A stretch of DNA of 64,000 bases from Marivivens sp. LCG002. Lineage in GTDB: Bacteria > Pseudomonadota > Alphaproteobacteria > Rhodobacterales > Rhodobacteraceae. The position numbers and the translations under genes are program-made. Positions 1-64,000 of this stretch are shown here, piece by piece (the first letter of the stretch is position 1; every line of letters begins with the position of its first letter). The stretch is from the NCBI RefSeq assembly GCF_030264275.1, contig NZ_CP127165.1, positions 1,724,001 through 1,788,000 of the forward strand, given 5' to 3'. The notes below the pieces were generated by a model. The model did no database searches. It saw only the letters and a list, made by a program, of their open reading frames with translations, and had not been told where the DNA came from.

Positions 1-234
1 AAGTGCGCCTGCAACGACAGAGTCGTTATATGCACCCTGCGGGAACGACTCGAGGCTGACAGACCAGTCGGACTGGCTTGCGTTGAAGTCAGCAACGATC
101 TGGTTGATGATCTGGCTTTCGACTTCGTTGCCTGCACCGTGATACCACATGGTGAGTTCGGTCTGAGCGAAGGCAGCGCCCGACATACCTGCGGTCAGCG
201 CCATGACGCCTGCAGAAAGTTTAAACAGTTTCAT
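1..234 (-). CDS. Sugar ABC transporter substrate-binding protein, N-terminal part
   Basis: First 78 residues of a periplasmic binding protein for a carbohydrate ABC importer; the rest lies outside the window to the left. Seen: a Sec signal peptide (MKLFKLS, hydrophobic core, AFA before Q24), then TELTMWYHGAGNE, the usual opening of family 1 extracellular solute-binding proteins. The ATG overlaps the stop of the LacI-type gene as ATGA, and its ribosome site GGGAGGA lies inside that gene, so translation of the two is probably coupled. The regulator and transporter probably respond to the same sugar. Which sugar cannot be told from this fragment. Confidence 0.85.
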   Translation of the reverse strand, partial: MKLFKLSAGVMALTAGMSGAAFAQTELTMWYHGAGNEVESQIINQIVADFNASQSDWSVSLESFPQGAYNDSVVAGAL

Positions 235-1361
235 TGGGGGTTCCTCCCGTTCGAAAGTGGAAAGCGGATCGTGTTGCCATCCGCCGGGGCAATAGCGGTC
301 ACAGAGGACCGCCAATTCACAGGACCCGACACTAGCGTCGGGTTGATCTGTTCGTGGGTCTCGTCATTGATCAGCGACAGCAGCCAATCGGCAGCGCGCG
401 CGCCCATAGCTGCATAGGGCAGCTCGGCAGTGGTCAATGGCGGGAAAAGCGTTTCCGCGATCACGCGGTAATTATCGTAGCCGGCAACCGAAATATCTTC
501 GGGCATACGGATGCCGCGCGTGCGCAGGATACCATAGACGCGCATCGCCATCTCGTCGTTACCGCAGCACAGCACGGTCGGCGGATTGGGCAGCGAAAGA
601 ATGCGGTCGATCGCATCCCATAGCACAGCGGAATTGCGAAGCTTGTCATGCATGAAACCTGTCGAGACAAGCTCGGGGTCGAATGCGATCCCCGCCTCTG
701 CCAAAGCGCGCTTATATCCATCGAGACGGAGGCGCGTTGCATCCATCCCCTTGGGCAACGTCAGATAGCCGATGCGGCTGTGCCCTGCTTGGATCAGACG
801 GGCAACAAGATCATGTTGTCCCCGCTCGTCATCAGGAAGCACTGACGGCGTTCCAAGGTCATCGTAGCAGTTGGCAAGCACCAAGGGCGTGCCCTTGGGT
901 GCAGGCGGAAGCTCGACGCGCTGGTGATAGTCGGCCACATAGATAAGGCCCTCGGCGCGGTGCTCGACAAAGGTGCGGATAAGTTCGGGCACACGGGACG
1001 AGCTGCCGCCTGTATCGGCGATCATCAGCGTCATACCGGTGGCGGACATGACCGACTGAATGCCCTGAACGATGAGCAAATCAGGCAGACCCTTAGGCTC
1101 GTTGCCGTCTGATGTTGTCGAGATGGCGCCTGTGATCAAACCGATGAGGCCTGAGCGCGAAGATCGCATCATACGGGCAGCGTTCGACGGGACATAGCCA
1201 AGTTCGAGAATGGCCTTTTCAACGGCCTCGCGGGTCTTTTCACCGACCGGAGCATCCCCGTTGAGGACGCGGCTCACAGTCTTTGGCGAGACCCCCGCTA
1301 TCTTTGCTACGTCGTAAATCGTCGCCAAACGCTTGCCTCCCCAGTCTTGCGTAGAATCCAT
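231..1361 (-). CDS. LacI-family transcriptional regulator
   Basis: DNA-binding repressor of 376 residues with the LacI helix-turn-helix at about residues 13-60 (ATIYDVAKIAGVS, TVSRVLNGD) followed by a periplasmic-binding-protein-like sugar sensor domain (GLIGLI start, GYDNYRVIAETLFPPLTT near the end). It precedes and overlaps by 4 bp a sugar-binding protein gene, so it probably controls that importer and its own gene. Start: the ATG at 1361 has no ribosome site and sits on the first copy of a tandem operator. The TTG at 1328 is preceded by GGAGG with 6 bases spacing and leaves the full HTH, so 1328 is a serious alternative start. Family call is firm; the effector is unknown. Confidence 0.92.
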   Translation of the reverse strand: MDSTQDWGGKRLATIYDVAKIAGVSPKTVSRVLNGDAPVGEKTREAVEKAILELGYVPSNAARMMRSSRSGLIGLITGAISTTSDGNEPKGLPDLLIVQGIQSVMSATGMTLMIADTGGSSSRVPELIRTFVEHRAEGLIYVADYHQRVELPPAPKGTPLVLANCYDDLGTPSVLPDDERGQHDLVARLIQAGHSRIGYLTLPKGMDATRLRLDGYKRALAEAGIAFDPELVSTGFMHDKLRNSAVLWDAIDRILSLPNPPTVLCCGNDEMAMRVYGILRTRGIRMPEDISVAGYDNYRVIAETLFPPLTTAELPYAAMGARAADWLLSLINDETHEQINPTLVSGPVNWRSSVTAIAPADGNTIRFPLSNGRNPQ

Positions 1362-1388
1362 GACACCGATGTCATGACACCGATGTCA
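1361..1388. promoter_or_regulatory. Tandem palindromic LacI-type operators
   Basis: Two back-to-back copies of TGACACCGATGTCA at 1361-1374 and 1375-1388. Each is a 14-bp palindrome with a central CG and one mismatched pair, the form expected of LacI-family operators. They lie immediately upstream of the lacI-type gene, so autoregulation of the sugar operon is the simplest reading. Confidence 0.7.
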
Positions 1389-1393
1389 CAATT

Positions 1394-1410
1394 AATCAAG
1401 CCGTTTGATT
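1394..1410. promoter_or_regulatory. Inverted repeat AATCAA-n5-TTGATT
   Basis: Six-base arms around GCCGT, just upstream of the tandem LacI-type operators. It could be a second regulator's site or part of the promoter region of the sugar operon. Nothing else identifies it. Confidence 0.35.
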
Positions 1411-1531
1411 TATCAAGTTTTGGAGAGCGAATTGGCCAGCGGGGTTTGGCCTAACGGGCAGCGCCCTGAAAACTACGCCAATTCAAATTCTTAGGTATGG
1501 AATTTGGCGCCCTGCACAATCTGCACCGCAC

Positions 1532-1557
1532 AAAAGAAAAAAGGGCCCGAAAGCCCT
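1532..1557 (-). terminator. Rho-independent terminator without an adjacent gene
   Basis: On the minus strand AGGGC, loop TTTCGG, GCCCT is followed by TTTTTTCTTTTG. No minus-strand gene ends just upstream of it (to the right); the next feature there is the plus-strand toxin-antitoxin module. It may be left from a gene displaced by that module, or it may insulate the lacI operon. Confidence 0.6.
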
Positions 1558-1635
1558 GCCCCCGCAGCAAATGTTGGCAGAAACAAGTCGACTGCAGGGA
1601 ATATCGCCAAGTATGGCACCTCCGGGGGCAAATTC

Positions 1636-1687
1636 TTGACTTTTGGGTGGCATTTTGCTACCTACTATGTAGATCAAGGAGGCGACG
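1636..1687 (+). promoter_or_regulatory. Promoter, operator and ribosome site of the ParD-like/zeta module
   Basis: TTGACT at 1636-1641 and TACCTA at 1659-1664 are 17 bases apart. An inverted repeat CTAC-n7-GTAG (1658-1672) covers the -10 region and suits binding by a ribbon-helix-helix antitoxin. AAGGAGG follows, 5 bases before the ATG. The -10 match is weak. Confidence 0.45.
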
Positions 1688-2044
1688 ATGGCGCAATCAG
1701 TAAAACTGGCCGATGAGATCATGGCCCTGGTCCGGTGTGAAGCAGAGCTACACAGCCGTTCAGTGGCTGGTCAGATTACCCATTGGCTTAAGATTGGGCG
1801 CGCGATCGAACATTCCGGTTCTTATGACCATGCACGCATCACGGCTGCGCTCGAGGGAAAGTTAGACACCACAGCGCTGACAGAAGAGGAAGAGATCGCC
1901 TGGCTTGAGTCATTCACCGAGAAAATGGGGCAAGCCTCTGAAGAAGAAGTAGCCTTCCACGCCAAACGCCGCAGACTAGGGCGGGGCGTTGGGCTCGATG
2001 CGGGTGGCAACCTTATTTACGCAAGAGATGACGCTGCGGCATGA
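1688..2044 (+). CDS. ParD-like antitoxin
   Basis: Protein of 118 residues with the pattern of ParD-like type II antitoxins: an N-terminal ribbon-helix-helix stretch (SVKLADEIMALVR, RSVAGQITHWLKIGRAIE) that would bind DNA and repress the module, then an acidic region (TEEEEIAWLE, ASEEEVAFHAKRR) that would hold the toxin. Strong ribosome site AAGGAGG. Its stop overlaps the start of the zeta-type toxin gene as ATGA, the usual antitoxin-first order with coupled translation. Pairing this antitoxin type with a zeta kinase differs from the classical epsilon-zeta and PezAT pairs. Family call from sequence; partnership inferred from overlap. Confidence 0.82.
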   Translation: MAQSVKLADEIMALVRCEAELHSRSVAGQITHWLKIGRAIEHSGSYDHARITAALEGKLDTTALTEEEEIAWLESFTEKMGQASEEEVAFHAKRRRLGRGVGLDAGGNLIYARDDAAA

Positions 2045-2628
2045 GGCCAAGCCTCGTCCTCCTTGCCGGACCAAACGGCTCCGGCAAGTCCACGCTTTAC
2101 TATACCCGCGTTGCACCAAACTTCGACGGTCCTTTCATTAACGCTGACAACATCCAACGCGACGAGTTGGGCGATCCGTCGATGGAAGCTGCCTATGAAG
2201 CGGCACGCATTGCTTCGGCGCGAAGGCTCGAGATGATGGACGCGCGCCAGAGTTTCGCCGCAGAGACGGTATTCTCGCACCCCTCAAAGCTGGGGGTGAT
2301 AGAAGCGGCGCGAGAGCGCGGCTATCTTGTTATCGTTATGCATGTTGGTGTCGACAGCGCTGACCTTTCAGTGGCTCGGGTTGTCGAGCGGCGCTCTGAA
2401 GGGGGACACTATGTGCCCGAAGACAAGATCCGCGCGCGTTTTGTTCGGAGTGAGCCTTTGATCCGGCAAGCGGTCCTGCAAGCGGATCGCGGGATGGTCT
2501 TCGACAACTCTCAGCTCAACATGCCGCCACGCCAGATGTTGGTCTTCGCCGCCGGTCGCCTCATCCAAGCCGCGCCTCTCCTCCCGGAGTGGATCCTTCG
2601 CGCCTATTCTGCAGATCTGACGGTCTGA
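2041..2628 (+). CDS. Zeta-toxin-like kinase
   Basis: 195-residue P-loop kinase of the zeta/PezT group, which phosphorylates UDP-N-acetylglucosamine-type nucleotide sugars and blocks cell wall synthesis. Seen: Walker A GPNGSGKST at about residues 10-18, the substrate-binding INADNIQRDEL, and AAETVFSHPSK, matching the conserved ETVFSH segment of the family. A later R-rich helix (RVVERRSEGGHYVPEDKI) fits the lid that binds phosphate. It follows the ParD-like antitoxin with a 4-bp overlap. Some chromosomal zeta-like kinases are not toxic; toxicity here is inferred from the pairing. Confidence 0.85.
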   Translation: MRPSLVLLAGPNGSGKSTLYYTRVAPNFDGPFINADNIQRDELGDPSMEAAYEAARIASARRLEMMDARQSFAAETVFSHPSKLGVIEAARERGYLVIVMHVGVDSADLSVARVVERRSEGGHYVPEDKIRARFVRSEPLIRQAVLQADRGMVFDNSQLNMPPRQMLVFAAGRLIQAAPLLPEWILRAYSADLTV

Positions 2629-2885
2629 CGGCACGGATCGGCTGACGGTATTCTGGCTGAAATATGGCTTGATGCGGAAGCGAGCACAATGGGGGGGCCG
2701 GTGCCGCAGATTACGTCGGAGGCTGTGTGCCCTTTCCGCCTGCAGAAAAGTAACGCCCGTCGATCAAAGAGCCGCCTACGCATAAGCAGCTCTTCCTAAT
2801 GTCAATATTTACCCCAGGGTCGTGTCAAATGCCCCTTCCGGGACTTAAGAATTACTCTTCAAGCTCTTGAAAAAATGAAACTTCG

Positions 2886-3413
2886 TTACTCTTTCTCGAA
2901 GAAAATCGTCACCTGCCCCAGCGGGAACCCGTATTTCGACATATAGGCAATGTTAAGCACGCGCTTATCGCTCAGGGACCACATATAATCGTCGAAGGTC
3001 ACCCTCATCGGACCATCAGGCAGAGGCAAGTCGATCGTGTAGGTCCAGTAGAACATATCCCCTTTGATCTGGCCTGTCGCCTCTCCGATCACGCCCGCCG
3101 CGGTGCCCGTCCATGCGCCATCCCCTTTGGGGGTAAGGGTCCAGATCCGCTGCTCGGTCGTATTGTCGGAATAGACGAAATCCTCGACCAGAACCAATTC
3201 GGAGCCGTTCCAGCTTCCCTTTATGTCAACTTCAAAGCGGCGGCTGACATTGCCGAGGACGTCCTGAAATTGACCGTGGGCGGTGGTGCGCCCTTCGAAG
3301 AATTCAACGAGATCAAGTTCTCGATCCGACAGTTTCGGATCATCGATCGAGGGTTTGATCGCACACCCCGCCAAGACGAGCGAGATCAAAACCATTTGGA
3401 AAAATCGGAGCAT
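2886..3413 (-). CDS. DUF3833-type lipoprotein
   Basis: 175-residue lipoprotein. The N-terminus has a short hydrophobic signal ending in LVLAGC, a lipobox, so C17 would be lipidated and the protein placed in the outer or inner membrane facing the periplasm. The body (FFEGRTTAHGQFQDVLG, IWTLTPKGDGAWTGTAAGVIGEA, YWTYTIDLPLPDG, DDYMWSLSDKRVLN) matches the DUF3833 family as I know it; no function is established for it. It stands alone, with rpsU next on the same strand. Confidence 0.8.
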   Translation of the reverse strand: MLRFFQMVLISLVLAGCAIKPSIDDPKLSDRELDLVEFFEGRTTAHGQFQDVLGNVSRRFEVDIKGSWNGSELVLVEDFVYSDNTTEQRIWTLTPKGDGAWTGTAAGVIGEATGQIKGDMFYWTYTIDLPLPDGPMRVTFDDYMWSLSDKRVLNIAYMSKYGFPLGQVTIFFEKE

Positions 3414-3527
3414 GATAAGCCTCTTGCGCTGAACCCTTCGCTTATCACTCGAGGTAGCGCGCCTCAGGCCAATTTCCAGCTTTCGCTTGGATCAACACGG
3501 GATTGCCGATCGCCCTCCTCCGAAACG

Positions 3528-3562
3528 AAAACACTCCGCCCTGTTTCCACGGGACGGAGTGT
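3528..3562 (-). terminator. Terminator of rpsU
   Basis: Stem ACACTCCG/CGGAGTGT extended by CCC/GGG with one bulged base. On the minus strand it is followed by TTTTCGTTTCG, 35 bases after the rpsU stop. Confidence 0.75.
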
Positions 3563-3596
3563 CTGAACTTTCAAGCGGCGCTATGCCAAAGGGATA

Positions 3597-3797
3597 TTAC
3601 CCTTCGCGCAGGGCCTTCTTGCGAGCAAGCTTGCGCTGACGGCTGATGGCCTCTTTCTTCTCACGGGCCTTCTTGATCGAGGGCTTTTCGAAGAACTCTT
3701 TCAGACGCATTTCACGGTAGACACCTTCGCGCTGGAGCTTCTTCTTGAGCACGCGCAGTGCCTGATCCACGTTATTGTCGCGAACGCTGACTTCCAT
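3597..3797 (-). CDS. rpsU: 30S ribosomal protein S21
   Basis: 66-residue basic protein matching bacterial S21: [20 protein letters not shown] at the start, [16 protein letters not shown] in the middle and a lysine/arginine-rich end. S21 joins the small subunit late and helps base-pairing of mRNA leaders with 16S rRNA. Length is normal for alphaproteobacteria. It has its own terminator about 35 bases downstream. As a housekeeping gene it argues that the window is chromosomal. Confidence 0.97.
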
Positions 3798-4171
3798 TTG
3801 ATTGCTACTTCTCAGAAAATTAAAGCTGCGCGCATGTTGCAGAGAGTGGAGCCATTTTCAACCGGATTCTCGCTGTTTTGGTTAGAAAATTGCGCGGTTT
3901 TTTGAGAAAGCGGCTTGGTGAGACGCGCGGCGATGCTGGATCACGCACCAAAGCGTCGATTTATAACATATAAATCAGATACTTAAGTTAATTCCTGCAC
4001 TTCTTACGGTGAATACGCACACCTCCAGAAACAGGCACCAAAAGCGCTGCCCTTCCCCTACCCTTGGACCTTTCATCGGAAGATCACACCAGATAAGCGG
4101 CCCAACCCACTCTGGATCGGGCCTTTCGAGATGCGATTCACTGCGCGAAAAGGCTCGTCTTTCGGCGCGAT
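3798..4171. other. Intergenic region upstream of rpsU
   Basis: 374 bases without a convincing gene. It must hold the rpsU promoter on the minus strand, but no clear -35/-10 pair stands out. A plus-strand ORF from 4009 runs into the antisense of the next gene and looks spurious. Confidence 0.5.
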
Positions 4172-4519
4172 TTAAAGTGCTTTTGCGGCCAGTAGCTTCT
4201 GCAAATCCGAATTACCCCCGACGAAAACGCCATCGACAAAGATCATCGGAAAAGTCGGCCAACCGGTCCACATCTTGAGAGCAAGCCTACGGCGCCAGCC
4301 CGAGGTATAGCTCCCGTATTCGAGGTATTTGAACGCATGCCCTGCCGCCTCTAAACTCTTGCGGGCGCGGCCGACGGAGCCGTTATAACGCATCCCCACA
4401 ACAACGATGCGGTTCGCGGCAATCTCCGCCTGAACCTCGGCAACGATATCGGAGTGATAGGATAGAACCTTGTCACGGATAGCGGGATGAAGGGCGTTGG
4501 CGGACAGAATTTGGCGCAT
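4172..4519 (-). CDS. Glutaredoxin-like protein lacking the active-site cysteines
   Basis: About 115 residues from the ATG at 4519; an upstream in-frame ATG at 4615 adds a basic stretch unlike the family and has no ribosome site. The thioredoxin-type core is recognisable: VVVGMRYNGSVGRARKSLE, YLEYGSY, then MWTGWPTFPMIFVDGVFVGG, which carries the cis-proline TFP and the GG turn of glutaredoxins. Where monothiol glutaredoxins have CGFS or CPYC there is NGSV, and I see no cysteine in the whole protein. It therefore cannot do thiol exchange; a binding or scaffold role is possible. Similar Cys-less proteins occur in Rhodobacterales. Confidence 0.75.
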   Translation of the reverse strand: MRQILSANALHPAIRDKVLSYHSDIVAEVQAEIAANRIVVVGMRYNGSVGRARKSLEAAGHAFKYLEYGSYTSGWRRRLALKMWTGWPTFPMIFVDGVFVGGNSDLQKLLAAKAL

Positions 4520-4703
4520 TGCGTTGGTGTCTCTGAATGGGGCCGCAGGAGCGGCGGGATATAGGAGCCGTTTGCCCCGATGGCGATTGCCTTGGGCGTT
4601 ACGATTGATCTGCATCTAGGCAGGCGCACCCCGACAGACAATGGCCCACGCGCTCATTCGCGAAAATGGAGGAGCGTTTGCTTTGGCTCTCCCATTAGCC
4701 GCC

Positions 4704-5051
4704 TTACCTTTGAAGCGGCGGGCCGGCGAGGATGATAGCCGCACCGACGAGGCAGAACGTGGCCCCGATCACATCCCATCTGGTCGGGAATTGCCCTTCG
4801 ACGGCCCATAGCCAAACCAAAGATGTAACGATGTAAATTCCCCCATAGGCTGCATAGGCCCGCCCCGCGAAATCCGTGTCGACCCGCGTCAGAAGATAGG
4901 CAAATAGCGCCAGCGCTATGCCGCCAGGCATGAGCCAAAGCACAGATCGGTCAAGACGCAGCCACGCCCAGAACGCAAAGCATCCTGCGATTTCAGCCAC
5001 CGCCGCCAAGACGTAAATGCCAAACGAGGAAAACACTCCGATTGTGGACAC
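4704..5051 (-). CDS. ynfA: YnfA/UPF0060 family inner-membrane protein
   Basis: 115 residues with four predicted membrane helices: [75 protein letters not shown]. The spacing and motifs AEIAGCF and AAYGGIYI are those of UPF0060 (YnfA), small multidrug-resistance-like proteins of the drug/metabolite transporter fold. Length fits the family. It may act in small-molecule efflux, which is known only loosely for the family. It stands alone between the glutaredoxin-like gene and the efflux operon, all on the minus strand. Confidence 0.9.
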
Positions 5052-5230
5052 GTCGAACTCCTACTTTGGGGGCGCAATTGCCACGCCTCAGGCTCGGTCG
5101 ATTATCGCGCTCGGTGCTCGACCTAACACAGAATAAAGCTGTTTTCACCTCCGTGATTTTGTATCAGCCTATTTCCATGTGTGCGCCCAGTTTCCGAAGC
5201 CATGCGCCCTTCCCTGCCTTTAAGCCAGCC

Positions 5231-6367
5231 TCAATCAAGCGTCTGACGATAGCGCTTCAAGGCAACCCCGACGATCACCAGCATGATCAAGGTAATCGCG
5301 GTCAGGTCGCCCGCGATATCTATGAGGTCCGCGCCCTTGAGCATCACTTTGCGGATGAGACGCAGGAAATGCGTGGCGGGGATGACCGACCCGATGGTCT
5401 GGGCCCAATTCGGCATCGCGGCAAAGGGGAACATGAACCCCGAAAGAAGGATCGTCGGCAGCAGAGTAAAGAACGAGACCTGCATCGCCTGCATCTGGCT
5501 TTTCGCAACGGTCGAGATCAAGAAGCCTAGCGCGAGGTTCACCACGATATAGAGATTGAAGCCCACAAAGAAGGCGAATGGCGAGCCGATGAAAGGAACG
5601 CCAAAGAGAATACGGCTGACCACCAGAAAAACGCCCGTCTGAACATAGCCGACGAGAACATAGGGCATGATCTTGCCCGTCATCACCTCAAAGGGACGCA
5701 CTGGCGTCGCGATCAGCGTCTCCATTGTGCCCTTTTCGCGCTCTCGCACGATGGCAACAGCGGTGATCATCACCATGGTAAGAGAGAGGATGACCGCAAG
5801 AAGCCCCGGCACGATGTTGACCGAAGTCTTGCCCTCGGGATTGTAGAATTTATGCACCACAACACCAAAGGGAGGCGGCGCAGGCGCGGTATAGCCCAAT
5901 GCGCCGGTCATGGTTTGGGAGAGAACAGTATCCACGATCCCCGAGAGCGCTGCGACCGCCCCGCCTGCGGCAGCCGGATCGCTCGCATCTGCTGCCAAGA
6001 GGATTTGTGGCCGAAGTCCGCGCACAACGTCCCGTTCGAACCCATCGGGAATGACCACGACGAAACTTGTGGTTCCGTCCCGTAGCGCACGCTCGCCCTC
6101 TTCGGGGCTTGTCACTATCCCTTCGAAATCGAAATATGTCGAAGTGTCCATGGAAGCCAGGATCGCGCGGCTGATCGGACCTTCGTCTGCCATTTCGACA
6201 AGCGTCGGAAGATGGCGGGGATCGGAGTTGATCGCATAGCCAAAGATCAAGAGCTGCATGATAGGCACGCCGATCATCATCACGAAGGTGACCTTGTCGC
6301 GGCGCATCTGGATGAACTCTTTGGTCAGCACCGCGAGGAAGCGGGCAAAGGAAAACGGCCAGCTCAT
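5231..6367 (-). CDS. ABC-2 type efflux permease
   Basis: 378-residue membrane component of an ABC-2 exporter of the YbhS/YbhR type. Seen: an N-terminal helix after FIQMRRDKVTFVMMIGVPIMQLLIFGYAI, a large periplasmic domain (about residues 45-175), then five helices including LLAVILSLTMVMITAVAIVRERE and the ABC-2 motif REREKGTMETLIATPV, which joins helix and cytoplasmic loop. Last of four genes (TetR, HlyD, ATPase, permease), each overlapping the next by 4 bp. YbhGFSR-like systems have two permeases; only one is present here, so it would act as a homodimer. Substrate unknown. Confidence 0.9.
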   Translation of the reverse strand: MSWPFSFARFLAVLTKEFIQMRRDKVTFVMMIGVPIMQLLIFGYAINSDPRHLPTLVEMADEGPISRAILASMDTSTYFDFEGIVTSPEEGERALRDGTTSFVVVIPDGFERDVVRGLRPQILLAADASDPAAAGGAVAALSGIVDTVLSQTMTGALGYTAPAPPPFGVVVHKFYNPEGKTSVNIVPGLLAVILSLTMVMITAVAIVREREKGTMETLIATPVRPFEVMTGKIMPYVLVGYVQTGVFLVVSRILFGVPFIGSPFAFFVGFNLYIVVNLALGFLISTVAKSQMQAMQVSFFTLLPTILLSGFMFPFAAMPNWAQTIGSVIPATHFLRLIRKVMLKGADLIDIAGDLTAITLIMLVIVGVALKRYRQTLD

Positions 6368-7302
6368 TTCGCAGCCCCCAGAAAGTTATCCGTGGCACCG
6401 GCCATGAGATAAATGAAGGCTTCTTCCAACTCGGCTTCTTTGAGCATCCACTTGTGCGATTGCGTGGCCCTATAACGGTTTGCCACTGCCTCGAGCGCCT
6501 TTTCATCTGTGCCCGAGACATGAAGCACCTGACCAAAGCGCGCCACCTGACCGACGTCAGGCTCGCTCCGCAGCGCCATTTCAAGGTCTCCAATATCGGG
6601 TCCGGTGACCTGCCATGTGTGGAGCCCGATCATTTTGGGAATATCCCGAGCCGGACCTGCGATGAGTTTTTTGCCGTATGCGATATAGGCGATGAAATCG
6701 CACTGCACCGCTTCGTCCATGTAATGGGTCGAGACAAGAACGGTCACGCCTTTGGCTGAGAGGCGACGAATTTCATCCCAGAAGTCGCGCCGCGCCTTGG
6801 GGTCAACGCCCGCGGTCGGTTCATCAAGAAGGAGGAGCGACGGATCATGGATCATGCAGGCCGCAAGAGCGAGACGCTGCTTCCATCCTCCTGAGAGGGT
6901 CCCTGCAAGCTGATTGGCGCGATCCGCAAGGCCCAGATCAATAAGCGCGTGTTTCACCCTCTCGCGCCGCGAGGGCACGCGATACATCCGCGCGATGAAA
7001 TCAAGGTTCTCTCGGATCGTCAAATCCTCGTAGAGCGAGAATTTTTGGGTCATATACCCGACGTTTTCCTTGATCGCCTCTTGCTGGCTCAGGATATCGA
7101 GACCGAGGCACTGGCCTGTGCCGCCATCGGGCGTCAAGAGCCCGCACATCATGCGGATCGTGGTCGTTTTGCCTGATCCGTTTGGACCCAGAAAGCCATA
7201 GATCGCGCCCTTTGGCACTTCCATATCAAAATGATCGACCACGGTGCGGTCACCAAAGACTTTGGTCAGCCCCTTGACCGAGATGGCAAGCTCTTCGGTC
7301 AT
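6364..7302 (-). CDS. ABC-2 type efflux ATP-binding protein
   Basis: 312-residue ATPase that powers the adjacent permease. Walker A GPNGSGKTT at about residues 38-46, Q-loop MTQKFSLY, signature LSGGWKQR, Walker B LLLLDEPTAGVDP and H-loop STHYMDEA are all intact, followed by a C-terminal regulatory tail. It is a single ATPase, whereas E. coli YbhF is a fusion of two, so it must dimerise. It overlaps the HlyD and permease genes by 4 bp each. Confidence 0.93.
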   Translation of the reverse strand: MTEELAISVKGLTKVFGDRTVVDHFDMEVPKGAIYGFLGPNGSGKTTTIRMMCGLLTPDGGTGQCLGLDILSQQEAIKENVGYMTQKFSLYEDLTIRENLDFIARMYRVPSRRERVKHALIDLGLADRANQLAGTLSGGWKQRLALAACMIHDPSLLLLDEPTAGVDPKARRDFWDEIRRLSAKGVTVLVSTHYMDEAVQCDFIAYIAYGKKLIAGPARDIPKMIGLHTWQVTGPDIGDLEMALRSEPDVGQVARFGQVLHVSGTDEKALEAVANRYRATQSHKWMLKEAELEEAFIYLMAGATDNFLGAAK

Positions 7303-8249
7303 TCGCGGGCCGTCAGCGTCAATGATTGACCCGGAAGGATGCCATCCGTATTCACAAGCTCGGCCTCGGCACGAAAGACAAGCCGAGCGACCTCGTCTTT
7401 GCTGTAAAGAATTGGCGGCGTGAATTGCGGCGAGGACGCAAGCCGCGTCACCCGTGCATAGGTGTCTGGAGCGCAGCCGTTACAACTCACGTCAAAAAGG
7501 CTCCCGATCTGGACATTCATCCGATCTGCCTCGCGCACGAAGAAGAGCGCTTTGAGCGTGTCGGGAGGCAGGATCGCAACCACAGGGGCGCCTGCCCCTG
7601 CGACTTCGCCGATGTCATAGAAAACTTTGTCGACGAGACCGGCTAAGGGCGCGTCAATAGCGCGATCATCCAGCGCGGTCTGCGCCCCATCAAGAACCGC
7701 GAGAGCGGCCTCGACACTCGCTTCGGCGGCGATACGCTGCGCGTCGCGAGCGGGAAGCTCCGCGACTTGAAGCTGTGCTTCGAGTTGCGCAATCCGAGCG
7801 TTCGCGCTCTCGAGTTTGGCGACATTCGCATCGACGCTGGCTTTCGACACATTGCCCGTCGCAAAGAGTTGCCGCGTCCGTTCGAGCGTCGTTTCAGCAA
7901 GATGTTGATCCGCACGTGCCTGATCAAGATTGGCGCGGATGACGTCGATCTCGGCGCTGCGGCCTCCTGTCTGGAGGTTCTCGAGATTTGCCTTTGCAAC
8001 CGCAACTTGGGCCTCGGCAGACTTAAGCGCGGCCGTTTGTGCGGCGTCCTCGAGACGAAAGAGCGTCACCCCCTGCGCAATGACCTCGCCTTCTTCAACG
8101 GAAAGTTCAGCGATCCGGCCGGCCGCGGCGGGCGCGACATAGACATAGTCGCCCTCGACATAGCCGTTATAGACGGTGGTCCCTGTTTCGCCAAAGTTCG
8201 GAAGGACGATGCTCAATACGCCGATAATCCAGTCAGGTAGGGTGCTCAT
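7299..8249 (-). CDS. HlyD/YbhG-type periplasmic adaptor
   Basis: 316-residue membrane-fusion protein. An N-terminal helix (DWIIGVLSIVLP) anchors it. A lipoyl half (GYVEGDYVYVAPAAAGRIAELSVEEGE) is followed by a long alpha-helical hairpin rich in alanine and glutamate (about residues 75-195), the second lipoyl half (AIDAPLAGLVDKVFYDIGE) and a beta-barrel domain. Such adaptors link the inner-membrane ABC exporter to an outer-membrane channel. Two cysteines in SCNGCAP are unusual for the family. Cotranscription with TetR, ATPase and permease is shown by 4-bp overlaps. Confidence 0.9.
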   Translation of the reverse strand: MSTLPDWIIGVLSIVLPNFGETGTTVYNGYVEGDYVYVAPAAAGRIAELSVEEGEVIAQGVTLFRLEDAAQTAALKSAEAQVAVAKANLENLQTGGRSAEIDVIRANLDQARADQHLAETTLERTRQLFATGNVSKASVDANVAKLESANARIAQLEAQLQVAELPARDAQRIAAEASVEAALAVLDGAQTALDDRAIDAPLAGLVDKVFYDIGEVAGAGAPVVAILPPDTLKALFFVREADRMNVQIGSLFDVSCNGCAPDTYARVTRLASSPQFTPPILYSKDEVARLVFRAEAELVNTDGILPGQSLTLTARE

Positions 8250-8890
8250 GATGCGCCTTCTGGGGCAAGCCCCGCAAAAAGAATCGAAAGATGGTTCTCG
8301 ACCAATTGATCGAGAGCAATGCCGCCTTCGGGTTCGATCCCGAAGAGATCCGACATCAAAAGATGCCCGAGAAAGGGACCCATGATTGTGCGGATGGTCA
8401 GGTCCGGATCGACGGCACGAATATGCCCCCCCTCAACCCCTTGAGCGATCAAGGCGCGGAGCGCGGGAACCGAGTGATCAAGAACGGCCCGACGGAACAT
8501 CGCCGCGATTTCAGGCGCCCCTGGTGCCTCATGCAAAACAAGAAGCGGGACCGCGCGGGTCTTTGGGTCCGTCATCGCCTTGGCCATCATACGCATGAAT
8601 TGACCAATGATCGGACGCGGATCGCCTTTGTAGGCGCTCAATGCGGAAAACACCTGACCTGTGATCGGTCCGATGGCGCGGGCAACCAGCCCCTCTAATA
8701 TCGCCATCTTGGAGGGAAAGTAGAGATAGACCGCCCCTTTCGAAAGCCCTGCTTTGCGGGCGATCTGCTCCACTTTTGTCTGTGCAAACCCCTGCTCGAT
8801 AAAGAGATCAAGGGCCGCGTCGAGCACCTCGTCTGGACGCGCTTCGGCGCGGCGACGAAATTTGGGGGTGTTTGGTTCTGCTGTGTCCAT
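8246..8890 (-). CDS. TetR-family regulator of the efflux operon
   Basis: 214 residues. The N-terminal TetR helix-turn-helix covers about residues 17-63 (DEVLDAALDLFIEQGFAQTKVEQIARKAGLSKGAVYLYFPSK). The C-terminal part is the ligand-binding helical bundle and resembles CecR/YbiH-type regulators that sit with YbhG-like exporters. First gene of the operon. A 26-bp palindrome lies 7-32 bases upstream, so the protein probably represses its own operon until a toxic ligand binds. The ATG has GGAG only one base upstream, too close for a normal ribosome site; a weakly translated or leaderless start is possible. Confidence 0.92.
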   Translation of the reverse strand: MDTAEPNTPKFRRRAEARPDEVLDAALDLFIEQGFAQTKVEQIARKAGLSKGAVYLYFPSKMAILEGLVARAIGPITGQVFSALSAYKGDPRPIIGQFMRMMAKAMTDPKTRAVPLLVLHEAPGAPEIAAMFRRAVLDHSVPALRALIAQGVEGGHIRAVDPDLTIRTIMGPFLGHLLMSDLFGIEPEGGIALDQLVENHLSILFAGLAPEGAS

Positions 8891-8896
8891 ACTCCA

Positions 8897-8922
8897 CTAC
8901 TAACTGACTCGTCGGTTAGTAG
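8897..8922. promoter_or_regulatory. TetR operator over the efflux promoter
   Basis: CTACTAAC-n10-GTTAGTAG; the inner bases pair as well (GAC/GTC), leaving two mismatched pairs in 26 bp. On the minus strand TTGCTA, 17 bases, TAGTAG gives a promoter that the palindrome covers completely. This is the expected layout for a self-repressing TetR protein. Confidence 0.75.
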
Positions 8923-9046
8923 CAAGGTACCCGAATGGACACATCCCCTTCGGCAATTTGCCAAAGGCGGCGCTTAACTGGTCAGAACAGAGAACCCCGA
9001 AAGCTCTGCGCCGCACTTGTTCGAGCCAAGTGCGGTGGCTCTATCG

Positions 9047-9403
9047 TCAAGCCGTCTTTCGGGCGGCAGTAATGATGATCTCGACTTGATATTCATCGCT
9101 GGCAAGCCGCGCCTCGCCCGTCGCACGTGCGGGCGCGTGCCCCTCGGGCACCCAAGCATCCCAGACAGCGTTCATTTCCTCGAAATGCGCCATATCATCG
9201 AGCCAGATGATGGCCTGGAGGATATGAGTTTTATCCGAACCGGCCTCTGCCAGAAGCGCGTCGATTTCGCGAAGGCAGTCCTGCGTTTGCTGAGTCACAC
9301 TCGCCCCTGCAGTTCCAACCTGCCCCGCAAGGTAAATCGTATCTCCGTGGATCACGATTTGAGACATCCGGTTCGAGCTGTGCTTGCGCGTGATCTGGGC
9401 CAT
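9047..9403 (-). CDS. RidA (YjgF/YER057c/UK114) family protein
   Basis: 118 residues from the ATG at 9403, which has AGGAG 6 bases upstream; the longer frame to 9622 has no ribosome site. Family features: VIHGDTIYLAGQVG, QTQDCLREIDALLAEAGSD, ILQAIIWLDDMAHFEEMNAVWDAWV, then ARATGEARLASDEYQVEIIITA, which carries the arginine (PxRAT-type) that contacts the 2-iminoacid substrate. RidA proteins hydrolyse reactive enamines/imines from amino acid metabolism. A second, more distant RidA relative lies at 23508-23903. Confidence 0.9.
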   Translation of the reverse strand: MAQITRKHSSNRMSQIVIHGDTIYLAGQVGTAGASVTQQTQDCLREIDALLAEAGSDKTHILQAIIWLDDMAHFEEMNAVWDAWVPEGHAPARATGEARLASDEYQVEIIITAARKTA

Positions 9404-9754
9404 GAGGCGCTCCTGTGTATTCCTGAGTTCAAAGTAGAGTGAGCCAAGCACGCGGGTTGAGCCATGTAAAGCGGTGGCCTCCAAACCGCGCGCAGACTTG
9501 CTAAGACAGGGGTCTTTTCCACGACTAATGAAGCAAATTCCTCCTGCGGGATTCTGCTCTTGCGGAAAGACGTGGCAAGCACCGCCCCTAACCAGAGCGC
9601 AAATTAAACGCCCCACGCACAACCCATATCGCTCATAGTTTCATCAATCGCTCAATTTTATGCGTCAAAGGCCGTTTTTGAGACCTGAACGTCTTGCGGG
9701 CTTTACATTCAATATGTATCCGAAAGGAGTAAAGATTAACCTATTGGGTAATAC
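9404..9754. other. Intergenic region before the polysaccharide operon
   Basis: 351 bases with no believable gene. It must contain the promoter of the manC operon. AAAGGAG at 9723-9729 lies about 25 bases before the manC ATG, too far for a normal ribosome site, and no in-frame start is closer. Confidence 0.5.
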
Positions 9755-11182
9755 ATGATCACTCCAGTCATTCTCTGTGGCGGCTCGGGCACCCGACTTT
9801 GGCCCCTCTCGCGCAAGAGCTACCCCAAACAGTTCGTCCCCCTCGTCGGTGAGGAGACGCTGTTTCAAGGTTCTGCCCGTAGGATGACGGGTGCGCAGTT
9901 TGCTGCGCCCGTAGTGATCACCAACTCCGATTTCCGCTTTATCGTGACAGAGCAGCTTCAAGCTATCGGCATCGATCCCGGTGCGATCTTAATCGAGCCC
10001 GAGGGGCGCAACACCGCCCCCGCGGTCCTTGCTGCCGCGCTATATCTGGCCAAGACGGACCCAGAAGCTGTGATGCTGGTCGCGCCCTCAGATCACGTCG
10101 TTCCCGACACCGCGGCCTTCCAAGCGGCCGTGGCAACTGGTTTGACCGCTGTGGAAAGCGGTCAGCTCGTGACGTTCGGGATCACTCCGACCCATGCCGA
10201 AACCGCCTATGGCTATCTCGAACTAACCTCGGCTCCGACGGATGGTCCCGTCGCGCTCAAGCGGTTCGTCGAAAAGCCCAATGCCGAGCGTGCTGAAGAG
10301 ATGGTCAAATCCGGCTCCTTCCTCTGGAATGCCGGCATTTTCCTCTTCAAAGCTAAAGATATCATTAACGCCTTCGAGGCGCATGCTCCCGCCCTCCTCG
10401 CTCCCGTGCAAGAGGCCGTTGAAACAGGCGCTGTCGATCTCGGCTTCTGCCGTCTCGGCGCCGAGGCTTGGAGCAAAGTGGACGATATCTCCATCGACTA
10501 TGCCGTCATGGAGAAAGCCGCAAACCTCTCGGTCGTGCCCTTTGACGGCGGCTGGTCCGATCTTGGTGGTTGGGATGCAGTCTGGCGCGAGAGCCCCAAG
10601 GGTAAGAACGGCGTTCTGACCTCAGGCGACGCGACCGCAATCGACTGCGAAGACACGCTTCTTCGCTCCGATAGCGAGAGCCTCGAGGTCGTGGGCATCG
10701 GTCTCAAGAACATCATGGCCGTCGCGATGAACGACGCAGTCCTCGTGGCCGATATGTCCCGCGCGCAGGACGTGAAAAAGGCGGTCGACGCGCTCAAAGC
10801 CAAGAATGCGGCACAGGCCACAACCTTCCCCAAAGACCACCGCCCATGGGGCTGGTTCGAGAGCCTCGTCATCGGCGACCGCTTTCAGGTCAAGCGCATC
10901 CACGTCCACCCCGGCGCGGCCTTGTCGCTCCAGTCGCACCACCACCGCGCCGAGCACTGGATCGTGGTCTCGGGCACCGCAGAGGTCGAGATCGACGGCA
11001 AGGTCCAGCTCGTGAGCGAAAACCAATCCGTCTTCATCCCCCTCGGCGCCAAACACCGCATGAAAAACCCAGGCAAAATGCCAATGGTTCTGATCGAAGT
11101 CCAAACCGGCAGCTACCTCGGCGAGGATGACATCATTCGTTACGAAGACATCTATGCCCGCGGTCAGGGGGCTAAGGGATGA
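9755..11182 (+). CDS. manC: Mannose-1-phosphate guanylyltransferase / mannose-6-phosphate isomerase
   Basis: 475-residue type II bifunctional enzyme that makes GDP-mannose from mannose-1-phosphate and GTP, with a cupin-type phosphomannose isomerase at the C-terminus. Seen: nucleotidyltransferase signature LCGGSGTRLWPLSRKSYPKQF at the N-terminus, FVEKPNAERA and NAGIFLFKA in the core, and the metal-binding cupin LSLQSHHHRAEHWIVVSGTA near residue 390. Length is normal. First gene of the polysaccharide locus. It overlaps the next reading frame (the truncated sugar dehydrogenase) by 4 bp and supplies the substrate of Gmd. Confidence 0.95.
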   Translation: MITPVILCGGSGTRLWPLSRKSYPKQFVPLVGEETLFQGSARRMTGAQFAAPVVITNSDFRFIVTEQLQAIGIDPGAILIEPEGRNTAPAVLAAALYLAKTDPEAVMLVAPSDHVVPDTAAFQAAVATGLTAVESGQLVTFGITPTHAETAYGYLELTSAPTDGPVALKRFVEKPNAERAEEMVKSGSFLWNAGIFLFKAKDIINAFEAHAPALLAPVQEAVETGAVDLGFCRLGAEAWSKVDDISIDYAVMEKAANLSVVPFDGGWSDLGGWDAVWRESPKGKNGVLTSGDATAIDCEDTLLRSDSESLEVVGIGLKNIMAVAMNDAVLVADMSRAQDVKKAVDALKAKNAAQATTFPKDHRPWGWFESLVIGDRFQVKRIHVHPGAALSLQSHHHRAEHWIVVSGTAEVEIDGKVQLVSENQSVFIPLGAKHRMKNPGKMPMVLIEVQTGSYLGEDDIIRYEDIYARGQGAKG

Positions 11183-11862
11183 AGATCGCCGTAGCGGGCC
11201 TCGGGTATGTCGGACTTTCGAACGCTGTCCTTCTCGCCCAAAACCATCAGGTCGTCGCGACGGATATCTCGCAGGCGCGGGTGGATGCGGTGAATGCGCG
11301 GCGCTCGCCGATCATCGATCCCGAGCTCGAGGATTTCCTCGCGCACAAGGACCTGAACTTTGCGGCCACGACCGATCCCGAGGACGCCTATTCCGCCGCC
11401 GATTTCGTGATTGTGGCGACGCCCACGAACTATGACCCCGAGACGAACTACTTCGACACCTCCAGCGTCGAGAGCGTGATCGGGTTTGTGCTGCGGTTCA
11501 ATCCGCGCGCGACGATCATCGTCAAATCCACTGTTCCCGTGGGCTTTGTCAGCGGTATCCGCGAGCGGCTTGACACAGATCGCGTGATATTTTCGCCCGA
11601 GTTCCTCCGCGAGGGCCGCGCGCTCTACGACAACCTCCATCCCAGCCGTATCATCGTCGGCGACCAGAGCGGAGAGGCCCACCGGTTTGCCGATCTCCTC
11701 CTTGAAGGCGCGGTCAAAAAGGATGTTCCCGTCCTATTCACCGACCCCGATGAGGCCGAGGCGATCGGAGTAGATTATTTTACCTGTCTTTCAGAAAAAT
11801 GTGCCCCAACAGGCAAAACCAAAAATTTCTTGAAGAACAATCGAGTATATGAAAGCCAATAA
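11179..11862 (+). pseudogene. Truncated UDP-glucose 6-dehydrogenase
   Basis: The first ~196 residues match a nucleotide-sugar dehydrogenase: Rossmann motif GLGYVGLSNA, ATPTNYD, KSTVPVGF and FSPEFLREGRALYDNLHPSR. After TDPDEAEAI the match stops at about position 11769 and 31 unrelated residues follow to the stop. The missing half holds the dimerisation helix, the catalytic cysteine (GGYCLPKD motif) and the UDP-binding domain, so the product cannot work. The gmd frame starts inside the odd tail. This looks like a recombination or deletion joint that fused a ugd-containing locus to a gmd-fcl segment. Confidence 0.88.
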
Positions 11863-12985
11863 AATGAAGAAACGCGCCCTGATTACTGGCGTCACTGGCC
11901 AAGACGGATCCTATCTAGCGGAATTCCTCCTTGAGAAAGGCTATGAGGTTCATGGCATCAAGCGGCGTGCTTCGATGTTCAATACGCAGCGCGTTGATCA
12001 CATTTATGAGGACCCGCATACCGATAATGCTCGCTTCAAACTGCATTATGGCGATCTAACTGACACTTCGAACCTCACACGCTTGATCCGCGATATCGAG
12101 CCGGACGAGATTTATAATCTCGGCGCGCAGAGCCATGTGGCCGTGTCGTTCGAGGCGCCCGAATATACCGCTGACGTTGATGCGATTGGCACGCTTCGTA
12201 TCCTCGAAGCTGTTCGCTTTCTCGGCCTCGAAAAGAAGACCCGTTTTTATCAGGCTTCGACCTCGGAACTCTTTGGCTTGGTTCAGGAGATCCCGCAGCG
12301 GGAAACGACCCCCTTCTATCCCCGCTCTCCATATGCTGTGGCGAAGATGTATGCCTATTGGATCGCCGTTAACTATCGCGAAAGCTATGGCATGTATGCC
12401 TGTAACGGCATCCTCTTCAATCACGAGTCGCCGCGCCGTGGTGAAACCTTTGTGACGCGCAAGATCACGCGCGGTCTTGCGAACATCGCGCTTGGACTTG
12501 AGCAGTGCCTCTACATGGGCAACATCGACAGCCTACGCGACTGGGGCCATGCCAAGGACTATGTCCGCATGCAATGGATGATGCTCCAGCAAGACGCGCC
12601 GGAGGATTTCGTGATTGCCACCGGCGTTCAATATTCGGTGCGCGAGTTCATTCGGTGGACGGGCAAAGAACTTGGTCTAACCATCGAGTTCAGCGGCGAA
12701 GGCATCGATGAAATCGGGACCGTCACCGCGATCGAGGGGGATCTTGCCCCGAACGTCAAAGTGGGTGATGTCGTTGTCAAAGTCGACCCGCGTTATTTCC
12801 GACCCGCCGAAGTGGATACACTTCTTGGTGATCCCACCAAAGCCAAGGAAAAGCTCGGCTGGGTTCCTGAAATCACCGCTCAGGAGATGTGCGCCGAGAT
12901 GGTCGCAGAAGACCATAAGTCCGCACGGCGTCTCAAGCTCCTTAAAGAACACGGGCTCGAACTCCCCGTCAGCTTAGAGGGTTAA
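11849..12985 (+). CDS. gmd: GDP-mannose 4,6-dehydratase
   Basis: 378 residues; converts GDP-mannose to GDP-4-keto-6-deoxymannose. Extended SDR fold: NADP motif [15 protein letters not shown] near the start, catalytic STSELFG and [15 protein letters not shown] (Ser/Thr-Tyr-Lys), and [16 protein letters not shown], a Gmd hallmark. The family usually begins [11 protein letters not shown], so the ATG at 11864 is more likely the true start than 11849. An insert of about 20 residues ([20 protein letters not shown]) also occurs in many alphaproteobacterial Gmd. It receives GDP-mannose from ManC and passes its product to Fcl. Confidence 0.95.
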
Positions 12986-12987
12986 GG

Positions 12988-13923
12988 ATGCACTACGACC
13001 TCAAAGGTAAACGCATCTGGGTGGCTGGCCATCGTGGCATGGTTGGCGGCGCTGTTGTCCGTCGTCTCCAACAGGAAGACTGCGAGATCATCACCGCAGG
13101 CCGTGATGTTGTCGATCTGGTGAACCAAAAGGCGGTTCACGACTGGATGGCCGCGAACAAGCCCGACGCGATCATCCTTGCTGCAGCGAAGGTCGGCGGC
13201 ATTCATGCCAACAACACCTACCCTGTGGATTTCCTCTACGAAAACCTCATGATCGAGGCGAATATCATCCATGCCGCCCATGAGGCGGATGTGGAGCGCG
13301 TCCTCTTCCTCGGCTCGTCCTGCATCTACCCCAAATTTGCGGAACAGCCGATCCGCGAGGATAGCCTCCTGACTGGACCACTCGAACCCACAAATGAGTG
13401 GTATGCCATCGCCAAGATCGCCGGCATCAAGCTGATCCAAGCCTACCGCAAGCAATACGGCCGCGATTGGATTTCGGCCATGCCAACCAATCTTTATGGT
13501 CCCGGCGATAACTACGACCTCGAAAACAGCCACGTCCTCCCCGCCCTCCTGCGCAAGTTCCACGAAGCCAAAGAGCGCGGTGATAAGGAAGTTGTGGTCT
13601 GGGGCACAGGCTCACCCCTGCGCGAGTTCATGCACTGCGATGACCTGGCGGATGCGCTGGTGTTCTTACTGAAGAACTACTCAGGGTATGAGCATATAAA
13701 TGTGGGATCGGGCGAAGAGGTTTCCATCAAAGAGCTCGCTGAGATGATCAGAGATATCGTCGGCTTCGAAGGGGAATTGGTTTGGGATTCGAGCAAGCCC
13801 GATGGGACACCGCGGAAGCTTTTGGATAGTAGCCATCTGAATACCAGTGGCTGGAACAATAACCGCCCGCTGAAGAAAGGCGTGTGCACTACCTATGAAG
13901 GTTTACAGCGCCATGTCCGATGA
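12988..13923 (+). CDS. fcl: GDP-L-fucose synthase
   Basis: 311 residues; epimerises and reduces GDP-4-keto-6-deoxymannose to GDP-L-fucose with NADPH. Seen: GHRGMVGGAVVRRL nucleotide motif, AAKVGGIHANNTYPVDF, FLGSSCIYPKFAEQPI, catalytic YAIAKIAG and NLYGPGDNYD, all typical. It begins 2 bases after the gmd stop and overlaps the following glycosyltransferase gene. The surface polysaccharide made here probably contains L-fucose. Confidence 0.96.
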   Translation: MHYDLKGKRIWVAGHRGMVGGAVVRRLQQEDCEIITAGRDVVDLVNQKAVHDWMAANKPDAIILAAAKVGGIHANNTYPVDFLYENLMIEANIIHAAHEADVERVLFLGSSCIYPKFAEQPIREDSLLTGPLEPTNEWYAIAKIAGIKLIQAYRKQYGRDWISAMPTNLYGPGDNYDLENSHVLPALLRKFHEAKERGDKEVVVWGTGSPLREFMHCDDLADALVFLLKNYSGYEHINVGSGEEVSIKELAEMIRDIVGFEGELVWDSSKPDGTPRKLLDSSHLNTSGWNNNRPLKKGVCTTYEGLQRHVR

Positions 13924-14716
13924 AAATCTAAATCATGCTACCTATCAAGTATTAGGCGTACCAATAACGGCAGTAAATCTGCAAACTGCTGCGGATCAAA
14001 TTTTTAGTTGGGCCGTCGATAAGAAAGCTAGGTACGTAGGATGTCGAGATGTTGCAAGCTTGATGTCTATGGCAGAAGATCCTGCTCTTCTCAAAATTGC
14101 AAATCTAGCTTCGATGAACACACCCGACGGTATGCCGATAGCTTTACTCGGTAGAATGCACGGCCATGATGTCGAAAGGACCTGCGGTCCAGACCTGATG
14201 GAAAAGTTGCTAACTGATCAGTCCTATCAAGAGCTAAGACATTTCTTCTACGGAGGCAAAGAAGGTATCGCTGCACAGCTAGCGCAAAGATTTCGAGATG
14301 AAGGCGCCAACGTGGTTGGCATTTATTGCCCGCCCTTTCGTAGATTGACCGAAAAAGAAGATAGGGACGTTACTCAATGTGTCCTAGAAAGCAAAGCTGA
14401 TATAGTTTGGGTTGGCATTTCATCGCCAAAGCAAGATATTTGGATCGCAGAACACCTAGAGAAGCTACCCTTAACAATGATAGGTGTAGGGGCAGCTTTC
14501 GATTTTCACTCGGGAGCGGTCAAACGCGCACCGCTCTGGATGCAAAAAAGTGGGCTTGAATGGCTACATCGTTTTTCTCGCGAACCAGGGCGACTTTGGC
14601 GCAGGTATCTAATTCTAGCACCAAAATTTCTAACAAAAGTCATCTGGGGTTACAGACCGTGTCGGACTAAGGCCAATGACAAAGATCAAATATCTCTCCC
14701 AGGTGATCACAAATGA
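13913..14716 (+). CDS. WecG/TagA/CpsF family glycosyltransferase
   Basis: 267 residues from ATG 13913 (GAAGG 11 bases upstream); an ATG at 13895 in the same frame is possible. GT26-family features: VLGVPITAVNLQTAADQI, NTPDGMPIALLGRMHG, ERTCGPDLMEKLL, FYGGKEGIA, WVGISSPKQDIWIAEH and GVGAAFDFHSGAVKRAPLWMQKSGLEWLHR. Such enzymes add the second sugar (ManNAcA, ManNAc or Gal type) to a lipid carrier at the inner face of the membrane. Codon use is much richer in A/T than in the preceding GDP-fucose genes, the first sign of foreign DNA in the locus. Confidence 0.93.
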   Translation: MSDENLNHATYQVLGVPITAVNLQTAADQIFSWAVDKKARYVGCRDVASLMSMAEDPALLKIANLASMNTPDGMPIALLGRMHGHDVERTCGPDLMEKLLTDQSYQELRHFFYGGKEGIAAQLAQRFRDEGANVVGIYCPPFRRLTEKEDRDVTQCVLESKADIVWVGISSPKQDIWIAEHLEKLPLTMIGVGAAFDFHSGAVKRAPLWMQKSGLEWLHRFSREPGRLWRRYLILAPKFLTKVIWGYRPCRTKANDKDQISLPGDHK

Positions 14717-15945
14717 AAAAGGTTCTACCACTCTTAGTGGGGCAGAGCTTCGCGAGTGGAAGCGCCTTCCTCACAGGTATTTTTGTTGCGCGCAGTCTAG
14801 GAATCGAGAGTTTTGGTATTTTTGCTATACTTGCACTATTTGCCGCATTGATGCAAAATATTCAGAGGGCATCAATCGGGACCCCTTACGCAAGCATCAC
14901 CCCAAAGCTATCTGAGGCAGATCGCCCTGAATTCTTATCTTTCACTCTTTTTATACAAGTAAGTTTTATTTTATCTATAGTGTTTCTAATACTTGCAGTC
15001 TGGATAACACCTGCAACGCATCGAGCTCTCGATCCATATAGTAAACATTTCCCAATGCTAATTGTGATGGTGATTTTCTACCAATTGCATGAGTTCGGCC
15101 GACGCTATTACATAACCAACCTTGATCTCGTGACAGCGATGTTCATGGACATACTGAGGTACATCCCTCAGATTGCTGGCGTGCTGATCATCTCAATGTT
15201 TCAATTAGCTGATACGCTTAACAGCGTTTCCGGCTATCTAGCAGTGTTGACCTTGAGTGCCGCAATCGGAACACTTCCTGCATTACCAGTTCTAAAAATC
15301 AGATATCAGCATAGAAATAGAATATTAGCACAGAGCAAAGAGTTCTTAACCTTCTCCCGGTGGATGTTTGCGAACACATTGACACAATGGCTAAGCGGCG
15401 ATTTCTATTTCTTTTTGACTGGCGCTCTTCTTGGACCAATTGCCGTAGGTGGTTTAAAAGCAGCACAAAACCTTGTAGGAATTGCACATATATTCTTCCA
15501 AGTTACCGAAAGCTATCTACTACCGCGACTATCTGCGATGATTTCAACGAATGGACTTCCAGCTGCACTTCACCTGTTCAAACAGGTCACAGGAATAACT
15601 CTTATGGGAACACTAATTCTAACCACCCCAATGATGATATCGCCCCAATTTATGATGAATAGTGTATTTGGTGAAGGCTATGTCGAGCAAAGTTACGTTC
15701 TCCGATTTTTCGCAATAGGCTATTCAATGAATTGCATATCAGTATGCCTAAAAATTTTCCTCAACGCCCTAAGTAAACCCAATTTAGTATTTGCAGCAAA
15801 TGCAATAAGCGCTGCAATCTCAATTGGCTCTAGCTACATACTAATCATTAAATTTGGATTACCTGGAGCTGTAACTGGAATTTTTATTTCATTCATAATA
15901 AATTTTTGCATTCTCTCAGTATTATTTTCAAGGCAAAGCAACTGA
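14713..15945 (+). CDS. Polysaccharide flippase (Wzx/MATE-like)
   Basis: 410-residue polytopic membrane protein with about 12 hydrophobic segments, starting MKKVLPLLVGQSFASGSAFLTGIFVARSLG, the usual N-terminus of oligosaccharide flippases (residues up to RSLGIESFG). It would move lipid-linked repeat units to the periplasmic face. It overlaps the glycosyltransferase gene by 4 bp (ATGA) and its own TGA overlaps the next start as TGATG. AT-rich, like the neighbours. Exact flippase family was not determined. Confidence 0.88.
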   Translation: MKKVLPLLVGQSFASGSAFLTGIFVARSLGIESFGIFAILALFAALMQNIQRASIGTPYASITPKLSEADRPEFLSFTLFIQVSFILSIVFLILAVWITPATHRALDPYSKHFPMLIVMVIFYQLHEFGRRYYITNLDLVTAMFMDILRYIPQIAGVLIISMFQLADTLNSVSGYLAVLTLSAAIGTLPALPVLKIRYQHRNRILAQSKEFLTFSRWMFANTLTQWLSGDFYFFLTGALLGPIAVGGLKAAQNLVGIAHIFFQVTESYLLPRLSAMISTNGLPAALHLFKQVTGITLMGTLILTTPMMISPQFMMNSVFGEGYVEQSYVLRFFAIGYSMNCISVCLKIFLNALSKPNLVFAANAISAAISIGSSYILIIKFGLPGAVTGIFISFIINFCILSVLFSRQSN

Positions 15946-16478
15946 TGCGAAATATCGTTCTCATTGTGTATTATGCAGCCCTACAATTCATTCCTATGCG
16001 GCCGTTTCCAGGCTCCACATTCGGCTACATACTAAGACGTTGGGCTCTATCCAAATTAGCTGAATATTCCGGAAAAAATGTCGTGGTGAAGTCACGAAGC
16101 TACTTTGGTGATGGAAGGCGCCTCACAATAGGTGATAACTCACAATTAGGCCAAGGAAGCCGGCTTAATGGGCGCATAATAATTGGATGCAACGTATTGA
16201 TGGGTCCAGACGTTATCATAATGGCAACCAGTCACGGCCATACGCGAACTGACATTCCGATCATAGCACAAGGAGAAGCGGAGGAACGTCCTGTGAAGAT
16301 TGGTAATGATGTTTGGATTGGAACCCGATCCATTATACTTCCCGGCGTATCAATAGGCGACCATTCAATTATCGGTGCTGGCAGCATTGTCACCAAGAGT
16401 TTCCCTGCTTACTCTGTAATTGGCGGCAACCCGGCACAGTTAATCCGAAGTCGAAATTCTTTAACCCAACTGAGATAA
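15945..16478 (+). CDS. Left-handed beta-helix acyltransferase
   Basis: 177 residues from ATG 15945, which overlaps the flippase stop as TGATG. Hexapeptide repeats run from about residue 60 (LTIGDNSQLGQGSRLNGRIIIGCNVLMGPDV) to the end (VKIGNDVWIGTRSIILPGVSIGDHSIIGAGS, GGNPAQLIRSR). This is the WcaF/maltose O-acetyltransferase type, which uses acetyl-CoA; the histidine in ATSHGHTR lies where the catalytic His is found. It probably O-acetylates a sugar of the repeat unit. An N-terminal hydrophobic stretch (IVLIVYYAALQFIP) may bind the membrane. Confidence 0.9.
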   Translation: MRNIVLIVYYAALQFIPMRPFPGSTFGYILRRWALSKLAEYSGKNVVVKSRSYFGDGRRLTIGDNSQLGQGSRLNGRIIIGCNVLMGPDVIIMATSHGHTRTDIPIIAQGEAEERPVKIGNDVWIGTRSIILPGVSIGDHSIIGAGSIVTKSFPAYSVIGGNPAQLIRSRNSLTQLR

Positions 16479-16501
16479 GACTACAAAGAGAGAATAGCAC
16501 A

Positions 16502-17374
16502 ATGTTTTATGACTCCAAAGAACGGCTGCGACTTGGGTTGAGGGATCTTTATTACTACGGACAAAGCATAAGAAATGTTAGTGGAAAAAATCGCCAAATT
16601 TTCCTATGCAATTCATTTCCTAAATCAGGCACACATATGCTTTCACAGATAATTCAATCCGTGAATACTGTAAATTATTGGAATGACATAGTATCTGTTC
16701 AATCGCTTTCTGGGAATATGAACTCGTGCAATCACATAAAATGGAAAATTGGATCTGCTCCCAACAATTCTATTGTTCGCAGTCACCTTTTTTGTGACCC
16801 AATAATCAACGATATTCTGGATAGGAATGGCGCAGTGAAGTTCTTCATATACCGTGACCTACGCGACGTTGCTGTTTCCCACGCCCGTTGGGTACTTAAT
16901 GAACCACGCATTTTTTTACACAAAATCTATAAGTCGTTCGAAAATTTTGATGATTGCTTAATGGCATCAATCAGAGGGTTGCCACTCGGTAACCCGACCT
17001 TTAACAACAGCAGCCAACCCAATATTGGTGAAGATTTTAAACGTTGGCGTGGCTGGTTAGACCAAACAGATACTTACTCAGTCAAATTCGAAGATTTGGT
17101 AGGCGAGCGTGGAGGGGGGAGAGAAAAGGAACGCCTCAAACACGTCAGGGCTGTGCTTGAAAAACTTGGCATCCCAACAATAAGCGATGAAGACTTGAAA
17201 CCTTATCAATCGATGAACATGAACCCAGAAAACTCTCATACTTTCCGAAAAGGAAATAAAGGTTCGATTGGTGGATGGCGCAATACATTCAAACCAGAAC
17301 ACATAACTGCATTCAAAACCATTGCTGGTGAGTTGTTGATCGAACTCGGCTACGAAGACAATTACAATTGGTGA
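16502..17374 (+). CDS. Sulfotransferase (PAPS-dependent type)
   Basis: 290 residues from ATG 16502. The open frame extends 63 codons upstream, but that part is antisense-like sequence over the acyltransferase. PAPS-binding motifs are present: 5'-phosphosulfate loop FPKSGTHML at about residues 38-46, 3'-phosphate motif YRDLRDVAVSHARW at about 116-129, and the C-terminal RKGNKGSIGGWRNTF, equivalent to the RKG-x-x-G-x-WKNxF signature of cytosolic sulfotransferases. It should transfer sulfate from PAPS to a sugar or lipid hydroxyl. Its place within the operon suggests a sulfated polysaccharide. AT-rich. Confidence 0.87.
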   Translation: MFYDSKERLRLGLRDLYYYGQSIRNVSGKNRQIFLCNSFPKSGTHMLSQIIQSVNTVNYWNDIVSVQSLSGNMNSCNHIKWKIGSAPNNSIVRSHLFCDPIINDILDRNGAVKFFIYRDLRDVAVSHARWVLNEPRIFLHKIYKSFENFDDCLMASIRGLPLGNPTFNNSSQPNIGEDFKRWRGWLDQTDTYSVKFEDLVGERGGGREKERLKHVRAVLEKLGIPTISDEDLKPYQSMNMNPENSHTFRKGNKGSIGGWRNTFKPEHITAFKTIAGELLIELGYEDNYNW

Positions 17375-17420
17375 AATATCAAAACTCAATAACCTAAGCA
17401 GCATAACGGGTTCATTTTTC

Positions 17421-18677
17421 ATGAAGATACTACTTTCAGCATATGCATGCTATCCTGGCCGCGGGTCGGAAGATGGTGTTGGCTGGCAATGGGCTGTGGG
17501 CCTTGCAGAACTTGGTCACGAAGTTTGGATTATTACACGAGATGATCAAACTAAGAGGCGTGCGATCGAAAATTTTTTGAGTTCTCGCCCAGATTTGGAA
17601 GCAAGGTTGCACCCTCACTATTTCGATTTCGGCACAAACCATGGCAACACTATGCCTTATCAACGGTTTGAACAGTTTCATTTCATACACTGGCAGCTTA
17701 GAGTTCTACCCGAAGCGCAAAAGCTTGAAGCTACTCATGACTTTGACCTTGTCCATCACATTACATTTGGCACAGTAAGGTTTGCCAGTTGGCTTTGGAA
17801 ATTAAAAAAACCCTTTATTATAGGTCCACTTGGTGGCGGTGAAACCGCACCTTGGCGATTAAGAATTGGATACAGTAGAATTGGGCATTTGAAAGAATTA
17901 GCACGAGATGCTTCCAATGCTTTCATCCGTTTCGACCCCACAGTACAACAGATGCTCAAAAATGCTGACGTAATTATGTGTAAGACAGCAGAAACGCTTT
18001 CATACATTCCCCAAAAATATCGACACAAAAGTATAACAAAAATAGAAATAGGGATAGATCAAGAAAATATTCGAGATTGCACGACAGACACTCTTTGTGA
18101 AAAAAACAAACTTAGGCTTTTATACGTTGGCCGCCTAGTTCATTGGAAGGGTGTAAATTTTTCCCTAGCTGCATTAAAGCGAGCAAAGGACCTTGGTGCG
18201 AATTTTGAATTTACAATTGTTGGAAAAGGCGACGAACTAAATCAGCTCCGTTCACTCGCTAAGTTGCACAACATCGAGCGGCAAATAAATTGGAAAGAGT
18301 GGGTTTCTAAAAGCGAACTTACAAGGATTTATGATGATCATGATGTGCTTTTGTTCACGAGTCTTCATGACTCTTCAGGAAATGTGATTATGGAGGCGCT
18401 TTCACGCGGCTTGCCCGTTTGCAGTCTCGACCTTGGAGGTCCAGGGGCTTTACTTTCAGACGATGTGGGATGGCTAATTCCCATCAATAAACGCAGTGTA
18501 AATCAAATTTTAGATCACACTGCCGAAACTATTCAGAGAATCTGCAGAAACCCTGACGAAATAAATAATCGCAAAAAAAATATCCCTGAATACTTATCAA
18601 GGCGCTCATGGATCGATGCTATTGAAAATGCTTACAGAGAATCACTTGCGATGCTAAAAAATAAAACGCGAATATAA
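17421..18677 (+). CDS. Glycosyltransferase family 4
   Basis: 418 residues, GT-B fold. N-terminal acceptor domain begins MKILLSAYACYPGRGSEDGVGWQWA, with the glycine-rich loop of GT4 enzymes. The C-terminal nucleotide-sugar domain has LLYVGRLVHWKGVNFSLAAL and the E-x7-E motif region HDSSGNVIMEALSRGLPVCS. A retaining transferase that adds one sugar of the repeat unit in the cytoplasm; donor unknown. It lies 46 bases after the sulfotransferase and before the polymerase, in AT-rich DNA. Confidence 0.92.
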   Translation: MKILLSAYACYPGRGSEDGVGWQWAVGLAELGHEVWIITRDDQTKRRAIENFLSSRPDLEARLHPHYFDFGTNHGNTMPYQRFEQFHFIHWQLRVLPEAQKLEATHDFDLVHHITFGTVRFASWLWKLKKPFIIGPLGGGETAPWRLRIGYSRIGHLKELARDASNAFIRFDPTVQQMLKNADVIMCKTAETLSYIPQKYRHKSITKIEIGIDQENIRDCTTDTLCEKNKLRLLYVGRLVHWKGVNFSLAALKRAKDLGANFEFTIVGKGDELNQLRSLAKLHNIERQINWKEWVSKSELTRIYDDHDVLLFTSLHDSSGNVIMEALSRGLPVCSLDLGGPGALLSDDVGWLIPINKRSVNQILDHTAETIQRICRNPDEINNRKKNIPEYLSRRSWIDAIENAYRESLAMLKNKTRI

Positions 18678-18694
18678 TTTTCGAGAAAATCTAG

Positions 18695-19840
18695 TTGACC
18701 AACACCTTCTCACCAGTACGAATCCCGAACGGCAATGACTCATTTTTAACGAAGTCAAACCGATGGGCATTAATTATGGCGATTGCTTTTCCTTACAATG
18801 CAATCTCTGCTATGCATTCAGGGTTGTTACTACTTGTCTTATCCTCATTTGGCATATTGAACTGCTTCAACGTAGGTTTACCTCGGATAAGGACCTTATG
18901 GTTTTTCCTAGGAGCAATCCTTCTCACCACCATCTTTAGCTTCTACAGTGAATACCCGAGTTATATTATAATATCTCACGCCAACCATTTATGGCAATAT
19001 TCTGTTCTTTTAATCGGACTCACTGCGCTTATGCAATACAATGACCCTATTAATGACTTCCTGAGATCTAAAGTTATTATATTTATATTTGGCATTGGTT
19101 CCCTTATATCGTGTATAGTAAGCTATAGTAAGAATGGCTACTTTACTGAATACACCCCCAATCTTATATTCTTTCTCATTGCTATGTTCATTGGACCACG
19201 GGGGAGAAGCTTGAGAACTACATTCATCGGAACAATGTTCCTATGCTTTATCATTTTATCACCACGCTCCAGCCCTACATTAACGGTTACATTCCTCATC
19301 ATACTTTCATTTTTTAGCATACACGACACCATAATTAAGATATTGTCTTTATCGATAATCTTTGTGCCAATTTATATCTACCTAGATTTGGATATCTCCC
19401 AACTCAATACACTATCAATTATAGATTTCAATTCATATATTCGCGCTGATTTTATTCGAGGAGCAATGTTCACCCTTAAAGATAATTTACTTACAGGTGT
19501 TGGGTTTGGCCCAGCTTATCGACCAATAAATTTTTCGTATCTCTCTGACCACCCCTTGCTTAATCAAGTCAGTGAAATGCAACGCGTCTCAAATCACCAT
19601 TCAATTTTCGACGTAGCTTATCGCTTAGGTATTCCAGCAACAATCCCACTAATTTATGAAATATTCATTGCTCCGCGCCTAAGTGGAAACGATAGCTCAT
19701 TGAAGTTTCTGATGATTTCTCTTGCTCTTGGACTTTCTGTGAATGCTTGGTTCGAAAACCAAGCTCAACTTCCATTAATGGCGTTAATCTCAGCTACAAT
19801 CATTTCAAGTCGCAATAGACAATCAAAAACGCTAATTTAA
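18695..19840 (+). CDS. O-antigen/capsule polymerase-like membrane protein
   Basis: 381 residues with about ten hydrophobic helices and a large loop near residues 250-310 (GVGFGPAYRPINFSYLSDHP), the layout of Wzy/O-antigen ligase-type proteins; NLLTGVGFGPAY resembles the conserved L-x-G-x-G-x-G segment of the Wzy_C domain. The longest frame begins at a TTG (18695) with only GAGAAAA upstream; an ATG at codon 28 (18776) is possible. Last gene of the locus before the insertion sequence. Role as repeat-unit polymerase is inferred from topology and position. Very AT-rich. Confidence 0.78.
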   Translation: MTNTFSPVRIPNGNDSFLTKSNRWALIMAIAFPYNAISAMHSGLLLLVLSSFGILNCFNVGLPRIRTLWFFLGAILLTTIFSFYSEYPSYIIISHANHLWQYSVLLIGLTALMQYNDPINDFLRSKVIIFIFGIGSLISCIVSYSKNGYFTEYTPNLIFFLIAMFIGPRGRSLRTTFIGTMFLCFIILSPRSSPTLTVTFLIILSFFSIHDTIIKILSLSIIFVPIYIYLDLDISQLNTLSIIDFNSYIRADFIRGAMFTLKDNLLTGVGFGPAYRPINFSYLSDHPLLNQVSEMQRVSNHHSIFDVAYRLGIPATIPLIYEIFIAPRLSGNDSSLKFLMISLALGLSVNAWFENQAQLPLMALISATIISSRNRQSKTLI

Positions 19841-19938
19841 TTAAAATCGGAGCGCGTGCGGCTCGGAGCGTTACTATTAAACCAACAATCAATGAACCAA
19901 ACCTCTAGCTTATTTCGTAAACGTGTTATGTTTGGTTG

Positions 19939-21244
19939 TGAACTGGCCCCTTTTCAACTGGACACGTGGGCATAACCATGGAGGCTTAGGCATATGCCTG
20001 AGCACGTGCTTATGTCTGATATAGAAATCATCACGTATGGCGGTCGTCGCCTTCGCTGGAATGCGGCCGTGAAGCTGCGCATTGTCGAAGAAACATTGGA
20101 CGATTGGGTCAGCATTGCTGTTGTCGCGCGCCGAAAAGGCGTTGCCCCCAATTTGATGTATCGTTGTCGCAGGCTTATGCTGTAGGGAGGAAATGTTGCC
20201 GTGTCAGAGGACGTGTCGTGACAAGCAACAAGGTGGTCAGACAGATGGAAGAGCGCATCCATGAGCTGGCACGCCAGCTCGGCCGCAAAACGCTTAAGGC
20301 CGAGATCCTGCGCGAGGTTTAGACAAGTCACGCTCAAAAAAAACAGATCTTGCACTTGCGGTCGCCTCTGAGGGGAGATTTCCAGTGAAGGTCGTTGCCG
20401 AAACGCTGGTGTGGCCCGCTCGAACTTGATTGACAGGTTGAACAACAGGGCGCAGCCGCGGCGGGGCTACTATAAAGCACAAGACGCAGCTTTGGTGCCG
20501 CTGATCACTACGCTGGTGGCTGCCCGACCCACCTATGGCTACTGGCGGATTACAGCAAGTCTGAACCGGCAGCTGCGCTCGGAAGGGTTGTCGACCGTCA
20601 ACCCTAAAAGGGCTTATCGCATCATGGAGGCGCTCAACCTACTTCTGGCACGGAAATACAAGGAGCGTCCTGAGCATGTTCACGACGGCAAAGTCATCGT
20701 CATCCGCTCAAACCTGCGCTGGTGAAGCGATGGCTTTGTGTTCACTTGCTGGAACGGAGACATCGTCCGTGGCGCCTTTATCATCGATGCGCATGACTGT
20801 GAATTCATCGCTTGGCGCGCTGTTGTGAGCGCAGGGACCAGTGGCTCCGACATCCGCGACATTATACTCGAGACCGTGGAGCGCCGATTTGGCAATCACT
20901 GGGCGCCGTCGGTCATCAAAATGCCGTCTGATAACGGCTCGCCCTATATCGCTAAGGACACGCAGATATTCGCCCGCCAGCTGGGCCTGAAGCCCTGCTT
21001 CACGCCCGTCCGGAGCCCGCAGAGCAACGGCATCTCGGAGGCATTCGTCAAGACATGGAAGCGCGATTACGTCCAGGTGACGCCACTAGCGGACGCCCAT
21101 GCAGTTCTTGGATTGATCGGCGCTTGGATTGAGGACTTCAATGACAACCATCCACCTTCAGGGCTGAAAATGCGCTCACCACGCGAGTTCATTGTAGCTC
21201 AAACCGCAACCGCCTGAGTGTCCAGTCAAACGGGGGCAAGACCA
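19939..21244 (+). mobile_element. Decayed IS3-family insertion sequence
   Basis: About 1306 bp bounded by imperfect 27-bp inverted repeats: left TGAACTGGCCCC...ACTGGACAC (19939-19965), right end reverse-complement TGGTCTTGCCCC...ACTGGACAC (to 21244), 19 of 27 positions matching. Inside are remains of orfA and orfB with a DDE domain. It sits 98 bases after the polymerase gene, at the end of the polysaccharide locus. A fragment of the same type of element lies at 25055-25220 in the same orientation. Confidence 0.85.
19994..21217 (+). pseudogene. IS3-family transposase, frameshifted and interrupted
   Basis: OrfA start at 19994 or 20012 (EIITYGGRRLRWNAAVKLRIVEET, HTH) loses frame near 20185 and again near 20218, where VTSNKVVRQMEERIHELARQLGRKT resumes. 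The OrfA/OrfB joint carries an A8 run (20335-20343), the normal slippage region. Frame is lost again near 20410. OrfB continues with ARSNLIDRLNN and PTYGYWRITASLN, is stopped by TGA at 20723 where a Trp/Cys codon is expected, and ends with the DDE domain (MPSDNGSPYIAKDT, RSPQSNGISEAFVKTWKRDY, DDE residues D and E visible). Cannot make active transposase. Confidence 0.88.
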
Positions 21245-21423
21245 GGGATTTGCGCCAACACTAAAGCGGCGCGTAAAAAAAACTTACTTCAAGGCAACAA
21301 GAGCGGCTCAAGCCGAATTTTCTCAACGCTGTAAAATGCAGGAGCTTTTATTATCAATACAGTTAAAAAACGACCAAATCACCCCTTATTCAGCCTTCCA
21401 TAGCGCGACCAGGAGCCAGTATT

Positions 21424-22506
21424 TTGATCCCGAGCCTCATACCTCCCAGTCTCAACGAGGTAAGCCAAACTTGGTTGGAGCAAGTGCTGAATGTTGGCGG
21501 TGAGTTGCCTTCATTCGATCTCCTGCCAATTGAGGCGAACAACAGCAGCATCGCCCGTCTGATCTTCGCGGATGTTCCACCAACGGCGATCATCCCCAAG
21601 ACCTGCATTCTCAAACTTTGCCCAACCGGTCATGCGTTTCTGGGTGCTTCTGAGGTGAACTACTATAGACGCGATTATGTTGATCTAGCCGACGCTCCTA
21701 TTCCTCGCTGTTATCATGCGGTTGGTGCTGACATGGCAACTTCGGAGAGTATCGGTCAGGGATATGCCCTGTTTCTGGAAGACTTGGGCAGGGGCTTTGT
21801 CGACAACAAGCCTATCAAACCCGATGAAGCACACGCAGAGGCGCTCGGCCGTGCGCTCGGAAAATTGCATGCCCATCATTGGGGATTGCTCGGCGACCCT
21901 GAGGGTCCGCATGATCTGGAAACTGATTTTGAAAGGTTTCTCGCGCATGTTTCAAAAGGGTTGGGCCCAATCCTTGATGCGCTCGGGGATACGCTCGATG
22001 CTCCTTCGAGGGCCAGGTTGCGAAAGGTCTTCGATACAGACGCTGACCGCATGTTGCAGCGCGCGATGACGGTGAATGGAGTTACGCTTGTCCATGGCGA
22101 TCCAAACCCCACCAATGTGCTTACCCCTATAGCGCGACCGATAGGTCCCCTGCCCCTTTACCTGATCGATCGGCAGCCTTTCGAATGGTCTCTTCGACTT
22201 TGGCTCGGCGCGTCAGACCTCGTCTATGCTGCCGTGCCCTTTTGGAGCGTAGAAGATCGGAGAGCGCTTCAGAGGCCCCTGCTGCTGAACTATCACCAAG
22301 AGCTTTTGGCAAATGGCGTCGAGGCTTATACTTTGGGCGACCTAGAAGAAGACTGGAGGGCTTGCGCCTGTATCGCTGCGTTTACTGCAATTGAATGGGG
22401 CAGCGATCCCAGTTCGCTCAAAGACATGAGATGGCTGTGGGAGGCACAACTTCGAAACGCTTTGAGCTTGATTGAAGACTGCGATGCAGGTGTCGAATTG
22501 TCCTGA
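21424..22506 (+). CDS. APH-like phosphotransferase family protein
   Basis: 360 residues, probably starting at TTG 21424 with AGGAG 8 bases upstream; no ATG fits. Kinase-fold motifs of the aminoglycoside/choline kinase superfamily are visible: catalytic loop VHGDPNPTNVL at about residue 222 and YLIDRQPFEWSLRLWLGASDL, where the metal-binding DWQ of relatives reads DRQ. FLEDLGRG fits the hinge. Substrate unknown: resistance kinase, homoserine/choline-type kinase or ecdysteroid-kinase-like protein are all possible. It lies alone between the decayed IS3 element and the YafY/RidA pair. Confidence 0.75.
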   Translation: MIPSLIPPSLNEVSQTWLEQVLNVGGELPSFDLLPIEANNSSIARLIFADVPPTAIIPKTCILKLCPTGHAFLGASEVNYYRRDYVDLADAPIPRCYHAVGADMATSESIGQGYALFLEDLGRGFVDNKPIKPDEAHAEALGRALGKLHAHHWGLLGDPEGPHDLETDFERFLAHVSKGLGPILDALGDTLDAPSRARLRKVFDTDADRMLQRAMTVNGVTLVHGDPNPTNVLTPIARPIGPLPLYLIDRQPFEWSLRLWLGASDLVYAAVPFWSVEDRRALQRPLLLNYHQELLANGVEAYTLGDLEEDWRACACIAAFTAIEWGSDPSSLKDMRWLWEAQLRNALSLIEDCDAGVELS

Positions 22507-22667
22507 CGATCACGGCATGAGAGGTCGGCTGTAACCGTTCTCTGATCATGACTGGTTGGGTTTCGGTCTTACGCTCGTAAGACGCCGCCAAGTGATGATG
22601 CGAATGCCCCGTCTCGCGCGGAAGTCATAAGCGTCACCCTGATCAAAAGAACCCGCGCATCTCGCTA

Positions 22668-23420
22668 TCACTCAAAAGCTAGAAGAGCGTCAGATCGCGA
22701 TGAATTCTGCAACTCGCTATAGGGGCAGACATCGGCTTCGAAGGGCACGTGCCGGCGACGAAACTGCGTGTCTTCCATCACACATGGCTGGCTTATCCGG
22801 TCCATGCGGAAATGTCGGAAGTCAGCACGCGCAGGGTCCCAAGCCACAAGATACCAAAGGGGCGGCAGGATCAGCATGGCTTGCGGCTCGACCTCGCGTT
22901 GGGTCTCCTGCCCTTTCGCATCGCGATAGGTGAACCGAATAAAATGCCGATTGAGAAACGACCTTTCAAAAGCAGGGAGCAAGTCTGGGTCCATTCTGCC
23001 CAAATCCGTCAGATCCTGAAGCGGCGATAGCTTGCCGACATGCAGGCAATCTAGAAAGTTGCGCAGATCCTTCACTTTGTCAGAAGGCAGAGATTTTTCG
23101 ATTTTAGACAGCCCCGCATCAGCGAGTTCGGAAAACGGGAGGTTCCCGGCGGCCCGCATCGCCGCGACACCGATCAAAAGCGCGAAGACTTCCGGCACCG
23201 TCAGCCTCGCCTTGGTTTGAACTGACTGCGGATCGAGTTGGAGCCCGCCACCGCGGCCGACATCGGAATGGATGACAAATCCCTCGTCGCGTAAGGCAGA
23301 GATATCGCGCAGCACGGTTCGGCGTGAGGCGCCAACCTCATCGGCAAGGGCATCAACCGTGGTTGTCCCGTTGCGGCGAAGGCTGCGCACAATGGCGTCA
23401 TGTCTGAGTTTTTGGTTCAT
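22668..23420 (-). CDS. YafY-type regulator with HTH and WYL domains
   Basis: 250 residues. N-terminal DeoR-like winged helix (RHDAIVRSLRRNGTTTVDALADEVGASRRTVLRDISALRDEGFVI, residues 5-50), then the WYL domain (IRFTYRDAKGQETQREVEPQAMLILPPLWYLVAWDPARADFRHFRMDRI, with the W-Y-L triplet WYL itself). These proteins sense small ligands or nucleic acid fragments. Divergently transcribed from the RidA-like gene 88 bases away, with an inverted repeat between them, so it probably controls that gene. Confidence 0.92.
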   Translation of the reverse strand: MNQKLRHDAIVRSLRRNGTTTVDALADEVGASRRTVLRDISALRDEGFVIHSDVGRGGGLQLDPQSVQTKARLTVPEVFALLIGVAAMRAAGNLPFSELADAGLSKIEKSLPSDKVKDLRNFLDCLHVGKLSPLQDLTDLGRMDPDLLPAFERSFLNRHFIRFTYRDAKGQETQREVEPQAMLILPPLWYLVAWDPARADFRHFRMDRISQPCVMEDTQFRRRHVPFEADVCPYSELQNSSRSDALLAFE

Positions 23421-23437
23421 GTGATGAGCCTAGCAAG

Positions 23438-23462
23438 AATGGTGACAAATTCTGGCACCATT
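23438..23462. promoter_or_regulatory. Inverted repeat between YafY and RidA-like genes
   Basis: AATGGTG-n11-CACCATT, perfect 7-bp arms, in the 87-bp divergent promoter region. Likely operator of the YafY-type regulator. Confidence 0.6.
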
Positions 23463-23507
23463 TTGATTTATACGGAGTTCAGCAACAAAACAAAAGGAGA
23501 TTGCGAC

Positions 23508-23903
23508 ATGGAACGAACTGCAGTGAACCCTTGGGATTGGTCGATCAAGCTGGGTTACAATCAGGCGGAAGTCATCGATGGTGCCACACGGCAAGTGATC
23601 TGTGCGGGCCAGACCGCTGTTGATGAGCGAGGGAACCCGCAGCACCACGGAGACATGCGCGCACAGATTAATCTGGCGCTCGACAACCTCGAGGCAGTTC
23701 TAAAGGGCGCAGGCATGACGCTCGGCAATGTCGTCAAGCTCGGGGTCTACGCCACGGATGTTGACGAGGCTCTGAAGAACTTCGACTTGATGGGAATGCG
23801 GTTTGGCCCGCACCAAGTGGCCCCACCGATGACGCTTCTCGGTGTGACACGTCTCGCGATCCCCGGGCTCCTCTTCGAAATTGAAGCGACAGCGGCCGCC
23901 TAA
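23508..23903 (+). CDS. RidA family protein
   Basis: 131 residues from ATG 23508, with AAAGGAGA upstream; the frame to 23400 is antisense to the regulator. RidA/YjgF features: RQVICAGQTAVDERGNPQHHGDMRAQINLALDNLEAVLKGAGMTLGNVVKLGVYATDVDEAL. The usual catalytic arginine in RAT is replaced: the segment reads PPMTLLGVTRLAIPGLLFEIEA, so it belongs to a subgroup that may not be an imine deaminase. Divergent partner of the YafY regulator. Confidence 0.88.
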   Translation: MERTAVNPWDWSIKLGYNQAEVIDGATRQVICAGQTAVDERGNPQHHGDMRAQINLALDNLEAVLKGAGMTLGNVVKLGVYATDVDEALKNFDLMGMRFGPHQVAPPMTLLGVTRLAIPGLLFEIEATAAA

Positions 23904-23912
23904 AGCGGATAA

Positions 23913-23949
23913 AAGCGGCCTTTGAATTGTTGAAACTCTTTGGCCGCTT
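23913..23949 (+). terminator. Possible terminator after the RidA-like gene
   Basis: AAGCGGCC/GGCCGCTT arms with a 21-base loop, 10 bases after the stop; no strong T run follows. Weak. Confidence 0.35.
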
Positions 23950-24035
23950 CTATCGCTCTCATGCTAGTTGGATTTCGTAAATCCAAAGCGATATACCAGC
24001 GGCCCTTGCTGCGAAGCTGCGGACTGCGATGTTGG

Positions 24036-24863
24036 CTAGGGTCAGGATGCATTGATTTCGGCTGCGCCACGTGATTCACGGCTCCGAACACGGAGCGGTG
24101 AAATGAGTGACCTTTACTGGCTGAGTGATGCGCAGATGTCCAAGCTGGAACCCTTTTACCCAAAGTCCCATGGTAAGCCCAGGGTTGACTACAGGAGAGT
24201 GTTGAGCGGCATAATATTCATCAACCGCAATGGCTTACGGTGACGTGATGCGCCTGCAGAGTATAGACGGCACAAGACCCTTTATAGCCGATGGAAGCGG
24301 TGGAGCGAGAAAGGCACCTTCGCCCGGATGCTTCGGGAGCTGGCCGATCAGGGCGGTAGGACTGACATCCTGATGATCGATGCGACGCATCTGAAGACAC
24401 ACCGGACCGCCTCAAGCCTGGGGTTGAAAAAAGGGGGCGTGGCCACCTGATCGAGCGCACCAAGGGCGGGATGAACTCGAAACTGCACGCGGTGACCGAC
24501 GCGGCTGGCCGCCCGCTGCGGATGTTTCTTACTGCCGGCCAGCTGAGCGATTAAATCGGCGCGCGGGCACTGCTGGACGGCCTTCCTCCCGCTGAACACA
24601 TGCTCGTGGACCTTGGATACGATGCGGACTGTTATCGCGTAGCCCTTGAAGGCAAGGGGATCACGCCGTGCATCCCTTCACGAAAGAGCCGCAAGTTTCC
24701 GATCCCGCATGAAGAAGCCCGATACCGCAAGCGCCATAAGATCGAGAACAGCTTCGTCTAGCTAAAAGACTGGCGTTGCGTCACAACACGCTTCAACAGA
24801 ACTTCCTGTCAGTATGCGCTTTGGCTGCTGTCATCATGTTCTGGTTATGAATCCTGACCCTAG
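24036..24863 (+). mobile_element. Decayed IS5-family (IS427-like) insertion sequence
   Basis: About 0.82 kb between CTAG tetranucleotides, with inverted ends GGGTCAGGATGCAT on the left and, read in reverse complement, GGGTCAGGATTCAT on the right. CTAG/TA target choice is known for the IS427 group of IS5. The transposase inside has several stops and a frameshift. Confidence 0.85.
24103..24850 (+). pseudogene. IS5-family transposase, inactivated
   Basis: Starts SDLYWLSDAQMSKLEPFYP, RVDYRRVLSGIIFINRNGLR, typical for the two-frame IS427 transposases. TGA at 24241 replaces the conserved Trp codon. It resumes with RDAPAEYRRHKTLYSRWKRWSEKG and DILMIDATHLKTHRTAS (first catalytic Asp), loses frame in the A/G run near 24430, and has further stops TAA at 24552 and TAG at 24759 in the remaining frame (TKGGMNSKLHAVTDAAGRPL). 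The two-frame organisation is normal for the group; the extra stops are not. Confidence 0.85.
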
Positions 24864-25054
24864 TTTGTGTCACTTAGAACAAGCTAAATGCCATACTCAG
24901 TTTAACGTCTAAATGTATGATTTTCTAGGGTACTAGCTTGATACTTCCTCGCTCGCCCTTGGCGGCTAAATTGGCCTAGGCCTTCCCTAGGCCCCTCGCC
25001 ATCACTTTGGCTCGCGACGAAGGATCATCTGAAGACCATACTTCGCAGGGTCAC

Positions 25055-25220
25055 GCCCATTGGCATCAGAGACCGCTCAAACTGATCTTGGACTGATCGG
25101 CGCGCGGATCGAGGCTACAACGACAACCATCGACACTCAGGGCTGAAAATGCGCTTACCACGCGAGTTCATCACAGCTCAAACCGCCCCGCCTGAGTGTC
25201 CGGTCAAACGGGACAAGACC
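25055..25220 (+). mobile_element. 3' remnant of an IS3-family element
   Basis: From about 25084 to the end this segment is nearly the same as the last ~135 bases of the decayed IS3 element at 19939-21244 (GGGCTGAAAATGCGC, CACGCGAGTTCAT, GCCTGAGTGTCC) and ends with a matching terminal repeat. The encoded tail is IGARIE...SGLKMRLPREFI in broken frame. The left part has been lost. The rest of 24864-25433 holds no recognisable gene. Confidence 0.8.
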
Positions 25221-25460
25221 TGGAGCATGCAACGTCACCTTGGACCTGAACCGCTTCCCGAAGCTCTAGCGTTTCGCCGTGACAATATCACTTATAGGGA
25301 TTGCTATACCCCCTAGCCCTCTTCCTGAGTTTTTTGGGCCGCTACACTTCTTGGTTTAAATACATACGTACTTCTCGCTCGAAATGCTTTATACTGAGTA
25401 GATCCAAAGCAGTATCCGGGTCAATTTCCGCTGATGCGTAGTGACACGTTAGGAACTTCA

Positions 25461-26195
25461 ATGACATCAGCCCAACGCAACCCATTGACCCGCAAGCTCT
25501 CGGCCTTCGTCGCTCTCTCGGACGTCGAACTCGCTGTGCTTGAAGGACTTCACAAGCGTCGCCGCTCATTCGTCGCAGGACGTGATTTGGTGCATCAGGG
25601 CCAAGCGGCTCATGCTGCCTACATTCTGTCGTCAGGTTGGGTCTGTTCTTACAAGCTCCAAGCCGACGGAACCCGTCAGATCGTGGATTTCCAGTTACCG
25701 GGAGATTTTCTAGGATTGCGCAGCGTCTTGCTGCGCACTTCAGACCACAGTTTCGAACCCATCGTCGACATCGAGGCGGCTGAAGTGCTGGAGAGCGACC
25801 TTCTCGATGCGTTCGAACAGACGCCGCGCCTCGCGACCGCCATCCTTTGGGCGGCATCGCGTGACGAGGCTATGGTCGTTGAACATCTCGTCGGCATAGG
25901 CCGGCGTGATGCGGAGACCCGCATAGCGCATTTCCTGCTGGAACTAAAATCGAGGCTTACGCTCCTTGGAATAGGTAGCAAAGAAGGATTCGACTGCCCT
26001 CTAACGCAGTATCACCTCGCCGATGCACTGGGGTTGAGTGCGGTCCATGTGAACCGCATCTTGCGCCAGCTTCGCGAGAATGGACTGGTAACCTTCCGGG
26101 ACGGCCGTGTCGCGTTTCACGACTATAGTAGACTGGTGGACCTCGCCGAGTTCGACCCGACATATCTGGACCAGACCGGGCCGCTCCTCAAATAG
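25461..26195 (+). CDS. Crp/Fnr-family regulator
   Basis: 244 residues from ATG 25461 (AGGAAC upstream; an ATG at 25434 lacks a ribosome site). Cyclic-nucleotide-like beta-roll at about residues 20-125 (GRDLVHQGQAAHAAYILSSGWVCSYKL, QIVDFQLPGDFLGL) and C-terminal winged helix (CPLTQYHLADALGLSAVHVNRILRQLRENGLV). No N-terminal cysteine cluster, so it is not an oxygen-sensing FNR; it resembles the FixK/NnrR-like class of alphaproteobacteria. It stands at the left end of the SPFH block and may regulate it, but no TTGAT-n4-ATCAA box was seen upstream of those genes. Confidence 0.9.
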   Translation: MTSAQRNPLTRKLSAFVALSDVELAVLEGLHKRRRSFVAGRDLVHQGQAAHAAYILSSGWVCSYKLQADGTRQIVDFQLPGDFLGLRSVLLRTSDHSFEPIVDIEAAEVLESDLLDAFEQTPRLATAILWAASRDEAMVVEHLVGIGRRDAETRIAHFLLELKSRLTLLGIGSKEGFDCPLTQYHLADALGLSAVHVNRILRQLRENGLVTFRDGRVAFHDYSRLVDLAEFDPTYLDQTGPLLK

Positions 26196-26197
26196 AA

Positions 26198-26228
26198 GGG
26201 CCGCCTTCCGATGCTCTGAAGGCGGCCC
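26198..26228 (+). terminator. Strong hairpin after the Crp/Fnr gene
   Basis: GGGCCGCCTTC/GAAGGCGGCCC, perfect 11-bp stem with a 9-base loop, starting 2 bases after the stop. No T run follows, so termination would depend on the stem alone or on Rho. Confidence 0.6.
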
Positions 26229-26254
26229 CAAGTATTACCATCATACGATGGTGT

Positions 26255-26443
26255 TTAAGAAAGGGCGTGGGTGGCAGCGTCGAGTTCCTTGTTGGTCTCG
26301 GCGTCGTTATTGGCAGTGTTTGCCTTCTCGGCTGCTTGGTAATGCTTCAGAGCAGCGTCTTTCTTCGGGCCGGAGGGCGCTTTGTCCCAGGCGGCTTTGA
26401 CGGATTTCATCTTGTCGGCAGTCTTGTTCTGTCCGGGTGTCAT
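26255..26443 (-). CDS. Small alanine/lysine-rich protein, unknown function
   Basis: 62 residues from ATG 26443 (AAAGGA 9 bases upstream); an in-frame ATG at 26515 is less likely. Sequence is hydrophilic and helical: TADKMKSVKAAWDKAPSG, KKDAALKHYQAAEKANTAN, NKELDAATHAL. I recall similar short proteins in Rhodobacterales but know no function. It converges on the Crp/Fnr gene. Upstream on the minus strand GGAAAT, 15 bases, GTTT weakly resembles an EcfG general-stress promoter. Confidence 0.65.
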   Translation of the reverse strand: MTPGQNKTADKMKSVKAAWDKAPSGPKKDAALKHYQAAEKANTANNDAETNKELDAATHALS

Positions 26444-26655
26444 TGGGGTGGTCCTTTCATGGACGGTCGGAGAATAAGAAGCGTGCAGACACTCAAACCT
26501 GCTTGGGCTTGGCATTTCCGCGCGCTTCTCGGGTTCTCAGAAAAATGCACAACCGATTATTCGGCGGCACGACTCATTTAGCCCGCGTCGGCGCTTCGCT
26601 GCACTTACGCAGGTAAGCCCTTGCGCCTTTAGCTGGTCGTATGCCTCTGCGCTTC

Positions 26656-27069
26656 TCAAGTGATCACAGTTTGCTGATGAGAAATCCTCAGCCAAAGGTG
26701 GTCGTCGTTTAGATAGGTTGAGGCACAGAGGGCTTTGTAAATAGACACATCGGGTTTCTCTGCTGAAACGCGATAGGTAAGAATGGCGATGTCCCCACAT
26801 CTCATCACGCGCCGCTCGGTCATGATAACGGAGCGCCAACCAGTCCTTTCAAGAAGGTGAGTCCAGATCTGGTCGCCTTGGAGGATACCGGGCGGATAAG
26901 GAAAAACCATGACGGCGTTGGTCGCTGTTGTTGCGCGCGCGTTGTGGGCGCCACTGGTCCAGAAGTGTTCCTCCATTTCCCACAGTATTCCCTGTTCACC
27001 TGGAGTAAGTGTACCAGACCTGTGCGCTTCATGTGACGGTCTACTGTCGGCCGCGGATGATACAGTCAT
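26656..27069 (-). CDS. NTF2-like (DUF4440/SnoaL-type) protein
   Basis: 137 residues. The cone-like fold is suggested by the pattern LWEMEEHFWTSG, TNAVMVFPYPPGILQGDQIWTHL, WRSVIMTERRVMRCGDIAILTYRVSAEKP, YKALCASTYLNDDHLWLRISHQQT, which is that of small DUF4440-like proteins. Such domains bind small hydrophobic ligands or act as dimeric scaffolds; no catalytic residue is evident. Its ATG overlaps the stop of the upstream membrane-protein gene by 4 bp, so the two form an operon. Confidence 0.75.
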   Translation of the reverse strand: MTVSSAADSRPSHEAHRSGTLTPGEQGILWEMEEHFWTSGAHNARATTATNAVMVFPYPPGILQGDQIWTHLLERTGWRSVIMTERRVMRCGDIAILTYRVSAEKPDVSIYKALCASTYLNDDHLWLRISHQQTVIT

Positions 27070-27491
27070 TCTCCTACCCCCGCCCCACTAATGATAATCA
27101 ACTGGAATAGAAGGGCGATAATAGCGAGCACCGCCCAGAACGCTCCGCTCGTCCCGGGCCGGTCCCCGGTCCTTGTAGTGGCCGCGCGCTTCAAGCTCCC
27201 AGACGCCCGACCTGCGGGAAGCAACTGGCTCAGCTCTCGTGCGACACTGCTGTGATCGCTTTCGAGTGAGGGTACGTCCAGAAATTGGGCAAATAGCGCG
27301 CCCAAGCGTGCCTGCGCGGCGTCCTGCCCCAGCATGACCAGTTCATCGGTTTCTTTCCATGGATCAAGGCCGAGCCTCGCGAGCATGGAAAGAACGGTCA
27401 CAGCATAGCCGTTCCGGTCCTCACCTACGGAGGCATGAAGAAAGCGATCAAACTCTTGCGGGTGTGGTTTGAGAACATTTGGGGCTGCCAT
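27066..27491 (-). CDS. C-terminally membrane-anchored protein, unknown function
   Basis: 141 residues, not recognised. A soluble N-terminal part (about residues 1-110, with a helical stretch NGYAVTVLSMLARLGLDPWKETDELVML) is followed by one C-terminal helix (FWAVLAIIALLFQLIIIS) and a short tail, so it is probably a tail-anchored inner-membrane protein with its body in the cytoplasm. First gene of a two-gene operon with the NTF2-like gene (ATGA overlap). A perfect inverted repeat lies 22 bases upstream. Confidence 0.7.
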   Translation of the reverse strand: MAAPNVLKPHPQEFDRFLHASVGEDRNGYAVTVLSMLARLGLDPWKETDELVMLGQDAAQARLGALFAQFLDVPSLESDHSSVARELSQLLPAGRASGSLKRAATTRTGDRPGTSGAFWAVLAIIALLFQLIIISGAGVGE

Positions 27492-27512
27492 CGTAAATCC
27501 TTTCGGCGTTTG

Positions 27513-27533
27513 CAGGAATGCAGATCATTCCTG
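27513..27533. promoter_or_regulatory. Inverted repeat CAGGAATG-n5-CATTCCTG
   Basis: Perfect 8-bp arms, 22 bases upstream of the 27491 start and in the divergent region before the 27756 gene. No gene ends here, so an operator is more likely than a terminator, although TTTTCT follows on the plus strand. Confidence 0.55.
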
Positions 27534-27755
27534 TTTTCTAAAGGATATGCGCGGTTCGACCTCCTAGCCCTTACACAGGTCAGTGCGCGCGTCTGCCCGC
27601 GAAAAGATCATAACCGTCACTGAACTCAGGACTAACATACGTCAGCGCCGGTCCGACGATCCCAAGATAAAAGACACTAAATCGTGTAGCTGGTCAGGCC
27701 AGGGCTCCAAGGTTCCCTAGACAGTTCGAAGCTACGAAGTTTACGGAGATCAAAT

Positions 27756-28067
27756 ATGACGATGCGGTGGACTAGATCGACGGTTACTTTCTTGAATCCG
27801 TTTACCTTACCGGGCTTTCCAGAAAGTTTGCCTGCGGGCGACTACTTTCTTCTCGTCGAAGAAGAACTCATTCAAGAGCTGAGCTTCGAGGCCTATCGCC
27901 TGAAGACGACTTTTCTGACGGTGCATGGAAAGAAAGGCTCGGGACGAACAGAGTTACGGGCGGTTTCTGCCAGCGACCTGCAAGATGCGCTGATCCGAGA
28001 TTTCCGCACAAACGAGACGAACAATCATAGAAAAACAGCGCTTTCTGCGCAGGAGGACTTGAAATGA
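27756..28067 (+). CDS. Unrecognised protein, paralog of the 33447 gene product
   Basis: 103 residues; GGAG 8 bases before the ATG. The N-terminal half shares with the product of 33447-33953 the pattern TxxxFxxPFTLPGFxExLPAGDYxxxxEEE, a beta-rich stretch, and both end with a segment like LTVHxxxxG...LxASDLQDALIRDF. No known domain recognised. First gene of a plus-strand run; it overlaps the next by 4 bp. Probably soluble and cytoplasmic (no signal or membrane helix). Confidence 0.7.
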   Translation: MTMRWTRSTVTFLNPFTLPGFPESLPAGDYFLLVEEELIQELSFEAYRLKTTFLTVHGKKGSGRTELRAVSASDLQDALIRDFRTNETNNHRKTALSAQEDLK

Positions 28068-28408
28068 ATACTCCCAAATGGCTCAAACCCGGCTTCTATG
28101 GCACCGTGATCGGCGCCGCTCTTGTCGGCGTAGTAGGTTTTACCTGGGGCGGCTGGGTGACTTCCGGGACCGCGAATGACAGGGCGATGGCGATGTCGCA
28201 TGACAATGTCATCGCTTCCATGGTGCCGGTTTGTCTTGAGATGGCACGGTCCGACCCAGCACGGATGGAAAAGCTTGAAACGATCCGGGCCGCCTCGGCC
28301 TACCAAAAGCGCGATGCTCTCATAGCCGCTGGCTGGGCGACGATGCCGGGAACCGATGTACCGGACCGCGGCATTGCCCAAGCCTGCCTGCAGGAACTGA
28401 ACCTATGA
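28064..28408 (+). CDS. Small membrane-anchored alphaproteobacterial protein
   Basis: 114 residues. N-terminal helix KPGFYGTVIGAALVGVVGFTWGGWV anchors it with the rest outside the cytoplasm or as a membrane-surface domain. The soluble part has two cysteines (VPVCLEMARSD, IAQACLQEL) that could pair, plus YQKRDALIAAGWATMPGT. I recognise this as a protein type widespread in Rhizobiales and relatives, function unknown. ATGA overlap with the preceding gene; about 107 bases before the SPFH pair. Confidence 0.72.
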   Translation: MNTPKWLKPGFYGTVIGAALVGVVGFTWGGWVTSGTANDRAMAMSHDNVIASMVPVCLEMARSDPARMEKLETIRAASAYQKRDALIAAGWATMPGTDVPDRGIAQACLQELNL

Positions 28409-28515
28409 GGTCATACTGTTCAGGGTCGACGAAGTTATCGCGCGAAACGGGTCGCACCGTCAAACGAGCGAACCACACATCACACCGAGTGCGAAAACCG
28501 AGGTAGGAGCTTGCG

Positions 28516-29583
28516 ATGCCTTCTGATGACAATGGACCGGAAGATCGTGGACCTTGGAAAAACAAGCAGACCCGCGTTCCCCCAGAGGTTGAGGCAATTT
28601 TGAGGCGGGGCCGAGATCGGCTGCACGGTATCCTTCCGGATGGTCCTCCACCGGTGAAGCGTCTTGTTATCGGTGCTGCTATTGCACTTGCCGCGTTTGG
28701 GGCGTGGACCTCCTACTATACGGTGCCGAGCGACTCCGTTACGATTGTTCAACGGTTCGGGAAATATGCAGCGGAGGTCCCTCCCGGGCTGCACTTCAAG
28801 ATCCCGTTCGGCATCGACGTGACCACGTTGGTCCCGGTCAAGCGCCAACTGAAACAAGAGTTCGGGTTCACAACTCCGGGGGCAACTGATCCCTATCAGA
28901 GTCCGACGGACGGTCGCCGCGAGACCGAGATGGTGACTGGCGATCTAAACGCCGCACTCGTGGAATGGGTGGTGCAGTACAGGATTTCCGAACCTCGGAA
29001 ATTTCTGTTCGAGGTGCGTGAGCCGAGCGCAACTTTGCGTTACGTCTCAGAGTCTGTCATGCGCGAAGTGGTGGGAGACCGCACAGTCGACGAGGTAATT
29101 ACCGTCGGGCGCCAAGAAATCGAAAGCGAAGCCCTCCAGAAGATGCAAGCGCTCGCGACCAAATACGCGATGGGCATCAGCATCGATCAGGTGCAGCTGA
29201 AGAATATCAATCCGCCCCAACCCGTCCAGGCCTCCTTCAACGAGGTCAATCAGGCGCAGCAAGAGAAGGAGCGGATCATCAACGAAGCCCGCCGCGATTA
29301 TAACCGCATTATACCTCTGGCCGAAGGCGAAAAGGACCAGAGGATCCGCGAAGCCGATGGGTATCGCTCAAGGAGGATCAATGAAGCGGAGGGCGATGCG
29401 GCACGGTTCACGGCTCTACTGACGGAATACCGGCTGGCGCCCGAAGTTACACGGCGCCGGATCTACATCGAAACCCTTCAGGATGTTCTGCCGGGAATCG
29501 GCTCCAAGATCATCGTTGACGGGTCCACGGCAAGCATTCTCCCACTTTTGAACCTAGATCGACAAACAGGAGAGCAACGATGA
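28516..29583 (+). CDS. HflK-like SPFH-domain membrane protein
   Basis: 355 residues; AGGAG 7 bases before ATG. Proline-rich N-terminus, one membrane helix (RLVIGAAIALAAFGAWTSYY, about 54-73), then the SPFH/band 7 domain (SVTIVQRFGKYAAEVPPGLHFKIPFGID, VEWVVQYRISEPRKFLF, LRYVSESVMREVVGDRTVDEVI) and a charged coiled-coil (QQEKERIINEARRDYNRIIPLAEGEKDQRIREADGYR). HflK with HflC forms large cage-like assemblies that modulate the FtsH protease; this pair lies away from the usual hflX or degP neighbours, so it may be a second, specialised set. Overlaps the HflC-like gene by 4 bp. Confidence 0.9.
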   Translation: MPSDDNGPEDRGPWKNKQTRVPPEVEAILRRGRDRLHGILPDGPPPVKRLVIGAAIALAAFGAWTSYYTVPSDSVTIVQRFGKYAAEVPPGLHFKIPFGIDVTTLVPVKRQLKQEFGFTTPGATDPYQSPTDGRRETEMVTGDLNAALVEWVVQYRISEPRKFLFEVREPSATLRYVSESVMREVVGDRTVDEVITVGRQEIESEALQKMQALATKYAMGISIDQVQLKNINPPQPVQASFNEVNQAQQEKERIINEARRDYNRIIPLAEGEKDQRIREADGYRSRRINEAEGDAARFTALLTEYRLAPEVTRRRIYIETLQDVLPGIGSKIIVDGSTASILPLLNLDRQTGEQR

Positions 29584-30668
29584 AGTCCCTTTCGCTTCTT
29601 GCCTCGGGTATCGCTCTTGCGGGGTTTTTTACTGCGTCTTCCGCCGTCTACACCGTCGGCGAGGTCGAACAGGCCATCATTACCCAGTTCGGCAAGCCTG
29701 TCGGTGCACCGATTACTGAGGCTGGCCTCAAGTTAAAACTCCCCTTTGTTCATGAGGTTAACCGGATCGATAGCCGAGTTCTGGAGTGGGACGGCTCGCC
29801 ATCGGACATGCCCACCAAAGACAAGCTCTACATTTCGGTCGATCTCTTCGCGCGCTGGAAGATCACCGATCCTCTGCAATATTTTTTGCGACTTCGAGAC
29901 GAGCGCAGCGCCCAATCGCGCCTCGATGATATCCTTGGTAGCGAGACACGGAACGCCGTCGCCATGCACGAACTTATCGAAATTGTGCGCACGACCCGGG
30001 GCCGGACACCGCTTCAGGACACTCTTCTGACTGACCAGGAGCTTGCACAAGACATTGGTGCGCTAGTTCCAATAACAAAGGGACGTGCGCTGGTTGAGCA
30101 GCAGATCTTCGAGGCGGCGGCGGAAAAGGTGCGCGTCTTTGGAATTGAGCTTCTCGACATTCGTTTCAAGCGCATAAACTACAATGAGAGCGTGCGACCC
30201 AATATCTATGACCGCATGATCTCGGAGCGCCGACAGATAGCCGAAAGATTTCTGTCCGAAGGCAACGGTGAAGCAGCCCGCATACAAGGCAATAGGGTCC
30301 GGGATCTGAACAAGATCCAATCCGAAGCCTATCGCGCCGTCGAGGAAATCCGCGGGGCCGCCGATGCCGAAGCATCAGCAATCTATGCGAACGCCTACAA
30401 TGTCGATGCAGTTTCAGTCGAATTCTACAATTTCACCCGCACAATGCAGGCCTATGGCGACATGATCTCCGAAGACACAACACTTGTCCTGACGACGGAC
30501 AGCGATCTGTTCCGGTTCCTGCGAGGCATGCATGGCGAGCCAGACGCTTCCCTGACACCCAGCAGCGTTGCGGGCCCACTTGGCGTGGCGTCAACCGCAC
30601 GGACCGAGCCAACGCTGAACCCCACGACATCGATCAGCACACAGACTGAGGTCGACGCAGTCCGATAG
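29580..30668 (+). CDS. HflC-like SPFH-domain membrane protein
   Basis: 362 residues. N-terminal helix LLASGIALAGFFTAS, band 7 domain (VGEVEQAIITQFGKPVGAPITEAGLKLKLPFVHEVNRIDSRVLEWDG, FARWKITDPLQYF, LDDILGSETRNAV), HflC-type FKRINYNESVRPNIYDRMISERRQIAERF, and a coiled coil (NRVRDLNKIQSEAYRAVEEIRGAADAEASAIY). The C-terminal ~55 residues after RFLRGMHG are low-complexity Ser/Thr-rich and longer than in E. coli HflC. Translationally coupled to the HflK-like gene; the two should form a hetero-oligomer in the inner membrane. Confidence 0.9.
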   Translation: MKSLSLLASGIALAGFFTASSAVYTVGEVEQAIITQFGKPVGAPITEAGLKLKLPFVHEVNRIDSRVLEWDGSPSDMPTKDKLYISVDLFARWKITDPLQYFLRLRDERSAQSRLDDILGSETRNAVAMHELIEIVRTTRGRTPLQDTLLTDQELAQDIGALVPITKGRALVEQQIFEAAAEKVRVFGIELLDIRFKRINYNESVRPNIYDRMISERRQIAERFLSEGNGEAARIQGNRVRDLNKIQSEAYRAVEEIRGAADAEASAIYANAYNVDAVSVEFYNFTRTMQAYGDMISEDTTLVLTTDSDLFRFLRGMHGEPDASLTPSSVAGPLGVASTARTEPTLNPTTSISTQTEVDAVR

Positions 30669-30925
30669 TTTCATGAAGCAGGGTGTCAAATATGATTTGA
30701 GGCTTTCAATTGGACACCCAGGCCATCAAGGAAGGCTGCGTGCCGCTGCTGAGCAATGTTCGACCACATAATTTCCGTGCCCCTAATCTAAGTCAGCACG
30801 AGATTTCTGTTTGGCTGGTAAGTGAATAGCTGGACTTGGATCGCGATGATGCAAGGTTCTGCCGTCCCCACGCTCGAGGACGTGATATCCGGCGTCAGAT
30901 CGCTCAGCAAGGAGGACAACACGCT

Positions 30926-31408
30926 ATGACTTCAGTCAAACATCTTGCCAAGACAGCCTCAGAGACGACCGATCTTGAACGGCGCGTGCTGGCACATGAA
31001 CGGATTTTGCAGGCCCTGATTGCCTATATGGCCCGAACCGAGCCGCGTTTCGTCGACCACCTGCGAGAACGGTTCGTAGAACCGATGAGATTAACCCTGC
31101 GTGAACACGATCATCGTGAAACAGACCACTATGCGGAGGAATTTATTCGCGCGGTGATGCTTCTAGCAGAGGAGCGCATGCCCCTTGAGAAAGAGGCGGC
31201 CATTCCCGACAGGCAACCCGCTTCTGCGAAAAGCAAGGGTGGACAGGAAACTTCCATAAACAGACCGCCGTTGCACGGTTCAGTTCAAGTGCGTGAACGA
31301 AACGGCATTTGGCAAGTGGAAGTAGATGGCAAATTCCGCGGGGACTACCACCAGAAAGAACATGCTCTTGCCGCAGCGGCTTTAATAAAATTATCCCAAG
31401 ATGACTAA
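30926..31408 (+). CDS. Unknown protein with a DUF2188-like C-terminus
   Basis: 160 residues from ATG 30926 with a strong AAGGAGG upstream; the frame to 30836 lacks one. N-terminal helical part (TDLERRVLAHERILQALIAYMARTEP, then HYAEEFIRAVMLLAEER) and a separate C-terminal beta module VQVRERNGIWQVEVDGKFRGDYHQKEHALAAAALIKL, which resembles DUF2188 (a small tail domain after gW-x-V). Function unknown. Overlaps the repeat-protein gene by 8 bp. Confidence 0.7.
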   Translation: MTSVKHLAKTASETTDLERRVLAHERILQALIAYMARTEPRFVDHLRERFVEPMRLTLREHDHRETDHYAEEFIRAVMLLAEERMPLEKEAAIPDRQPASAKSKGGQETSINRPPLHGSVQVRERNGIWQVEVDGKFRGDYHQKEHALAAAALIKLSQDD

Positions 31409-32255
31409 CCGCGATCGCCCAGCAGTCTCTAACGTCTTCCCGCTTCAAGCGGCAGAAAACGAGGGCATGCCATCCAGACCCGATTTCGGAGAAACAACAT
31501 CGAGCTCCATCTCCTCAAGGCGACGAGCGAGAAAGCTCAGCCCTGGTTCGATGAGGGACAAGACGGCGAGTTGCGTGCCTTTACCCGCAAAGGAAGAACC
31601 GACAAGACTGCGCAAAAAGAAGAAAAATGCACTGGCTCGACTGACCTTCGGCCTTATTGTCGTAGCCGGAATAATTGCTTCTATTGCCTTCCCAGTTTTC
31701 GCTCAAGACGGCACTGGACCGGTTCCAGACAACGCAGAAGCACGGCACTATGGTGGGGGCTGGGATTGCGATCTTGGTTTTCGGGAGGATGGTGCCGAAT
31801 GCTTGGCCCTCTACATCCCAGATAACGCATATGCTACTCGGCGGAAATTTGGTTCGGGCTGGGCGTGTAGCCGCGGGTATCAGGAAATCAGTGGTGCGTC
31901 ATGCGAGGCGACCCGAGTCCCCAAGAACGCCCATTTGCGCACAGCGGGATATGATTGGCAGTGTGATCGCGGATATCGTCAAGATCGAGAAACCTGCGTG
32001 CCTATCGACATTCCGGAACATGGTTATCTCACAAAAGAGTCCGGATCCCATTGGGCTTGCGATCGTGGCTTCACAGTTTTGATCGATGCCTCCGATGGTC
32101 CGGGTTGGCGTTGCGAATGGAGTTTCGAGGCGGTGGACAACACCCGTATGCCGATCACGCTACCCGCCAACACCCATCTGGCTCGATCCGGAAACCGCTG
32201 GCACTGCGACCGGAACTTTCAACTTTCTGGAGGAGTATGCGTTCTTGGACGATAA
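31401..32255 (+). CDS. Membrane-tethered protein with five Cys/Trp repeats
   Basis: 284 residues. A basic cytoplasmic N-terminus (about 70 residues, ending RLRKKKKN) precedes one helix (LTFGLIVVAGIIASIAFPVFA) and an exported part made of five repeats of about 28-40 residues with the pattern GxxW-x-C-x-x-G-[YF]-x(5-7)-C-x(4-5)-[IV]-P-x-[NH]-[AG]-[YH]. Each repeat has two cysteines that could form a disulfide in the periplasm; repeat 4 is longer. I know such repeats from uncharacterised proteobacterial proteins only. Neighbours: SPFH pair upstream, transglutaminase-like protein 34 bases downstream. Confidence 0.75.
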   Translation: MTNRDRPAVSNVFPLQAAENEGMPSRPDFGETTSSSISSRRRARKLSPGSMRDKTASCVPLPAKEEPTRLRKKKKNALARLTFGLIVVAGIIASIAFPVFAQDGTGPVPDNAEARHYGGGWDCDLGFREDGAECLALYIPDNAYATRRKFGSGWACSRGYQEISGASCEATRVPKNAHLRTAGYDWQCDRGYRQDRETCVPIDIPEHGYLTKESGSHWACDRGFTVLIDASDGPGWRCEWSFEAVDNTRMPITLPANTHLARSGNRWHCDRNFQLSGGVCVLGR

Positions 32256-32289
32256 TCCCTCCAGATCTCGCCCAGCCGAGACGGCCGGC

Positions 32290-33096
32290 ATGCGAATACG
32301 GATTGGCTGTCGCCTTCGTTACCGGCTGACACAGCCGACGCTCGTCATTGCAATGCTGAATGTACACTATTCGCGGTTCGGCGATATGGAACGTGCCGAC
32401 TACCTAGTGACACATCCGAGCGTGCCGCTAGAAACCTATCGTGATGGGTTCGGCAACTGGTGCACGCGGATGATGGCTCCGTCTGGGGACTTGACCCTGT
32501 CGACCGATGGGATCTTCCGCGACACCGGACTGCCTGATCCGACACTGCCCAAAGCCGAGCAGCACGCAGTTCAGGATTTGCCCTTCGAAACCTTGGCCTA
32601 CCTTCTTGGCAGTCGTTACTGCGATACTGATCTTCTGTCTGCAGAGGCATGGCGACGCTTCGAGAATACCCCACCTGGCTGGTTACGCGTCCAAGCGATC
32701 TGCGATTTCGTGAACTCGCATGTCCGCTTTGATTATATGCAAGCAAGCGCAACCCGAACAGCTTCCGCGACGCTGGCCGAGCGTCAGGGCGTCTGTCGAG
32801 ATTTTGCCCACCTCGCCATCGCGTTTTGCCGATGCATGAACATTCCAGCGCGTTACTGCGCAGGCTACTTGAGTGAGTTAGGTCAACCAAAGCCTCACCC
32901 ACTGGACGATTTTGCAGCTTGGATAGAGGTCTTTCTAAGTGATCGCTGGTGGGTCTTCGATCCGAGAAACAATCGCCCGCGCATAGGAAGGATCTTGATC
33001 GCACGGGGTCGGGATGCAGCCGATGTGCCTCTGACCCAGACGTTCGGGCCCAATACACTGACGCAATTCAACGTATGGACTGAAGAGTTGACCTGA
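32290..33096 (+). CDS. Transglutaminase-like protein
   Basis: 268 residues from ATG 32290. N-terminal beta domain of bacterial transglutaminase-like proteins (IRIGCRLRYRLTQPTLVIAMLNVH), then the core with the nucleophile in RQGVCRDFAHLAIAFCRCMNIPARYCAGYL (Cys at about 168) and DDFAAWIEVFLSDRWWVFDPRNN. Relatives of the papain-like fold often carry the catalytic His in DFHAW or nearby; here the segment reads DFAAW, with a His in the preceding KPHPLDD. Whether it is active cannot be said. No signal peptide, so cytoplasmic. It follows the Cys-repeat protein in the same operon-like run. Confidence 0.82.
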   Translation: MRIRIGCRLRYRLTQPTLVIAMLNVHYSRFGDMERADYLVTHPSVPLETYRDGFGNWCTRMMAPSGDLTLSTDGIFRDTGLPDPTLPKAEQHAVQDLPFETLAYLLGSRYCDTDLLSAEAWRRFENTPPGWLRVQAICDFVNSHVRFDYMQASATRTASATLAERQGVCRDFAHLAIAFCRCMNIPARYCAGYLSELGQPKPHPLDDFAAWIEVFLSDRWWVFDPRNNRPRIGRILIARGRDAADVPLTQTFGPNTLTQFNVWTEELT

Positions 33097-33446
33097 TCTT
33101 GGTATCTTTTGCGACTGGACATAGTAAGTCCGACCGCAAGATCCCATATACGTAATGCCGACGCCAAGAGTTCCAGTCCGACATGGACGAGATGCTGTCA
33201 TCGGACAATTGAAAGATTGATGACATATCCTTCAAGGATCTCCCTGCCCGAGGTTTGGCTGCAATGGATCCGAAGCTTGAGGATATCGCATTGTACCCTG
33301 CCAAGGAGACCGTTTCCAAGCCTGCGCGCTTGAGCATACCAGCGGAACCCAAAACATTTGGGAAGTCCACAGACCAAGCGCCTCACATTCCAAAAGGACC
33401 TAGACCACCCAAAGCAACAATAGAAACAAGCGAAAGGAATGCACCC
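33097..33446. other. Intergenic region
   Basis: 350 bases between the transglutaminase-like gene and the next gene. ORFs in it lack ribosome sites. The AAAGGA at 33433-33438 belongs to the gene starting at 33447. Nothing else seen. Confidence 0.4.
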
Positions 33447-33953
33447 ATGGAAGAACTGACGAGCAAGACTATCGCGGTTTTCTCCCGTCCATTCACCGTT
33501 CCGGGCTTTACCGAGATGCTTCCGGCGGGCGAATACGAGATCGAAACGGAACTTTCGTCTCCACCGGATCAGGTGGACCCCGAAGCTTGGAAAGCTTCGG
33601 TCTTTGTAAGGCTTCATCCCCGCATCTCGCACCCAGGACTGGAAAGATTCCTCACTGTTTCCCTTGTGGACCTCGACCAAGCGCGCGCGAGGGACAAGCT
33701 GACTGGTAAGGAACTGACAGATTTTTTCGTTGAGGAGATGCTTGCCGACCCGATGATCCGTCTCGTTATGAAGGCGGACGGTGTCTCAGAGGCGCATTTG
33801 CGAAATCTTTATTCCCGGCCCGGGTCACAAGAGGCAGACAAAAAGCAGATAGGGCAAGTGGCTCCATCTGAGCCGAGAGATATCCAGGATGGCACGGATG
33901 CTCGAACTTCCGGCACAATCTCTAAAAGCTCTTGTCCAGGCATGGGAGAATGA
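33447..33953 (+). CDS. Unrecognised protein, paralog of the 27756 gene product
   Basis: 168 residues from ATG 33447, 8 bases after AAAGGA. The first 100 residues share with the 27756 product the motif FSRPFTVPGFTEMLPAGEYEIETE and the layout SVFVRLHP...LTVSLVDLDQARARD. The tail (residues 110-168) is hydrophilic and variable. No known domain. That two members of the same small family bracket the SPFH and transglutaminase genes suggests a shared process. Overlaps the following open frame but not its likely start. Confidence 0.7.
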   Translation: MEELTSKTIAVFSRPFTVPGFTEMLPAGEYEIETELSSPPDQVDPEAWKASVFVRLHPRISHPGLERFLTVSLVDLDQARARDKLTGKELTDFFVEEMLADPMIRLVMKADGVSEAHLRNLYSRPGSQEADKKQIGQVAPSEPRDIQDGTDARTSGTISKSSCPGMGE

Positions 33954-34023
33954 CCCCGATGTCGAACCGGTGCGTCGCGATCCATGCTTTTGCATCATTC
34001 AAATGGATCGAAGGAGCTGGGTT

Positions 34024-34332
34024 ATGACTGATGAACCTATCAATCTCGATGGGCACAGATCCCTTACCGACCAGCGCGAAACAGAAATACGTCGGCGCCC
34101 TGCGAACAGCCAGCCACCCTCTACGCTCCTATCGCAACTTGGCATCAGAGGTCTCAAAGATCAGTTGCAAGCAGGGCCTGCGCCAACGTGGGTCGAAGTT
34201 TTGAAGAAATGGCGCTTTCTTCTTGTTTGCTATGCATCGACCCCGGAGGCTCAGGATGAAGGCCTTCAGAAGCTTATCAATCAGGCCCTTGGCGACATGG
34301 AACGACTGAGGAAACGCGAGGAGCGGAAATGA
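34024..34332 (+). CDS. Small protein, unknown function
   Basis: 102 residues from ATG 34024 with AAGGAG 7 bases upstream; the frame opens earlier (33889), but that stretch overlaps the previous gene and has no ribosome site. Sequence includes TLLSQLGIRGLKDQLQAGPAPTWVEVLKKWRFLLVCYASTPEAQDEGLQKLINQALGDMERLRKR, mostly helical, cytoplasmic. Not recognised. Overlaps the zinc-ribbon gene by 4 bp. Confidence 0.62.
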   Translation: MTDEPINLDGHRSLTDQRETEIRRRPANSQPPSTLLSQLGIRGLKDQLQAGPAPTWVEVLKKWRFLLVCYASTPEAQDEGLQKLINQALGDMERLRKREERK

Positions 34333-34544
34333 CGAGCAAGTTTGCGTATGAGGAACTCGAAATTTTGCGCGCGGCAGCCGATGTTGCCGCCGAGCGCGTC
34401 TGTTTGAGGTGCAGGTCACGTTTCTTGAGCGAGGGATTTGGTGAGCGCATATGTTCACGTTGCAAGGGGTCTGCCGTGTGGCGTGCAGCACTTTCTGAGG
34501 GCAGCGGACTTGGGCGTCGTGGGTCCAGAGGTCGTTTTTCCTAG
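34329..34544 (+). CDS. Small zinc-ribbon protein
   Basis: 71 residues. Two CxxC pairs, CLRC at about residues 25-28 and CSRC at 42-45, spaced 13 residues apart, as in small zinc ribbons; the tail is Arg/Gly-rich. RLRCRSRFLSEGFGERICSRC-like fragments are common in small alphaproteobacterial zinc proteins that bind nucleic acid. It ends the plus-strand run. ATGA overlap with the preceding gene supports that it is translated. Confidence 0.7.
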   Translation: MTSKFAYEELEILRAAADVAAERVCLRCRSRFLSEGFGERICSRCKGSAVWRAALSEGSGLGRRGSRGRFS

Positions 34545-35329
34545 ACGTCGCTGACGCCACTATTCACCCTCAAGCACACTAACTTTTGTCGGCATATGAA
34601 TTCTGGTTGGCTCGCCCGCATCGGGAGGGCAAAGACATTGCAGGCAAACCTATCGCGACAGAACGGTTCGTTGAACAAAGGATGTGGCTTTAGATTAGCT
34701 CAAAGGTGGACCGAAGCGCGCCCTTCTGGTCATTTTTTGCCAACCGCTGACGTCGTCACAATACGCGGGTTCAACGATATTTTTTTCCGCACGGTTCGAA
34801 AGCTATGTATCAAGCTCAATCGACACACTGACACTGCTTAAGGGCATAATCAGAAACAACATAGCTAGAATTTTTTCTCTGCGCGACGATACCCAAGGAA
34901 CACAAGGACGACTAGCGCCCCTCGACAGAGGATTAGGATCTCGGAGGGACTTCGTCGTTCTGGTCGCCGAGGCCTCTTAGACACTAGGCTTGGGAGCCAA
35001 GTTCGTATCGGGCTGAGGGTTCATGCGATCCTTCACGTCCTCCGAAAAGCACTTTCGTCTCTTGAAGAGTGCCTATGCGTCGAAGGCAAGGGTATCGACG
35101 GTCCCTTTAGTTTTACGTCTAATCACGATCAATCTAGTGCCATTCAGACAAGCCCCTTCGCCCGCTGAAAGACTACTGCGTCCGAGAGCCAAAGTTTGGC
35201 GCACCAAGACTGGGCCTGAACGGAGAAAGTAGGACGTGAACGCAGTGAGCACCAACTCGCGGTTCACGACAAGGTCACATCGCCGCAGAGTGTCCAAGGC
35301 CTCACTATCTCGGTCTGCCCGCTAGAATT
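34545..35329. other. Intergenic region
   Basis: 785 bases. ORFs of 60-80 codons occur (34596-34841, 35023-35232) but have no ribosome sites and no family resemblance. The right part leads into the AraC remnant. Probably degraded DNA at the edge of the block. Confidence 0.5.
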
Positions 35330-35668
35330 TTGGCCGCTTTGCGGCGTCTGGTCGATGAAGGCGTAACCTTTCAGACGGTGCTAGATGAAATGCAAAAAAT
35401 TCTTGCGATCCGCTACTTGCTGAAAAGTAACTTGAACAACCAACAGTTCGCGCACCTTGTGGGCTATCGTGATCCCAATGCGTTCCAGCGTGCTTTCCGC
35501 AAATGGACCGGGATGACGCCTCAAACCCTGCGCCAGAAAATGCACAGTTGGGTGCATATTGAACGCAAGCCACCTTTGCACATGAGAAGCCCGTTTTTTT
35601 TACAATTCAAGACCTCGGCGAAAATCGGCGATATGGGCTTTAGCTTAAGAATTCAATTGCAGTGCTGA
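35330..35668 (+). pseudogene. C-terminal fragment of an AraC-family regulator
   Basis: Up to about codon 75 it matches the end of an AraC DNA-binding domain: RRLVDEGVTFQTVLDEMQKILAIRYLLKSNLNNQQFAHLVGYRDPNAFQRAFRKWTGMTPQTLRQ. The first HTH helix and the whole N-terminal sensor domain are missing, and upstream frames are broken. The residues after RQKM are unrelated. A remnant with no likely function. Confidence 0.8.
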
Positions 35669-35806
35669 CCGCTCGCTTAGGGCCGGACAAGCACGATGAT
35701 CGCTTCGCATCAATGAGGACGGCCGCCTAGCCGCACGTCCGCTTCGCACCGTTTCAAGAGATGGTGTCGTGGTTCCGGAACCAACTAGTGGCCCGGAACC
35801 ACCTCA

Positions 35807-36598
35807 TTAGATCGTCAGACCGCAAGCCTTCCGAATGGCGATCTGGACAGGCGAAGGCGGAAGCTTGGGGTCAAACTCCATGCTTGGCATCAGCGGTGGT
35901 TGAGCCATGAAGCGAGGCTCGGTCCCATGGTGCGGCTGCGCTGAATGAACCAAGAACGGATGGCACAGGTAGACCGTCCCTGCCGCTCCGGTCGCGAGAG
36001 CGATCTCGCAGTCTTTTGTCGACGCGTAGCCCTCGGCCGAGAGTTCCCTGAGCGTCGCACCTGCCTTGCCATAAGGTAAAAGTTCACGGGCAATGGTGGC
36101 GTGCGAGCCCTTGCGTATCAGCGTTGGGGCATCGTCAGGTCCGACATCCGATAAAAGGAAAAGCATCAGCAGCGCCCTTCCGCTGCTTAAAACATTTGCG
36201 CGCCATTCCATGAAGTCAGGATTCTCGGTGCCGAAGCTTACGTCGATATGCCAACCCTCATCTCCTGCGCTCTTGCTCGATGGAAAGCGGATCGGGAAAG
36301 TTCCGAGCCCTTGAGGGGCCAGCCATAGGCCTTCCCCAACAAGAGTGTTATAGGCCGCATGCAAGCGCGGCGTATTCGCAGCAGCCACGAAAGATGGCGA
36401 TGACTTCCAACCGATGCGAACGACCGGTTCGGTCCATGTCTCGGGCCGGTCTTGGGCGAGACCCAAATCGGCCCACAATTCGTTTCGGCAATCTTGGGCA
36501 AGGTCACTGCTGAAGGCATTATCTATCTTAATAAAGCCGTCGTTTATGAAGGTTTCGACCTGAAGCGGGGTCAGGGCAATGTCTTGGGCAATGGACAT
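35807..36598 (-). CDS. Phytanoyl-CoA dioxygenase (PhyH) family oxygenase
   Basis: 263 residues; AGGAGG 8 bases upstream of the ATG. Fe(II)/2-oxoglutarate-dependent oxygenase fold: iron ligands His and Asp in WHIDVSFG at about residues 116-119 and the second His in HPFLVHSAQPHHGTEPRF, with the arginine of EPRF binding 2-oxoglutarate. Substrate unknown; family members hydroxylate lipids, compatible solutes such as ectoine, and antibiotics. It stands alone on the minus strand. Confidence 0.85.
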   Translation of the reverse strand: MSIAQDIALTPLQVETFINDGFIKIDNAFSSDLAQDCRNELWADLGLAQDRPETWTEPVVRIGWKSSPSFVAAANTPRLHAAYNTLVGEGLWLAPQGLGTFPIRFPSSKSAGDEGWHIDVSFGTENPDFMEWRANVLSSGRALLMLFLLSDVGPDDAPTLIRKGSHATIARELLPYGKAGATLRELSAEGYASTKDCEIALATGAAGTVYLCHPFLVHSAQPHHGTEPRFMAQPPLMPSMEFDPKLPPSPVQIAIRKACGLTI

Positions 36599-37084
36599 TT
36601 CACGTCCTCCTTAGCGGCAGTCGCTCTGCGACGCCGTCACTATTCAAAAGGCGCCGGAGCGCATGCGACGAGGATCGCTCAGAAGAGGGGAAAGAAAATC
36701 GACATAAACATCATAGGAGATTGGCTATTATCGCCGTTCGAATAAGTCAATGACAACGCTTCTGCTACAGGAACGATACCACATCCGATTGGGTTGCTAC
36801 ATTGCCGAACCTAGCGCCTGTTTCCTGCGCTCGTCAGAGCTTCTCCACTCGCAAACGCTGATAGATGCAGGAATGGCCGGCCTTAAGAAGCCGAATAGAA
36901 CCTAGGAGTTAGACATAAAGGCAGCTTTGGGCCAGTCGATACCTCCCAGCATGCGAGGGCCCAAGGCGCAATATTGCGTCTTGAGGGTAGTCAGGTGGCA
37001 CACCATGGCGCCACATGACATCTCCGAACCAAACGTGCTTGATGTTGCGGCGCAACCGAATGTCGGCCATCGCGCCACATAGTC
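36599..37084. other. Intergenic region
   Basis: 486 bases between two minus-strand genes. It holds the PhyH ribosome site at its left edge and presumably its promoter. No other gene, repeat or hairpin stood out. Confidence 0.4.
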
Positions 37085-37441
37085 TTAGATACGGGTCTTT
37101 GGCGCAGCTTCGCGATCTGAATCACCCGAATTGGGTTCTCCCTTTGGTTCAATCAGAAGAACCTTCACCTCGGATTCCGCCCTCGGTCGATGAACCACGC
37201 CTTTGGGCACAATGAACAATTCACCCGCCTTGACCGTGCGCGAAGGCTCCCCTTCGATATCCATTTGCATCTCACCTTCCAGAACGTAGAAAAAGTCATC
37301 GGTGTTGTCGTGTTTGTGGAATGGATACTCACCTTTGAGCTTTACAACCATGACCTCGTTTTCATTGTAGTCAGCGACAACACGCGGATCCCAATGCGTA
37401 GAAAATTGTGAAAGTTTCTCTGAGAGATTTATTGATTTCAT
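37085..37441 (-). CDS. Single-domain cupin protein
   Basis: 118 residues with both cupin motifs: FHKHDNTDDFFYVLEGEMQMDIEG (motif 1, H-x-H...E) and FIVPKGVVHRP (motif 2, His). Metal would bind His/His/Glu/His. Small cupins of this type stand near AraC regulators and may be isomerases, dioxygenases or ligand-binding proteins; no substrate can be assigned. Divergent from the AraC-type gene, with their ends almost touching, so they probably share a control region. Confidence 0.85.
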   Translation of the reverse strand: MKSINLSEKLSQFSTHWDPRVVADYNENEVMVVKLKGEYPFHKHDNTDDFFYVLEGEMQMDIEGEPSRTVKAGELFIVPKGVVHRPRAESEVKVLLIEPKGEPNSGDSDREAAPKTRI

Positions 37442-37456
37442 TGACGATTTCCTTCT

Positions 37457-38383
37457 TTGTGCTGTTCCAATCTACTTTCGAAGCCGTTGGAGGGACTTCC
37501 CATCCATAACAAACAACGATCCAAGGAGATAAAACCACAAGACCTAACACCGGGTCTTGAACGATCGTGCGCGACTGATTGGGTCAAGACCGCGCCATGG
37601 CAAACTGGCATTCAAAGGATCGAGGCTTATTTCTCTGGCGAAGCCTACGCCCCTCATCGCCATGATACCTATTCGATTGGCTACACAATCAAAGGTGTCC
37701 AAAGCTTTAACTATCGCGGTGCGCGTATCGACAGCGTCGCTGGGCAAGTGATTGTTCTTCATCCCGACGAAATTCATACTGGCGAGGCTGGGACAGAAGC
37801 TGGTTTTCACTATCGAATGCTCTATGTCGAACCTTCTTTGGTGCGTGACGCCCTAGGGGAGAGCGCAAGCGCACTTCCGTTTTTGCATGACGCGGTTCTA
37901 ACCGATCCGCTTTTGATGAGAGCAATCCATGCCGCGTTTACGGTTATGGACAGGTCTCTTGAAGCAGTCGCGATGGATGAACTGACAGTATTGTTGGCGG
38001 ATGGGTTGCTTGCAAATGATACATCCGCTCGTCGAACTACCCGGTCTTTGATCGATTACAAAGCAATCCGACGTGCCAAAGACTACTTGGAGAGCAACCT
38101 CAGCGAGACTGTTCCCTCGGACGAGCTTGAAAAAATCACTGGCTTGGACAGGTATGCGCTGTCGCGCCAGTTTCGAAAGGCCTTTGGCACAAGTCCGTAT
38201 CGGTATCTGACGATGCGCCGACTGGATCAGGCCCGTGGAGACATTGCAGCTGGAGTCCCCCTTATCAAAGCGGCGCTGCGTGCAGGATTTTCCGATCAGG
38301 CACATATGACACGGCAATTCAAAGCAGCTTTTGGGATTTCACCAGGACAGTGGCGACAATTGGTTCAAAAAACCAATCATTGA
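37457..38383 (+). CDS. AraC-family regulator with cupin sensor domain
   Basis: Up to 308 residues. The longest frame starts at TTG 37457, only 15 bases from the divergent cupin gene; no ATG lies near and the true start is probably some 20-40 codons later. N-terminal AraC ligand domain (YFSGEAYAPHRHDTYSIGYTIKGVQSFNYRG, VIVLHPDEIHTGEAG) and C-terminal double HTH (AIRRAKDYLESNLSETVPSDELEKITGLDRYALSRQFRKAFGTSPYRYLTMRRLDQA, AALRAGFSDQAHMTRQFKAAFGISPGQWR). Likely activator of the adjacent cupin gene. Confidence 0.9.
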   Translation: MCCSNLLSKPLEGLPIHNKQRSKEIKPQDLTPGLERSCATDWVKTAPWQTGIQRIEAYFSGEAYAPHRHDTYSIGYTIKGVQSFNYRGARIDSVAGQVIVLHPDEIHTGEAGTEAGFHYRMLYVEPSLVRDALGESASALPFLHDAVLTDPLLMRAIHAAFTVMDRSLEAVAMDELTVLLADGLLANDTSARRTTRSLIDYKAIRRAKDYLESNLSETVPSDELEKITGLDRYALSRQFRKAFGTSPYRYLTMRRLDQARGDIAAGVPLIKAALRAGFSDQAHMTRQFKAAFGISPGQWRQLVQKTNH

Positions 38384-38743
38384 CCGAAGTCGACCTTCCT
38401 TTGATCTTAACTTAGGCCCGCTGCGCCCCCCCAACGGCATTCCGACTAGGGTTTTTCCCGTCGAGACTGTTTGATCAGGCTCTAGAGCTCGCCCTGACAC
38501 TGAACCATATCGATTTTCTTAGACCAGTCCGTGACATAGCCATCGGTAAAAGCGAGAAACTCATCTACTCGCCGAAGGAAACACCCGACACGCGCTTGGT
38601 TCAGGATGTCTAGGAAGGCAGGGGCTTGGAAAAGGGCCCTCTCGGCGGCACTTATTTCCTCAAGCGCATGCCACCATGCAAGAGCCTAGCGCCAGAGTTA
38701 TTCCACACGGCTTGAAGTTCTGTCGTCGGTCCCAGCCACAATT
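38384..38743. other. Intergenic region with a possible gene remnant
   Basis: 360 bases. On the minus strand 38482-38680 reads open with a protein-like sequence (HALEEISAAERALFQAPAFLD, QARVGCFLRRVDEFLAF, GYVTDWSKKIDMVQ) ending in TAG, but lacks a start codon and ribosome site. It looks like the C-terminus of a lost gene that I cannot identify. Confidence 0.35.
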
Positions 38744-38780
38744 TGACATTGCACTTGTCAAAATGACATGTATAATGTCA
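38744..38780. promoter_or_regulatory. Two tandem MarR-type operators over the promoter
   Basis: TGACA-n7-TGTCA occurs twice, at 38744-38760 and 38764-38780, centres 20 bp apart. The second box covers TATAAT at 38771-38776; TTGCAC 16 bases upstream gives the -35. With ATG at 38783 the message would be nearly leaderless. Confidence 0.7.
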
Positions 38781-38782
38781 AT

Positions 38783-39229
38783 ATGAAAGCAGAACAACTA
38801 CACCAACTGATTTGGATGTCGCGCCCTTTGATGCAAGCCGCCGAAAGCTGCGTCGAAGCGGGTCTGGCTGGAACCAACCTTACAGTGCGTATGCGCGCTG
38901 TTCTGGAGATATTGGACAAATACGGAGATCAGACCGTGCCGGAACTTGCGGCAAGGCTCGAAATCCAAAGGCAATACGTTCAAATCATGTGCAACGAAAC
39001 GCTGGCTTCAGGTTTCATTGAGCAACGCCCCAATCCGCGCCACAAGCGTTCACCCATCATAGCGTTGACCGATCAAGGCCGCACACTGATCGAAGACATC
39101 CTTTCCAAAGAGATGCAGATCATGGAGCAGATGAGTGAAGACCTGAGCGAAGAAAATATTACCACCGCACTCAATGTTGTCCTTGCTGTGGTGGAAAGTT
39201 TGAAAAAACGGGCCGGAGAGCGAACATGA
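38783..39229 (+). CDS. MarR-family regulator
   Basis: 148 residues from ATG 38783; an ATG at 38768 lies inside the -10 box and is unlikely. Winged helix in the middle: TVRMRAVLEILDKYGDQTVPELAARLEIQRQYVQIMCNETLASGFIEQRPNPRHKRSPIIALTDQG, the MarR pattern with the D-x-R-type wing. The two TGACA-n7-TGTCA boxes upstream indicate self-repression. Overlaps the isochorismatase-like gene by 4 bp, so it controls it directly. Confidence 0.9.
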   Translation: MKAEQLHQLIWMSRPLMQAAESCVEAGLAGTNLTVRMRAVLEILDKYGDQTVPELAARLEIQRQYVQIMCNETLASGFIEQRPNPRHKRSPIIALTDQGRTLIEDILSKEMQIMEQMSEDLSEENITTALNVVLAVVESLKKRAGERT

Positions 39230-39846
39230 CATTTGGGTTGAGTATTGGCGCAGGGGCCCTTCTCCTCATTTTATGGCTAGGTGACGGCATACGCCGCATT
39301 GGTGCCGTCAGTGCCGGAAAACCTATAGGGGCACGTGATGGATCTGCCCTCTTACTCATTGATCTTCAGTCAGTATTCTGGGAACGCGGCCCCTATTCGG
39401 AGGCTTCCAAGCAATCTGCTGCAGCCATCATTCATTCGGAGGTCGCAGCGGCTCGGGCGCAGAACCAACCCGTCATCGCAGTCCGACAGGAATGGTCGAT
39501 CCCTTCAACAAAAGTTCTGGCAAAGCTCACGATGAAAGGACAGGCGATAGAAGGCAGTGAAGGGACTGAACTTGCTGGTCTATTCTCATCATATCCTGAT
39601 TACGTCATCGTAAAGCGCGTGCAGGATTCATTCGAAACCGGCGAGCTTGATGCTCTTTTGGAGCGCCTTAACGTCGGCCAGCTGCGTCTCGTTGGTCTGG
39701 ACCTAAACTATTGTGTGCAAAAGACGGCACTCGCTGCCAAGAAGAGAGGCTATGACGTCACCGTCGTAAAGCACGGAACTCTCGCAGCAGGACCTGCGGA
39801 CGTTGCGGAAATGCGGATGTCGTCAGCCGGTGTCGCCATTTCATAA
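39226..39846 (+). CDS. Membrane-anchored isochorismatase-like hydrolase
   Basis: 206 residues. An N-terminal helix (FGLSIGAGALLLILWLG) precedes a cysteine-hydrolase domain: ALLLIDLQSVFWERGPYSE (catalytic Asp), PVIAVRQEWSIPSTK, and LVGLDLNYCVQKTALAAKKRGYDVTVV (nucleophilic Cys). Family members hydrolyse isochorismate, nicotinamide or related amides; the specific substrate is not evident. The N-terminal anchor is unusual for this soluble family. Second gene after MarR, with ATGA overlap. Confidence 0.85.
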   Translation: MTFGLSIGAGALLLILWLGDGIRRIGAVSAGKPIGARDGSALLLIDLQSVFWERGPYSEASKQSAAAIIHSEVAAARAQNQPVIAVRQEWSIPSTKVLAKLTMKGQAIEGSEGTELAGLFSSYPDYVIVKRVQDSFETGELDALLERLNVGQLRLVGLDLNYCVQKTALAAKKRGYDVTVVKHGTLAAGPADVAEMRMSSAGVAIS

Positions 39847-39945
39847 TCGGGCATAAATCCTTCGAATGTGATCGGAGGATATACCTACCCTACCCCCTTA
39901 ACGCAGCCATTGATCCAAGCAGATTGTGATTTTAACATTAAGTCC

Positions 39946-40380
39946 ATGAAGGACGAGATCACTTACCACGTTCTAACTCCCCAAAATGCACATCAGTTGC
40001 ATGGTAGCGACGTCTTCGACCATAGTGTGGACCCCAAACAGCTAGCTGCATTTTTGTCAGATCCGGGTCACGAGCTTGTTTTCGCAGCGATTGGAAGCAG
40101 GGTCGTCGGAATGGCATCGGGCTCCGTGCTGCTTCATCCTGACAAACAGCCTGCATTCTTCATAAATGAAGTCGGCGTGACTGAGGAGTTTCGGCGGCGC
40201 GGTATCGCCACTTCCCTCTGCAACCTCCTCATGAAGGTGGCGCGCGACAGAGGATGTCAGGGCATTTGGCTTGCAACCGAGAAGGATAACGTCGAAGCGC
40301 GTGGATTGTATCGGCGGCTCAATGCACGAGAGACGCGTGATATTGTTGTCTACGACTGGGATGGCGCACTATCTGAGTGA
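39946..40380 (+). CDS. GNAT N-acetyltransferase
   Basis: About 144 residues from ATG 39946; the frame opens earlier at a GTG (39868), where GGAGG follows rather than precedes it. Acetyl-CoA binding motif A: INEVGVTEEFRRRGIATSLCNLLMKVARDRGCQGIWLATEKDNVEARGLYRRLNARE. The overall pattern (DVFDHSVDPKQLAAFLSDPGHELVFA, VLLHPDKQPAFFINEVGV) is close to the AAC(3)-I-like subgroup of GNAT enzymes, so aminoglycoside or small amine acetylation is possible but unproven. Confidence 0.85.
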   Translation: MKDEITYHVLTPQNAHQLHGSDVFDHSVDPKQLAAFLSDPGHELVFAAIGSRVVGMASGSVLLHPDKQPAFFINEVGVTEEFRRRGIATSLCNLLMKVARDRGCQGIWLATEKDNVEARGLYRRLNARETRDIVVYDWDGALSE

Positions 40381-40780
40381 GCTGAGAAGCGTGATTGGCA
40401 TCATGGACCATGATCTAGTGAGCGCTCCAAGTGGCCATAAGGCGACGCGTTGCATCAGTCGCTCTGCGGTCGCAGCAACGCTGAGGGTATCGGGTCACCC
40501 CAGCCAATTGCGATCGCCTTCCTTGCTAGGTTTCAGCTGCACTCGAGCCGCAAATCTTTCATCGCGCAACAATTTTGAAGTGTTGAAGTTTCTCGGCGCG
40601 TAACAAAACCAACCGACAATAGAGCAAAACATGCGGCGGCTTTCATCTAACGACACGTTGCTGCGTTATTCGATCACCAAAGAGCGTATGGCAACTTTGG
40701 GCGGGAAGCGGCCTGCCGCACTGCGGCAAGGCTAATCAGGGTATGGCTGCGGAAGCAGTTCTTCAGGCAACACACAGCGG
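40381..40780. other. Intergenic region
   Basis: 400 bases after the GNAT gene with no believable gene. It leads into the IS30 relic and, further right, the promoter region of the Gabija-like pair. Confidence 0.4.
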
Positions 40781-40789
40781 GAAAATGGG

Positions 40790-40958
40790 GGCTCACGATC
40801 TAGGTCGGGCGATAACGGTTGCGGTAGAGTTCGCGGAAGATTGTCGAGCGGGGGTGGCCAAGGCGCGCCGCGGTCTCAGTCGCCGGGACCTTTGCTTCGC
40901 GTCAGCGCGCGATTTTGCGTCGTTCTTTGGGGTCGAGATGCGGGTAGGAATTGGACAT
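40790..40958 (-). pseudogene. IS30-family transposase N-terminal fragment
   Basis: Read on the minus strand from ATG 40958: SNSYPHLDPKERRKIAR, then TGA at 40904, then in other frames LGHPRSTIFRELYRNRYRP. This is the conserved N-terminal HTH of IS30 transposases. The rest of the gene and the inverted repeats were not found. A relic of a mobile element 135 bases upstream of the defence genes. Confidence 0.6.
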
Positions 40959-41092
40959 GGAGAATGCATCGTCGATGCCATGCACTAATTTTACTTCAAC
41001 GTCACAGTTCCAACTTGAATCCCTTACGCAACTTAAGCGATAGTCAGTTATCGAAAATTTAACTTTGCATAATCGAGCAGGATCAAAATTAA

Positions 41093-43435
41093 ATGCATCT
41101 TCACTCTCTGGCGTTTAAGAATTTTCGGAGATTGAAAGATGCTCGCGTCGAGTTTGCGAATGACCTAACCATATTTGTTGGAGCCAACAACAGCGGAAAA
41201 ACGTCTGCGACACACGCTGTGGACCTGTTTTTGTCCGGCTCTAAGGAAAAGTTCACTGTCAATGATTTCAGCGCAGATTGCTGGCCAGCCTTTGAAAATT
41301 TCCCGGCGGAAGATGCGACTGAGCAAGCCTTCGAATTCCCGGCCATAACTCTTGATGTGTGGATCAGCGTTGACCCGGACAATCTTTACCGGGTCGTAGA
41401 TCTCCTACCCCGAGCTGCATGGGAAGGTGCGCTCGTCGGTGTCCGGATTCAGTTTGACGTGAAGGACGCCGCCCAAACGCTTGCCAGCTACCGGAAGATG
41501 GCGACCGAGGCTGCGAAGTTCGCCCAGATTAAGGCTGAGCATGGCGCAGACTACAAACCTTGGCCCCGAAACATGCGCGACTACCTCGCGCGCGAGTTGA
41601 AGAATGAATATGGCCTGCGATATTTCATTCTCGACGCAGCGTCGCTCGACCCCGCCAACGCTGGCCAGACGTACACGCCTAAAGAGATCCTAGCAGACGC
41701 TGAGCGAACGGGACACTCCGTCATCAATTCGCTGATCAAGGTGGATTTCTTAAGCGCTCAGCGACACTTGAGCGACGGTAACGCACAAGCTCGAACCGAG
41801 GATTTATCCAAGCGGCTCAGCCGTTTCTACGCTCGCAACCAAAGCAAGCGCGAAGAAGACCACAACGCTCTGCGCGCGTTGGCGATCTCTGAAAATCAGC
41901 TGACGAAGCATTTTTCGGACGTGTTCAAGGACACGTTTAAATCGCTGCGCAAGCTCGGTTATCCTGGCCTTTCCAACCCTTCCCTAGAGATCCGCGCCGC
42001 CCTGCGGCTGGAACGCCTGATGAGCGATCAGCAGGCCAAGGTTCACTACCTGCTTGAAGAGGCGTCCAATGGCGCAGAAGCCCTGTCTCTCCCCGACAGC
42101 TATAACGGGTTGGGTTTTAAAAACCTCATCTACATGGGCGTCGAGCTCCTCGATCTCCATGCTGCGTGGTCGGTAACGGAGGAAGGTGAGGAAGAAAAGC
42201 GCCAGCCAATCCACCTGATGTTTATCGAGGAACCGGAGGCGCATATGCATGCGCAACTCCAGCAGGCCTTCATTCGCAAGCTTACCGAACTCATCCCGCC
42301 CGCAGGGGCGGACGGTTACGCCACGCAGTTCGTGATCACGACGCATTCCCCGCACATACTGTACGAGCGGGGCTTCAAGCCGATCCGCTATTTCCGGCGT
42401 TCGGCCGAAATAGGCTCCAAGCAAAACTCCTCTGTTTTCAACCTCTCAGCCTTCTACGAGTGCAACAAGGACGACCGGGACTTCCTCCAGCGATATATGA
42501 AGCTAACGCATTGCGACCTATTCTTCGCTGACGGCGCAATCCTTGTTGAGGGCAACGTCGAGCGTCTCGTGCTTCCGTTGATGATCGCTCACGGCGCAGA
42601 GAAGCTGAATGCGGCCTACCTCAGCATTCTTGAGGTAGGCGGTGCTTTCGCATTTCGTTTCCAGAAGCTGATTGAGTTTCTAGGGTTGCCGACCCTGATC
42701 GTGACGGACCTCGACAGCGTGTACCCGCCCAAGCCTAAGAAGGCTGCTGACGCTGCTCCGGAGGCCAACGAGGACGCCTCTGCCCAGGGCGACAGCGACG
42801 CTGTTGAAGACGAAGAGGAGGACGATGATCTCGACGATGAGGTTGCGGCTGAAGGGGACGAGCCGAAGCCAAGCTCAAAATGCCCTGCCGGAACGGCAGG
42901 AGCCGTGACGGCAAACCAGACCCTGCGCCAATGGCTCCCCGGCAAGATACTGATTGAAGACCTTCTGGCCGCCACGCCTGAAAGCAAGCTGCAGGCGCCG
43001 CACAATGGCTCGGGTGCACATGTGATGGTAACATATCAGTGCCCTGTAACCGTGACTTGGGGAATGGAATCGGCTGAGCTGAAGAGCCGAACCCTCGAAG
43101 AGGCATTCGCCTACGAAAACCTTGAGTGGTGCCAGAAGAAGGAGCACCATGATTTGAAGCTGAGATGGAGCAAGGCGGGCACGATGCAGCTGGCCGATCT
43201 CGCTTCGAGGATCCATACGCGCGTCAAAGGCCAGCATTTCAAGAAAACCAACTTCGCCTTGGGCCTTCTTGCTAGCAGCGACACGTCGTGGGTCGTTCCT
43301 ACTTACATCCAGCAGGGCTTGGACTGGTTGACGCAGCACGTCGCAATCGCAGAAGAGGAGACGGACGCACCGGCTGAAGTCGCCGGTGCCGACGAAGTTC
43401 CTGTGCAACCTAAAGACTTGCAGGCGGGTCAATGA
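41093..43435 (+). CDS. Gabija GajA-like class 2 OLD-family nuclease
   Basis: 780 residues. ABC-type ATPase with Walker A VGANNSGKTSA (about 29-39), Walker B/signature region LMFIEEPEAHMHAQLQ (about 375) and VITTHSPHILY (about 414), followed by a TOPRIM domain: FFADGAILVEGNVERLV (catalytic Glu, about 484) and LPTLIVTDLDSV (Asp-x-Asp, about 536). A strongly acidic insert (about 557-592) follows, then a C-terminal part with no motif I know. OLD proteins paired with a UvrD helicase are class 2 OLD, the core of the Gabija anti-phage system; Gabija GajA is about 580 residues, so this one is extended. Overlaps the helicase gene by 4 bp. Confidence 0.85.
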   Translation: MHLHSLAFKNFRRLKDARVEFANDLTIFVGANNSGKTSATHAVDLFLSGSKEKFTVNDFSADCWPAFENFPAEDATEQAFEFPAITLDVWISVDPDNLYRVVDLLPRAAWEGALVGVRIQFDVKDAAQTLASYRKMATEAAKFAQIKAEHGADYKPWPRNMRDYLARELKNEYGLRYFILDAASLDPANAGQTYTPKEILADAERTGHSVINSLIKVDFLSAQRHLSDGNAQARTEDLSKRLSRFYARNQSKREEDHNALRALAISENQLTKHFSDVFKDTFKSLRKLGYPGLSNPSLEIRAALRLERLMSDQQAKVHYLLEEASNGAEALSLPDSYNGLGFKNLIYMGVELLDLHAAWSVTEEGEEEKRQPIHLMFIEEPEAHMHAQLQQAFIRKLTELIPPAGADGYATQFVITTHSPHILYERGFKPIRYFRRSAEIGSKQNSSVFNLSAFYECNKDDRDFLQRYMKLTHCDLFFADGAILVEGNVERLVLPLMIAHGAEKLNAAYLSILEVGGAFAFRFQKLIEFLGLPTLIVTDLDSVYPPKPKKAADAAPEANEDASAQGDSDAVEDEEEDDDLDDEVAAEGDEPKPSSKCPAGTAGAVTANQTLRQWLPGKILIEDLLAATPESKLQAPHNGSGAHVMVTYQCPVTVTWGMESAELKSRTLEEAFAYENLEWCQKKEHHDLKLRWSKAGTMQLADLASRIHTRVKGQHFKKTNFALGLLASSDTSWVVPTYIQQGLDWLTQHVAIAEEETDAPAEVAGADEVPVQPKDLQAGQ

Positions 43436-45321
43436 ACAGCCGTGCAGGAAAGCCGGATACGCCGGCTGATATCGAACTAAGAGCCTTGCTAGACGATGAC
43501 GCGTCTACCGGGTTCGTGATGGTTTCAGGTGCAGGGTCGGGAAAAACGACCTCGATCGTCAAAGCGCTCGATCATCTTCTCAAAACACGAGGGCGCGCTC
43601 TGCGAGCGCAGTCAAAAAAGATCGCCTGCATTACTTACACAGACGTCGCGGTCGGCGAGATTTGGGGTGATGTAGGCAACAACCCGTTGTTCCACGTGTC
43701 CACGATCCACAGCTTCCTCTGGGCGGCCGTGAAGCCGTTTCAGAGCGACATTACAAGCTGGGTTGGGCGCCGGCTCGACAGGAGAATCACAGACACTGAA
43801 ACTGAGATTGCAGGCTTCACTAACAGGACGCGGGCACCAACGCGCGAACGTAAACATGCCGACCTAGAGCGATATCGAGCCCAAAAGCTCACGATCGGTG
43901 ATGTGAAGCGCTTCACCTACGGTGTCGGGAGCGACTACCCGAAGGGCATTCTGGGGCACGACGACGTTATCAAGCTTTCAACCGAGCTTATCCGCGACCT
44001 GCCGGTTATCGCCAAGGTCATTGGGCAGAAGTACCCGTTCATCTTTGTTGACGAGAGTCAGGACACCGATCCGGATGTCGTTGCGGCACTCAAGGGGATC
44101 TCAGCCTTGCTAGGTAATAAGTTCTGCCTCGGGTTCATCGGTGATCCGATGCAAAAAATCTACATGTCCGGTGCCGGCGTCATTACTCCTCTCGACGGTT
44201 GGAAGTCTATCGAGAAGCCTGAAAATTTTCGCTGTCCCGTCGCTGTCCTCAATGTGATCAACCAGATCCGCACGGGCGATGACGGTCTTGTTCAAACCGG
44301 CGGCAAAACGAAAGAGGCCGGAGGAGTACGCGTTCCGATCCACGGATCTGCGAAGCTGCTCGTGGTGTCTAAGGACGACCGCACCCAGAGCCTTGCCGAT
44401 GCGCGACAGTGGCTTGCCCATCACAACAACGACGCCCTTTGGCTCAGTGATGACGATGACGCTGACGTAAAAGTCTTGGTGATTGCCCACCGGATAGCAG
44501 CCAACCGCCTTGGCTTCGGCTCCCTTTACGAAGCCTTCCACGACAAAACGTCTGACGGCCTCAAAGACGGTTTCGATGATGGCACACATTGGTCAGTCAT
44601 CCCTTTTTTGAAGCTGCTGGCCCCTTTGATGCTGGCCAATGCCGATGACGATCAATTTGAGGTTATGAGACTTCTGCGTCGCCAGGCGCCTTTTTTGCAG
44701 CGCGAGTACATGCAGGCGAACGCTGTGCCTGGCATTTTGAAAGATATGGACACTCGGGTGAAGGCCCTCGCGCAGATCTGCGGTGAGGCTTCAGCAACTC
44801 CTGTATTCGCTGCGTTCGAGCACCTGCGGGACGGAGGCATGTTTAAGTTGGATGATCGTATCCTCGCGGCAATGGCCGAATACGATGCTGAGGCTCCATC
44901 TGCCGAGAGCGGCGACTATGCCGCCTTAGTGAAACTCCTTCACACGCCGATCCGGCAACTATGGGGCTATCGTCGCTACATCGAGGAGCAGTCGCCGTTC
45001 GATACGCATCAGGGGGTAAAGGGTGCGGAGTTCAGCCGAGTTCTCGCGATCCTCGATGACGAAGAGGGTCGCCATAACCAGTTCAATTACGGAAAGTATT
45101 TTGGCATAACGCCTCTCTCCGACACGGATGAGCAGAACATCCGAGACGGCAAGGAAACGACGATTATGCGCACCCGTCGCCTTCTCTATGTTTGCTGTTC
45201 AAGAGCCGGCGAGGGTCTGGGTGTCGTGTTTTTTGCGGATGATCCTGCGCAAGCTCATGCCGCCATCGTAGCGTCGGGTATCTTCCCCTCTCAGGACGTG
45301 ATCAATCTAGCCGCGTCCTAG
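43432..45321 (+). CDS. Gabija GajB-like UvrD/Rep-family helicase
   Basis: 629 residues. Superfamily 1 helicase motifs: Walker A SGAGSGKTTS (about 32-41), Ia-like ACITYTDVAVGEIWG, TIHSFLW, Walker B FIFVDESQDTDP (about 204), motif III FIGDPMQKIY, IV ENFRCPVAVLNVINQIR, V THQGVKGAEFSRVLAI and VI RRLLYVCCSRAGEGL. All look intact. In Gabija, GajB senses DNA ends and works with the GajA nuclease; GajB is about 494 residues, so this is longer. ATGA overlap with the GajA-like gene fixes the two as one unit. Alternative: a DNA-repair pair unrelated to phage defence. Confidence 0.85.
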   Translation: MNSRAGKPDTPADIELRALLDDDASTGFVMVSGAGSGKTTSIVKALDHLLKTRGRALRAQSKKIACITYTDVAVGEIWGDVGNNPLFHVSTIHSFLWAAVKPFQSDITSWVGRRLDRRITDTETEIAGFTNRTRAPTRERKHADLERYRAQKLTIGDVKRFTYGVGSDYPKGILGHDDVIKLSTELIRDLPVIAKVIGQKYPFIFVDESQDTDPDVVAALKGISALLGNKFCLGFIGDPMQKIYMSGAGVITPLDGWKSIEKPENFRCPVAVLNVINQIRTGDDGLVQTGGKTKEAGGVRVPIHGSAKLLVVSKDDRTQSLADARQWLAHHNNDALWLSDDDDADVKVLVIAHRIAANRLGFGSLYEAFHDKTSDGLKDGFDDGTHWSVIPFLKLLAPLMLANADDDQFEVMRLLRRQAPFLQREYMQANAVPGILKDMDTRVKALAQICGEASATPVFAAFEHLRDGGMFKLDDRILAAMAEYDAEAPSAESGDYAALVKLLHTPIRQLWGYRRYIEEQSPFDTHQGVKGAEFSRVLAILDDEEGRHNQFNYGKYFGITPLSDTDEQNIRDGKETTIMRTRRLLYVCCSRAGEGLGVVFFADDPAQAHAAIVASGIFPSQDVINLAAS

Positions 45322-45594
45322 TCGACTATACGCCTGCCATACGGTCAGAAGGCGGATCGCTTTTGTGACCTAAGGCTGCTTAGGTAACCTGGCACAAGCC
45401 TGATCAGGGAATCCCCACCTTCCCGATGATGATCTGAATTCAGCAATGTAGAGGGGCACCTGACGATACGGTGGCTTGTCGGCATCGCTGTGATCTCGCC
45501 GAGGATTTCGCCGCGGTACGACTGAGAGACCGCTTCGACGCATGTTGCCCTGCGGCATTTGCCGCCGGCGAGCGGCAGCTATGGGCCGAGAGCC

Positions 45595-46356
45595 CTAACG
45601 ACGTGCCATGATGACATACCGGTGTTCACTCCGGCGCATCAACGATTTCCGCCACCCCAACTGTCGTGCCTGTGCGCGGTGAACTGCGGACAGGCGGCTG
45701 TCGATCCGGACGTCTGAGAAGCCCGCTTGGCGCAACAGGTCCGCTACTGCTTCGGCGCGTGCGCCATTGGCGAAGTAGACTTGGGACAGGATCTCTTGAT
45801 GCCAGTTTCGCGCTTGCGCATGATCGGGGTTTACGGGACCCAGAACGCGGCTCAGCACTCGAGCAAACAGGCTTTTGCTGACGAAATCCCCATCAACGAT
45901 CAGCAGAATTCCATTAGGCGCAAGCAACCTGCGCCATTCCTTGAACGCCGCCAGCGGGTCTACCAGCGTCCAGACGAGATGGCGCGTGACGATTACGTCC
46001 TGCAACCCCGAAGGGGCGGGGATGATCTCGGCATCGGCTTGGAGAAAAGTAATGTCTGCGCCCGCGGCCTTTGCCTTGGCCCTTGCGCGTGCCAGCATCG
46101 GTTCGGCCCAGTCCAGCCCTGTAACGCGAAACCCCATGTCATGGCAAAGCATCGCAATCTCACCTGTCCCAGAGGCAAGATCAAGCAAACGCCGCCCGCG
46201 TGCGTCGCCTAAGTGCTTGAGAAATAAAGACATCCATGCCCGACGCTCATCTCCGTCCGCGATTTTATGCCCCGGGTCGTTGTCAAAGGTTTCCGCGCGC
46301 GCCGACCAATAGTCGCGGATTTCGTCGCGGATATCGCGGTTTTTGATCTGATTCAT
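45595..46356 (-). CDS. Class I SAM-dependent methyltransferase
   Basis: 253 residues from ATG 46356 (GGAG 8 bases upstream); the frame to 46485 crosses the divergent promoter. Methyltransferase motif I LLDLASGTGEIAMLCHDMGFRVTGLDWAEPML, motif II-like DVIVTRHLVWTLVDPLAAFKEWRRLLAPNGILLIVDGD. Ubiquinone/menaquinone-methylase-like fold (UbiE/COQ5 type). Substrate unknown. It is divergent from the iron-chelate ABC operon; in other bacteria similar methyltransferases lie with cobalamin, heme or siderophore transport genes. Confidence 0.85.
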   Translation of the reverse strand: MNQIKNRDIRDEIRDYWSARAETFDNDPGHKIADGDERRAWMSLFLKHLGDARGRRLLDLASGTGEIAMLCHDMGFRVTGLDWAEPMLARARAKAKAAGADITFLQADAEIIPAPSGLQDVIVTRHLVWTLVDPLAAFKEWRRLLAPNGILLIVDGDFVSKSLFARVLSRVLGPVNPDHAQARNWHQEILSQVYFANGARAEAVADLLRQAGFSDVRIDSRLSAVHRAQARQLGWRKSLMRRSEHRYVIMARR

Positions 46357-46406
46357 GGCGTTCTCCAATTTGGGCACAGGCTCTAGTCGCTTATTCCGAC
46401 TAAAAA

Positions 46407-46427
46407 AGTCAAGAATTAATCTTGACT
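46407..46427. promoter_or_regulatory. Palindrome AGTCAAGA-n5-TCTTGACT
   Basis: Perfect 8-bp arms around ATTAA, extended by A/T runs on both sides, in the 121-bp region between the methyltransferase and the ABC importer genes. It contains TTGACT-type -35 sequences on both strands. It does not match the Fur, Irr or RirA boxes I know. Confidence 0.65.
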
Positions 46428-46477
46428 CTTTTTGTATGGTTTGTTGAAAACGCTCCAAATCAACCAACGAGGACAAA

Positions 46478-47599
46478 ATGAACACCTTCTTGAAACCGCT
46501 TTACCTTGGCGCAATGACCATAATCGCCCTGCCCGCCTTCGCCGAAACAGTCACCATCACCGATGTCGCAGGCCGCGAAGTGCAAATCGAAACGCCGGTC
46601 CAGCGCGTAATCCTGGGCGAAGGCCGCCAGTCATTCTTTACTGCCGTTCTGGAAGCGGAAAATCCGTTCCAGCGTGTTGTTGGCTGGCGCGACGATTTCA
46701 TCAAAGCTGATCCCGACAGCTTTGCCGCCTATGCAGAAAAGTTCCCGCAAATCAAAGATCTGCCCGCATTCGGTGGTTTCAAAGAGGGCACCTTTGACAT
46801 CGAACAGGCCGTGTCGCTGAACCCGGACGTGATGATCCTTAACCTCGAATCCAAGGCCGCGACCGACGAAGCAGGTTACGAGGAGAAACTTGCCGCCGTC
46901 GGTATTCCAATCGTCTATGTGGACTTCCGCGAAGATCCCTTTGCCCACACAACTCAGTCAATGGAAATCATCGGTGCGCTCTATGGTGAAGAAGAGCGTG
47001 CCGCTGAATTCAACGCCTTTTTCAACGAGCAGGTCGCGCGTGTCACAGACGTAATTGCGGCACAGCCAGATCTGGCGCGCCCTTTAGTTTTCGTTGAACG
47101 CGCGGGCGGCTATGCAGAGGATTGCTGCATGTCCTTTGGCAATGCGAACTTCGGCGAGATGGTCGAGATCGCCGGCGGCACCAACATGGCAACTCCGTTC
47201 ATTCCTGGCACTTTCGGCACGGTGAACGCAGAACAGATCATCGCCTCGAACCCCGATATCGTCGTCGTAACTGGCGGCAACTGGGAAGCCTATGTTCCTG
47301 GCGGTGCATGGGTTGGTGTCGCGCCGGGTGCTGATATGGACGCAGCCCGCGCCAAGCTGGCCGCGCTGACAGATCGTCCGGCCTTTACCGGCATCAAAGC
47401 CGTCGAAACCGGCAACGTCCACGCAATCTGGCACCAGTTCTACAACAACCCCTACAGCTTTGTTGCCGTGCAGCGGCTGGCCAAGTGGATCCACCCCGAG
47501 CTGTTTGCCGATCTGGACCCCGAAGCGACCCTGCGCGAACTGCACGACCGCTTCCTACCGGTGCCATATCGCGAAGGCTACTGGGTTTCTTTGAACTAA
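46478..47599 (+). CDS. Periplasmic binding protein of an iron-chelate/vitamin B12-type ABC importer
   Basis: 373 residues. Sec signal peptide (NTFLKPLYLGAMTIIALPAFAE). BtuF/FepB-type helical-backbone binding protein: TVTITDVAGREVQIETPVQRVIL, LNPDVMILNLESKA, PIVYVDFREDPFAHTTQSMEIIGALYG, GGTNMA..., EQIIASNPDIVVVTGGNWE, and VHAIWHQFYNNPYSFVAVQRLAKWIHPEL near the end. Ligand could be a siderophore, heme or cobamide. First of three importer genes (binding protein, permease, ATPase). Confidence 0.92.
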   Translation: MNTFLKPLYLGAMTIIALPAFAETVTITDVAGREVQIETPVQRVILGEGRQSFFTAVLEAENPFQRVVGWRDDFIKADPDSFAAYAEKFPQIKDLPAFGGFKEGTFDIEQAVSLNPDVMILNLESKAATDEAGYEEKLAAVGIPIVYVDFREDPFAHTTQSMEIIGALYGEEERAAEFNAFFNEQVARVTDVIAAQPDLARPLVFVERAGGYAEDCCMSFGNANFGEMVEIAGGTNMATPFIPGTFGTVNAEQIIASNPDIVVVTGGNWEAYVPGGAWVGVAPGADMDAARAKLAALTDRPAFTGIKAVETGNVHAIWHQFYNNPYSFVAVQRLAKWIHPELFADLDPEATLRELHDRFLPVPYREGYWVSLN

Positions 47600-47645
47600 A
47601 ACGGTGCGGGGCGCTTTGCGCCCTGCCTTGCCCACAGGGGGTGTC

Positions 47646-48707
47646 ATGACCGATCTAACCGCAACAGTGCCCGCCACGGGCTTTTCCTACCGCAAACTGG
47701 TGGCTCGACGGACTATCGTGCTGTCCATCCTGTGCGCAGCGCTGCTCTTGTCCGTTGCGATTGACGTATCGATTGGACCAGCGCGCTATCCGCTGGCTGA
47801 CGTCATCCGAACACTCATGTTCCCGTCACAGGCCGATATACAGATCCGCGTCGTCATTTGGGATATCCGCATGCCGATGGCGCTGCTGGCGGTCACTGTC
47901 GGAGCATGTTTGTCGCTTGCCGGAGCGCAGATGCAGACCATTCTGGCGAACCCCCTTGCCAGCCCCTTCACACTGGGACTATCCGCCGCTGCCAGTTTTG
48001 GCGCGGCGGTAGCGATGGTGCTGGGCGTCGCACTTGTTCCGGCAGCGCTTTCCATCATGGTCCCGATCAATGCCTTCGCCATGGCGATGCTCGCAGCGCT
48101 ATCGATTTTCGTCCTGTCCAGCATGCGCGGCGTCACGGTCGAAACCATCGTGCTTCTGGGTATCGCTCTGGTGTTCACCTTCAATGCAGCGCTCGCATTA
48201 CTGCAATACTTTGCTTCCGAGCAAACACTTGCGGCCGTCGTATTCTGGACGATGGGCAGTCTGACCAAAGCAACTTGGGGCAAGGTCGCAGCAACCGCAT
48301 GCATTCTGCTGATCTGCACCCCTCTCTTCGCCCGACGTGCCTGGTCGCTCACGGCAATCCGGCTGGGCGAGACCCGCGCAGCGGCCATGGGCGTGCCCGT
48401 CCGCCGCATCCGGCTGGAAACGCTATTACTTGTCTCGCTGCTCGCAGCCGTTCCTGTATCCTTTGTTGGCACCATCGGATTTATTGGCATTGTAGGCCCT
48501 CACATCGCGCGGCTTTTGTTAGGCGAAGATCAACGGTTCTTTCTGCCAGGCTCCATCCTATCGGGCGCGCTGATCTTATCGGCGACGTCAGTGCTCTCCA
48601 AAGCCATCCTGCCCGGCGCAGTGCTGCCCATCGGAATTATTACGGCATTGGTCGGCGTGCCCTTCTTTGCCACCCTCATCCTGACCCAAGGACGCCGCTC
48701 ATGGTAA
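47646..48707 (+). CDS. FecCD-type permease
   Basis: 353 residues from ATG 47646 (GGGGG upstream); an earlier GTG-type start at 47604 is less likely. About nine to ten membrane helices and the FecCD motifs: GACLSLAGAQMQTILANPLASPFTLGLSAAASFGAAVA near residue 95, and RLGETRAAAMGVPVRRIRLETLLL, the coupling loop to the ATPase, then GFIGIVGPHIARLLLGEDQRFFLPGS. Forms the homodimeric channel for the chelate. The ATPase gene begins inside its last codons. Confidence 0.92.
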   Translation: MTDLTATVPATGFSYRKLVARRTIVLSILCAALLLSVAIDVSIGPARYPLADVIRTLMFPSQADIQIRVVIWDIRMPMALLAVTVGACLSLAGAQMQTILANPLASPFTLGLSAAASFGAAVAMVLGVALVPAALSIMVPINAFAMAMLAALSIFVLSSMRGVTVETIVLLGIALVFTFNAALALLQYFASEQTLAAVVFWTMGSLTKATWGKVAATACILLICTPLFARRAWSLTAIRLGETRAAAMGVPVRRIRLETLLLVSLLAAVPVSFVGTIGFIGIVGPHIARLLLGEDQRFFLPGSILSGALILSATSVLSKAILPGAVLPIGIITALVGVPFFATLILTQGRRSW

Positions 48708-49459
48708 CGCTTGCTCTTAAGGACGTCGAAGCCCGCTATGGATCAAAAGTTATCTATGCCCGCGCGAATATGCCCGTGATACGGGGCGGCGCCCTCACTG
48801 CGCTGGTCGGCCCAAATGCCGCTGGCAAATCAACCTTGTTCCGAAGGATCGCAGGACAACTGCGCGGCAGAGGAAGCGTTCAGATCGAAGGCGCAAAACA
48901 GCGAGACCTGCGATATATGCCGCAGGAGACCGGAATGGACGCAGCGCTCACCGTATATGAAAGTATCATCCTCTCGCTAAAACAGGGCACAGGAGGTTGG
49001 AGCCTTTCCGCCGCCGAATTGCTTGCTGTTGACGAAGTGCTGACCCGTTTACGGATTGCCGACCTTGCCAGCAAGAGCTTAACCGACCTGTCTGGCGGTC
49101 AACGGCAACTGGTGTCGATCGCGCAAACGCTTGTGACGCGACCAAAGGTGCTCTTGATGGACGAACCGACCTCGGCACTTGATCTATTCCGCCAGCACGA
49201 GGTTCTGGCCAGGCTGCGCGACTACGTGACCGAGACTAGCGCAGTCGCCATACTCGCGCTGCACGATCTGAACCAAGTGATGCGTTGCTGCACGCAGACC
49301 GTCGCCGTGGCAGACGGAGACATCATCGCGTCCGGCCAAACGCTTGAGGTGCTGACACCCGTCCTGATCCGCCGCCTTTATGGGGTGAACGCACGGATAG
49401 AAGCCTGCTCGCGCGGCTGCCCGATGATGATCGTGGACGGCGCTGCCATGGTTAACTGA
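48701..49459 (+). CDS. ATP-binding protein of the iron-chelate-type importer
   Basis: 252 residues from ATG 48701, overlapping the permease stop by 7 bp; the frame is open far upstream (to 47858), but that part is the permease in another frame. Walker A GPNAAGKSTLFRRI (about 36-44), signature LSGGQRQLVSIA, Walker B VLLMDEPTSALDL, H-loop ALHDLNQVMR, as in FepC/BtuD ATPases. The C-terminal tail VNARIEACSRGCPMMIV has two cysteines. Confidence 0.92.
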   Translation: MVTLALKDVEARYGSKVIYARANMPVIRGGALTALVGPNAAGKSTLFRRIAGQLRGRGSVQIEGAKQRDLRYMPQETGMDAALTVYESIILSLKQGTGGWSLSAAELLAVDEVLTRLRIADLASKSLTDLSGGQRQLVSIAQTLVTRPKVLLMDEPTSALDLFRQHEVLARLRDYVTETSAVAILALHDLNQVMRCCTQTVAVADGDIIASGQTLEVLTPVLIRRLYGVNARIEACSRGCPMMIVDGAAMVN

Positions 49460-49705
49460 CCAACTAAGGGCTGCGCTGAGGATGGTGATGCATCGCAAGC
49501 GAGAAATGAAAGCCGTGCGCGTCGTGCGATAACCAAACCCGCACCAGTTGGCGTAACACAAGGCTCGAAAACTCTAGCTTCGGGTGGTCCAGAGTGGGTA
49601 GGCATAGCACAGAAAGAACCCCTCTATTTCCACTTGCGTTGGAATTGGCAGCACGATTAACTTCAATCAATCTTGAAGTTTTGAATATTTTTTCAGGAAC
49701 ACTGG

Positions 49706-50560
49706 ATGGCACTGAAGCTAGAGATGCTGCGCGTTTTTCAAACTGTCGCAGAACAAGGGTCACTTTCTTTGGCCGCAGCAAAGCTGGGGCGAACGCCCTC
49801 TGCGATTTCAATAATGCTGTCGCAGCTCGAAGACAACATTGGCGACCGTCTCTTTGAAACCGATCGAAAAAACAAACTCACCCCACTTGGCGCACTGGTC
49901 CTAGCGGAAAGCCGAAGAGCGAACGAGGCGTTTGTGCGCAGCACCGAAGCTATTCGTCGTCATGCAATGTCAACCGCAGGGTTGATCCGGATCGCAGCGG
50001 TGCCATCAGCCACCGTAACGCTCTTACCGAACGTAGTGACTTCGTTTAGAAAACACAGACCGGATGTGAGACTGGAAATCAGTGACGTTGATACCGCTTC
50101 GGTCGTGAGGCGAGTTCAATTAGATGAAGCTGACATTGGGATTATCTCGTCAGAAACAGACACAGGTCACGACGGCGAAATAATCCTCACGGACGAATTA
50201 GGAATCGTTTGCCACAAAGAGTCAGCCATCTCAGCAGCATGGTCAGAAGGCCGGCAGACCTGGGACGTTCTAGCGCTTGAACTCTTCATCGCAAACCCAC
50301 TTTGCTCGATCGTAAAAGCACCAGAAGTTCAGGCAATACTTCTCGAGTGCAACCTAGAAGCCAAGAACACGACGGCTCTCTTGGCGTTTGTGAGAAATAG
50401 GATTGGTGCGACGATCCTCCCCAAAAGTGCGATGATCACAGAACCAGATTTAATGTTTCTTTGCCCCGCCAACGATCAAGCGAAACGGCACCTTATTAAG
50501 ATTCACGCCCCCGATCGACAAATGAGCCCCGTCGCTCGGCAGTTTTGGGATAAATTGTAA
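49706..50560 (+). CDS. LysR-family regulator
   Basis: 284 residues. N-terminal winged helix LEMLRVFQTVAEQGSLSLAAAKLGRTPSAISIMLSQLEDNIGDRLFETDRKNKLTPLG (residues 5-62) followed by the substrate-binding-like effector domain (LIRIAAVPSATVTLLPNVVTSFRKHRPDVRLEISD). Target unknown: nothing divergent lies next to it, and the following segment is an IS1182 element, which may have separated it from its target. Confidence 0.9.
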   Translation: MALKLEMLRVFQTVAEQGSLSLAAAKLGRTPSAISIMLSQLEDNIGDRLFETDRKNKLTPLGALVLAESRRANEAFVRSTEAIRRHAMSTAGLIRIAAVPSATVTLLPNVVTSFRKHRPDVRLEISDVDTASVVRRVQLDEADIGIISSETDTGHDGEIILTDELGIVCHKESAISAAWSEGRQTWDVLALELFIANPLCSIVKAPEVQAILLECNLEAKNTTALLAFVRNRIGATILPKSAMITEPDLMFLCPANDQAKRHLIKIHAPDRQMSPVARQFWDKL

Positions 50561-50700
50561 ACTTTCTCACTTTCCTTCAAGCGGCACACGAACATCCAAT
50601 TTTACATTTACCCAAAAGTGCAGATGCATAACGAATGCCGTCTTATCGCCCAATCAGCAGGCAGCCTGAGCAAATGAAGCTGTAGAAAAATGGCGGATTT

Positions 50701-52277
50701 TGTTGAAAAAGTCGGCCTGAGAACGCATTTTGAGCTGCGCTTAGACTTGTGTCTCGACGCTTGGTTCGGACAATCGTCCGCCGTGCCGCCTCGCGGCGAC
50801 TATCTGGCCACTTAGATCATGCTGTGGCCTCCGAGTTGGCGCACTGAGGCCGCAGCTTTGCGAGCTTTCGGAGGTTCTGGGCGATGGCGGCGAGAAGGAA
50901 TTCGTCCTTTGCGCTGTTTGGTTCACTAAGCCTGAGCCGCGTGAGGTTCAGAATGCGCTTCAGACGTGCGAAGAGCATCTCTACTTTCTTCCGCTTGTCT
51001 CGGGATACCTTGTAGGCTTTAGTCTTGCGACATTCGCGGGCGAACTCGCGTGCTTCCTCGTGGGGTTCACGGGTGACGTATCGGGCCTCCGCTTTCGGGC
51101 AGCAGATGTCCTTGGATGGACAGGTCTGACATGTCGCCTTCAAGGCGCGATATTTCTTCCGTCCGCCGGTGTCCTGACCCCGGTTCGGATCGGAGTAGTT
51201 CCGGCGATATTGCTTGAGGGCCTGACCCTCGGGGCAGATGTATTGATCATTCGCCTCGTCCCATTCGAAGTCGGACCTAGACCAGGTGCCATCGGTCCGT
51301 TCTGATTTGTCGATGACAGGTATAAATGGGATGATGCTGCGCTGCTCAACCAGCCATCCGAGGTTCTCGGCGTTGCCATAGGCAGTGTCGGCAGCCAGCC
51401 AATCTGGTCTGATCCCGAACCGTTTTTCGGTTCTGTCGAGCATCGTGCGCGACGCCCCGACTTCGGCCTGGCGAATGGCTCGCGTCGCCTCAACATCCAT
51501 GATTACCGAGCTTTTGGTGTCGATCAGGTAGTTGGTGGCGTAAGCAAAATAGGGGCGACTTTCCTCGGCGCGGGTCCATTGCGCCGCCGGGTCGGACTTG
51601 GCCACGAACTTCGGCTGGGTCGGTGACGCGGCGCCGAATGCGGCATCATCCAGCGTGTCCAGATATTCCCGCGCCGCTCGGTTGCCAGCCTCGCGCGCGA
51701 CCTCAGGGCTCCAGTCCTCGGCTGCGATTGACCGAGCCTTGTTGGCGTCAGCGGAGATCAGGCTGGCATCCACGGCAAAGCCCTCGCTAGAAACTAAGTC
51801 CTCCCTCAGGCACCGTTCAGCCGTGGCTTCGAACACCTGTCGCAGCAGGTTGCTTTCGCGAAACTTGCCATGGCGATACCGAGAGAACGTAGAATGATCC
51901 ACGACCTTCCCCTCCATGCCCAGCCGACAGAACCACCGATAGGCGAGGTTCAGATGGACCTCGTCGCAGAGGCGACGTTCCGATCGGATGCCCATGACGT
52001 AACCGATCACCAACATGCGGATGATCAGCTCTGGATCAATCGAGGGACGCCCAAGGTGGCTGTAGAAGGGGCGAAGAGCCTCCCGCATTCCATCCACGTC
52101 GAGAAACCTGTCGATCTCACGAAGCATATGACCAGATGGAACATGACGCTCCAGATCGAAGTCATAGAACAGCTGCGCCGGTGCCGTATGGGTGCCCATC
52201 ATGACGAAATCCTCCAATCCCCTCATATTCGAGTGAATCAAAGGACTTGCCGCGCTGCAACAAAGACTTTTTCAACA
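50701..52277 (-). mobile_element. IS1182-family insertion sequence
   Basis: The transposase gene is bracketed by an inverted TGTTGAAAAAGTC: at 50701-50713 as written, and at 52265-52277 in reverse complement. Further matching bases extend outward (G-n-CGAT...TGTTG), so the true ends may be about 10 bases beyond each side. I could not define a target duplication. Confidence 0.75.
50817..52241 (-). CDS. IS1182-family transposase
   Basis: 474 residues, no internal stops. Start possibly at one of the two Met codons near 52202 (MMGTHTAPAQLFYDFDLERHVPSGHMLREIDRFLD), the usual N-terminus. The rest (RPFYSHLGRPSIDPELIIRMLVIGYVMGIRSERRLCDEVHLNLAYRWFCRLGM, DHSTFSRYRHGKF, VDASLISADANKARS with catalytic Asp, CPKAEARYV, KVEMLFARLKRILNL) is typical for IS1182. 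Unlike the other IS elements of this window it looks able to act. Confidence 0.9.
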   Translation of the reverse strand: MIHSNMRGLEDFVMMGTHTAPAQLFYDFDLERHVPSGHMLREIDRFLDVDGMREALRPFYSHLGRPSIDPELIIRMLVIGYVMGIRSERRLCDEVHLNLAYRWFCRLGMEGKVVDHSTFSRYRHGKFRESNLLRQVFEATAERCLREDLVSSEGFAVDASLISADANKARSIAAEDWSPEVAREAGNRAAREYLDTLDDAAFGAASPTQPKFVAKSDPAAQWTRAEESRPYFAYATNYLIDTKSSVIMDVEATRAIRQAEVGASRTMLDRTEKRFGIRPDWLAADTAYGNAENLGWLVEQRSIIPFIPVIDKSERTDGTWSRSDFEWDEANDQYICPEGQALKQYRRNYSDPNRGQDTGGRKKYRALKATCQTCPSKDICCPKAEARYVTREPHEEAREFARECRKTKAYKVSRDKRKKVEMLFARLKRILNLTRLRLSEPNSAKDEFLLAAIAQNLRKLAKLRPQCANSEATA

Positions 52278-52471
52278 GCATCGGCTGTAAGCGGTCATTC
52301 GCTACGCTTAGAGCCAATGACCGCTTACAGCATTTACATCACTTGGCCTGTTCTGCATCGCCCGCATCTTTTTCGATGTTGGCTGTGACAGCTGCGAAGC
52401 CGTCGAGTTGGAGCGATACGGAGACGTGTTTATAAGCTTGGCTCGATGCGTAGTCTATACTTGGTACATGC

Positions 52472-53431
52472 TCAATGGATATCTCTGCGCAACCAATCAG
52501 CAACCATTGTCGCAATTTCGTCAGAATTATTGTCCATCATCGGCATGTGAGAGTTTCCATAAATGCCGTATTTAGGCAAATCCATGACCTCCACATACCC
52601 ACCTAAATCACGCAATGTCTCCGAATGCAGTATAGCGTCAGACTTATAGGTCTTCCAGGCATTGTGGCTGTCACAATTATCTCCCCAAATGTAATAGTGC
52701 GGCACGTGGGCAGCTTTTATGAGATCATCTTTACTCAGATTAGGTGCACCTGCAGGCTCTAGCAGTACCACTGCAGCAATCCGCTCAGGCAAACGTGCAG
52801 CCAAGGTTTGAGCAAACCAACCACCTTGAGAATGGGCAACTACGATAACGCGCTCAAATCGCGAAATCAGATGCATATAAGCAGAAATGCTTGCTTCAGC
52901 ATTGGTTGTCCAACGTGGCACAAACTGAGCGCAGAGTTGATCAAAGCTCTCGATTGGGAAACGCTGGCCCAAATAGGGTCGTCTCTGACCAAAATCCTTC
53001 GCTTCACCCATTCGGAACAGATACCAGGCATCCTCGGCCGTCCGAAAGAGGGGTGCGCTATCGTAGATTTGCGGATAGGGCGACCAAGAGGAACGCCCCC
53101 TTTCGACGGCATCAGACACCACAACATCGTATCCTTTACGAAGGAAGAACTGTGACCAGCCCGCACGGTCATCTGGCGTTGTTTCCCACGTCACCCCTGT
53201 CATCGCACCACCGTGCCAAAAGAGGATTGGAACTTCACTGCCTCGGTTCTCTAGCATAAAATGCTGTGCGTAGAGTTGTCCGCTAATATAGTGCCCGTTC
53301 AAGTCCACAGTTCGAGGAGCTGCGTCAGGGGAGACTCTGACGTCTTGAGAAGGCTGCCCAGTGAGTTCGACTGCCGCACCACCAACATGGAACGATCGGA
53401 TATCGCGTAGAGAAATCGCACTCATTTTCAT
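52472..53431 (-). CDS. Alpha/beta-hydrolase
   Basis: 319 residues. Alpha/beta-hydrolase fold: oxyanion region ILFWHGGAMTGVTWE at about residue 68, GRSSWSP, nucleophile elbow VVAHSQGGWFAQTL (G-x-S-x-G type AHSQGG) at about 198 and a late histidine in YGIYGNSHMPMMDNNSDEIA. It is the last gene of the TRAP/tautomerase operon and its ATG overlaps the preceding stop by one base (TAATG). Probably hydrolyses an ester or lactone that the TRAP system imports. AT content is higher than in the left part of the window. Confidence 0.85.
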   Translation of the reverse strand: MKMSAISLRDIRSFHVGGAAVELTGQPSQDVRVSPDAAPRTVDLNGHYISGQLYAQHFMLENRGSEVPILFWHGGAMTGVTWETTPDDRAGWSQFFLRKGYDVVVSDAVERGRSSWSPYPQIYDSAPLFRTAEDAWYLFRMGEAKDFGQRRPYLGQRFPIESFDQLCAQFVPRWTTNAEASISAYMHLISRFERVIVVAHSQGGWFAQTLAARLPERIAAVVLLEPAGAPNLSKDDLIKAAHVPHYYIWGDNCDSHNAWKTYKSDAILHSETLRDLGGYVEVMDLPKYGIYGNSHMPMMDNNSDEIATMVADWLRRDIH

Positions 53432-53778
53432 TACAGGGTTTCCTGACTGTCGAAAGCAGCGATCTGAGACTGATCTACTGCGATCAATCGGACTCGCACC
53501 GTGCCGTTAAGGCTTTCATGCAATAAATTGTGAAGGTTTTGGGCGGTAGCTGCACGGACCGCCTCGGTGCGGCCTTCCGCAGCTCTATGGTGAACGAGAC
53601 ACAAAATCTCGCAACCCACAGGCGCACAGAGCGCCGCCGTAATTGTTATTTGCACGAGCCTTTCATCGGTCGAAAGACCTTCGACAAGTGCCAACTTAAG
53701 GCTGTTCATGATTTTGTCTGCGTCTGTCGCGAGGGCTGCTACGATACGCGGTGCGACGATAATTTGAGCAATAGGCAT
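53431..53778 (-). CDS. Tautomerase-like small protein
   Basis: 115 residues starting MPIAQIIVAPRIVAALATDADKIMNSLKLALVEGLSTDERLVQITITAA, a pattern (Pro as residue 2, short beta strand, helix, then beta strand) seen in 4-oxalocrotonate-tautomerase-like proteins, where Pro1 of the mature chain is the general base. The later half (CEILCLVHHRAAEGRTEAVRAATAQNLHNLL) also fits a second beta-alpha unit. The similarity is weak, and no other family was recognised. Lies between the TRAP genes (9 bases upstream) and the hydrolase (1-base overlap). Confidence 0.55.
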   Translation of the reverse strand: MPIAQIIVAPRIVAALATDADKIMNSLKLALVEGLSTDERLVQITITAALCAPVGCEILCLVHHRAAEGRTEAVRAATAQNLHNLLHESLNGTVRVRLIAVDQSQIAAFDSQETL

Positions 53779-53787
53779 GACGATTTC

Positions 53788-55071
53788 CTATCTTGAGCCA
53801 AACACTAGGTCGGGGAGCCAAGTAGAGGCGGCCGGCACCAAAGTGATGAAAACCAGCAAAACCAGCATGAGGCCAATGTAAGGGATCACCCCTCGAATAA
53901 CCTTATCTATGCCCGTATCAGCTACAGATTTGAGGACGAAAAGGTTAAGACCGACTGGGGGTGTTAGCAGTGCTATTTCCATATTAACGACAAGAATTAC
54001 ACCGAAGTGGATAGGGTCGATATCTAGCCGCAATAGAACCGGAACGATCAGCGGTACAAAAATTAGAATTACCGAGATTACCTCAAGGAACATGCCAAGG
54101 ATGAACATGATGAGATTGGCCGCAATTAAAAACTGCAATGCTGTCAAGTCCATCCGCTCGATCAGCTCTACCAGGGCACGTGTCACGCCAGCACCCGTTA
54201 GCCAGTGAGCAAACGTCACCGCTGCCAAAACGATGAAAATAATTACACCAGTCTGACGTACACCATCAGCAAGGATGGGCAGAACGTCGCGCAATCCAAT
54301 TTCTCGATAAAATGTCAGCGACACGATCAAGGCAACTATTGCCGAGAGACCAGCAGCCTCAGAGATCGTAACGAGACCCGAGTAAATACCGCCAAGAATA
54401 ATCGTAGGAACTAACAATGCTGGTAAAGCGTTGAGGTTGGCCCGCACAAACTCACCACGATCCATCGGGTTCTCTACCGGCAAATCGTTACTGACTGCGT
54501 AGTACCGAACGTAGGCCATAAGCAGCCCCGCCTGGATGAGCCCTGGGATTACTCCTGCAAGGAATAAGCGAGGCACAGACTCATCGACGATAATACCGTA
54601 GATCAGCATCGCAAGAGACGGTGGAATAAGAATACCGAGCGTGCCACCTGCGCCAATTGTACCGGTCGCGAACGTGATTGGATAGCCACGTTCCTTCATA
54701 GCCGGGATAAGTACAGCGCCAATAGCTAGTGCAGTTGCGACTGACGATCCCGAAATTGCTGCAAAGAGCGAAGTGGCGAGAATGCAAACAATACCAAGCG
54801 CACCGCGTGTACGTCCGACCCAGGCTGACGCCATGTCAATCAAGGCACGAGCGACACCTCCTCGCTGCATAAACGTCGCAGCAATAACAAACAAAGGCAC
54901 GGCGACGAGTGTGTAAGAATTCAGGTGGTTAGCGTATTGTTGCCCAAGCGAAACTAGTGGTGCACCTTCGACCACCCAGACCAATACTGCCAGTCCGGAA
55001 AGCACAAGGTAAATTGGCACACCAACAAGTAGTAGAATGAAGAATAAAATTAAGACAGAAGTCAGTAACAT
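53788..55071 (-). CDS. dctM: TRAP transporter large permease (DctM type)
   Basis: 427 residues from ATG 55071 (GGGAGAG upstream; the longer frame to 55170 overlaps the small permease). About 12 hydrophobic helices with DctM motifs: LSGLAVLVWVVEGAPL, GRTRGALGIVCILATSLFAAISGSSVATALAIGAV, FATGTIGAGGTLGILIPPSLAMLIYGI, VNMEIALLTPPVGLNLFVLKSV. Sodium-coupled import of organic acids across the inner membrane together with the DctQ and DctP partners. Starts 2 bases after the dctQ stop. Confidence 0.94.
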   Translation of the reverse strand: MLLTSVLILFFILLLVGVPIYLVLSGLAVLVWVVEGAPLVSLGQQYANHLNSYTLVAVPLFVIAATFMQRGGVARALIDMASAWVGRTRGALGIVCILATSLFAAISGSSVATALAIGAVLIPAMKERGYPITFATGTIGAGGTLGILIPPSLAMLIYGIIVDESVPRLFLAGVIPGLIQAGLLMAYVRYYAVSNDLPVENPMDRGEFVRANLNALPALLVPTIILGGIYSGLVTISEAAGLSAIVALIVSLTFYREIGLRDVLPILADGVRQTGVIIFIVLAAVTFAHWLTGAGVTRALVELIERMDLTALQFLIAANLIMFILGMFLEVISVILIFVPLIVPVLLRLDIDPIHFGVILVVNMEIALLTPPVGLNLFVLKSVADTGIDKVIRGVIPYIGLMLVLLVFITLVPAASTWLPDLVFGSR

Positions 55072-55073
55072 GT

Positions 55074-55547
55074 TTAGCTCTCCCTTCCGCTCACGATCAA
55101 CATGAGTTGCCATAGGTACGTCGCTGCAGTTAGGCCAAAGCCGATTGGGATAGCCGCGTAATAGGCCCACATGGGAAAACGGATCGAGCTGTCAGATCGT
55201 TCGCCTAGCAAAATCGCGAAATCAACCATTAGCCAACCGGCCCAAGCGATACATCCTGCAACGGCTACGCCGAAGAGGCACGCAAATAGCTGCAATGCGA
55301 CTTGGCCACGTTGTGGGAGCCGATCGGCCAACAATTCAACAGAGACATGCATTCTGTCACGGATCAGACGGCTCGCACTCAGCATAACGGACCAACCGAT
55401 AAAATAGACAGTGACCTCTGCACCCCAATCAGGGAGATTTGTTGGCGCGACGAACCGCAATACAGACTCACTTACTGTCAATATTGCGGCTGCAAGGGCG
55501 AGGAGACCGGTTGCCCCGGTCTCCAGCCCGACAAGAAGGGACTTCAT
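55074..55547 (-). CDS. dctQ: TRAP transporter small permease (DctQ type)
   Basis: 157 residues, four helices: LLALAAAILTVSESVLRF, EVTVYFIGWSVMLSASRLI, LQLFACLFGVAVAGCIAWAGWLMV, AYYAAIPIGFGLTAATYLWQLML. Motifs MHVSVELLADRLPQRGQ and RFPMWAYYAAIPIGF are those of DctQ, which joins DctM to the binding protein. 16 bases after dctP, 2 bases before dctM. Confidence 0.93.
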   Translation of the reverse strand: MKSLLVGLETGATGLLALAAAILTVSESVLRFVAPTNLPDWGAEVTVYFIGWSVMLSASRLIRDRMHVSVELLADRLPQRGQVALQLFACLFGVAVAGCIAWAGWLMVDFAILLGERSDSSIRFPMWAYYAAIPIGFGLTAATYLWQLMLIVSGRES

Positions 55548-55563
55548 TTCAACAACCGCCTAA

Positions 55564-56568
55564 TCAGTCGCCGATAACGGCAGTAATCTGGTCGATGAAA
55601 GCAGGATCGATACCCAATTCCTCTACCAGTGCAGGCTGACCTGCCATCAACTGCTGACGCATTACTCCCAGTGCCTCAGCATCTGGATCAGACGTCATGA
55701 TGCCGTTCTCTGCATTCAGCTCGCGAGCTTTCTGCTGACGCTCAGCTGCAAAATCACGTTGGGCATCAACCATCTCGTCCCAAGTATCTGCCAGCAATGC
55801 ACTTAGATCCGCAGGTAGTTTGTCGAGTGCGCGTTGACTGATCAAAGGAACATACTGAACAATGGCCTGACGGTCTTCCATTGCGTACCTTACGCCCGCA
55901 TCCCATAGTTTTGCAGACGCTACAGATTCTTGGGTAGACCAAAGAGATGAAATCGTTCCAGTTTGAAGAGCTTGCGGCACATCAGGCCAAGAGATCTGAA
56001 CAGGAACTGCGCCCATATTCTCGTAGCGCTGCACCGTTGCAGGTCCTCCTGGCACGCGCACTTTAAGCCCAGCAAGGTCTGATGGCTCAGAAAGTTCGAT
56101 GTCAGTCGAGAATACAGTCCCAAAGCCGAGGTCAATCGGGCGGCCCAAAACAGTCACTCCGAGTTTTTCTTCGATCATTCTATGCAAAGTATCACCGACT
56201 TCACCGTCAACGACGGCATAAATCTGCTCCCGATCTAACCCATAAAACATGGGTAGCTGCTCTAAATCTGCTTCGGGGACAAAGCGAGAGATCAGCTGAT
56301 ACTGAGGAATAGCCATATCTATTGCGCCCTGCGCAACTGCCGCGGCCGCTTCACTATCTTTGTATTTTGCTGCCGCTTCAAAAATCTCGAGCTCGAGGCG
56401 CCCTTCTGACTTTTCTTCAATTGCTTGTGCAAAATCTCTCAGCCAGACATTTCGAACATGCTGAGGGCTCGTGTCGAGGGTGACGGTGATTGTATAGTCA
56501 GCGGCATAAGCCGCGCCGGCGATTACTGCGCACGCTGCGGTAGCTGCCATGAGTGCAAAACGTTTCAT
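55564..56568 (-). CDS. dctP: TRAP transporter substrate-binding protein (DctP type)
   Basis: 334 residues from ATG 56568 (GGGAGGA 5 bases upstream); the frame to 56682 runs through the operator. Signal peptide KRFALMAATAACAVIAGAAYAAD. DctP features: ITVTLDTSPQHVRNVWLRDFAQAIEEKSEGRLELEIFEAA, YKDSEAAAAVAQGAIDMAIPQYQL, LAGLKVRVPGGP with the arginine that contacts the ligand carboxylate, and GAVPVQISWPDVPQALQTGTI. So the ligand is a carboxylate. First gene of the operon. Confidence 0.95.
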   Translation of the reverse strand: MKRFALMAATAACAVIAGAAYAADYTITVTLDTSPQHVRNVWLRDFAQAIEEKSEGRLELEIFEAAAKYKDSEAAAAVAQGAIDMAIPQYQLISRFVPEADLEQLPMFYGLDREQIYAVVDGEVGDTLHRMIEEKLGVTVLGRPIDLGFGTVFSTDIELSEPSDLAGLKVRVPGGPATVQRYENMGAVPVQISWPDVPQALQTGTISSLWSTQESVASAKLWDAGVRYAMEDRQAIVQYVPLISQRALDKLPADLSALLADTWDEMVDAQRDFAAERQQKARELNAENGIMTSDPDAEALGVMRQQLMAGQPALVEELGIDPAFIDQITAVIGD

Positions 56569-56599
56569 GTGTTCCTCCCTAAAACTGAGTCTGCGTATA

Positions 56600-56631
56600 A
56601 ATCCATATGGCAAAATAATCTCATATGGATT
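56600..56631. promoter_or_regulatory. LysR operator between TRAP operon and LysR gene
   Basis: AATCCATATG-n12-CATATGGATT, perfect 10-bp arms, in the 96-bp divergent promoter region. Expected position and form for the LysR protein that starts 34 bases to the right. Confidence 0.75.
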
Positions 56632-56664
56632 GCATCTATCGACATAAGAATTATTGTATAGATT

Positions 56665-57597
56665 ATGACACAAATCGCTCACCAGTTCGATCTTGTCCGT
56701 CTCCGAGCTTTCATGACTGTAGCGGAGGAGGGATCGATTACGGCTGCCGCTTCAGTGCTGGGCGTAGCGCAACCTGCCCTCTCAGCATCCATACGTCGGC
56801 TCGAAAACGATCTTGGACAACAACTTTTCGAACGCTTGCCTCGTGGTGTAAAACTGACAGAAACAGGCCGTTACCTCTTGCCAAAGGTCTACGAAGTATT
56901 CGGTGTTCTAGGAAAACTTCAGATTGAACTACATCAGATTGGTTTCGAACCCTCCGGCGAAGTTTCGATCGGCTTACCTCCATCTGTGTCTGTGGTAATG
57001 ACACAGCCATTGCTACACAGGCTGTCCACAAGGTTTCCAAACGTGTCCCTTCGAATTGTCGAGGCGATGTCGGGCTATTTATATGACTGGGTCGGGACCG
57101 GCGATCTCGACATTGCAATTACTTTCAACTGTCAAGATACGGATACCGTAATCACACGACCTATAATGCAAGAAGAAATGATGTTGATTGGCGAAACCAA
57201 AAAGATGGTTGGCTTCCCCTGCCCATATCCCGTCAGCAGAATTCCAGAATTACCGCTAATTGTGACGTCTACAAGGCATGCTCTACGGTCCGACTTAGAA
57301 AGACAGGTTGAGGCACTCGGGTTAAAGCTTGATATCTTGTACGAGATAGACGCCGGTCATCAACTGGTAAAATTGGTGAGTTCTGGAATTGGTTTTGGTG
57401 TGTTTGCACAGAGCGCATTTGCGAGTGAATTGCTCAATAGCCAAGTTACTGCGATCCCGTTGGCACCGCGCTACCTTCGCACCGTGGGGGTGAGCCACCA
57501 CAGACGGATGCTGGGCGATCCAGCTTTGACTACAGTGCTAGCAGAGGTTGAAAGCTTGATTGAAGATTTGCACAGATCAGGCGGTTGGCCGACATAA
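56665..57597 (+). CDS. LysR-family regulator of the TRAP operon
   Basis: 310 residues. Winged helix FDLVRLRAFMTVAEEGSITAAASVLGVAQPALSASIRRLENDLGQQLFERLPRGVKLTETG (residues 8-68), then effector domain (FEPSGEVSIGLPPSVSVVMTQPLLHRLSTRFPNVSLRIVEAMSG), which resembles nitrogen-assimilation/CynR-like LysR proteins. Divergent from dctP with a strong palindrome between them, so it should control the TRAP/hydrolase operon in response to the imported acid. Confidence 0.93.
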   Translation: MTQIAHQFDLVRLRAFMTVAEEGSITAAASVLGVAQPALSASIRRLENDLGQQLFERLPRGVKLTETGRYLLPKVYEVFGVLGKLQIELHQIGFEPSGEVSIGLPPSVSVVMTQPLLHRLSTRFPNVSLRIVEAMSGYLYDWVGTGDLDIAITFNCQDTDTVITRPIMQEEMMLIGETKKMVGFPCPYPVSRIPELPLIVTSTRHALRSDLERQVEALGLKLDILYEIDAGHQLVKLVSSGIGFGVFAQSAFASELLNSQVTAIPLAPRYLRTVGVSHHRRMLGDPALTTVLAEVESLIEDLHRSGGWPT

Positions 57598-57714
57598 TTG
57601 GCCGAAGGGGTAAAGCATCGCTACTCAAGTTAGGCCGCCCGCGGCGGGATCGCAGAAGGCATGCGGAAGTCTCTCATGTGGTGGATGGACGAGCCGCTGA
57701 TGATTGGGTCCGAA
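57598..57714. other. Start of the gap between the LysR gene and the STAND gene
   Basis: The whole gap 57598-58174 is 577 bases. Its first part shows no gene; 57715-58000 holds the recombinase relic; the last 170 bases show nothing but the 3' end of the STAND gene on the other strand. Confidence 0.4.
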
Positions 57715-58000
57715 TATCTCTAGCCAAGTCGTTTCCGCAAGCGGCTTAATATCTCGACATGGCAATACGCGCGTCTGGTGTGGTAGTGGGTCAAATCAGT
57801 CGATCTGGAACCGAGAGCATATGGCACTCATGCAATGCGGCGAACCAAGGTGGCGCAGATCGACCGGAAGACCGGCAACCAGCATGTTGTTCAGCGCCTG
57901 CTCGGCCACATCAAGATGGACAGTACAGTCTGATACCTGGGCGTCAAACTCGAAGACACGGTCGCGATCGCATGGGCCGTAGGAACCAGAAAGAGCTAGA
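57715..58000 (+). pseudogene. Tyrosine recombinase (integrase) C-terminal remnant
   Basis: Translated fragments in shifting frames: STxQYARLVW, NREHMALMHAMRRTKVAQI, KTGNQHVVQRLLGHIKMDSTV, TGA at 57931, YLGVKLEDTVAIAWA. They match the end of phage-type integrases (R-x-x-R, LLGH, catalytic Tyr in YLGV). The N-terminal half is absent. A relic of an integrative element, directly next to the Avs4-like gene. Confidence 0.75.
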
Positions 58001-58174
58001 CCGCCTTGGCAAGCGGCCCGGATATGCTGTTGGACTGCCAAGCCACGAGAGGCAACTTCGGGCTCTGTGCCCCCTCCTTAACTGTAATGCCGATAAACCA
58101 AATCGGCGGATTGCGGACATTTGCTGCAAGAGAAAAGGAAAGAGACGAGACGATATTGGGTGCCAGTTTTTTTC

Positions 58175-61100
58175 CTAAGTGTCCCGCACCCATTTGAGTG
58201 ATTTCCAGCCCTTCTCATCCCGCCAAATGGCTGCTTCAAACCTTGGACGACTAGCCTGTTCGTTGTCGCCGTTCGGCCACGCACTTCGTTCTGCAATGAA
58301 CAGCCAAATCGCTTCCAGTTCATGCGCCGCTAGATATTCGTCGAAAACGTTCGCATCAATGACCACACCCGATTGGTGATCCTCCCCGCCCATGAAAACC
58401 CTGAACACTTCCTCACCGCTTTCGCGCATCCAGCTTCGAAAGTCCTCTGATCTTTTCACCAACCCGAGTTCTTCAGCGAACCAACGTTGCGGCAAATAGG
58501 TCGAGAGACCGTCAGGCAGTGTTTTGTCCAAGTGGCTTTCCCATTGGTAGCTCGCGACGGGAATGGCGATGGGACAATCATCTGGCGTCTTCCAAATGTC
58601 ATCCGTAAACTTTGTGGTCTCCCAAGTATCGCGCCAGAAGGCTTCCCCGATGTATGGCCCGTCTACATACTCTGTTGGCTTGAAGCTCCATACGTCGATT
58701 TCTTGTTGTTGTTGCAGGTGAACGGCTAAATTCTCGGCTTTACCTCTGGGTACCAGCACACATTGAAAGAAACGGAATTCCTCTATTCTCAAGTTGTGAC
58801 TGAAGCGGCCAGTCTCCTCATATGTGTCCCGATCATGCACATGGTCATAAAGCACAAGCCAATCACGCCCATCGGGACTGTGTCGGCGAATGATATCAAC
58901 CGCCGATGCCGCAGGATCATGTTGCATGGGCCAATCCAATAGCTCAACCTCAGAAACCTCCGGAATCTCTATTCTGGGTTCGATGATCCATGCGTCAGCT
59001 TCCCGTAGATACTTTTCCAAACACGGGTTGTTAGGCAAGACCGTGGGTTCCAAGTTGCGGCGAAAATCATGGTGGCTATGCCTATAAAGTGCGGGCCCCG
59101 AGTTCCATCCTTGGATCGACCAATAGTTGTCGGCTAGTCGGGCCTGGAGTTCGTCAAGAGCAATGCGTTGGTACTTCTTACCAATTCGTTCAAGATCATT
59201 GTGATGCCGAGAATACCCGCCGCCGTGTCCATCTCTTGGAAAGAGTTCCTTGGTCCAACCTAGTTCGTATGCGCGTTTGACGATCCACCAACGGCATTGT
59301 TGGATGTTTACACGCTCATAGTCTTCGTTGCTCAAGCCATCTCTGAAATAGACCTCGGACATCTTTCGACGGTCATCATCTGTTAGCAGGTCTTCAAAAC
59401 TGGTTCGCAGCGCATCGCGATGATTTTCTTCTTCCGAACGTTCGGGTTCTGACTCATCTAAAAACTCTCCGGATGGAACGACACGAATAACGAATTCGAC
59501 TGGAAAGCGTGTAGCTTCCTCATACGCTTCCAAAGCATCTACACGATCTTGATGACCCGCAACGATTTCGTCGTAGCAGATTTGCTTCAGTTCAGCCTTG
59601 GACTTTGGTGCGGGTTCAGACAGTGGTGTGGTCAGGAAGTCCCGCACACGGCGAGGAATGCTGTGTTTTCCATAGTCACCCCACTCAGAACCTGCTGAGC
59701 GGAAAATCTTCTCATCACCACTGGCCTTCGCAGTGCTTTCAACTTCACCTTCAGTCAATCCGAACAGCGGAGGTTCGGTTGAAAAGGGATGATAGCATCG
59801 GTTTAATTCAACAGATGATCCTGTCGAACCATGAAATTCTGCAAGCTCGATGATCCCAAGTGCGTAGTCTCTCGTTAGCAAGGCAACAGGCGGTTTACCC
59901 GATGCGAAAGCTGCGTCGTAAACGAGTTGCGAGTAGCTGCTTAGTCGGCCAGCTTCGGGATCGTTGCAACACGCTCCAAAGGCCGCAGCATAAAGTCTTT
60001 CTATAATATATGGGTCGTCACAGTCCTGCATTTTTTGCAACAGAGTTTCAAATACGCCACCATGCCTCAAGAACACAGATGTCAGGGCCTTTGTCGCCCG
60101 ATCACGCAGTGTCATATGTGACGAGGAAAGCGACCAAGTCAGAACGATTGCAGCGAGATCCACATGCCGTGGGTCTGAATTTTCGTCAGCCGCCGAAAGC
60201 GACCACGAAACGATGCGGTCAATTTGGCTAAGTTCCTCTCTGGAAGAATAGTTGATCCATTGCGTCCAATAGCTGTCGCGTTTCGCGAGAGGGAGTCTCT
60301 TCAAACAATCGTGGAGCCGATGGGCATTGTACGGATGACCGCTCGTCATCGATACTTCTAGAAGAAGTTCAAGAGTTTCCACGTAACCCGAGTCCAAGCC
60401 ATTCAGGAGCGTTCGAGTATCATCGCTGAAAGCATCGATCTGACGCCACTTGAAGCTCTCTGCAAACGCAGGTTGGAACGGGTGGTCTTGTAACCAGTGC
60501 TTTTCCCAATTGGGAAGTGACAAAACGAATTCAGTCCCTACACGTTCTGGATAGATCGTTGATAGCGCGGCCACCAAACCCGCGAACTGATGGCGCACAC
60601 ATTTACCAACATCGTTTTCGTAAAACAAAAAACCTAGTGGTCCAGATGGGGCGAACGCGCTGCTAGGATCATCGTCCGAACTCAGTGCCAAGACTTTGTT
60701 CACAAGCGCGTCCGCCATCAGATAGTCTTGGAATCGTTGGAACGAAAATCTCACCAGGTCCGCTGGTGGAAAAAGTGGGTTGTCGTCCTCGCTGTACGGC
60801 GGAGGATCACGACGAAAGAGGTTGGTCTGAATGAAGACATCCAGCCAGGTCTTTCCTTCCGGAGCAGATCGATTGCCGATGATATTGGCAATGATTTCGT
60901 TCGCTCGATCAACTGCGAGGAAGTCCTGACCATCGTCTGCCATTTGCAATGAAATGGCACTGACTAGGCGCTTTAGAGACCTTGAGATTTCATCTGATGT
61001 CGCGGTTGGCACACCCATCCGAGTGCTGAAACTATCCAGATACAACGCCATTAGTTGCGATACACCATTCAGGCCGCGTGGGAACTCTGTTGCTCCCTTG

Positions 61101-62683
61101 GCTGCAAGGGCTTCGCTAGTGCTCTTCAAGAATAGTGGGTTAGAAAACTCTGGAGATAACCATGGTGTATTGGGGCGAGATATGCCCTTCTTGTCCAGGT
61201 ATTGGATCGCTGCCCGCTCCCTTTCTTCCGGAGTATGAAATCCTTGGATACGATACATAGGCAAGCTCTCTTGGAGGGCTTTGGGTATCGCGTAATCCGC
61301 GTATACATCACGGCAGGAGACAACAGCGGCCAAGTACGGATATGACTGGATCGAAGCAACGACAGTCGGCAGCCAGTGCTTCCAGTAATGAGCTCCGACG
61401 CCTTCATTGATGGCATCGATTAGAATTAGCGTTCGTGCACCCAGACGCTCCCCTACGGCATTGAGCAGTCCTAAAATCTCAACAGCGGAGTTGCCGTTAA
61501 TCCCCAGAAGTTGTCCAAGCTGGGTCCAGAAAGGAGCGTCACCAAAGTCGTGGCCCAACACCAATACCGTCGGTAAATCCTGCTCCACCCTCTTGGATGC
61601 GATTTGACCGAGCACGTGAGATTTTCCTGACCCCGCCTCTCCCAAAACGAGAGCGCATTGTTGGGCTTCGGCAATGAGACCTTTACCGGCAAGAGTGTCT
61701 CGGATTTCGTACACTGCCGAGCTAAGCTCCCTTAGGGAGTGGGAAACAACTTCTACCTTGCGTTTGTCCGCTTCATTCTGAGCTTCCTTGTCGATTGAAT
61801 AGAAAAGTCGTTGAACCTTTGACGTGTTCGAACTTAACCGGCTGGCCACATCAACCAACACTGCCCAGGTCCAAATTGTCCCAGGGGTGAATTGAACCAT
61901 GGGCTTAGATGATGTCAGCGTCTCCCAGTCTGTTTGCATCTCCTGTAAGAGGTCCTGATCTGGAACAATTTCAGTCGTGGTAAATTCGATATTTGGCACC
62001 CGGTTCTTCGTCAGACCGTCAATGGCGTCGTTCAGTGTTCGCCTCGTTTCAGGACCACGTACAATCGCGTCAAACAAGTCTTCTATGCTCACTTCCACAT
62101 GGTCATCCGGGTTGAAACGATCATCCAGTTTCAAAGTGGCTGATGAAACTTGGTTCTGGAACCAACGATTGTCCAAGACCTGTTCGCCAAACCAGTGTTC
62201 GCAAAGCGGTCCATTGCCCTCTGCCATAAGCTTATCGGCGAGTGCCGTCATACCCCAAAGTTCGAACTCCAGAGTGATCGAAAGCTTGGCGGCATCGGCT
62301 TTCCATTTGGCTACGTGGTCATCCCATTTCTTCTGCTGAGATTTACCTCTCGCCTTGGGCCCGCGATTGGGCGTCAGATCAAAGGGCAACGCGAAGATGT
62401 ATTTGACCAGTTCAGGATGTGTGGCGAGAGCCTGCGTCACAGATTTGTCCATCTGTCGCCACTGGGCATCTTCTAGGCTGCTGAAGAACTTGGATTGGTA
62501 TCCGACCTTCGAACCGTCATTGAGCAGCCACAAAGCTTCGACCCCGCCGTCACCGCCTCGCCCGTCGTTAGGTTGAAATTCGACGGCATCATCAACCTTT
62601 TCTCGCCTTGCTAGAACTTTCAGCAAGTCCTCAAATGAGTCCGTTTGACCTCGCCCGAAGTCATTTATTTTACTAAAATCCAT
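58175..62683 (-). CDS. Avs4-like nuclease-STAND ATPase (AVAST type 4)
   Basis: 1502 residues. N-terminal Mrr/PD-(D/E)xK-like nuclease: GGDGGVEAL with Asp45, then YQSKFF with Gln63/Lys65. A central STAND/NACHT-type ATPase follows: Walker A LGEAGSGKSHVLG at 347-359, Walker B LILIDAINEGVG at 419-430, sensor SCRDVYADYAIPK (Arg458). The C-terminal ~950 residues are helical and would sense the phage protein. The order and size match Avs4, which in E. coli and Klebsiella recognises phage portal protein, oligomerises and cuts DNA. One-gene system: no partner overlaps it. Integrase relic downstream, NYN-nuclease gene upstream on the same strand. Confidence 0.82.
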   Translation of the reverse strand: MDFSKINDFGRGQTDSFEDLLKVLARREKVDDAVEFQPNDGRGGDGGVEALWLLNDGSKVGYQSKFFSSLEDAQWRQMDKSVTQALATHPELVKYIFALPFDLTPNRGPKARGKSQQKKWDDHVAKWKADAAKLSITLEFELWGMTALADKLMAEGNGPLCEHWFGEQVLDNRWFQNQVSSATLKLDDRFNPDDHVEVSIEDLFDAIVRGPETRRTLNDAIDGLTKNRVPNIEFTTTEIVPDQDLLQEMQTDWETLTSSKPMVQFTPGTIWTWAVLVDVASRLSSNTSKVQRLFYSIDKEAQNEADKRKVEVVSHSLRELSSAVYEIRDTLAGKGLIAEAQQCALVLGEAGSGKSHVLGQIASKRVEQDLPTVLVLGHDFGDAPFWTQLGQLLGINGNSAVEILGLLNAVGERLGARTLILIDAINEGVGAHYWKHWLPTVVASIQSYPYLAAVVSCRDVYADYAIPKALQESLPMYRIQGFHTPEERERAAIQYLDKKGISRPNTPWLSPEFSNPLFLKSTSEALAAKGATEFPRGLNGVSQLMALYLDSFSTRMGVPTATSDEISRSLKRLVSAISLQMADDGQDFLAVDRANEIIANIIGNRSAPEGKTWLDVFIQTNLFRRDPPPYSEDDNPLFPPADLVRFSFQRFQDYLMADALVNKVLALSSDDDPSSAFAPSGPLGFLFYENDVGKCVRHQFAGLVAALSTIYPERVGTEFVLSLPNWEKHWLQDHPFQPAFAESFKWRQIDAFSDDTRTLLNGLDSGYVETLELLLEVSMTSGHPYNAHRLHDCLKRLPLAKRDSYWTQWINYSSREELSQIDRIVSWSLSAADENSDPRHVDLAAIVLTWSLSSSHMTLRDRATKALTSVFLRHGGVFETLLQKMQDCDDPYIIERLYAAAFGACCNDPEAGRLSSYSQLVYDAAFASGKPPVALLTRDYALGIIELAEFHGSTGSSVELNRCYHPFSTEPPLFGLTEGEVESTAKASGDEKIFRSAGSEWGDYGKHSIPRRVRDFLTTPLSEPAPKSKAELKQICYDEIVAGHQDRVDALEAYEEATRFPVEFVIRVVPSGEFLDESEPERSEEENHRDALRTSFEDLLTDDDRRKMSEVYFRDGLSNEDYERVNIQQCRWWIVKRAYELGWTKELFPRDGHGGGYSRHHNDLERIGKKYQRIALDELQARLADNYWSIQGWNSGPALYRHSHHDFRRNLEPTVLPNNPCLEKYLREADAWIIEPRIEIPEVSEVELLDWPMQHDPAASAVDIIRRHSPDGRDWLVLYDHVHDRDTYEETGRFSHNLRIEEFRFFQCVLVPRGKAENLAVHLQQQQEIDVWSFKPTEYVDGPYIGEAFWRDTWETTKFTDDIWKTPDDCPIAIPVASYQWESHLDKTLPDGLSTYLPQRWFAEELGLVKRSEDFRSWMRESGEEVFRVFMGGEDHQSGVVIDANVFDEYLAAHELEAIWLFIAERSAWPNGDNEQASRPRFEAAIWRDEKGWKSLKWVRDT

Positions 62684-62904
62684 ACACGCCCGCCCGAAAC
62701 ACCGCTTCTAATCATCTTGGAATTGTATATCGCAACCAGCACGGAGAAATAAGTGCAATCGGGTTGTTTAATTAGGTGGCCTCTATGCTGTGCAAACGAT
62801 ACCGCAGTGCAGCATAGAATAACTTCTTCAAAGTCCGCTTAGGGCCGGAAGCGACACGCCGGTTTGTATGCGAACTAATATTTCCCCGGCTTGCTAGTGC
62901 GTCG

Positions 62905-63543
62905 TCAGAGATTGGCCGCACTTGGCGCACCTATCACCTTATTGGTCAGCGCAAAGTTCAACCAAAGTCGCCCAGCGCGATAGCCACCGCGCACGAGATG
63001 ACCCTCAACTGTTACTTCTGGATACTGGTCAATCCAGTCTCGGAAGCGATCGTTGGTCACGATCTTGGCCTTCTGGTCCCGAGCTGCAGCGAGTATGACC
63101 TGATCAGCGGGCGTCGCCTTTGGGACAACCATCACGCGGGCAACCGGTAAACTCAACATCGCGGCAAGTTCTGCCTCACCTTGGTAACGGCCACAAAACT
63201 TGTAGCCGACATTGGCGTCGAACACGACGCAAGGCGCATAACCCTCTGCGGTCAAAAACTCTATCGTTTCCTGGACAGTCGCAAGGTCAGGATCCCCACC
63301 CTTCCAATGCATGATGTTCGAGCCATCCAAGATGATCCAGCGTTTTTGGGAAAAAAGCGAGACGCCATAGCCGCTGAACCGCTTTAGGAGCAGCAACAGG
63401 CTCGCAACTACGCTCGGAAAACCGATCAATAGGAGGTCATCAAGGCCCGGGACAAGCAGTGCGGCACAAAAGACCAAGAGGGATAGAAAGAAAATAAGGA
63501 ACAACATAGACACCAACCACCTAAATATACTCACCAAAAACAA
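62905..63543 (-). CDS. Membrane-anchored NYN-domain ribonuclease-like protein
   Basis: 212 residues. Two N-terminal helices (IFRWLVSMLFLIFFLSLLVFCAALLV and IGFPSVVASLLLLL) anchor it. From about residue 68 a NYN/Zc3h12a-like PIN domain follows: WIILDGSNIMHWKG, APCVVFDANVGYKF, VVPKATPADQVILAAARDQKAKIVTNDRFRDW. The four acidic residues expected at the active site (D of DGSN, D of DANVG, D of PADQ and D of TNDRFRDW) are present. Such proteins are RNA endonucleases. Its role is unknown; the gene lies 222 bases upstream of the Avs4-like gene, on the same strand, and could be part of the same unit or independent. Confidence 0.78.
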   Translation of the reverse strand: MFLVSIFRWLVSMLFLIFFLSLLVFCAALLVPGLDDLLLIGFPSVVASLLLLLKRFSGYGVSLFSQKRWIILDGSNIMHWKGGDPDLATVQETIEFLTAEGYAPCVVFDANVGYKFCGRYQGEAELAAMLSLPVARVMVVPKATPADQVILAAARDQKAKIVTNDRFRDWIDQYPEVTVEGHLVRGGYRAGRLWLNFALTNKVIGAPSAANL

Positions 63544-63624
63544 CGTCAGCCTCGATTGCGCAATCGGTTTCTATTTAGCCCAGTTGGCCTCGCCCCCACT
63601 TAGAGCAATTGTTCCATTTGACGC

Positions 63625-63650
63625 AAAAAAGGGCGACCCGAAGGCCGCCC
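63625..63650 (-). terminator. Rho-independent terminator of the beta-barrel gene
   Basis: On the minus strand GGGCGGCC, loop TTCG, GGTCGCCC, followed by TTTTTT, about 27 bases after the stop of the gene to the right. Confidence 0.85.
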
Positions 63651-63676
63651 TGTTACTCGTTACACTGGAGAAAGGT

Positions 63677-64000
63677 TCAGAAGCGTAATTCTGCCTGAAG
63701 GTTCAGACCGCGACGATTGACACCCCCGATGCGATCCAGACGGACGCTCGCATTGAGATTGGTTGAACCATCAATCGACGCTTGGTTGAGGCCAAGCTGA
63801 GCACCTGCACCGCAGTTCTTGGTCACGGCGCCCGCACCATAGTTGCGCTCACAAATGAGGCGAGGAGCAAAAGAAGCCGTAACCGGAGCCTCGCCAGAGC
63901 TTCCAAGCGAAATAGGAAAGAGGAACTCGGGCGTCGCAAGTAATTCAAGTGTATTTGTGTTACCGACAGATGTAGTGATGGAGGATGTTGCACCAGCAGC
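63677..64000 (-). CDS. C-terminal part of an outer-membrane beta-barrel protein
   Basis: Last 107 codons of a gene entering from the right edge, ending RRGLNLQAELRF and TGA. The alternating hydrophobic pattern (NTNTLELLATPEFLFPISLG, ITTSVGNTNTLEL, AQLGLNQASIDGSTNLNASVRLDRIGG) and a C-terminal Phe are those of barrel strands with the Bam signal, as in autotransporters or adhesins. Two cysteines (ICERNYG, NCGAG) may pair in a loop. Which family cannot be told without the N-terminal part. Confidence 0.7.
   Translation of the reverse strand, partial: AAGATSSITTSVGNTNTLELLATPEFLFPISLGSSGEAPVTASFAPRLICERNYGAGAVTKNCGAGAQLGLNQASIDGSTNLNASVRLDRIGGVNRRGLNLQAELRF

Follow-up and report, generated by a model that had tools for sequence, protein, structure and literature searches.

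Tandem two-cysteine repeats resembling EGF modules in a putatively exported protein of Marivivens sp. LCG002 and their association with cold-shock and chaperone genes

What kind of protein is encoded by a gene of Marivivens sp. LCG002 in which one Trp/Cys pattern recurs in tandem, and what might it do in the cell? The gene lies in a stretch of 64,000 nucleotides (positions 1,724,001 to 1,788,000 of contig NZ_CP127165.1), here called the window, to whose first letter all positions refer. The initial annotation, made from the letters alone, had described a membrane-tethered, disulfide-rich rod of five repeats and suggested that it binds a ligand or polymer. The reading frame on which this rests is open from 31401 to 32255 and the Trp/Cys pattern is real (Table 1). 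Six W-x-C motifs are found (residues 121, 154, 186, 218, 236 and 267), the one at residue 236 (WRC) falling within the fourth repeat, and ten of the eleven cysteines are C-terminal of the hydrophobic segment, where they form the pairs of five W-x-C...C units (123/134, 156/168, 188/199, 220/238 and 269/280). The pattern W.C..[FY]..C, with variable spacers, matches the mature part five times, a count reached by none of 20,000 composition-preserving shuffles of this part (maximum 2), and the repeats are thus beyond chance.

Table 1. Positions of the repeat protein gene, its parts and its neighbours in the window.
Feature	Position	Strand	Remarks
Crp/Fnr-type regulator	25434..26195	+	Pfam HTH_Crp_2, cNMP_binding; relative in 57/87 loci
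dC and dD, unnamed	26656..27491	-	dD with hydrophobic segment near C-terminus
Divergent dD/dE intergenic region	27492..27755	.	length and sequence conserved across the cluster
dE, unnamed	27756..28067	+	one similarity cluster with dI
dF	28064..28408	+	N-terminal hydrophobic segment, 2 Cys; in 76/87 loci
hflK-hflC pair (SPFH)	28516..30668	+	HflK shares 35% identity with the other HflK relative detected in this genome
dG, unnamed	30926..31408	+	mechanical ORF start 30836
Repeat protein gene, 284 aa	31401..32255	+	start overlaps dG end by 8 bases
Basic N-terminal extension, residues 1-75	31401..31625	+	conserved in closest relatives
Hydrophobic segment, residues 83-101	31647..31703	+	end VFA|Q; probably the core and cleavage site of a signal peptide
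Repeat 1, residues 109-139	31725..31817	+	
Repeat 2, residues 140-173	31818..31919	+	
Repeat 3, residues 174-204	31920..32012	+	
Repeat 4/6 hybrid, residues 205-254	32013..32162	+	about 49 residues absent relative to relatives; junction near residue 226
Last repeat, residues 255-284	32163..32252	+	corresponds to relatives' repeat 7
Transglutaminase-like protein (tgl), 268 aa	32290..33096	+	Transglut_core on the longer ORF 32086-33096; in 77/87 loci
dI and dJ, unnamed	33255..34332	+	downstream cluster genes

Searches with the window protein returned no match in NCBIfam (E up to 10), PHROGs (up to 1) or PADLOC (up to 0.001), no second match in its own genome at E up to 10, and four Pfam matches, each below its cut-off. 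A sequence search of the PDB gave four rows, the best of which, to DNA polymerase mu (E 0.077), we read as chance. Relatives were found by tblastn in 30 plasmid records, the best in Roseovarius indicus (57% over the full length), in 35 of 198 whole genomes of the same family, the window's own counted, and in 19 of 385 whole genomes of the class. The search with a repeat profile in proteobacteria that the initial annotation had proposed detected the repeats in at least 13 of 398 genomes of the phylum, a lower bound since no more than 20 candidates were scored in each genome. Phage origin is without support, as none of the 59 viral stretches that matched a pattern encodes a relative. Among the titles and abstract openings searched, which take in few subscription papers, none describes the repeat family or a cluster that links it with cold-shock or HflK genes.

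Most of what can be said about function comes from the surroundings of the gene, a conserved alphaproteobacterial cluster that is invisible from the letters of one stretch and on which the initial annotation was silent. We counted genes over 87 loci, comprising the window, six plasmid stretches and the 80 best-scoring loci, some of them on short contigs; since these are the best 80 of 488 coding stretches from the bacterial genome scan, the counts lean to close relatives, nearly all of them labelled as Rhodobacteraceae. At unannotated loci, genes were called by tblastn with fixed queries, so that genes recorded as absent may be diverged. The recurring order is groL-groES (reverse), dA, crp, dB, dC and dD (reverse), followed by dE, dF, (hflK, hflC), dG, the repeat gene, tgl, dH, dI, dJ and a second transglutaminase gene, tgl2. 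The most frequent members are tgl (77 of the 87 loci), dF (76), dE (63), dI (61) and crp (57), followed by tgl2 (48), dG (46), groL (30), and hflK and nhaA (15 each). The window carries the layout from crp through dJ, without groESL and without tgl2, which tblastn did not find at this locus. Three plasmids have transposase, recombinase or conjugation genes close to the cluster. Two loci labelled as from other lineages, Oceanobacillus sp. HTM 045 (L111) and Methylotetracoccus (L088), carry Rhodobacteraceae-type clusters, and their assemblies are possibly mislabelled or mixed.

The cluster is largely unexplored, since Pfam at E 0.01 left six of ten scanned neighbours unmatched and none of ten scanned passed an NCBIfam cut-off. 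Measured with fixed margins, the divergent dD/dE intergenic region is 311-315 bases long at 38 of 53 loci (305 in the window), and its 8-mers recur in up to 43 of the 53. Neither a known operator nor a known RNA family could be recognised in it: FNR-type and CRP-type boxes occur in none of the 53 regions, a loose TTG-N8-CAA in nine, and GGAA/TTCC palindromes, in either order and in differing layouts, in 16. Rfam gave no match at gathering scores in window 25-36 kb, and no tRNA gene was found in the 64-kb window. The related small genes dE and dI (33255-33953) stand on both sides of the operon core.

The adjacency of hflK-hflC in the window, the near-constant transglutaminase gene and the presence of groL in 30 of the 87 loci would agree with a quality-control helper of HflK-HflC/FtsH or of the transglutaminase-like enzyme, for which it would present envelope substrates or shield them. 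We regard such a role as improbable, though, as hflK occurs at only 15 of the 87 loci and the 20 loci from outside the window's family have neither hflK nor groL nor tgl, the only cluster genes there being dE (three loci), crp (one) and dM (one).

Comparison with these relatives changes how the five repeats of the window protein are to be seen. The mature part has 232 residues in 68 of the 69 parsed relatives (11 of the 80 loci were not parsed), with 14 cysteines in 67 of the 69 and, by pattern matching, seven repeats of about 33 residues in 66 and six in three, as opposed to 183 residues, about 49 fewer, in the window copy; outside the window's family, pattern counts give four to eight repeats per protein. 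Aligned to its relatives, the window copy shows a single gap spanning repeat 4 to repeat 6, and we therefore take its fourth repeat to be a hybrid of the first half of repeat 4 and the second half of repeat 6, in which repeat 6's second cysteine is gone and Cys 220 and Cys 238, both first-position cysteines, are without their usual partners. The five W-x-C...C units of the initial annotation are present, but five is an atypical number and the fourth of them is this hybrid, so that the five-repeat state looks like the outcome of a deletion and the window copy may be impaired. At three other loci (L061, L062 and L065), the repeat gene still encodes its N-terminal extension and signal peptide, and the array is gone. 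Given these losses and the shortened window copy, the array seems prone to deletion. At L062, the repeat-gene frame continues directly into the transglutaminase.

It is therefore worth asking whether the gene is decaying in this genome and its product no longer works, which we consider unlikely. About 49 residues were lost in frame from a part of near-constant length in close relatives, with them a cysteine of repeat 6, tgl2 was not found, and three other loci have lost the array entirely; moreover, the one genus-mate among the 198 family genomes has no relative of the repeat gene, and its matches to window 21001-41000 are confined to parts outside 25-36 kb. On the other side, the frame is still open, the number of mature cysteines is even, every gene from crp through dJ is found, and residues 102-214 compared with L002 give a dN of 0.11 against a dS of 0.97.

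Is the protein tethered to the membrane, as first proposed? The basic N-terminal stretch and the one hydrophobic segment are both there, the latter with a mean hydropathy of 2.46 and followed by Q102. The extension is probably translated, as its dN/dS is about 0.2-0.54 in the six pairs, of seven, for which dS could be computed; against L002, dN is 0.33 and dS 0.61, the pattern of a coding sequence that is less constrained than the repeats. We called cleavage sites by eye, from a hydrophobic core and small residues at -3 and -1, and all of these are seen in the segment at residues 83-101. Position -3 in the 69 parsed relatives is V in 55, A in nine, L in two, and I, T and S in one each, -1 being A by construction because A-Q served as the parsing anchor. 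By the same visual reading, 19 of the 20 relatives outside the window's family have an ordinary-looking N-terminal signal peptide directly followed by the first repeat, and the twentieth (L209) has a broken frame. An extension of about 75 residues is unusual for a signal peptide. This length and the coding-like character of the extension in the closest relatives would suit an uncleaved anchor, making the protein a type II membrane receptor or adhesin with a cytoplasmic basic tail, an arrangement we think has little chance of being right given the V/A-x-A|Q ending in most of the 69 parsed relatives and the ordinary-looking signal peptides beyond the family. We read residues 83-101 more readily as a signal peptide, one whose n-region is long, than as a membrane helix, and of the tethered rod first proposed it is the tether that is not supported.

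The rod itself fares better. AlphaFold2 predicts chains of small modules with four short strands per repeat, which we read as two hairpins, both for a seven-repeat relative (L067; mean pLDDT 86.6, the order between modules being uncertain at a pTM of 0.50) and for the window copy (pTM 0.55, pLDDT 80.2, falling to 61-68 in blocks near the hybrid). Together with the repeats and paired cysteines, this supports the disulfide-rich exported rod of the initial annotation. Its suggestion that repeat number speaks for polymer binding is weakened, since mature length hardly varies in close relatives (232 residues in all but one) and the window's state looks deleted.

Among the 50 best Foldseek rows, the top ones for the L067 model are the EGF chains of NEL and NELL2 (E 2.4e-4 and 1.0e-3), and the best for the window copy are NELL2 EGF1-6 (E about 1e-3) and complement regulators. 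VIA-align Z-scores over the 50 best rows are weak, 2.9 to MSP1-19 over 39 residues and at most 3.7 to any chain, so that shape alone does not decide the fold. The tandem EGF rods of NEL and NELL2, the TNF receptor and sushi/CCP rods, all among these best rows, are likewise chains of small disulfide-rich modules, with structural scores that stay weak (VIA Z up to 3.7) and with more disulfides per module. Sushi/CCP modules have four cysteines per about 60 residues, and we set this identity aside for repeats with two cysteines per about 33 residues and an invariant W-x-C, the probability to CD46/CD55 being 0.63 or less.

The closest sequence likeness is to the first EGF module of Plasmodium MSP1-19 (EGF_MSP1_1, PF12946), with which the repeats share, in order, P-x-N-A, G-x-x-W-x-C-x-x-G-F/Y and C, and from which they differ in having two cysteines per module, up to seven tandem modules and a bacterial host. 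The window protein scores 20.3 bits against this model as a whole and 22.1 for residues 96-284, below the cut-off of 27, whereas five of ten relatives searched singly pass it at 30.0-41.2 bits, the other five reaching 20.9-26.7. A profile match to a characterised repeat family, which the initial annotation had taken as speaking against it, thus exists for relatives and not for the window protein itself. Two of the five passing relatives come from Shewanella and Vibrio and are related through the repeats alone. At E ≤ 1, the model matches all 54 family members (best 2e-11), of which other Cys-rich Pfam modules also match many, SVWC 46 and cEGF 35. None of eight shuffles made from four passing proteins (parents at 30.0-41.2 bits) with C, W and G fixed was reported, so that the match uses more than cysteine spacing. 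The relatives' profile, vpen...W.C..GF.e...C, aligns to the MSP1 chain 1n1i at E 0.045, which is not significant alone, and a search of genomes with PF12946 was uninformative (none of 398 genomes, the window's own included, and none of 14 controls).

A classical EGF module has six cysteines and three disulfides, and with two cysteines per module the repeats are not of this kind. In the MSP1 module of some Plasmodium species, a valine and a tryptophan replace one cysteine pair, and by analogy such modules would fit the two-cysteine repeats. The likeness may reflect either common ancestry or convergence.

Two further comparisons concern the company the repeats keep. The tLST, or locus of heat resistance, as presented in the main text of PMC8290217, likewise gathers extra copies of proteostasis genes in a cluster, the copies here being groESL and hflKC. 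We set aside, though not strictly, the identity of the two, since none of the tLST core genes dna-hsp20-clpG is annotated in four plasmid stretches of the repeat-gene cluster and the words transglutaminase and HflK do not occur in that main text. In a Shewanella plasmid protein (P0002), five such repeats follow a PG_binding_1 domain; the unit is of the same kind and stands at the C-terminus, but the protein is another one and belongs to another operon, with an Hsp70-family protein and an IetA-like ATPase. By analogy, this fusion points to the cell wall. The Shewanella plasmid operon (L008 1-8451), which encodes the Hsp70-family protein, the IetA-like ATPase (PADLOC E 2.9e-26) and the PG_binding_1 protein with five repeats, adjoins a Tn7-like TnsE gene, and an Aeromonas relative (H32) matches residues 19-298 only, without the repeats.

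A second layout joins the repeat gene to cold-shock genes. In it, the cold-shock gene is divergent, and the series DEAD-box helicase, (dF), repeat gene and tgl runs on one strand. The helicase occurs at 13 of the 87 loci, every time within 2 kb of the repeat gene, and the cold-shock gene at 20, at 19 of them within 5 kb; a cold-shock gene accompanies the helicase at 12 of these 13 loci, and the one exception, L093, is a contig of 3.8 kb. In a set of 54 repeat-gene loci, a cold-shock gene stands within 5 kb at 12, against 0.67 expected from 266 cold-shock genes in 237 Mb of 57 genomes. Outside the window's family, a DEAD-box gene lies within 2 kb at five of 20 loci, the five being spread over four families and two of them belonging to one genus, against 0.17 expected from 117 DEAD matches in 84 Mb of the 20 genomes. 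The Poisson probabilities (9e-12 for the cold-shock gene and 1e-6 for the DEAD-box gene), which assume independence and preset distance limits, are a guide only, since the loci are not independent and the limits were chosen after seeing them. At three loci outside the family (L205, L211 and L214), helicase, cold-shock gene and repeat gene share one strand; L211 and L214, from one genus, have them in this order, with 16 and 44 bases between cold-shock and repeat gene in tblastn coordinates. The arrangement as a cold-shock operon is found in part of the relatives only, and the window is not among them: tblastn found no csp or DEAD-box match in its 64 kb, and in its genome the nearest cold-shock gene is about 78 kb away (among three listed of five) and, of seven DEAD matches, the closest lies at about 334 kb.

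The reading we favour, with a probability of roughly 0.5, is that the protein is an exported, probably periplasmic, rod of single-disulfide EGF-like modules that serves as an envelope arm of a temperature-stress response. Because relatives often adjoin cold-shock or chaperone genes, its role would probably be envelope protection at temperature change, and the data are most simply explained by recruitment of such a rod to gene sets for temperature stress. The gene would be induced by temperature or another stress, its product exported with cleavage of the signal peptide, each module closed by one disulfide, and the rod might then act as a scaffold holding an envelope partner. The first candidate for this partner is the small membrane protein dF, present at 76 of the 87 loci and the most constant companion besides tgl, and the second is peptidoglycan. 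Against this reading stand the window's own cluster, which has the crp/hflKC layout without a cold-shock neighbour, the 15 of 20 loci outside the family that lack both a DEAD-box gene within 2 kb and a cold-shock gene within 5 kb, the alteration of the window copy in an otherwise near-constant region, the SVWC and cEGF matches, and the low VIA-align scores (Z ≤ 3.7).

The helicase, cold-shock and also desaturase neighbours found at part of the loci, and the small disulfide-rich exported repeats, could also be taken for a secreted cold-protective protein acting directly on ice or on an extracellular polymer. Regular threonine arrays are known from ice-binding proteins, and the absence of such an array here, with a crp/groESL layout that is not specific to cold, makes this highly improbable.

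The favoured envelope rod would add a bacterial case to the EGF-like modules, which are usually thought of as extracellular parts of animals or parasites. A near-constant seven-module family whose gene order links it with cold-shock and chaperone genes is a testable gene set that bears on envelope protection of Alphaproteobacteria during temperature change, and the repeat protein itself is a compact natural rod with two cysteines per module. A broader proposition, which we offer as speculative and on the whole doubtful, is that such rods could be a temperature-response envelope component of Alphaproteobacteria, made in some lineages with the RNA-unfolding DEAD-box helicase and cold-shock protein, elsewhere with additional GroESL/HflKC, which would couple the cytoplasmic response to envelope protection, and whose modules would share ancestry with the EGF module found in surface proteins of apicomplexans.

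Two other features of the window lie upstream of the cluster. Between 14000 and 20000, GC content is 0.39-0.43 in 2-kb windows, compared with about 0.55 around it, and this stretch was possibly acquired; parts of 24036-24553 match two separate places in the genome of the genus-mate and are perhaps a repeat or mobile remnant.

Follow-up and report, generated by a model that had tools for sequence, protein, structure and literature searches.

The gene pair at 41093-45321 of the window (the whole 64,000-nucleotide stretch of Marivivens sp. LCG002 DNA analyzed here) very probably constitutes a functional Gabija anti-phage system, as judged from its sequence, and its nuclease GajA belongs to a clade in which the segment following the catalytic DxD motif is a long acidic loop. 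The pair and its main landmarks are:

41093..43435, + strand: gajA, 780 aa, class 2 OLD nuclease (ABC ATPase and TOPRIM)
43432..45321, + strand: gajB, 629 aa, UvrD/Rep-like SF1A helicase
~41079-41083: AGGA, ribosome-binding-like, just 5' of the gajA start
42707..42715, + strand: TOPRIM DxD (D539, D541), invariant columns in a 47-sequence alignment

Both proteins matched the PADLOC Gabija models over nearly their entire length, with GajA residues 1-760 aligned to positions 1-743 of 752 in PDLC00095 (E 1.1e-277) and GajB residues 1-626 to positions 1-630 of 632 in PDLC00143 (E 1.4e-232). Pfam, PADLOC and fold matches agree on an N-terminal ABC ATPase (AAA_15/ABC ATPase PF13175, E 1.8e-45) and a C-terminal OLD-like TOPRIM (PF20469, E 5.9e-17) in GajA, and the adjoining downstream gene encodes a UvrD-type helicase (PF00580, E 2e-16) with intact SF1A motifs (GAGSGKT, DESQD, GDPMQ, NFR, THQGVKG and YVCCSRA). 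The overlap of 4 bp between nuclease and helicase noted in the first-pass annotation is present as an ATGA common to both frames, and the adjacency of gajA and gajB, often with overlap, is common to nearly all sampled relatives. What had been described as a Gabija-like pair is thus, by the full-length PADLOC models, a member of Gabija itself, a stronger statement than the original one. Judged by these matches, the branch is already captured by the PADLOC detection models, the other members of its clade matching PDLC00095 equally well. PARIS is defined by an AriA-type ATPase and an AriB nuclease encoded as a separate gene; this identity was rejected for the Marivivens pair, as the AriA model covers the ATPase half only (residues 1-423, E 2e-55), and GajA itself contains a complete TOPRIM, with a helicase as its partner.

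The catalytic set of the GajA TOPRIM is complete (E486, E490, G517, D539, D541, T667, E669, K718): E486, E490, G517, D539, D541, E669 and K718 are among the invariant columns of the 47-sequence alignment, and T667 is found at the expected spacing. On the basis of their order and spacing in the sequence, and not of a structural superposition, E486, E490, D539, D541, T667, E669 and K718 correspond to E400, E404, D455, D457, T506, E508 and K562 of the B. pseudomallei OLD nuclease, and the set corresponds to E379, E383, D432, D434 and K541 of GajA from B. cereus VD045, the metal ligands and catalytic lysine having been described for both proteins (PMC6755086, PMC10822852). When the AlphaFold2 model of GajA (mean pLDDT 79) was searched against PDB folds, the VD045 GajA structures ranked first, with matches including 8u7i/8sm3/8x5i; for the GajB model (mean pLDDT 91), UvrD and Rep came first and VD045 GajB stood at rank 45. 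In VD045 the two proteins form a complex of 4:4 stoichiometry.

Protein size had originally been taken as a mark of an extended system. Both Marivivens proteins are indeed larger than those of VD045, but that yardstick is a short family member, and size was rejected as a subtype mark: across sampled Alphaproteobacteria, Actinomycetota, Bacteroidota, Bacillota and others, relatives mostly have a GajA of 640-800 aa and a GajB of 530-710 aa. Short GajA proteins (~600 aa) form a distant group, and the Marivivens lengths are unremarkable within this half of the family.

The surroundings of the pair bear on its origin and role, and include the following:

41034..45323, + strand: transferred module, 89% DNA identity to Aliihoeflea aestuarii (L009) by blastn
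~40818-40949, - strand: remnant of an IS30-type transposase (HTH_38), decayed and interrupted by an in-frame stop, PF13936 E 2.2e-9

The match between Marivivens and Aliihoeflea consists of the pair plus 59 bp upstream, with no similarity on either side, and by this comparison gajAB is a two-gene module acquired horizontally. Only one of seven sampled congeners has the pair, that one being Marivivens sp. LCG002 itself; in the congener comparison, upstream homology ends at ~39880 with unrelated DNA beyond, and the block on the downstream side begins at 45583. The HTH_38 fragment bears out the earlier report of an IS30 relic just upstream, and the fragment and the patchwork flanks are compatible with several rounds of insertion and decay here. 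Elsewhere, clade members are found on plasmids (in Sphingobium, Rhizobium, Sinorhizobium, Shinella, Methylobacterium, Haematobacter, Serratia symbiotica and Klebsiella), and several adjoin a Shedu nuclease, a retron-type reverse transcriptase or ArdA. A search for carriage by phages returned distant matches only, in 6 phage records and one viral contig.

These data also weigh on whether the pair is a DNA repair or other housekeeping module instead of a phage defence, which we consider improbable. The fold of GajB is closest to the UvrD/Rep repair helicases, and the archaeal OLD-family ATPase Cran1 has a non-defence function (PMC12796447); however, patchy presence, flank-free transfer, plasmid carriage and defence-type neighbors in some relatives all argue against a repair role, as do the top matches of the pair, which are to full-length Gabija models. 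The contrast initially drawn with “DNA-repair OLD/UvrD pairs” had to be dropped, since a class 2 OLD nuclease with a UvrD partner is the very class to which GajA has been assigned (PMC10781630; PMC6755086). A decayed, non-functional remnant seems very unlikely as well. The IS30 fragment with its stop lies ~144 bp 5' of gajA, and a scan of 40600-45700 for one consensus type found no sigma-70-like promoter match, but both frames are intact and the catalytic residues are kept, and the ratio of non-synonymous to synonymous changes (dN/dS) relative to Aliihoeflea is 0.08 in the GajA ATPase, 0.06 in the TOPRIM core and 0.115 in GajB. Such values in the folded parts (0.06-0.12) indicate purifying selection, gajA and gajB both being maintained.

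Several further loci are of note. On the Haematobacter plasmid (L130 2815-4392), a type XI RT-protease gene (PADLOC E 1e-185) stands immediately 5' of the Gabija pair. Two genes 5' of the Aliihoeflea pair (L009 3826-6299), following two unmatched ones, weakly match ZorA (E 7e-4) and ZorB (E 1e-6), and it is possible that they represent a Zorya-like system of divergent sequence or another membrane system of the motor type. Some clade members appear to be disrupted (L129 3001-5309, L131 3001-7291 and CP052287 115101-118596, the last being a second Klebsiella copy that lies across an IS3 transposase); gajA of the Klebsiella plasmid CP052288 is split into two frames, and the pair of Sinorhizobium GR4 seems truncated. 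Within the window, 45583-49464 holds a methyltransferase and a siderophore-type uptake cassette (periplasmic binding protein, permease, ATPase), of which the same genome carries a second copy with ~85% identity on contig 2 (C2 ~160-164 kb), the DNA common to both copies beginning just 3' of gajB. The region 35771-39837 is likewise duplicated in part in this genome, second copies of 35771-36714 (86%) and of the MarR/isochorismatase genes at 38744-39837 (74%) adjoining each other at C1 ~1995-1997 kb.

Two acidic segments of GajA stand out from this otherwise ordinary Gabija protein:

42716..42916, + strand: acidic loop, GajA residues 542-608 (67 aa), net charge -15, clade-specific by sequence comparison
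43331..43432, + strand: acidic C-terminal tail, GajA residues 747-780, net charge -7, by sequence comparison

The loop, which the first-pass annotation had correctly picked out as an acidic insert, sits directly after D539/D541 and before a conserved “TxNxTL” block. A C-terminal extension, also proposed there, exists, but comprises just the ~34 aa acidic tail that follows the end of the conserved core near residue 746. Residues 556-589 of the loop and 755-780 of the tail are predicted to be disordered, with pLDDT values below 50 in the AlphaFold2 model. When the bases of the loop DNA were shuffled, the net charge was +6.8 +/- 4.3 and 0 of 2000 shuffles reached the observed -15, so the acidity of the loop is not a chance product of base composition. 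The same procedure in eleven members gave means of +4 to +7, and the observed charge was never or almost never reached. Tandem repeats, as a possible origin of the loop, were not found in window positions 42600-43500.

The loop between DxD and “TxNxTL” varies in length in all GajA examined. It is 35-78 aa long with a net charge of -7 to -23 in every member of the acidic clade (22/22), all of which also have an acidic C-terminal tail (net -5 to -17); in other GajA (n = 55), the loop measures 11-45 aa and its net charge is -3 to +6. The 22 acidic-loop members were monophyletic (SH-aLRT 96) in a tree from which loop and tail columns were left out, which is consistent with a single gain, hence the 22 are not independent observations. 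A fresh, independent draw of genomes yielded three proteins (L138, L139 and L141) that show 48% identity and whose loops are short and either neutral or basic; together with a fourth protein they form the sister group of the acidic clade, with loops of 22-35 aa. An identity of at least 45% was therefore rejected as the boundary of the acidic group. Taken together, these sequence comparisons make the acidic loop a feature of the whole clade and not of the Marivivens gene alone. The suggested Gabija subtype stands as a monophyletic subclade marked by the acidic insert, its “extended” size not being distinguishing, and “subtype” is valid just as a phylogenetic and sequence-feature statement. No description of this variant was found in the open-access papers searched.

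Evolutionarily, the loop and tail behave unlike the folded parts, with dN/dS of ~1.4 and 0.9, respectively, between Marivivens and Aliihoeflea (from few changes). That the loop sequence drifts while its acidity stays is consistent with what one would expect if the segment is disordered and its overall charge matters, although a linker that arose once and changes slowly in composition could give a similar pattern. As to a partner for the loop, the TOPRIM core of the clade has a net charge of -3.9 vs. -6.4 to -11.1 in other groups; it is still net negative, so that the sequence gives no sign of a strongly basic surface as a partner, and a specific docking site is unlikely because the loop sequence is unconserved. 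Compensating basic charge in GajB was considered and rejected, the GajB of the clade being more acidic (-13.9 vs. -6.8), and no clade-specific GajB insert was found beyond an 8-residue stretch around residues 293-300.

The position of the loop is functionally important in the characterized system. In VD045 GajA, a flexible lysine-rich loop (residues 436-442) directly after D432/D434 sets cleavage specificity; with alanine in place of its five lysines, the otherwise sequence-specific nuclease cuts non-specifically (PMC10822852). GajA of Ligilactobacillus salivarius (LsGajA) naturally cleaves non-specifically (PMC13304284), thus cleavage specificity already varies within the Gabija family. Other Gabija members work through a nucleotide-inhibited nuclease and a GajA-GajB complex, and phage proteins displacing RecBCD from DNA ends license Gabija attack in Pseudomonas (PMC13304284, PMC10781630, PMC12407980).

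Transposed to the Marivivens system, the mechanism established for other members would make GajA a Mg-dependent DNA nuclease that normal nucleotide levels hold off from cutting via the ABC domain, that assembles with the helicase GajB, and that phage infection frees to cut DNA. The disordered acidic loop beside the TOPRIM metal site and the acidic tail might then serve as an electrostatic gate or weakly mimic DNA, lowering DNA binding at rest and drawing cleavage away from the kind of site specificity that the lysine loop confers on B. cereus GajA, in which case cutting in the acidic clade would depend more on GajB or on DNA ends. We offer such a gate on DNA access, with altered specificity, only tentatively and by analogy, since the VD045 lysine loop at the same place sets specificity and the charge in the clade is the opposite.

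Alternatively, loop and tail could be disordered linkers without function that expanded neutrally, a single time, in the clade ancestor, the system being plain Gabija, an explanation to which we give somewhat less than an even chance. The loop is predicted disordered, its length (35-78 aa) and sequence drift freely at a dN/dS near 1, sister members do without an acidic version, and variable-length loops of 19-46 aa are common at this site. Neutrality fits less well with a net charge of -7 or below in 22/22 members, against about +4 to +7 for random DNA of the same composition, or with a tail that is likewise acidic in all 22 (one origin, so not independent).

Were the electrostatic gate correct, the clade could be a distinct Gabija branch whose specificity loop has been replaced by a charge-inverted, intrinsically disordered acidic gate that, together with the acidic tail, mimics DNA, a proposal that we regard as possible but doubtful. 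The gate would shut the nuclease until GajB or a DNA end displaces the loop, which would amount to a self/non-self control unlike the lysine-loop site specificity of B. cereus. How Gabija discriminates between phage and host DNA is debated: the B. cereus system nicks at specific sequences, that of L. salivarius cuts without specificity, and in Pseudomonas the attack is RecBCD-licensed. A clade with a charge-inverted specificity loop is a ready-made natural experiment on this question. A phage test of any acidic-clade member was not found in the open-access literature.

Compared with known systems, the Marivivens pair resembles B. cereus VD045 Gabija (GajA 578 aa, GajB 494 aa; PDB 8sm3, 8jqb) in gene order, domains and active-site residues, and differs from it in that GajA is ~200 and GajB ~135 residues longer, that identity in the fold alignment is ~16%, and that the loop after DxD is long and acidic, whereas that of VD045 is short and lysine-rich. 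The Marivivens GajB model is also nearer to full UvrD/Rep helicases than to VD045 GajB. Against the long Gabija proteins represented by PADLOC PDLC00095 and PDLC00143, the match is near full-length and no difference was found. The class 2 OLD nucleases of B. pseudomallei and X. campestris (PDB 6nk8, 6njv) have the residues of the TOPRIM two-metal site in common with Marivivens GajA; these proteins are ~595 aa long and lack an insert as long as that of GajA, although the X. campestris structure has a short disordered segment (residues 458-463) right after the DxD region (PMC6755086). The pair is thus a known system, Gabija, with a clade-wide acidic loop variant at a functionally important position.
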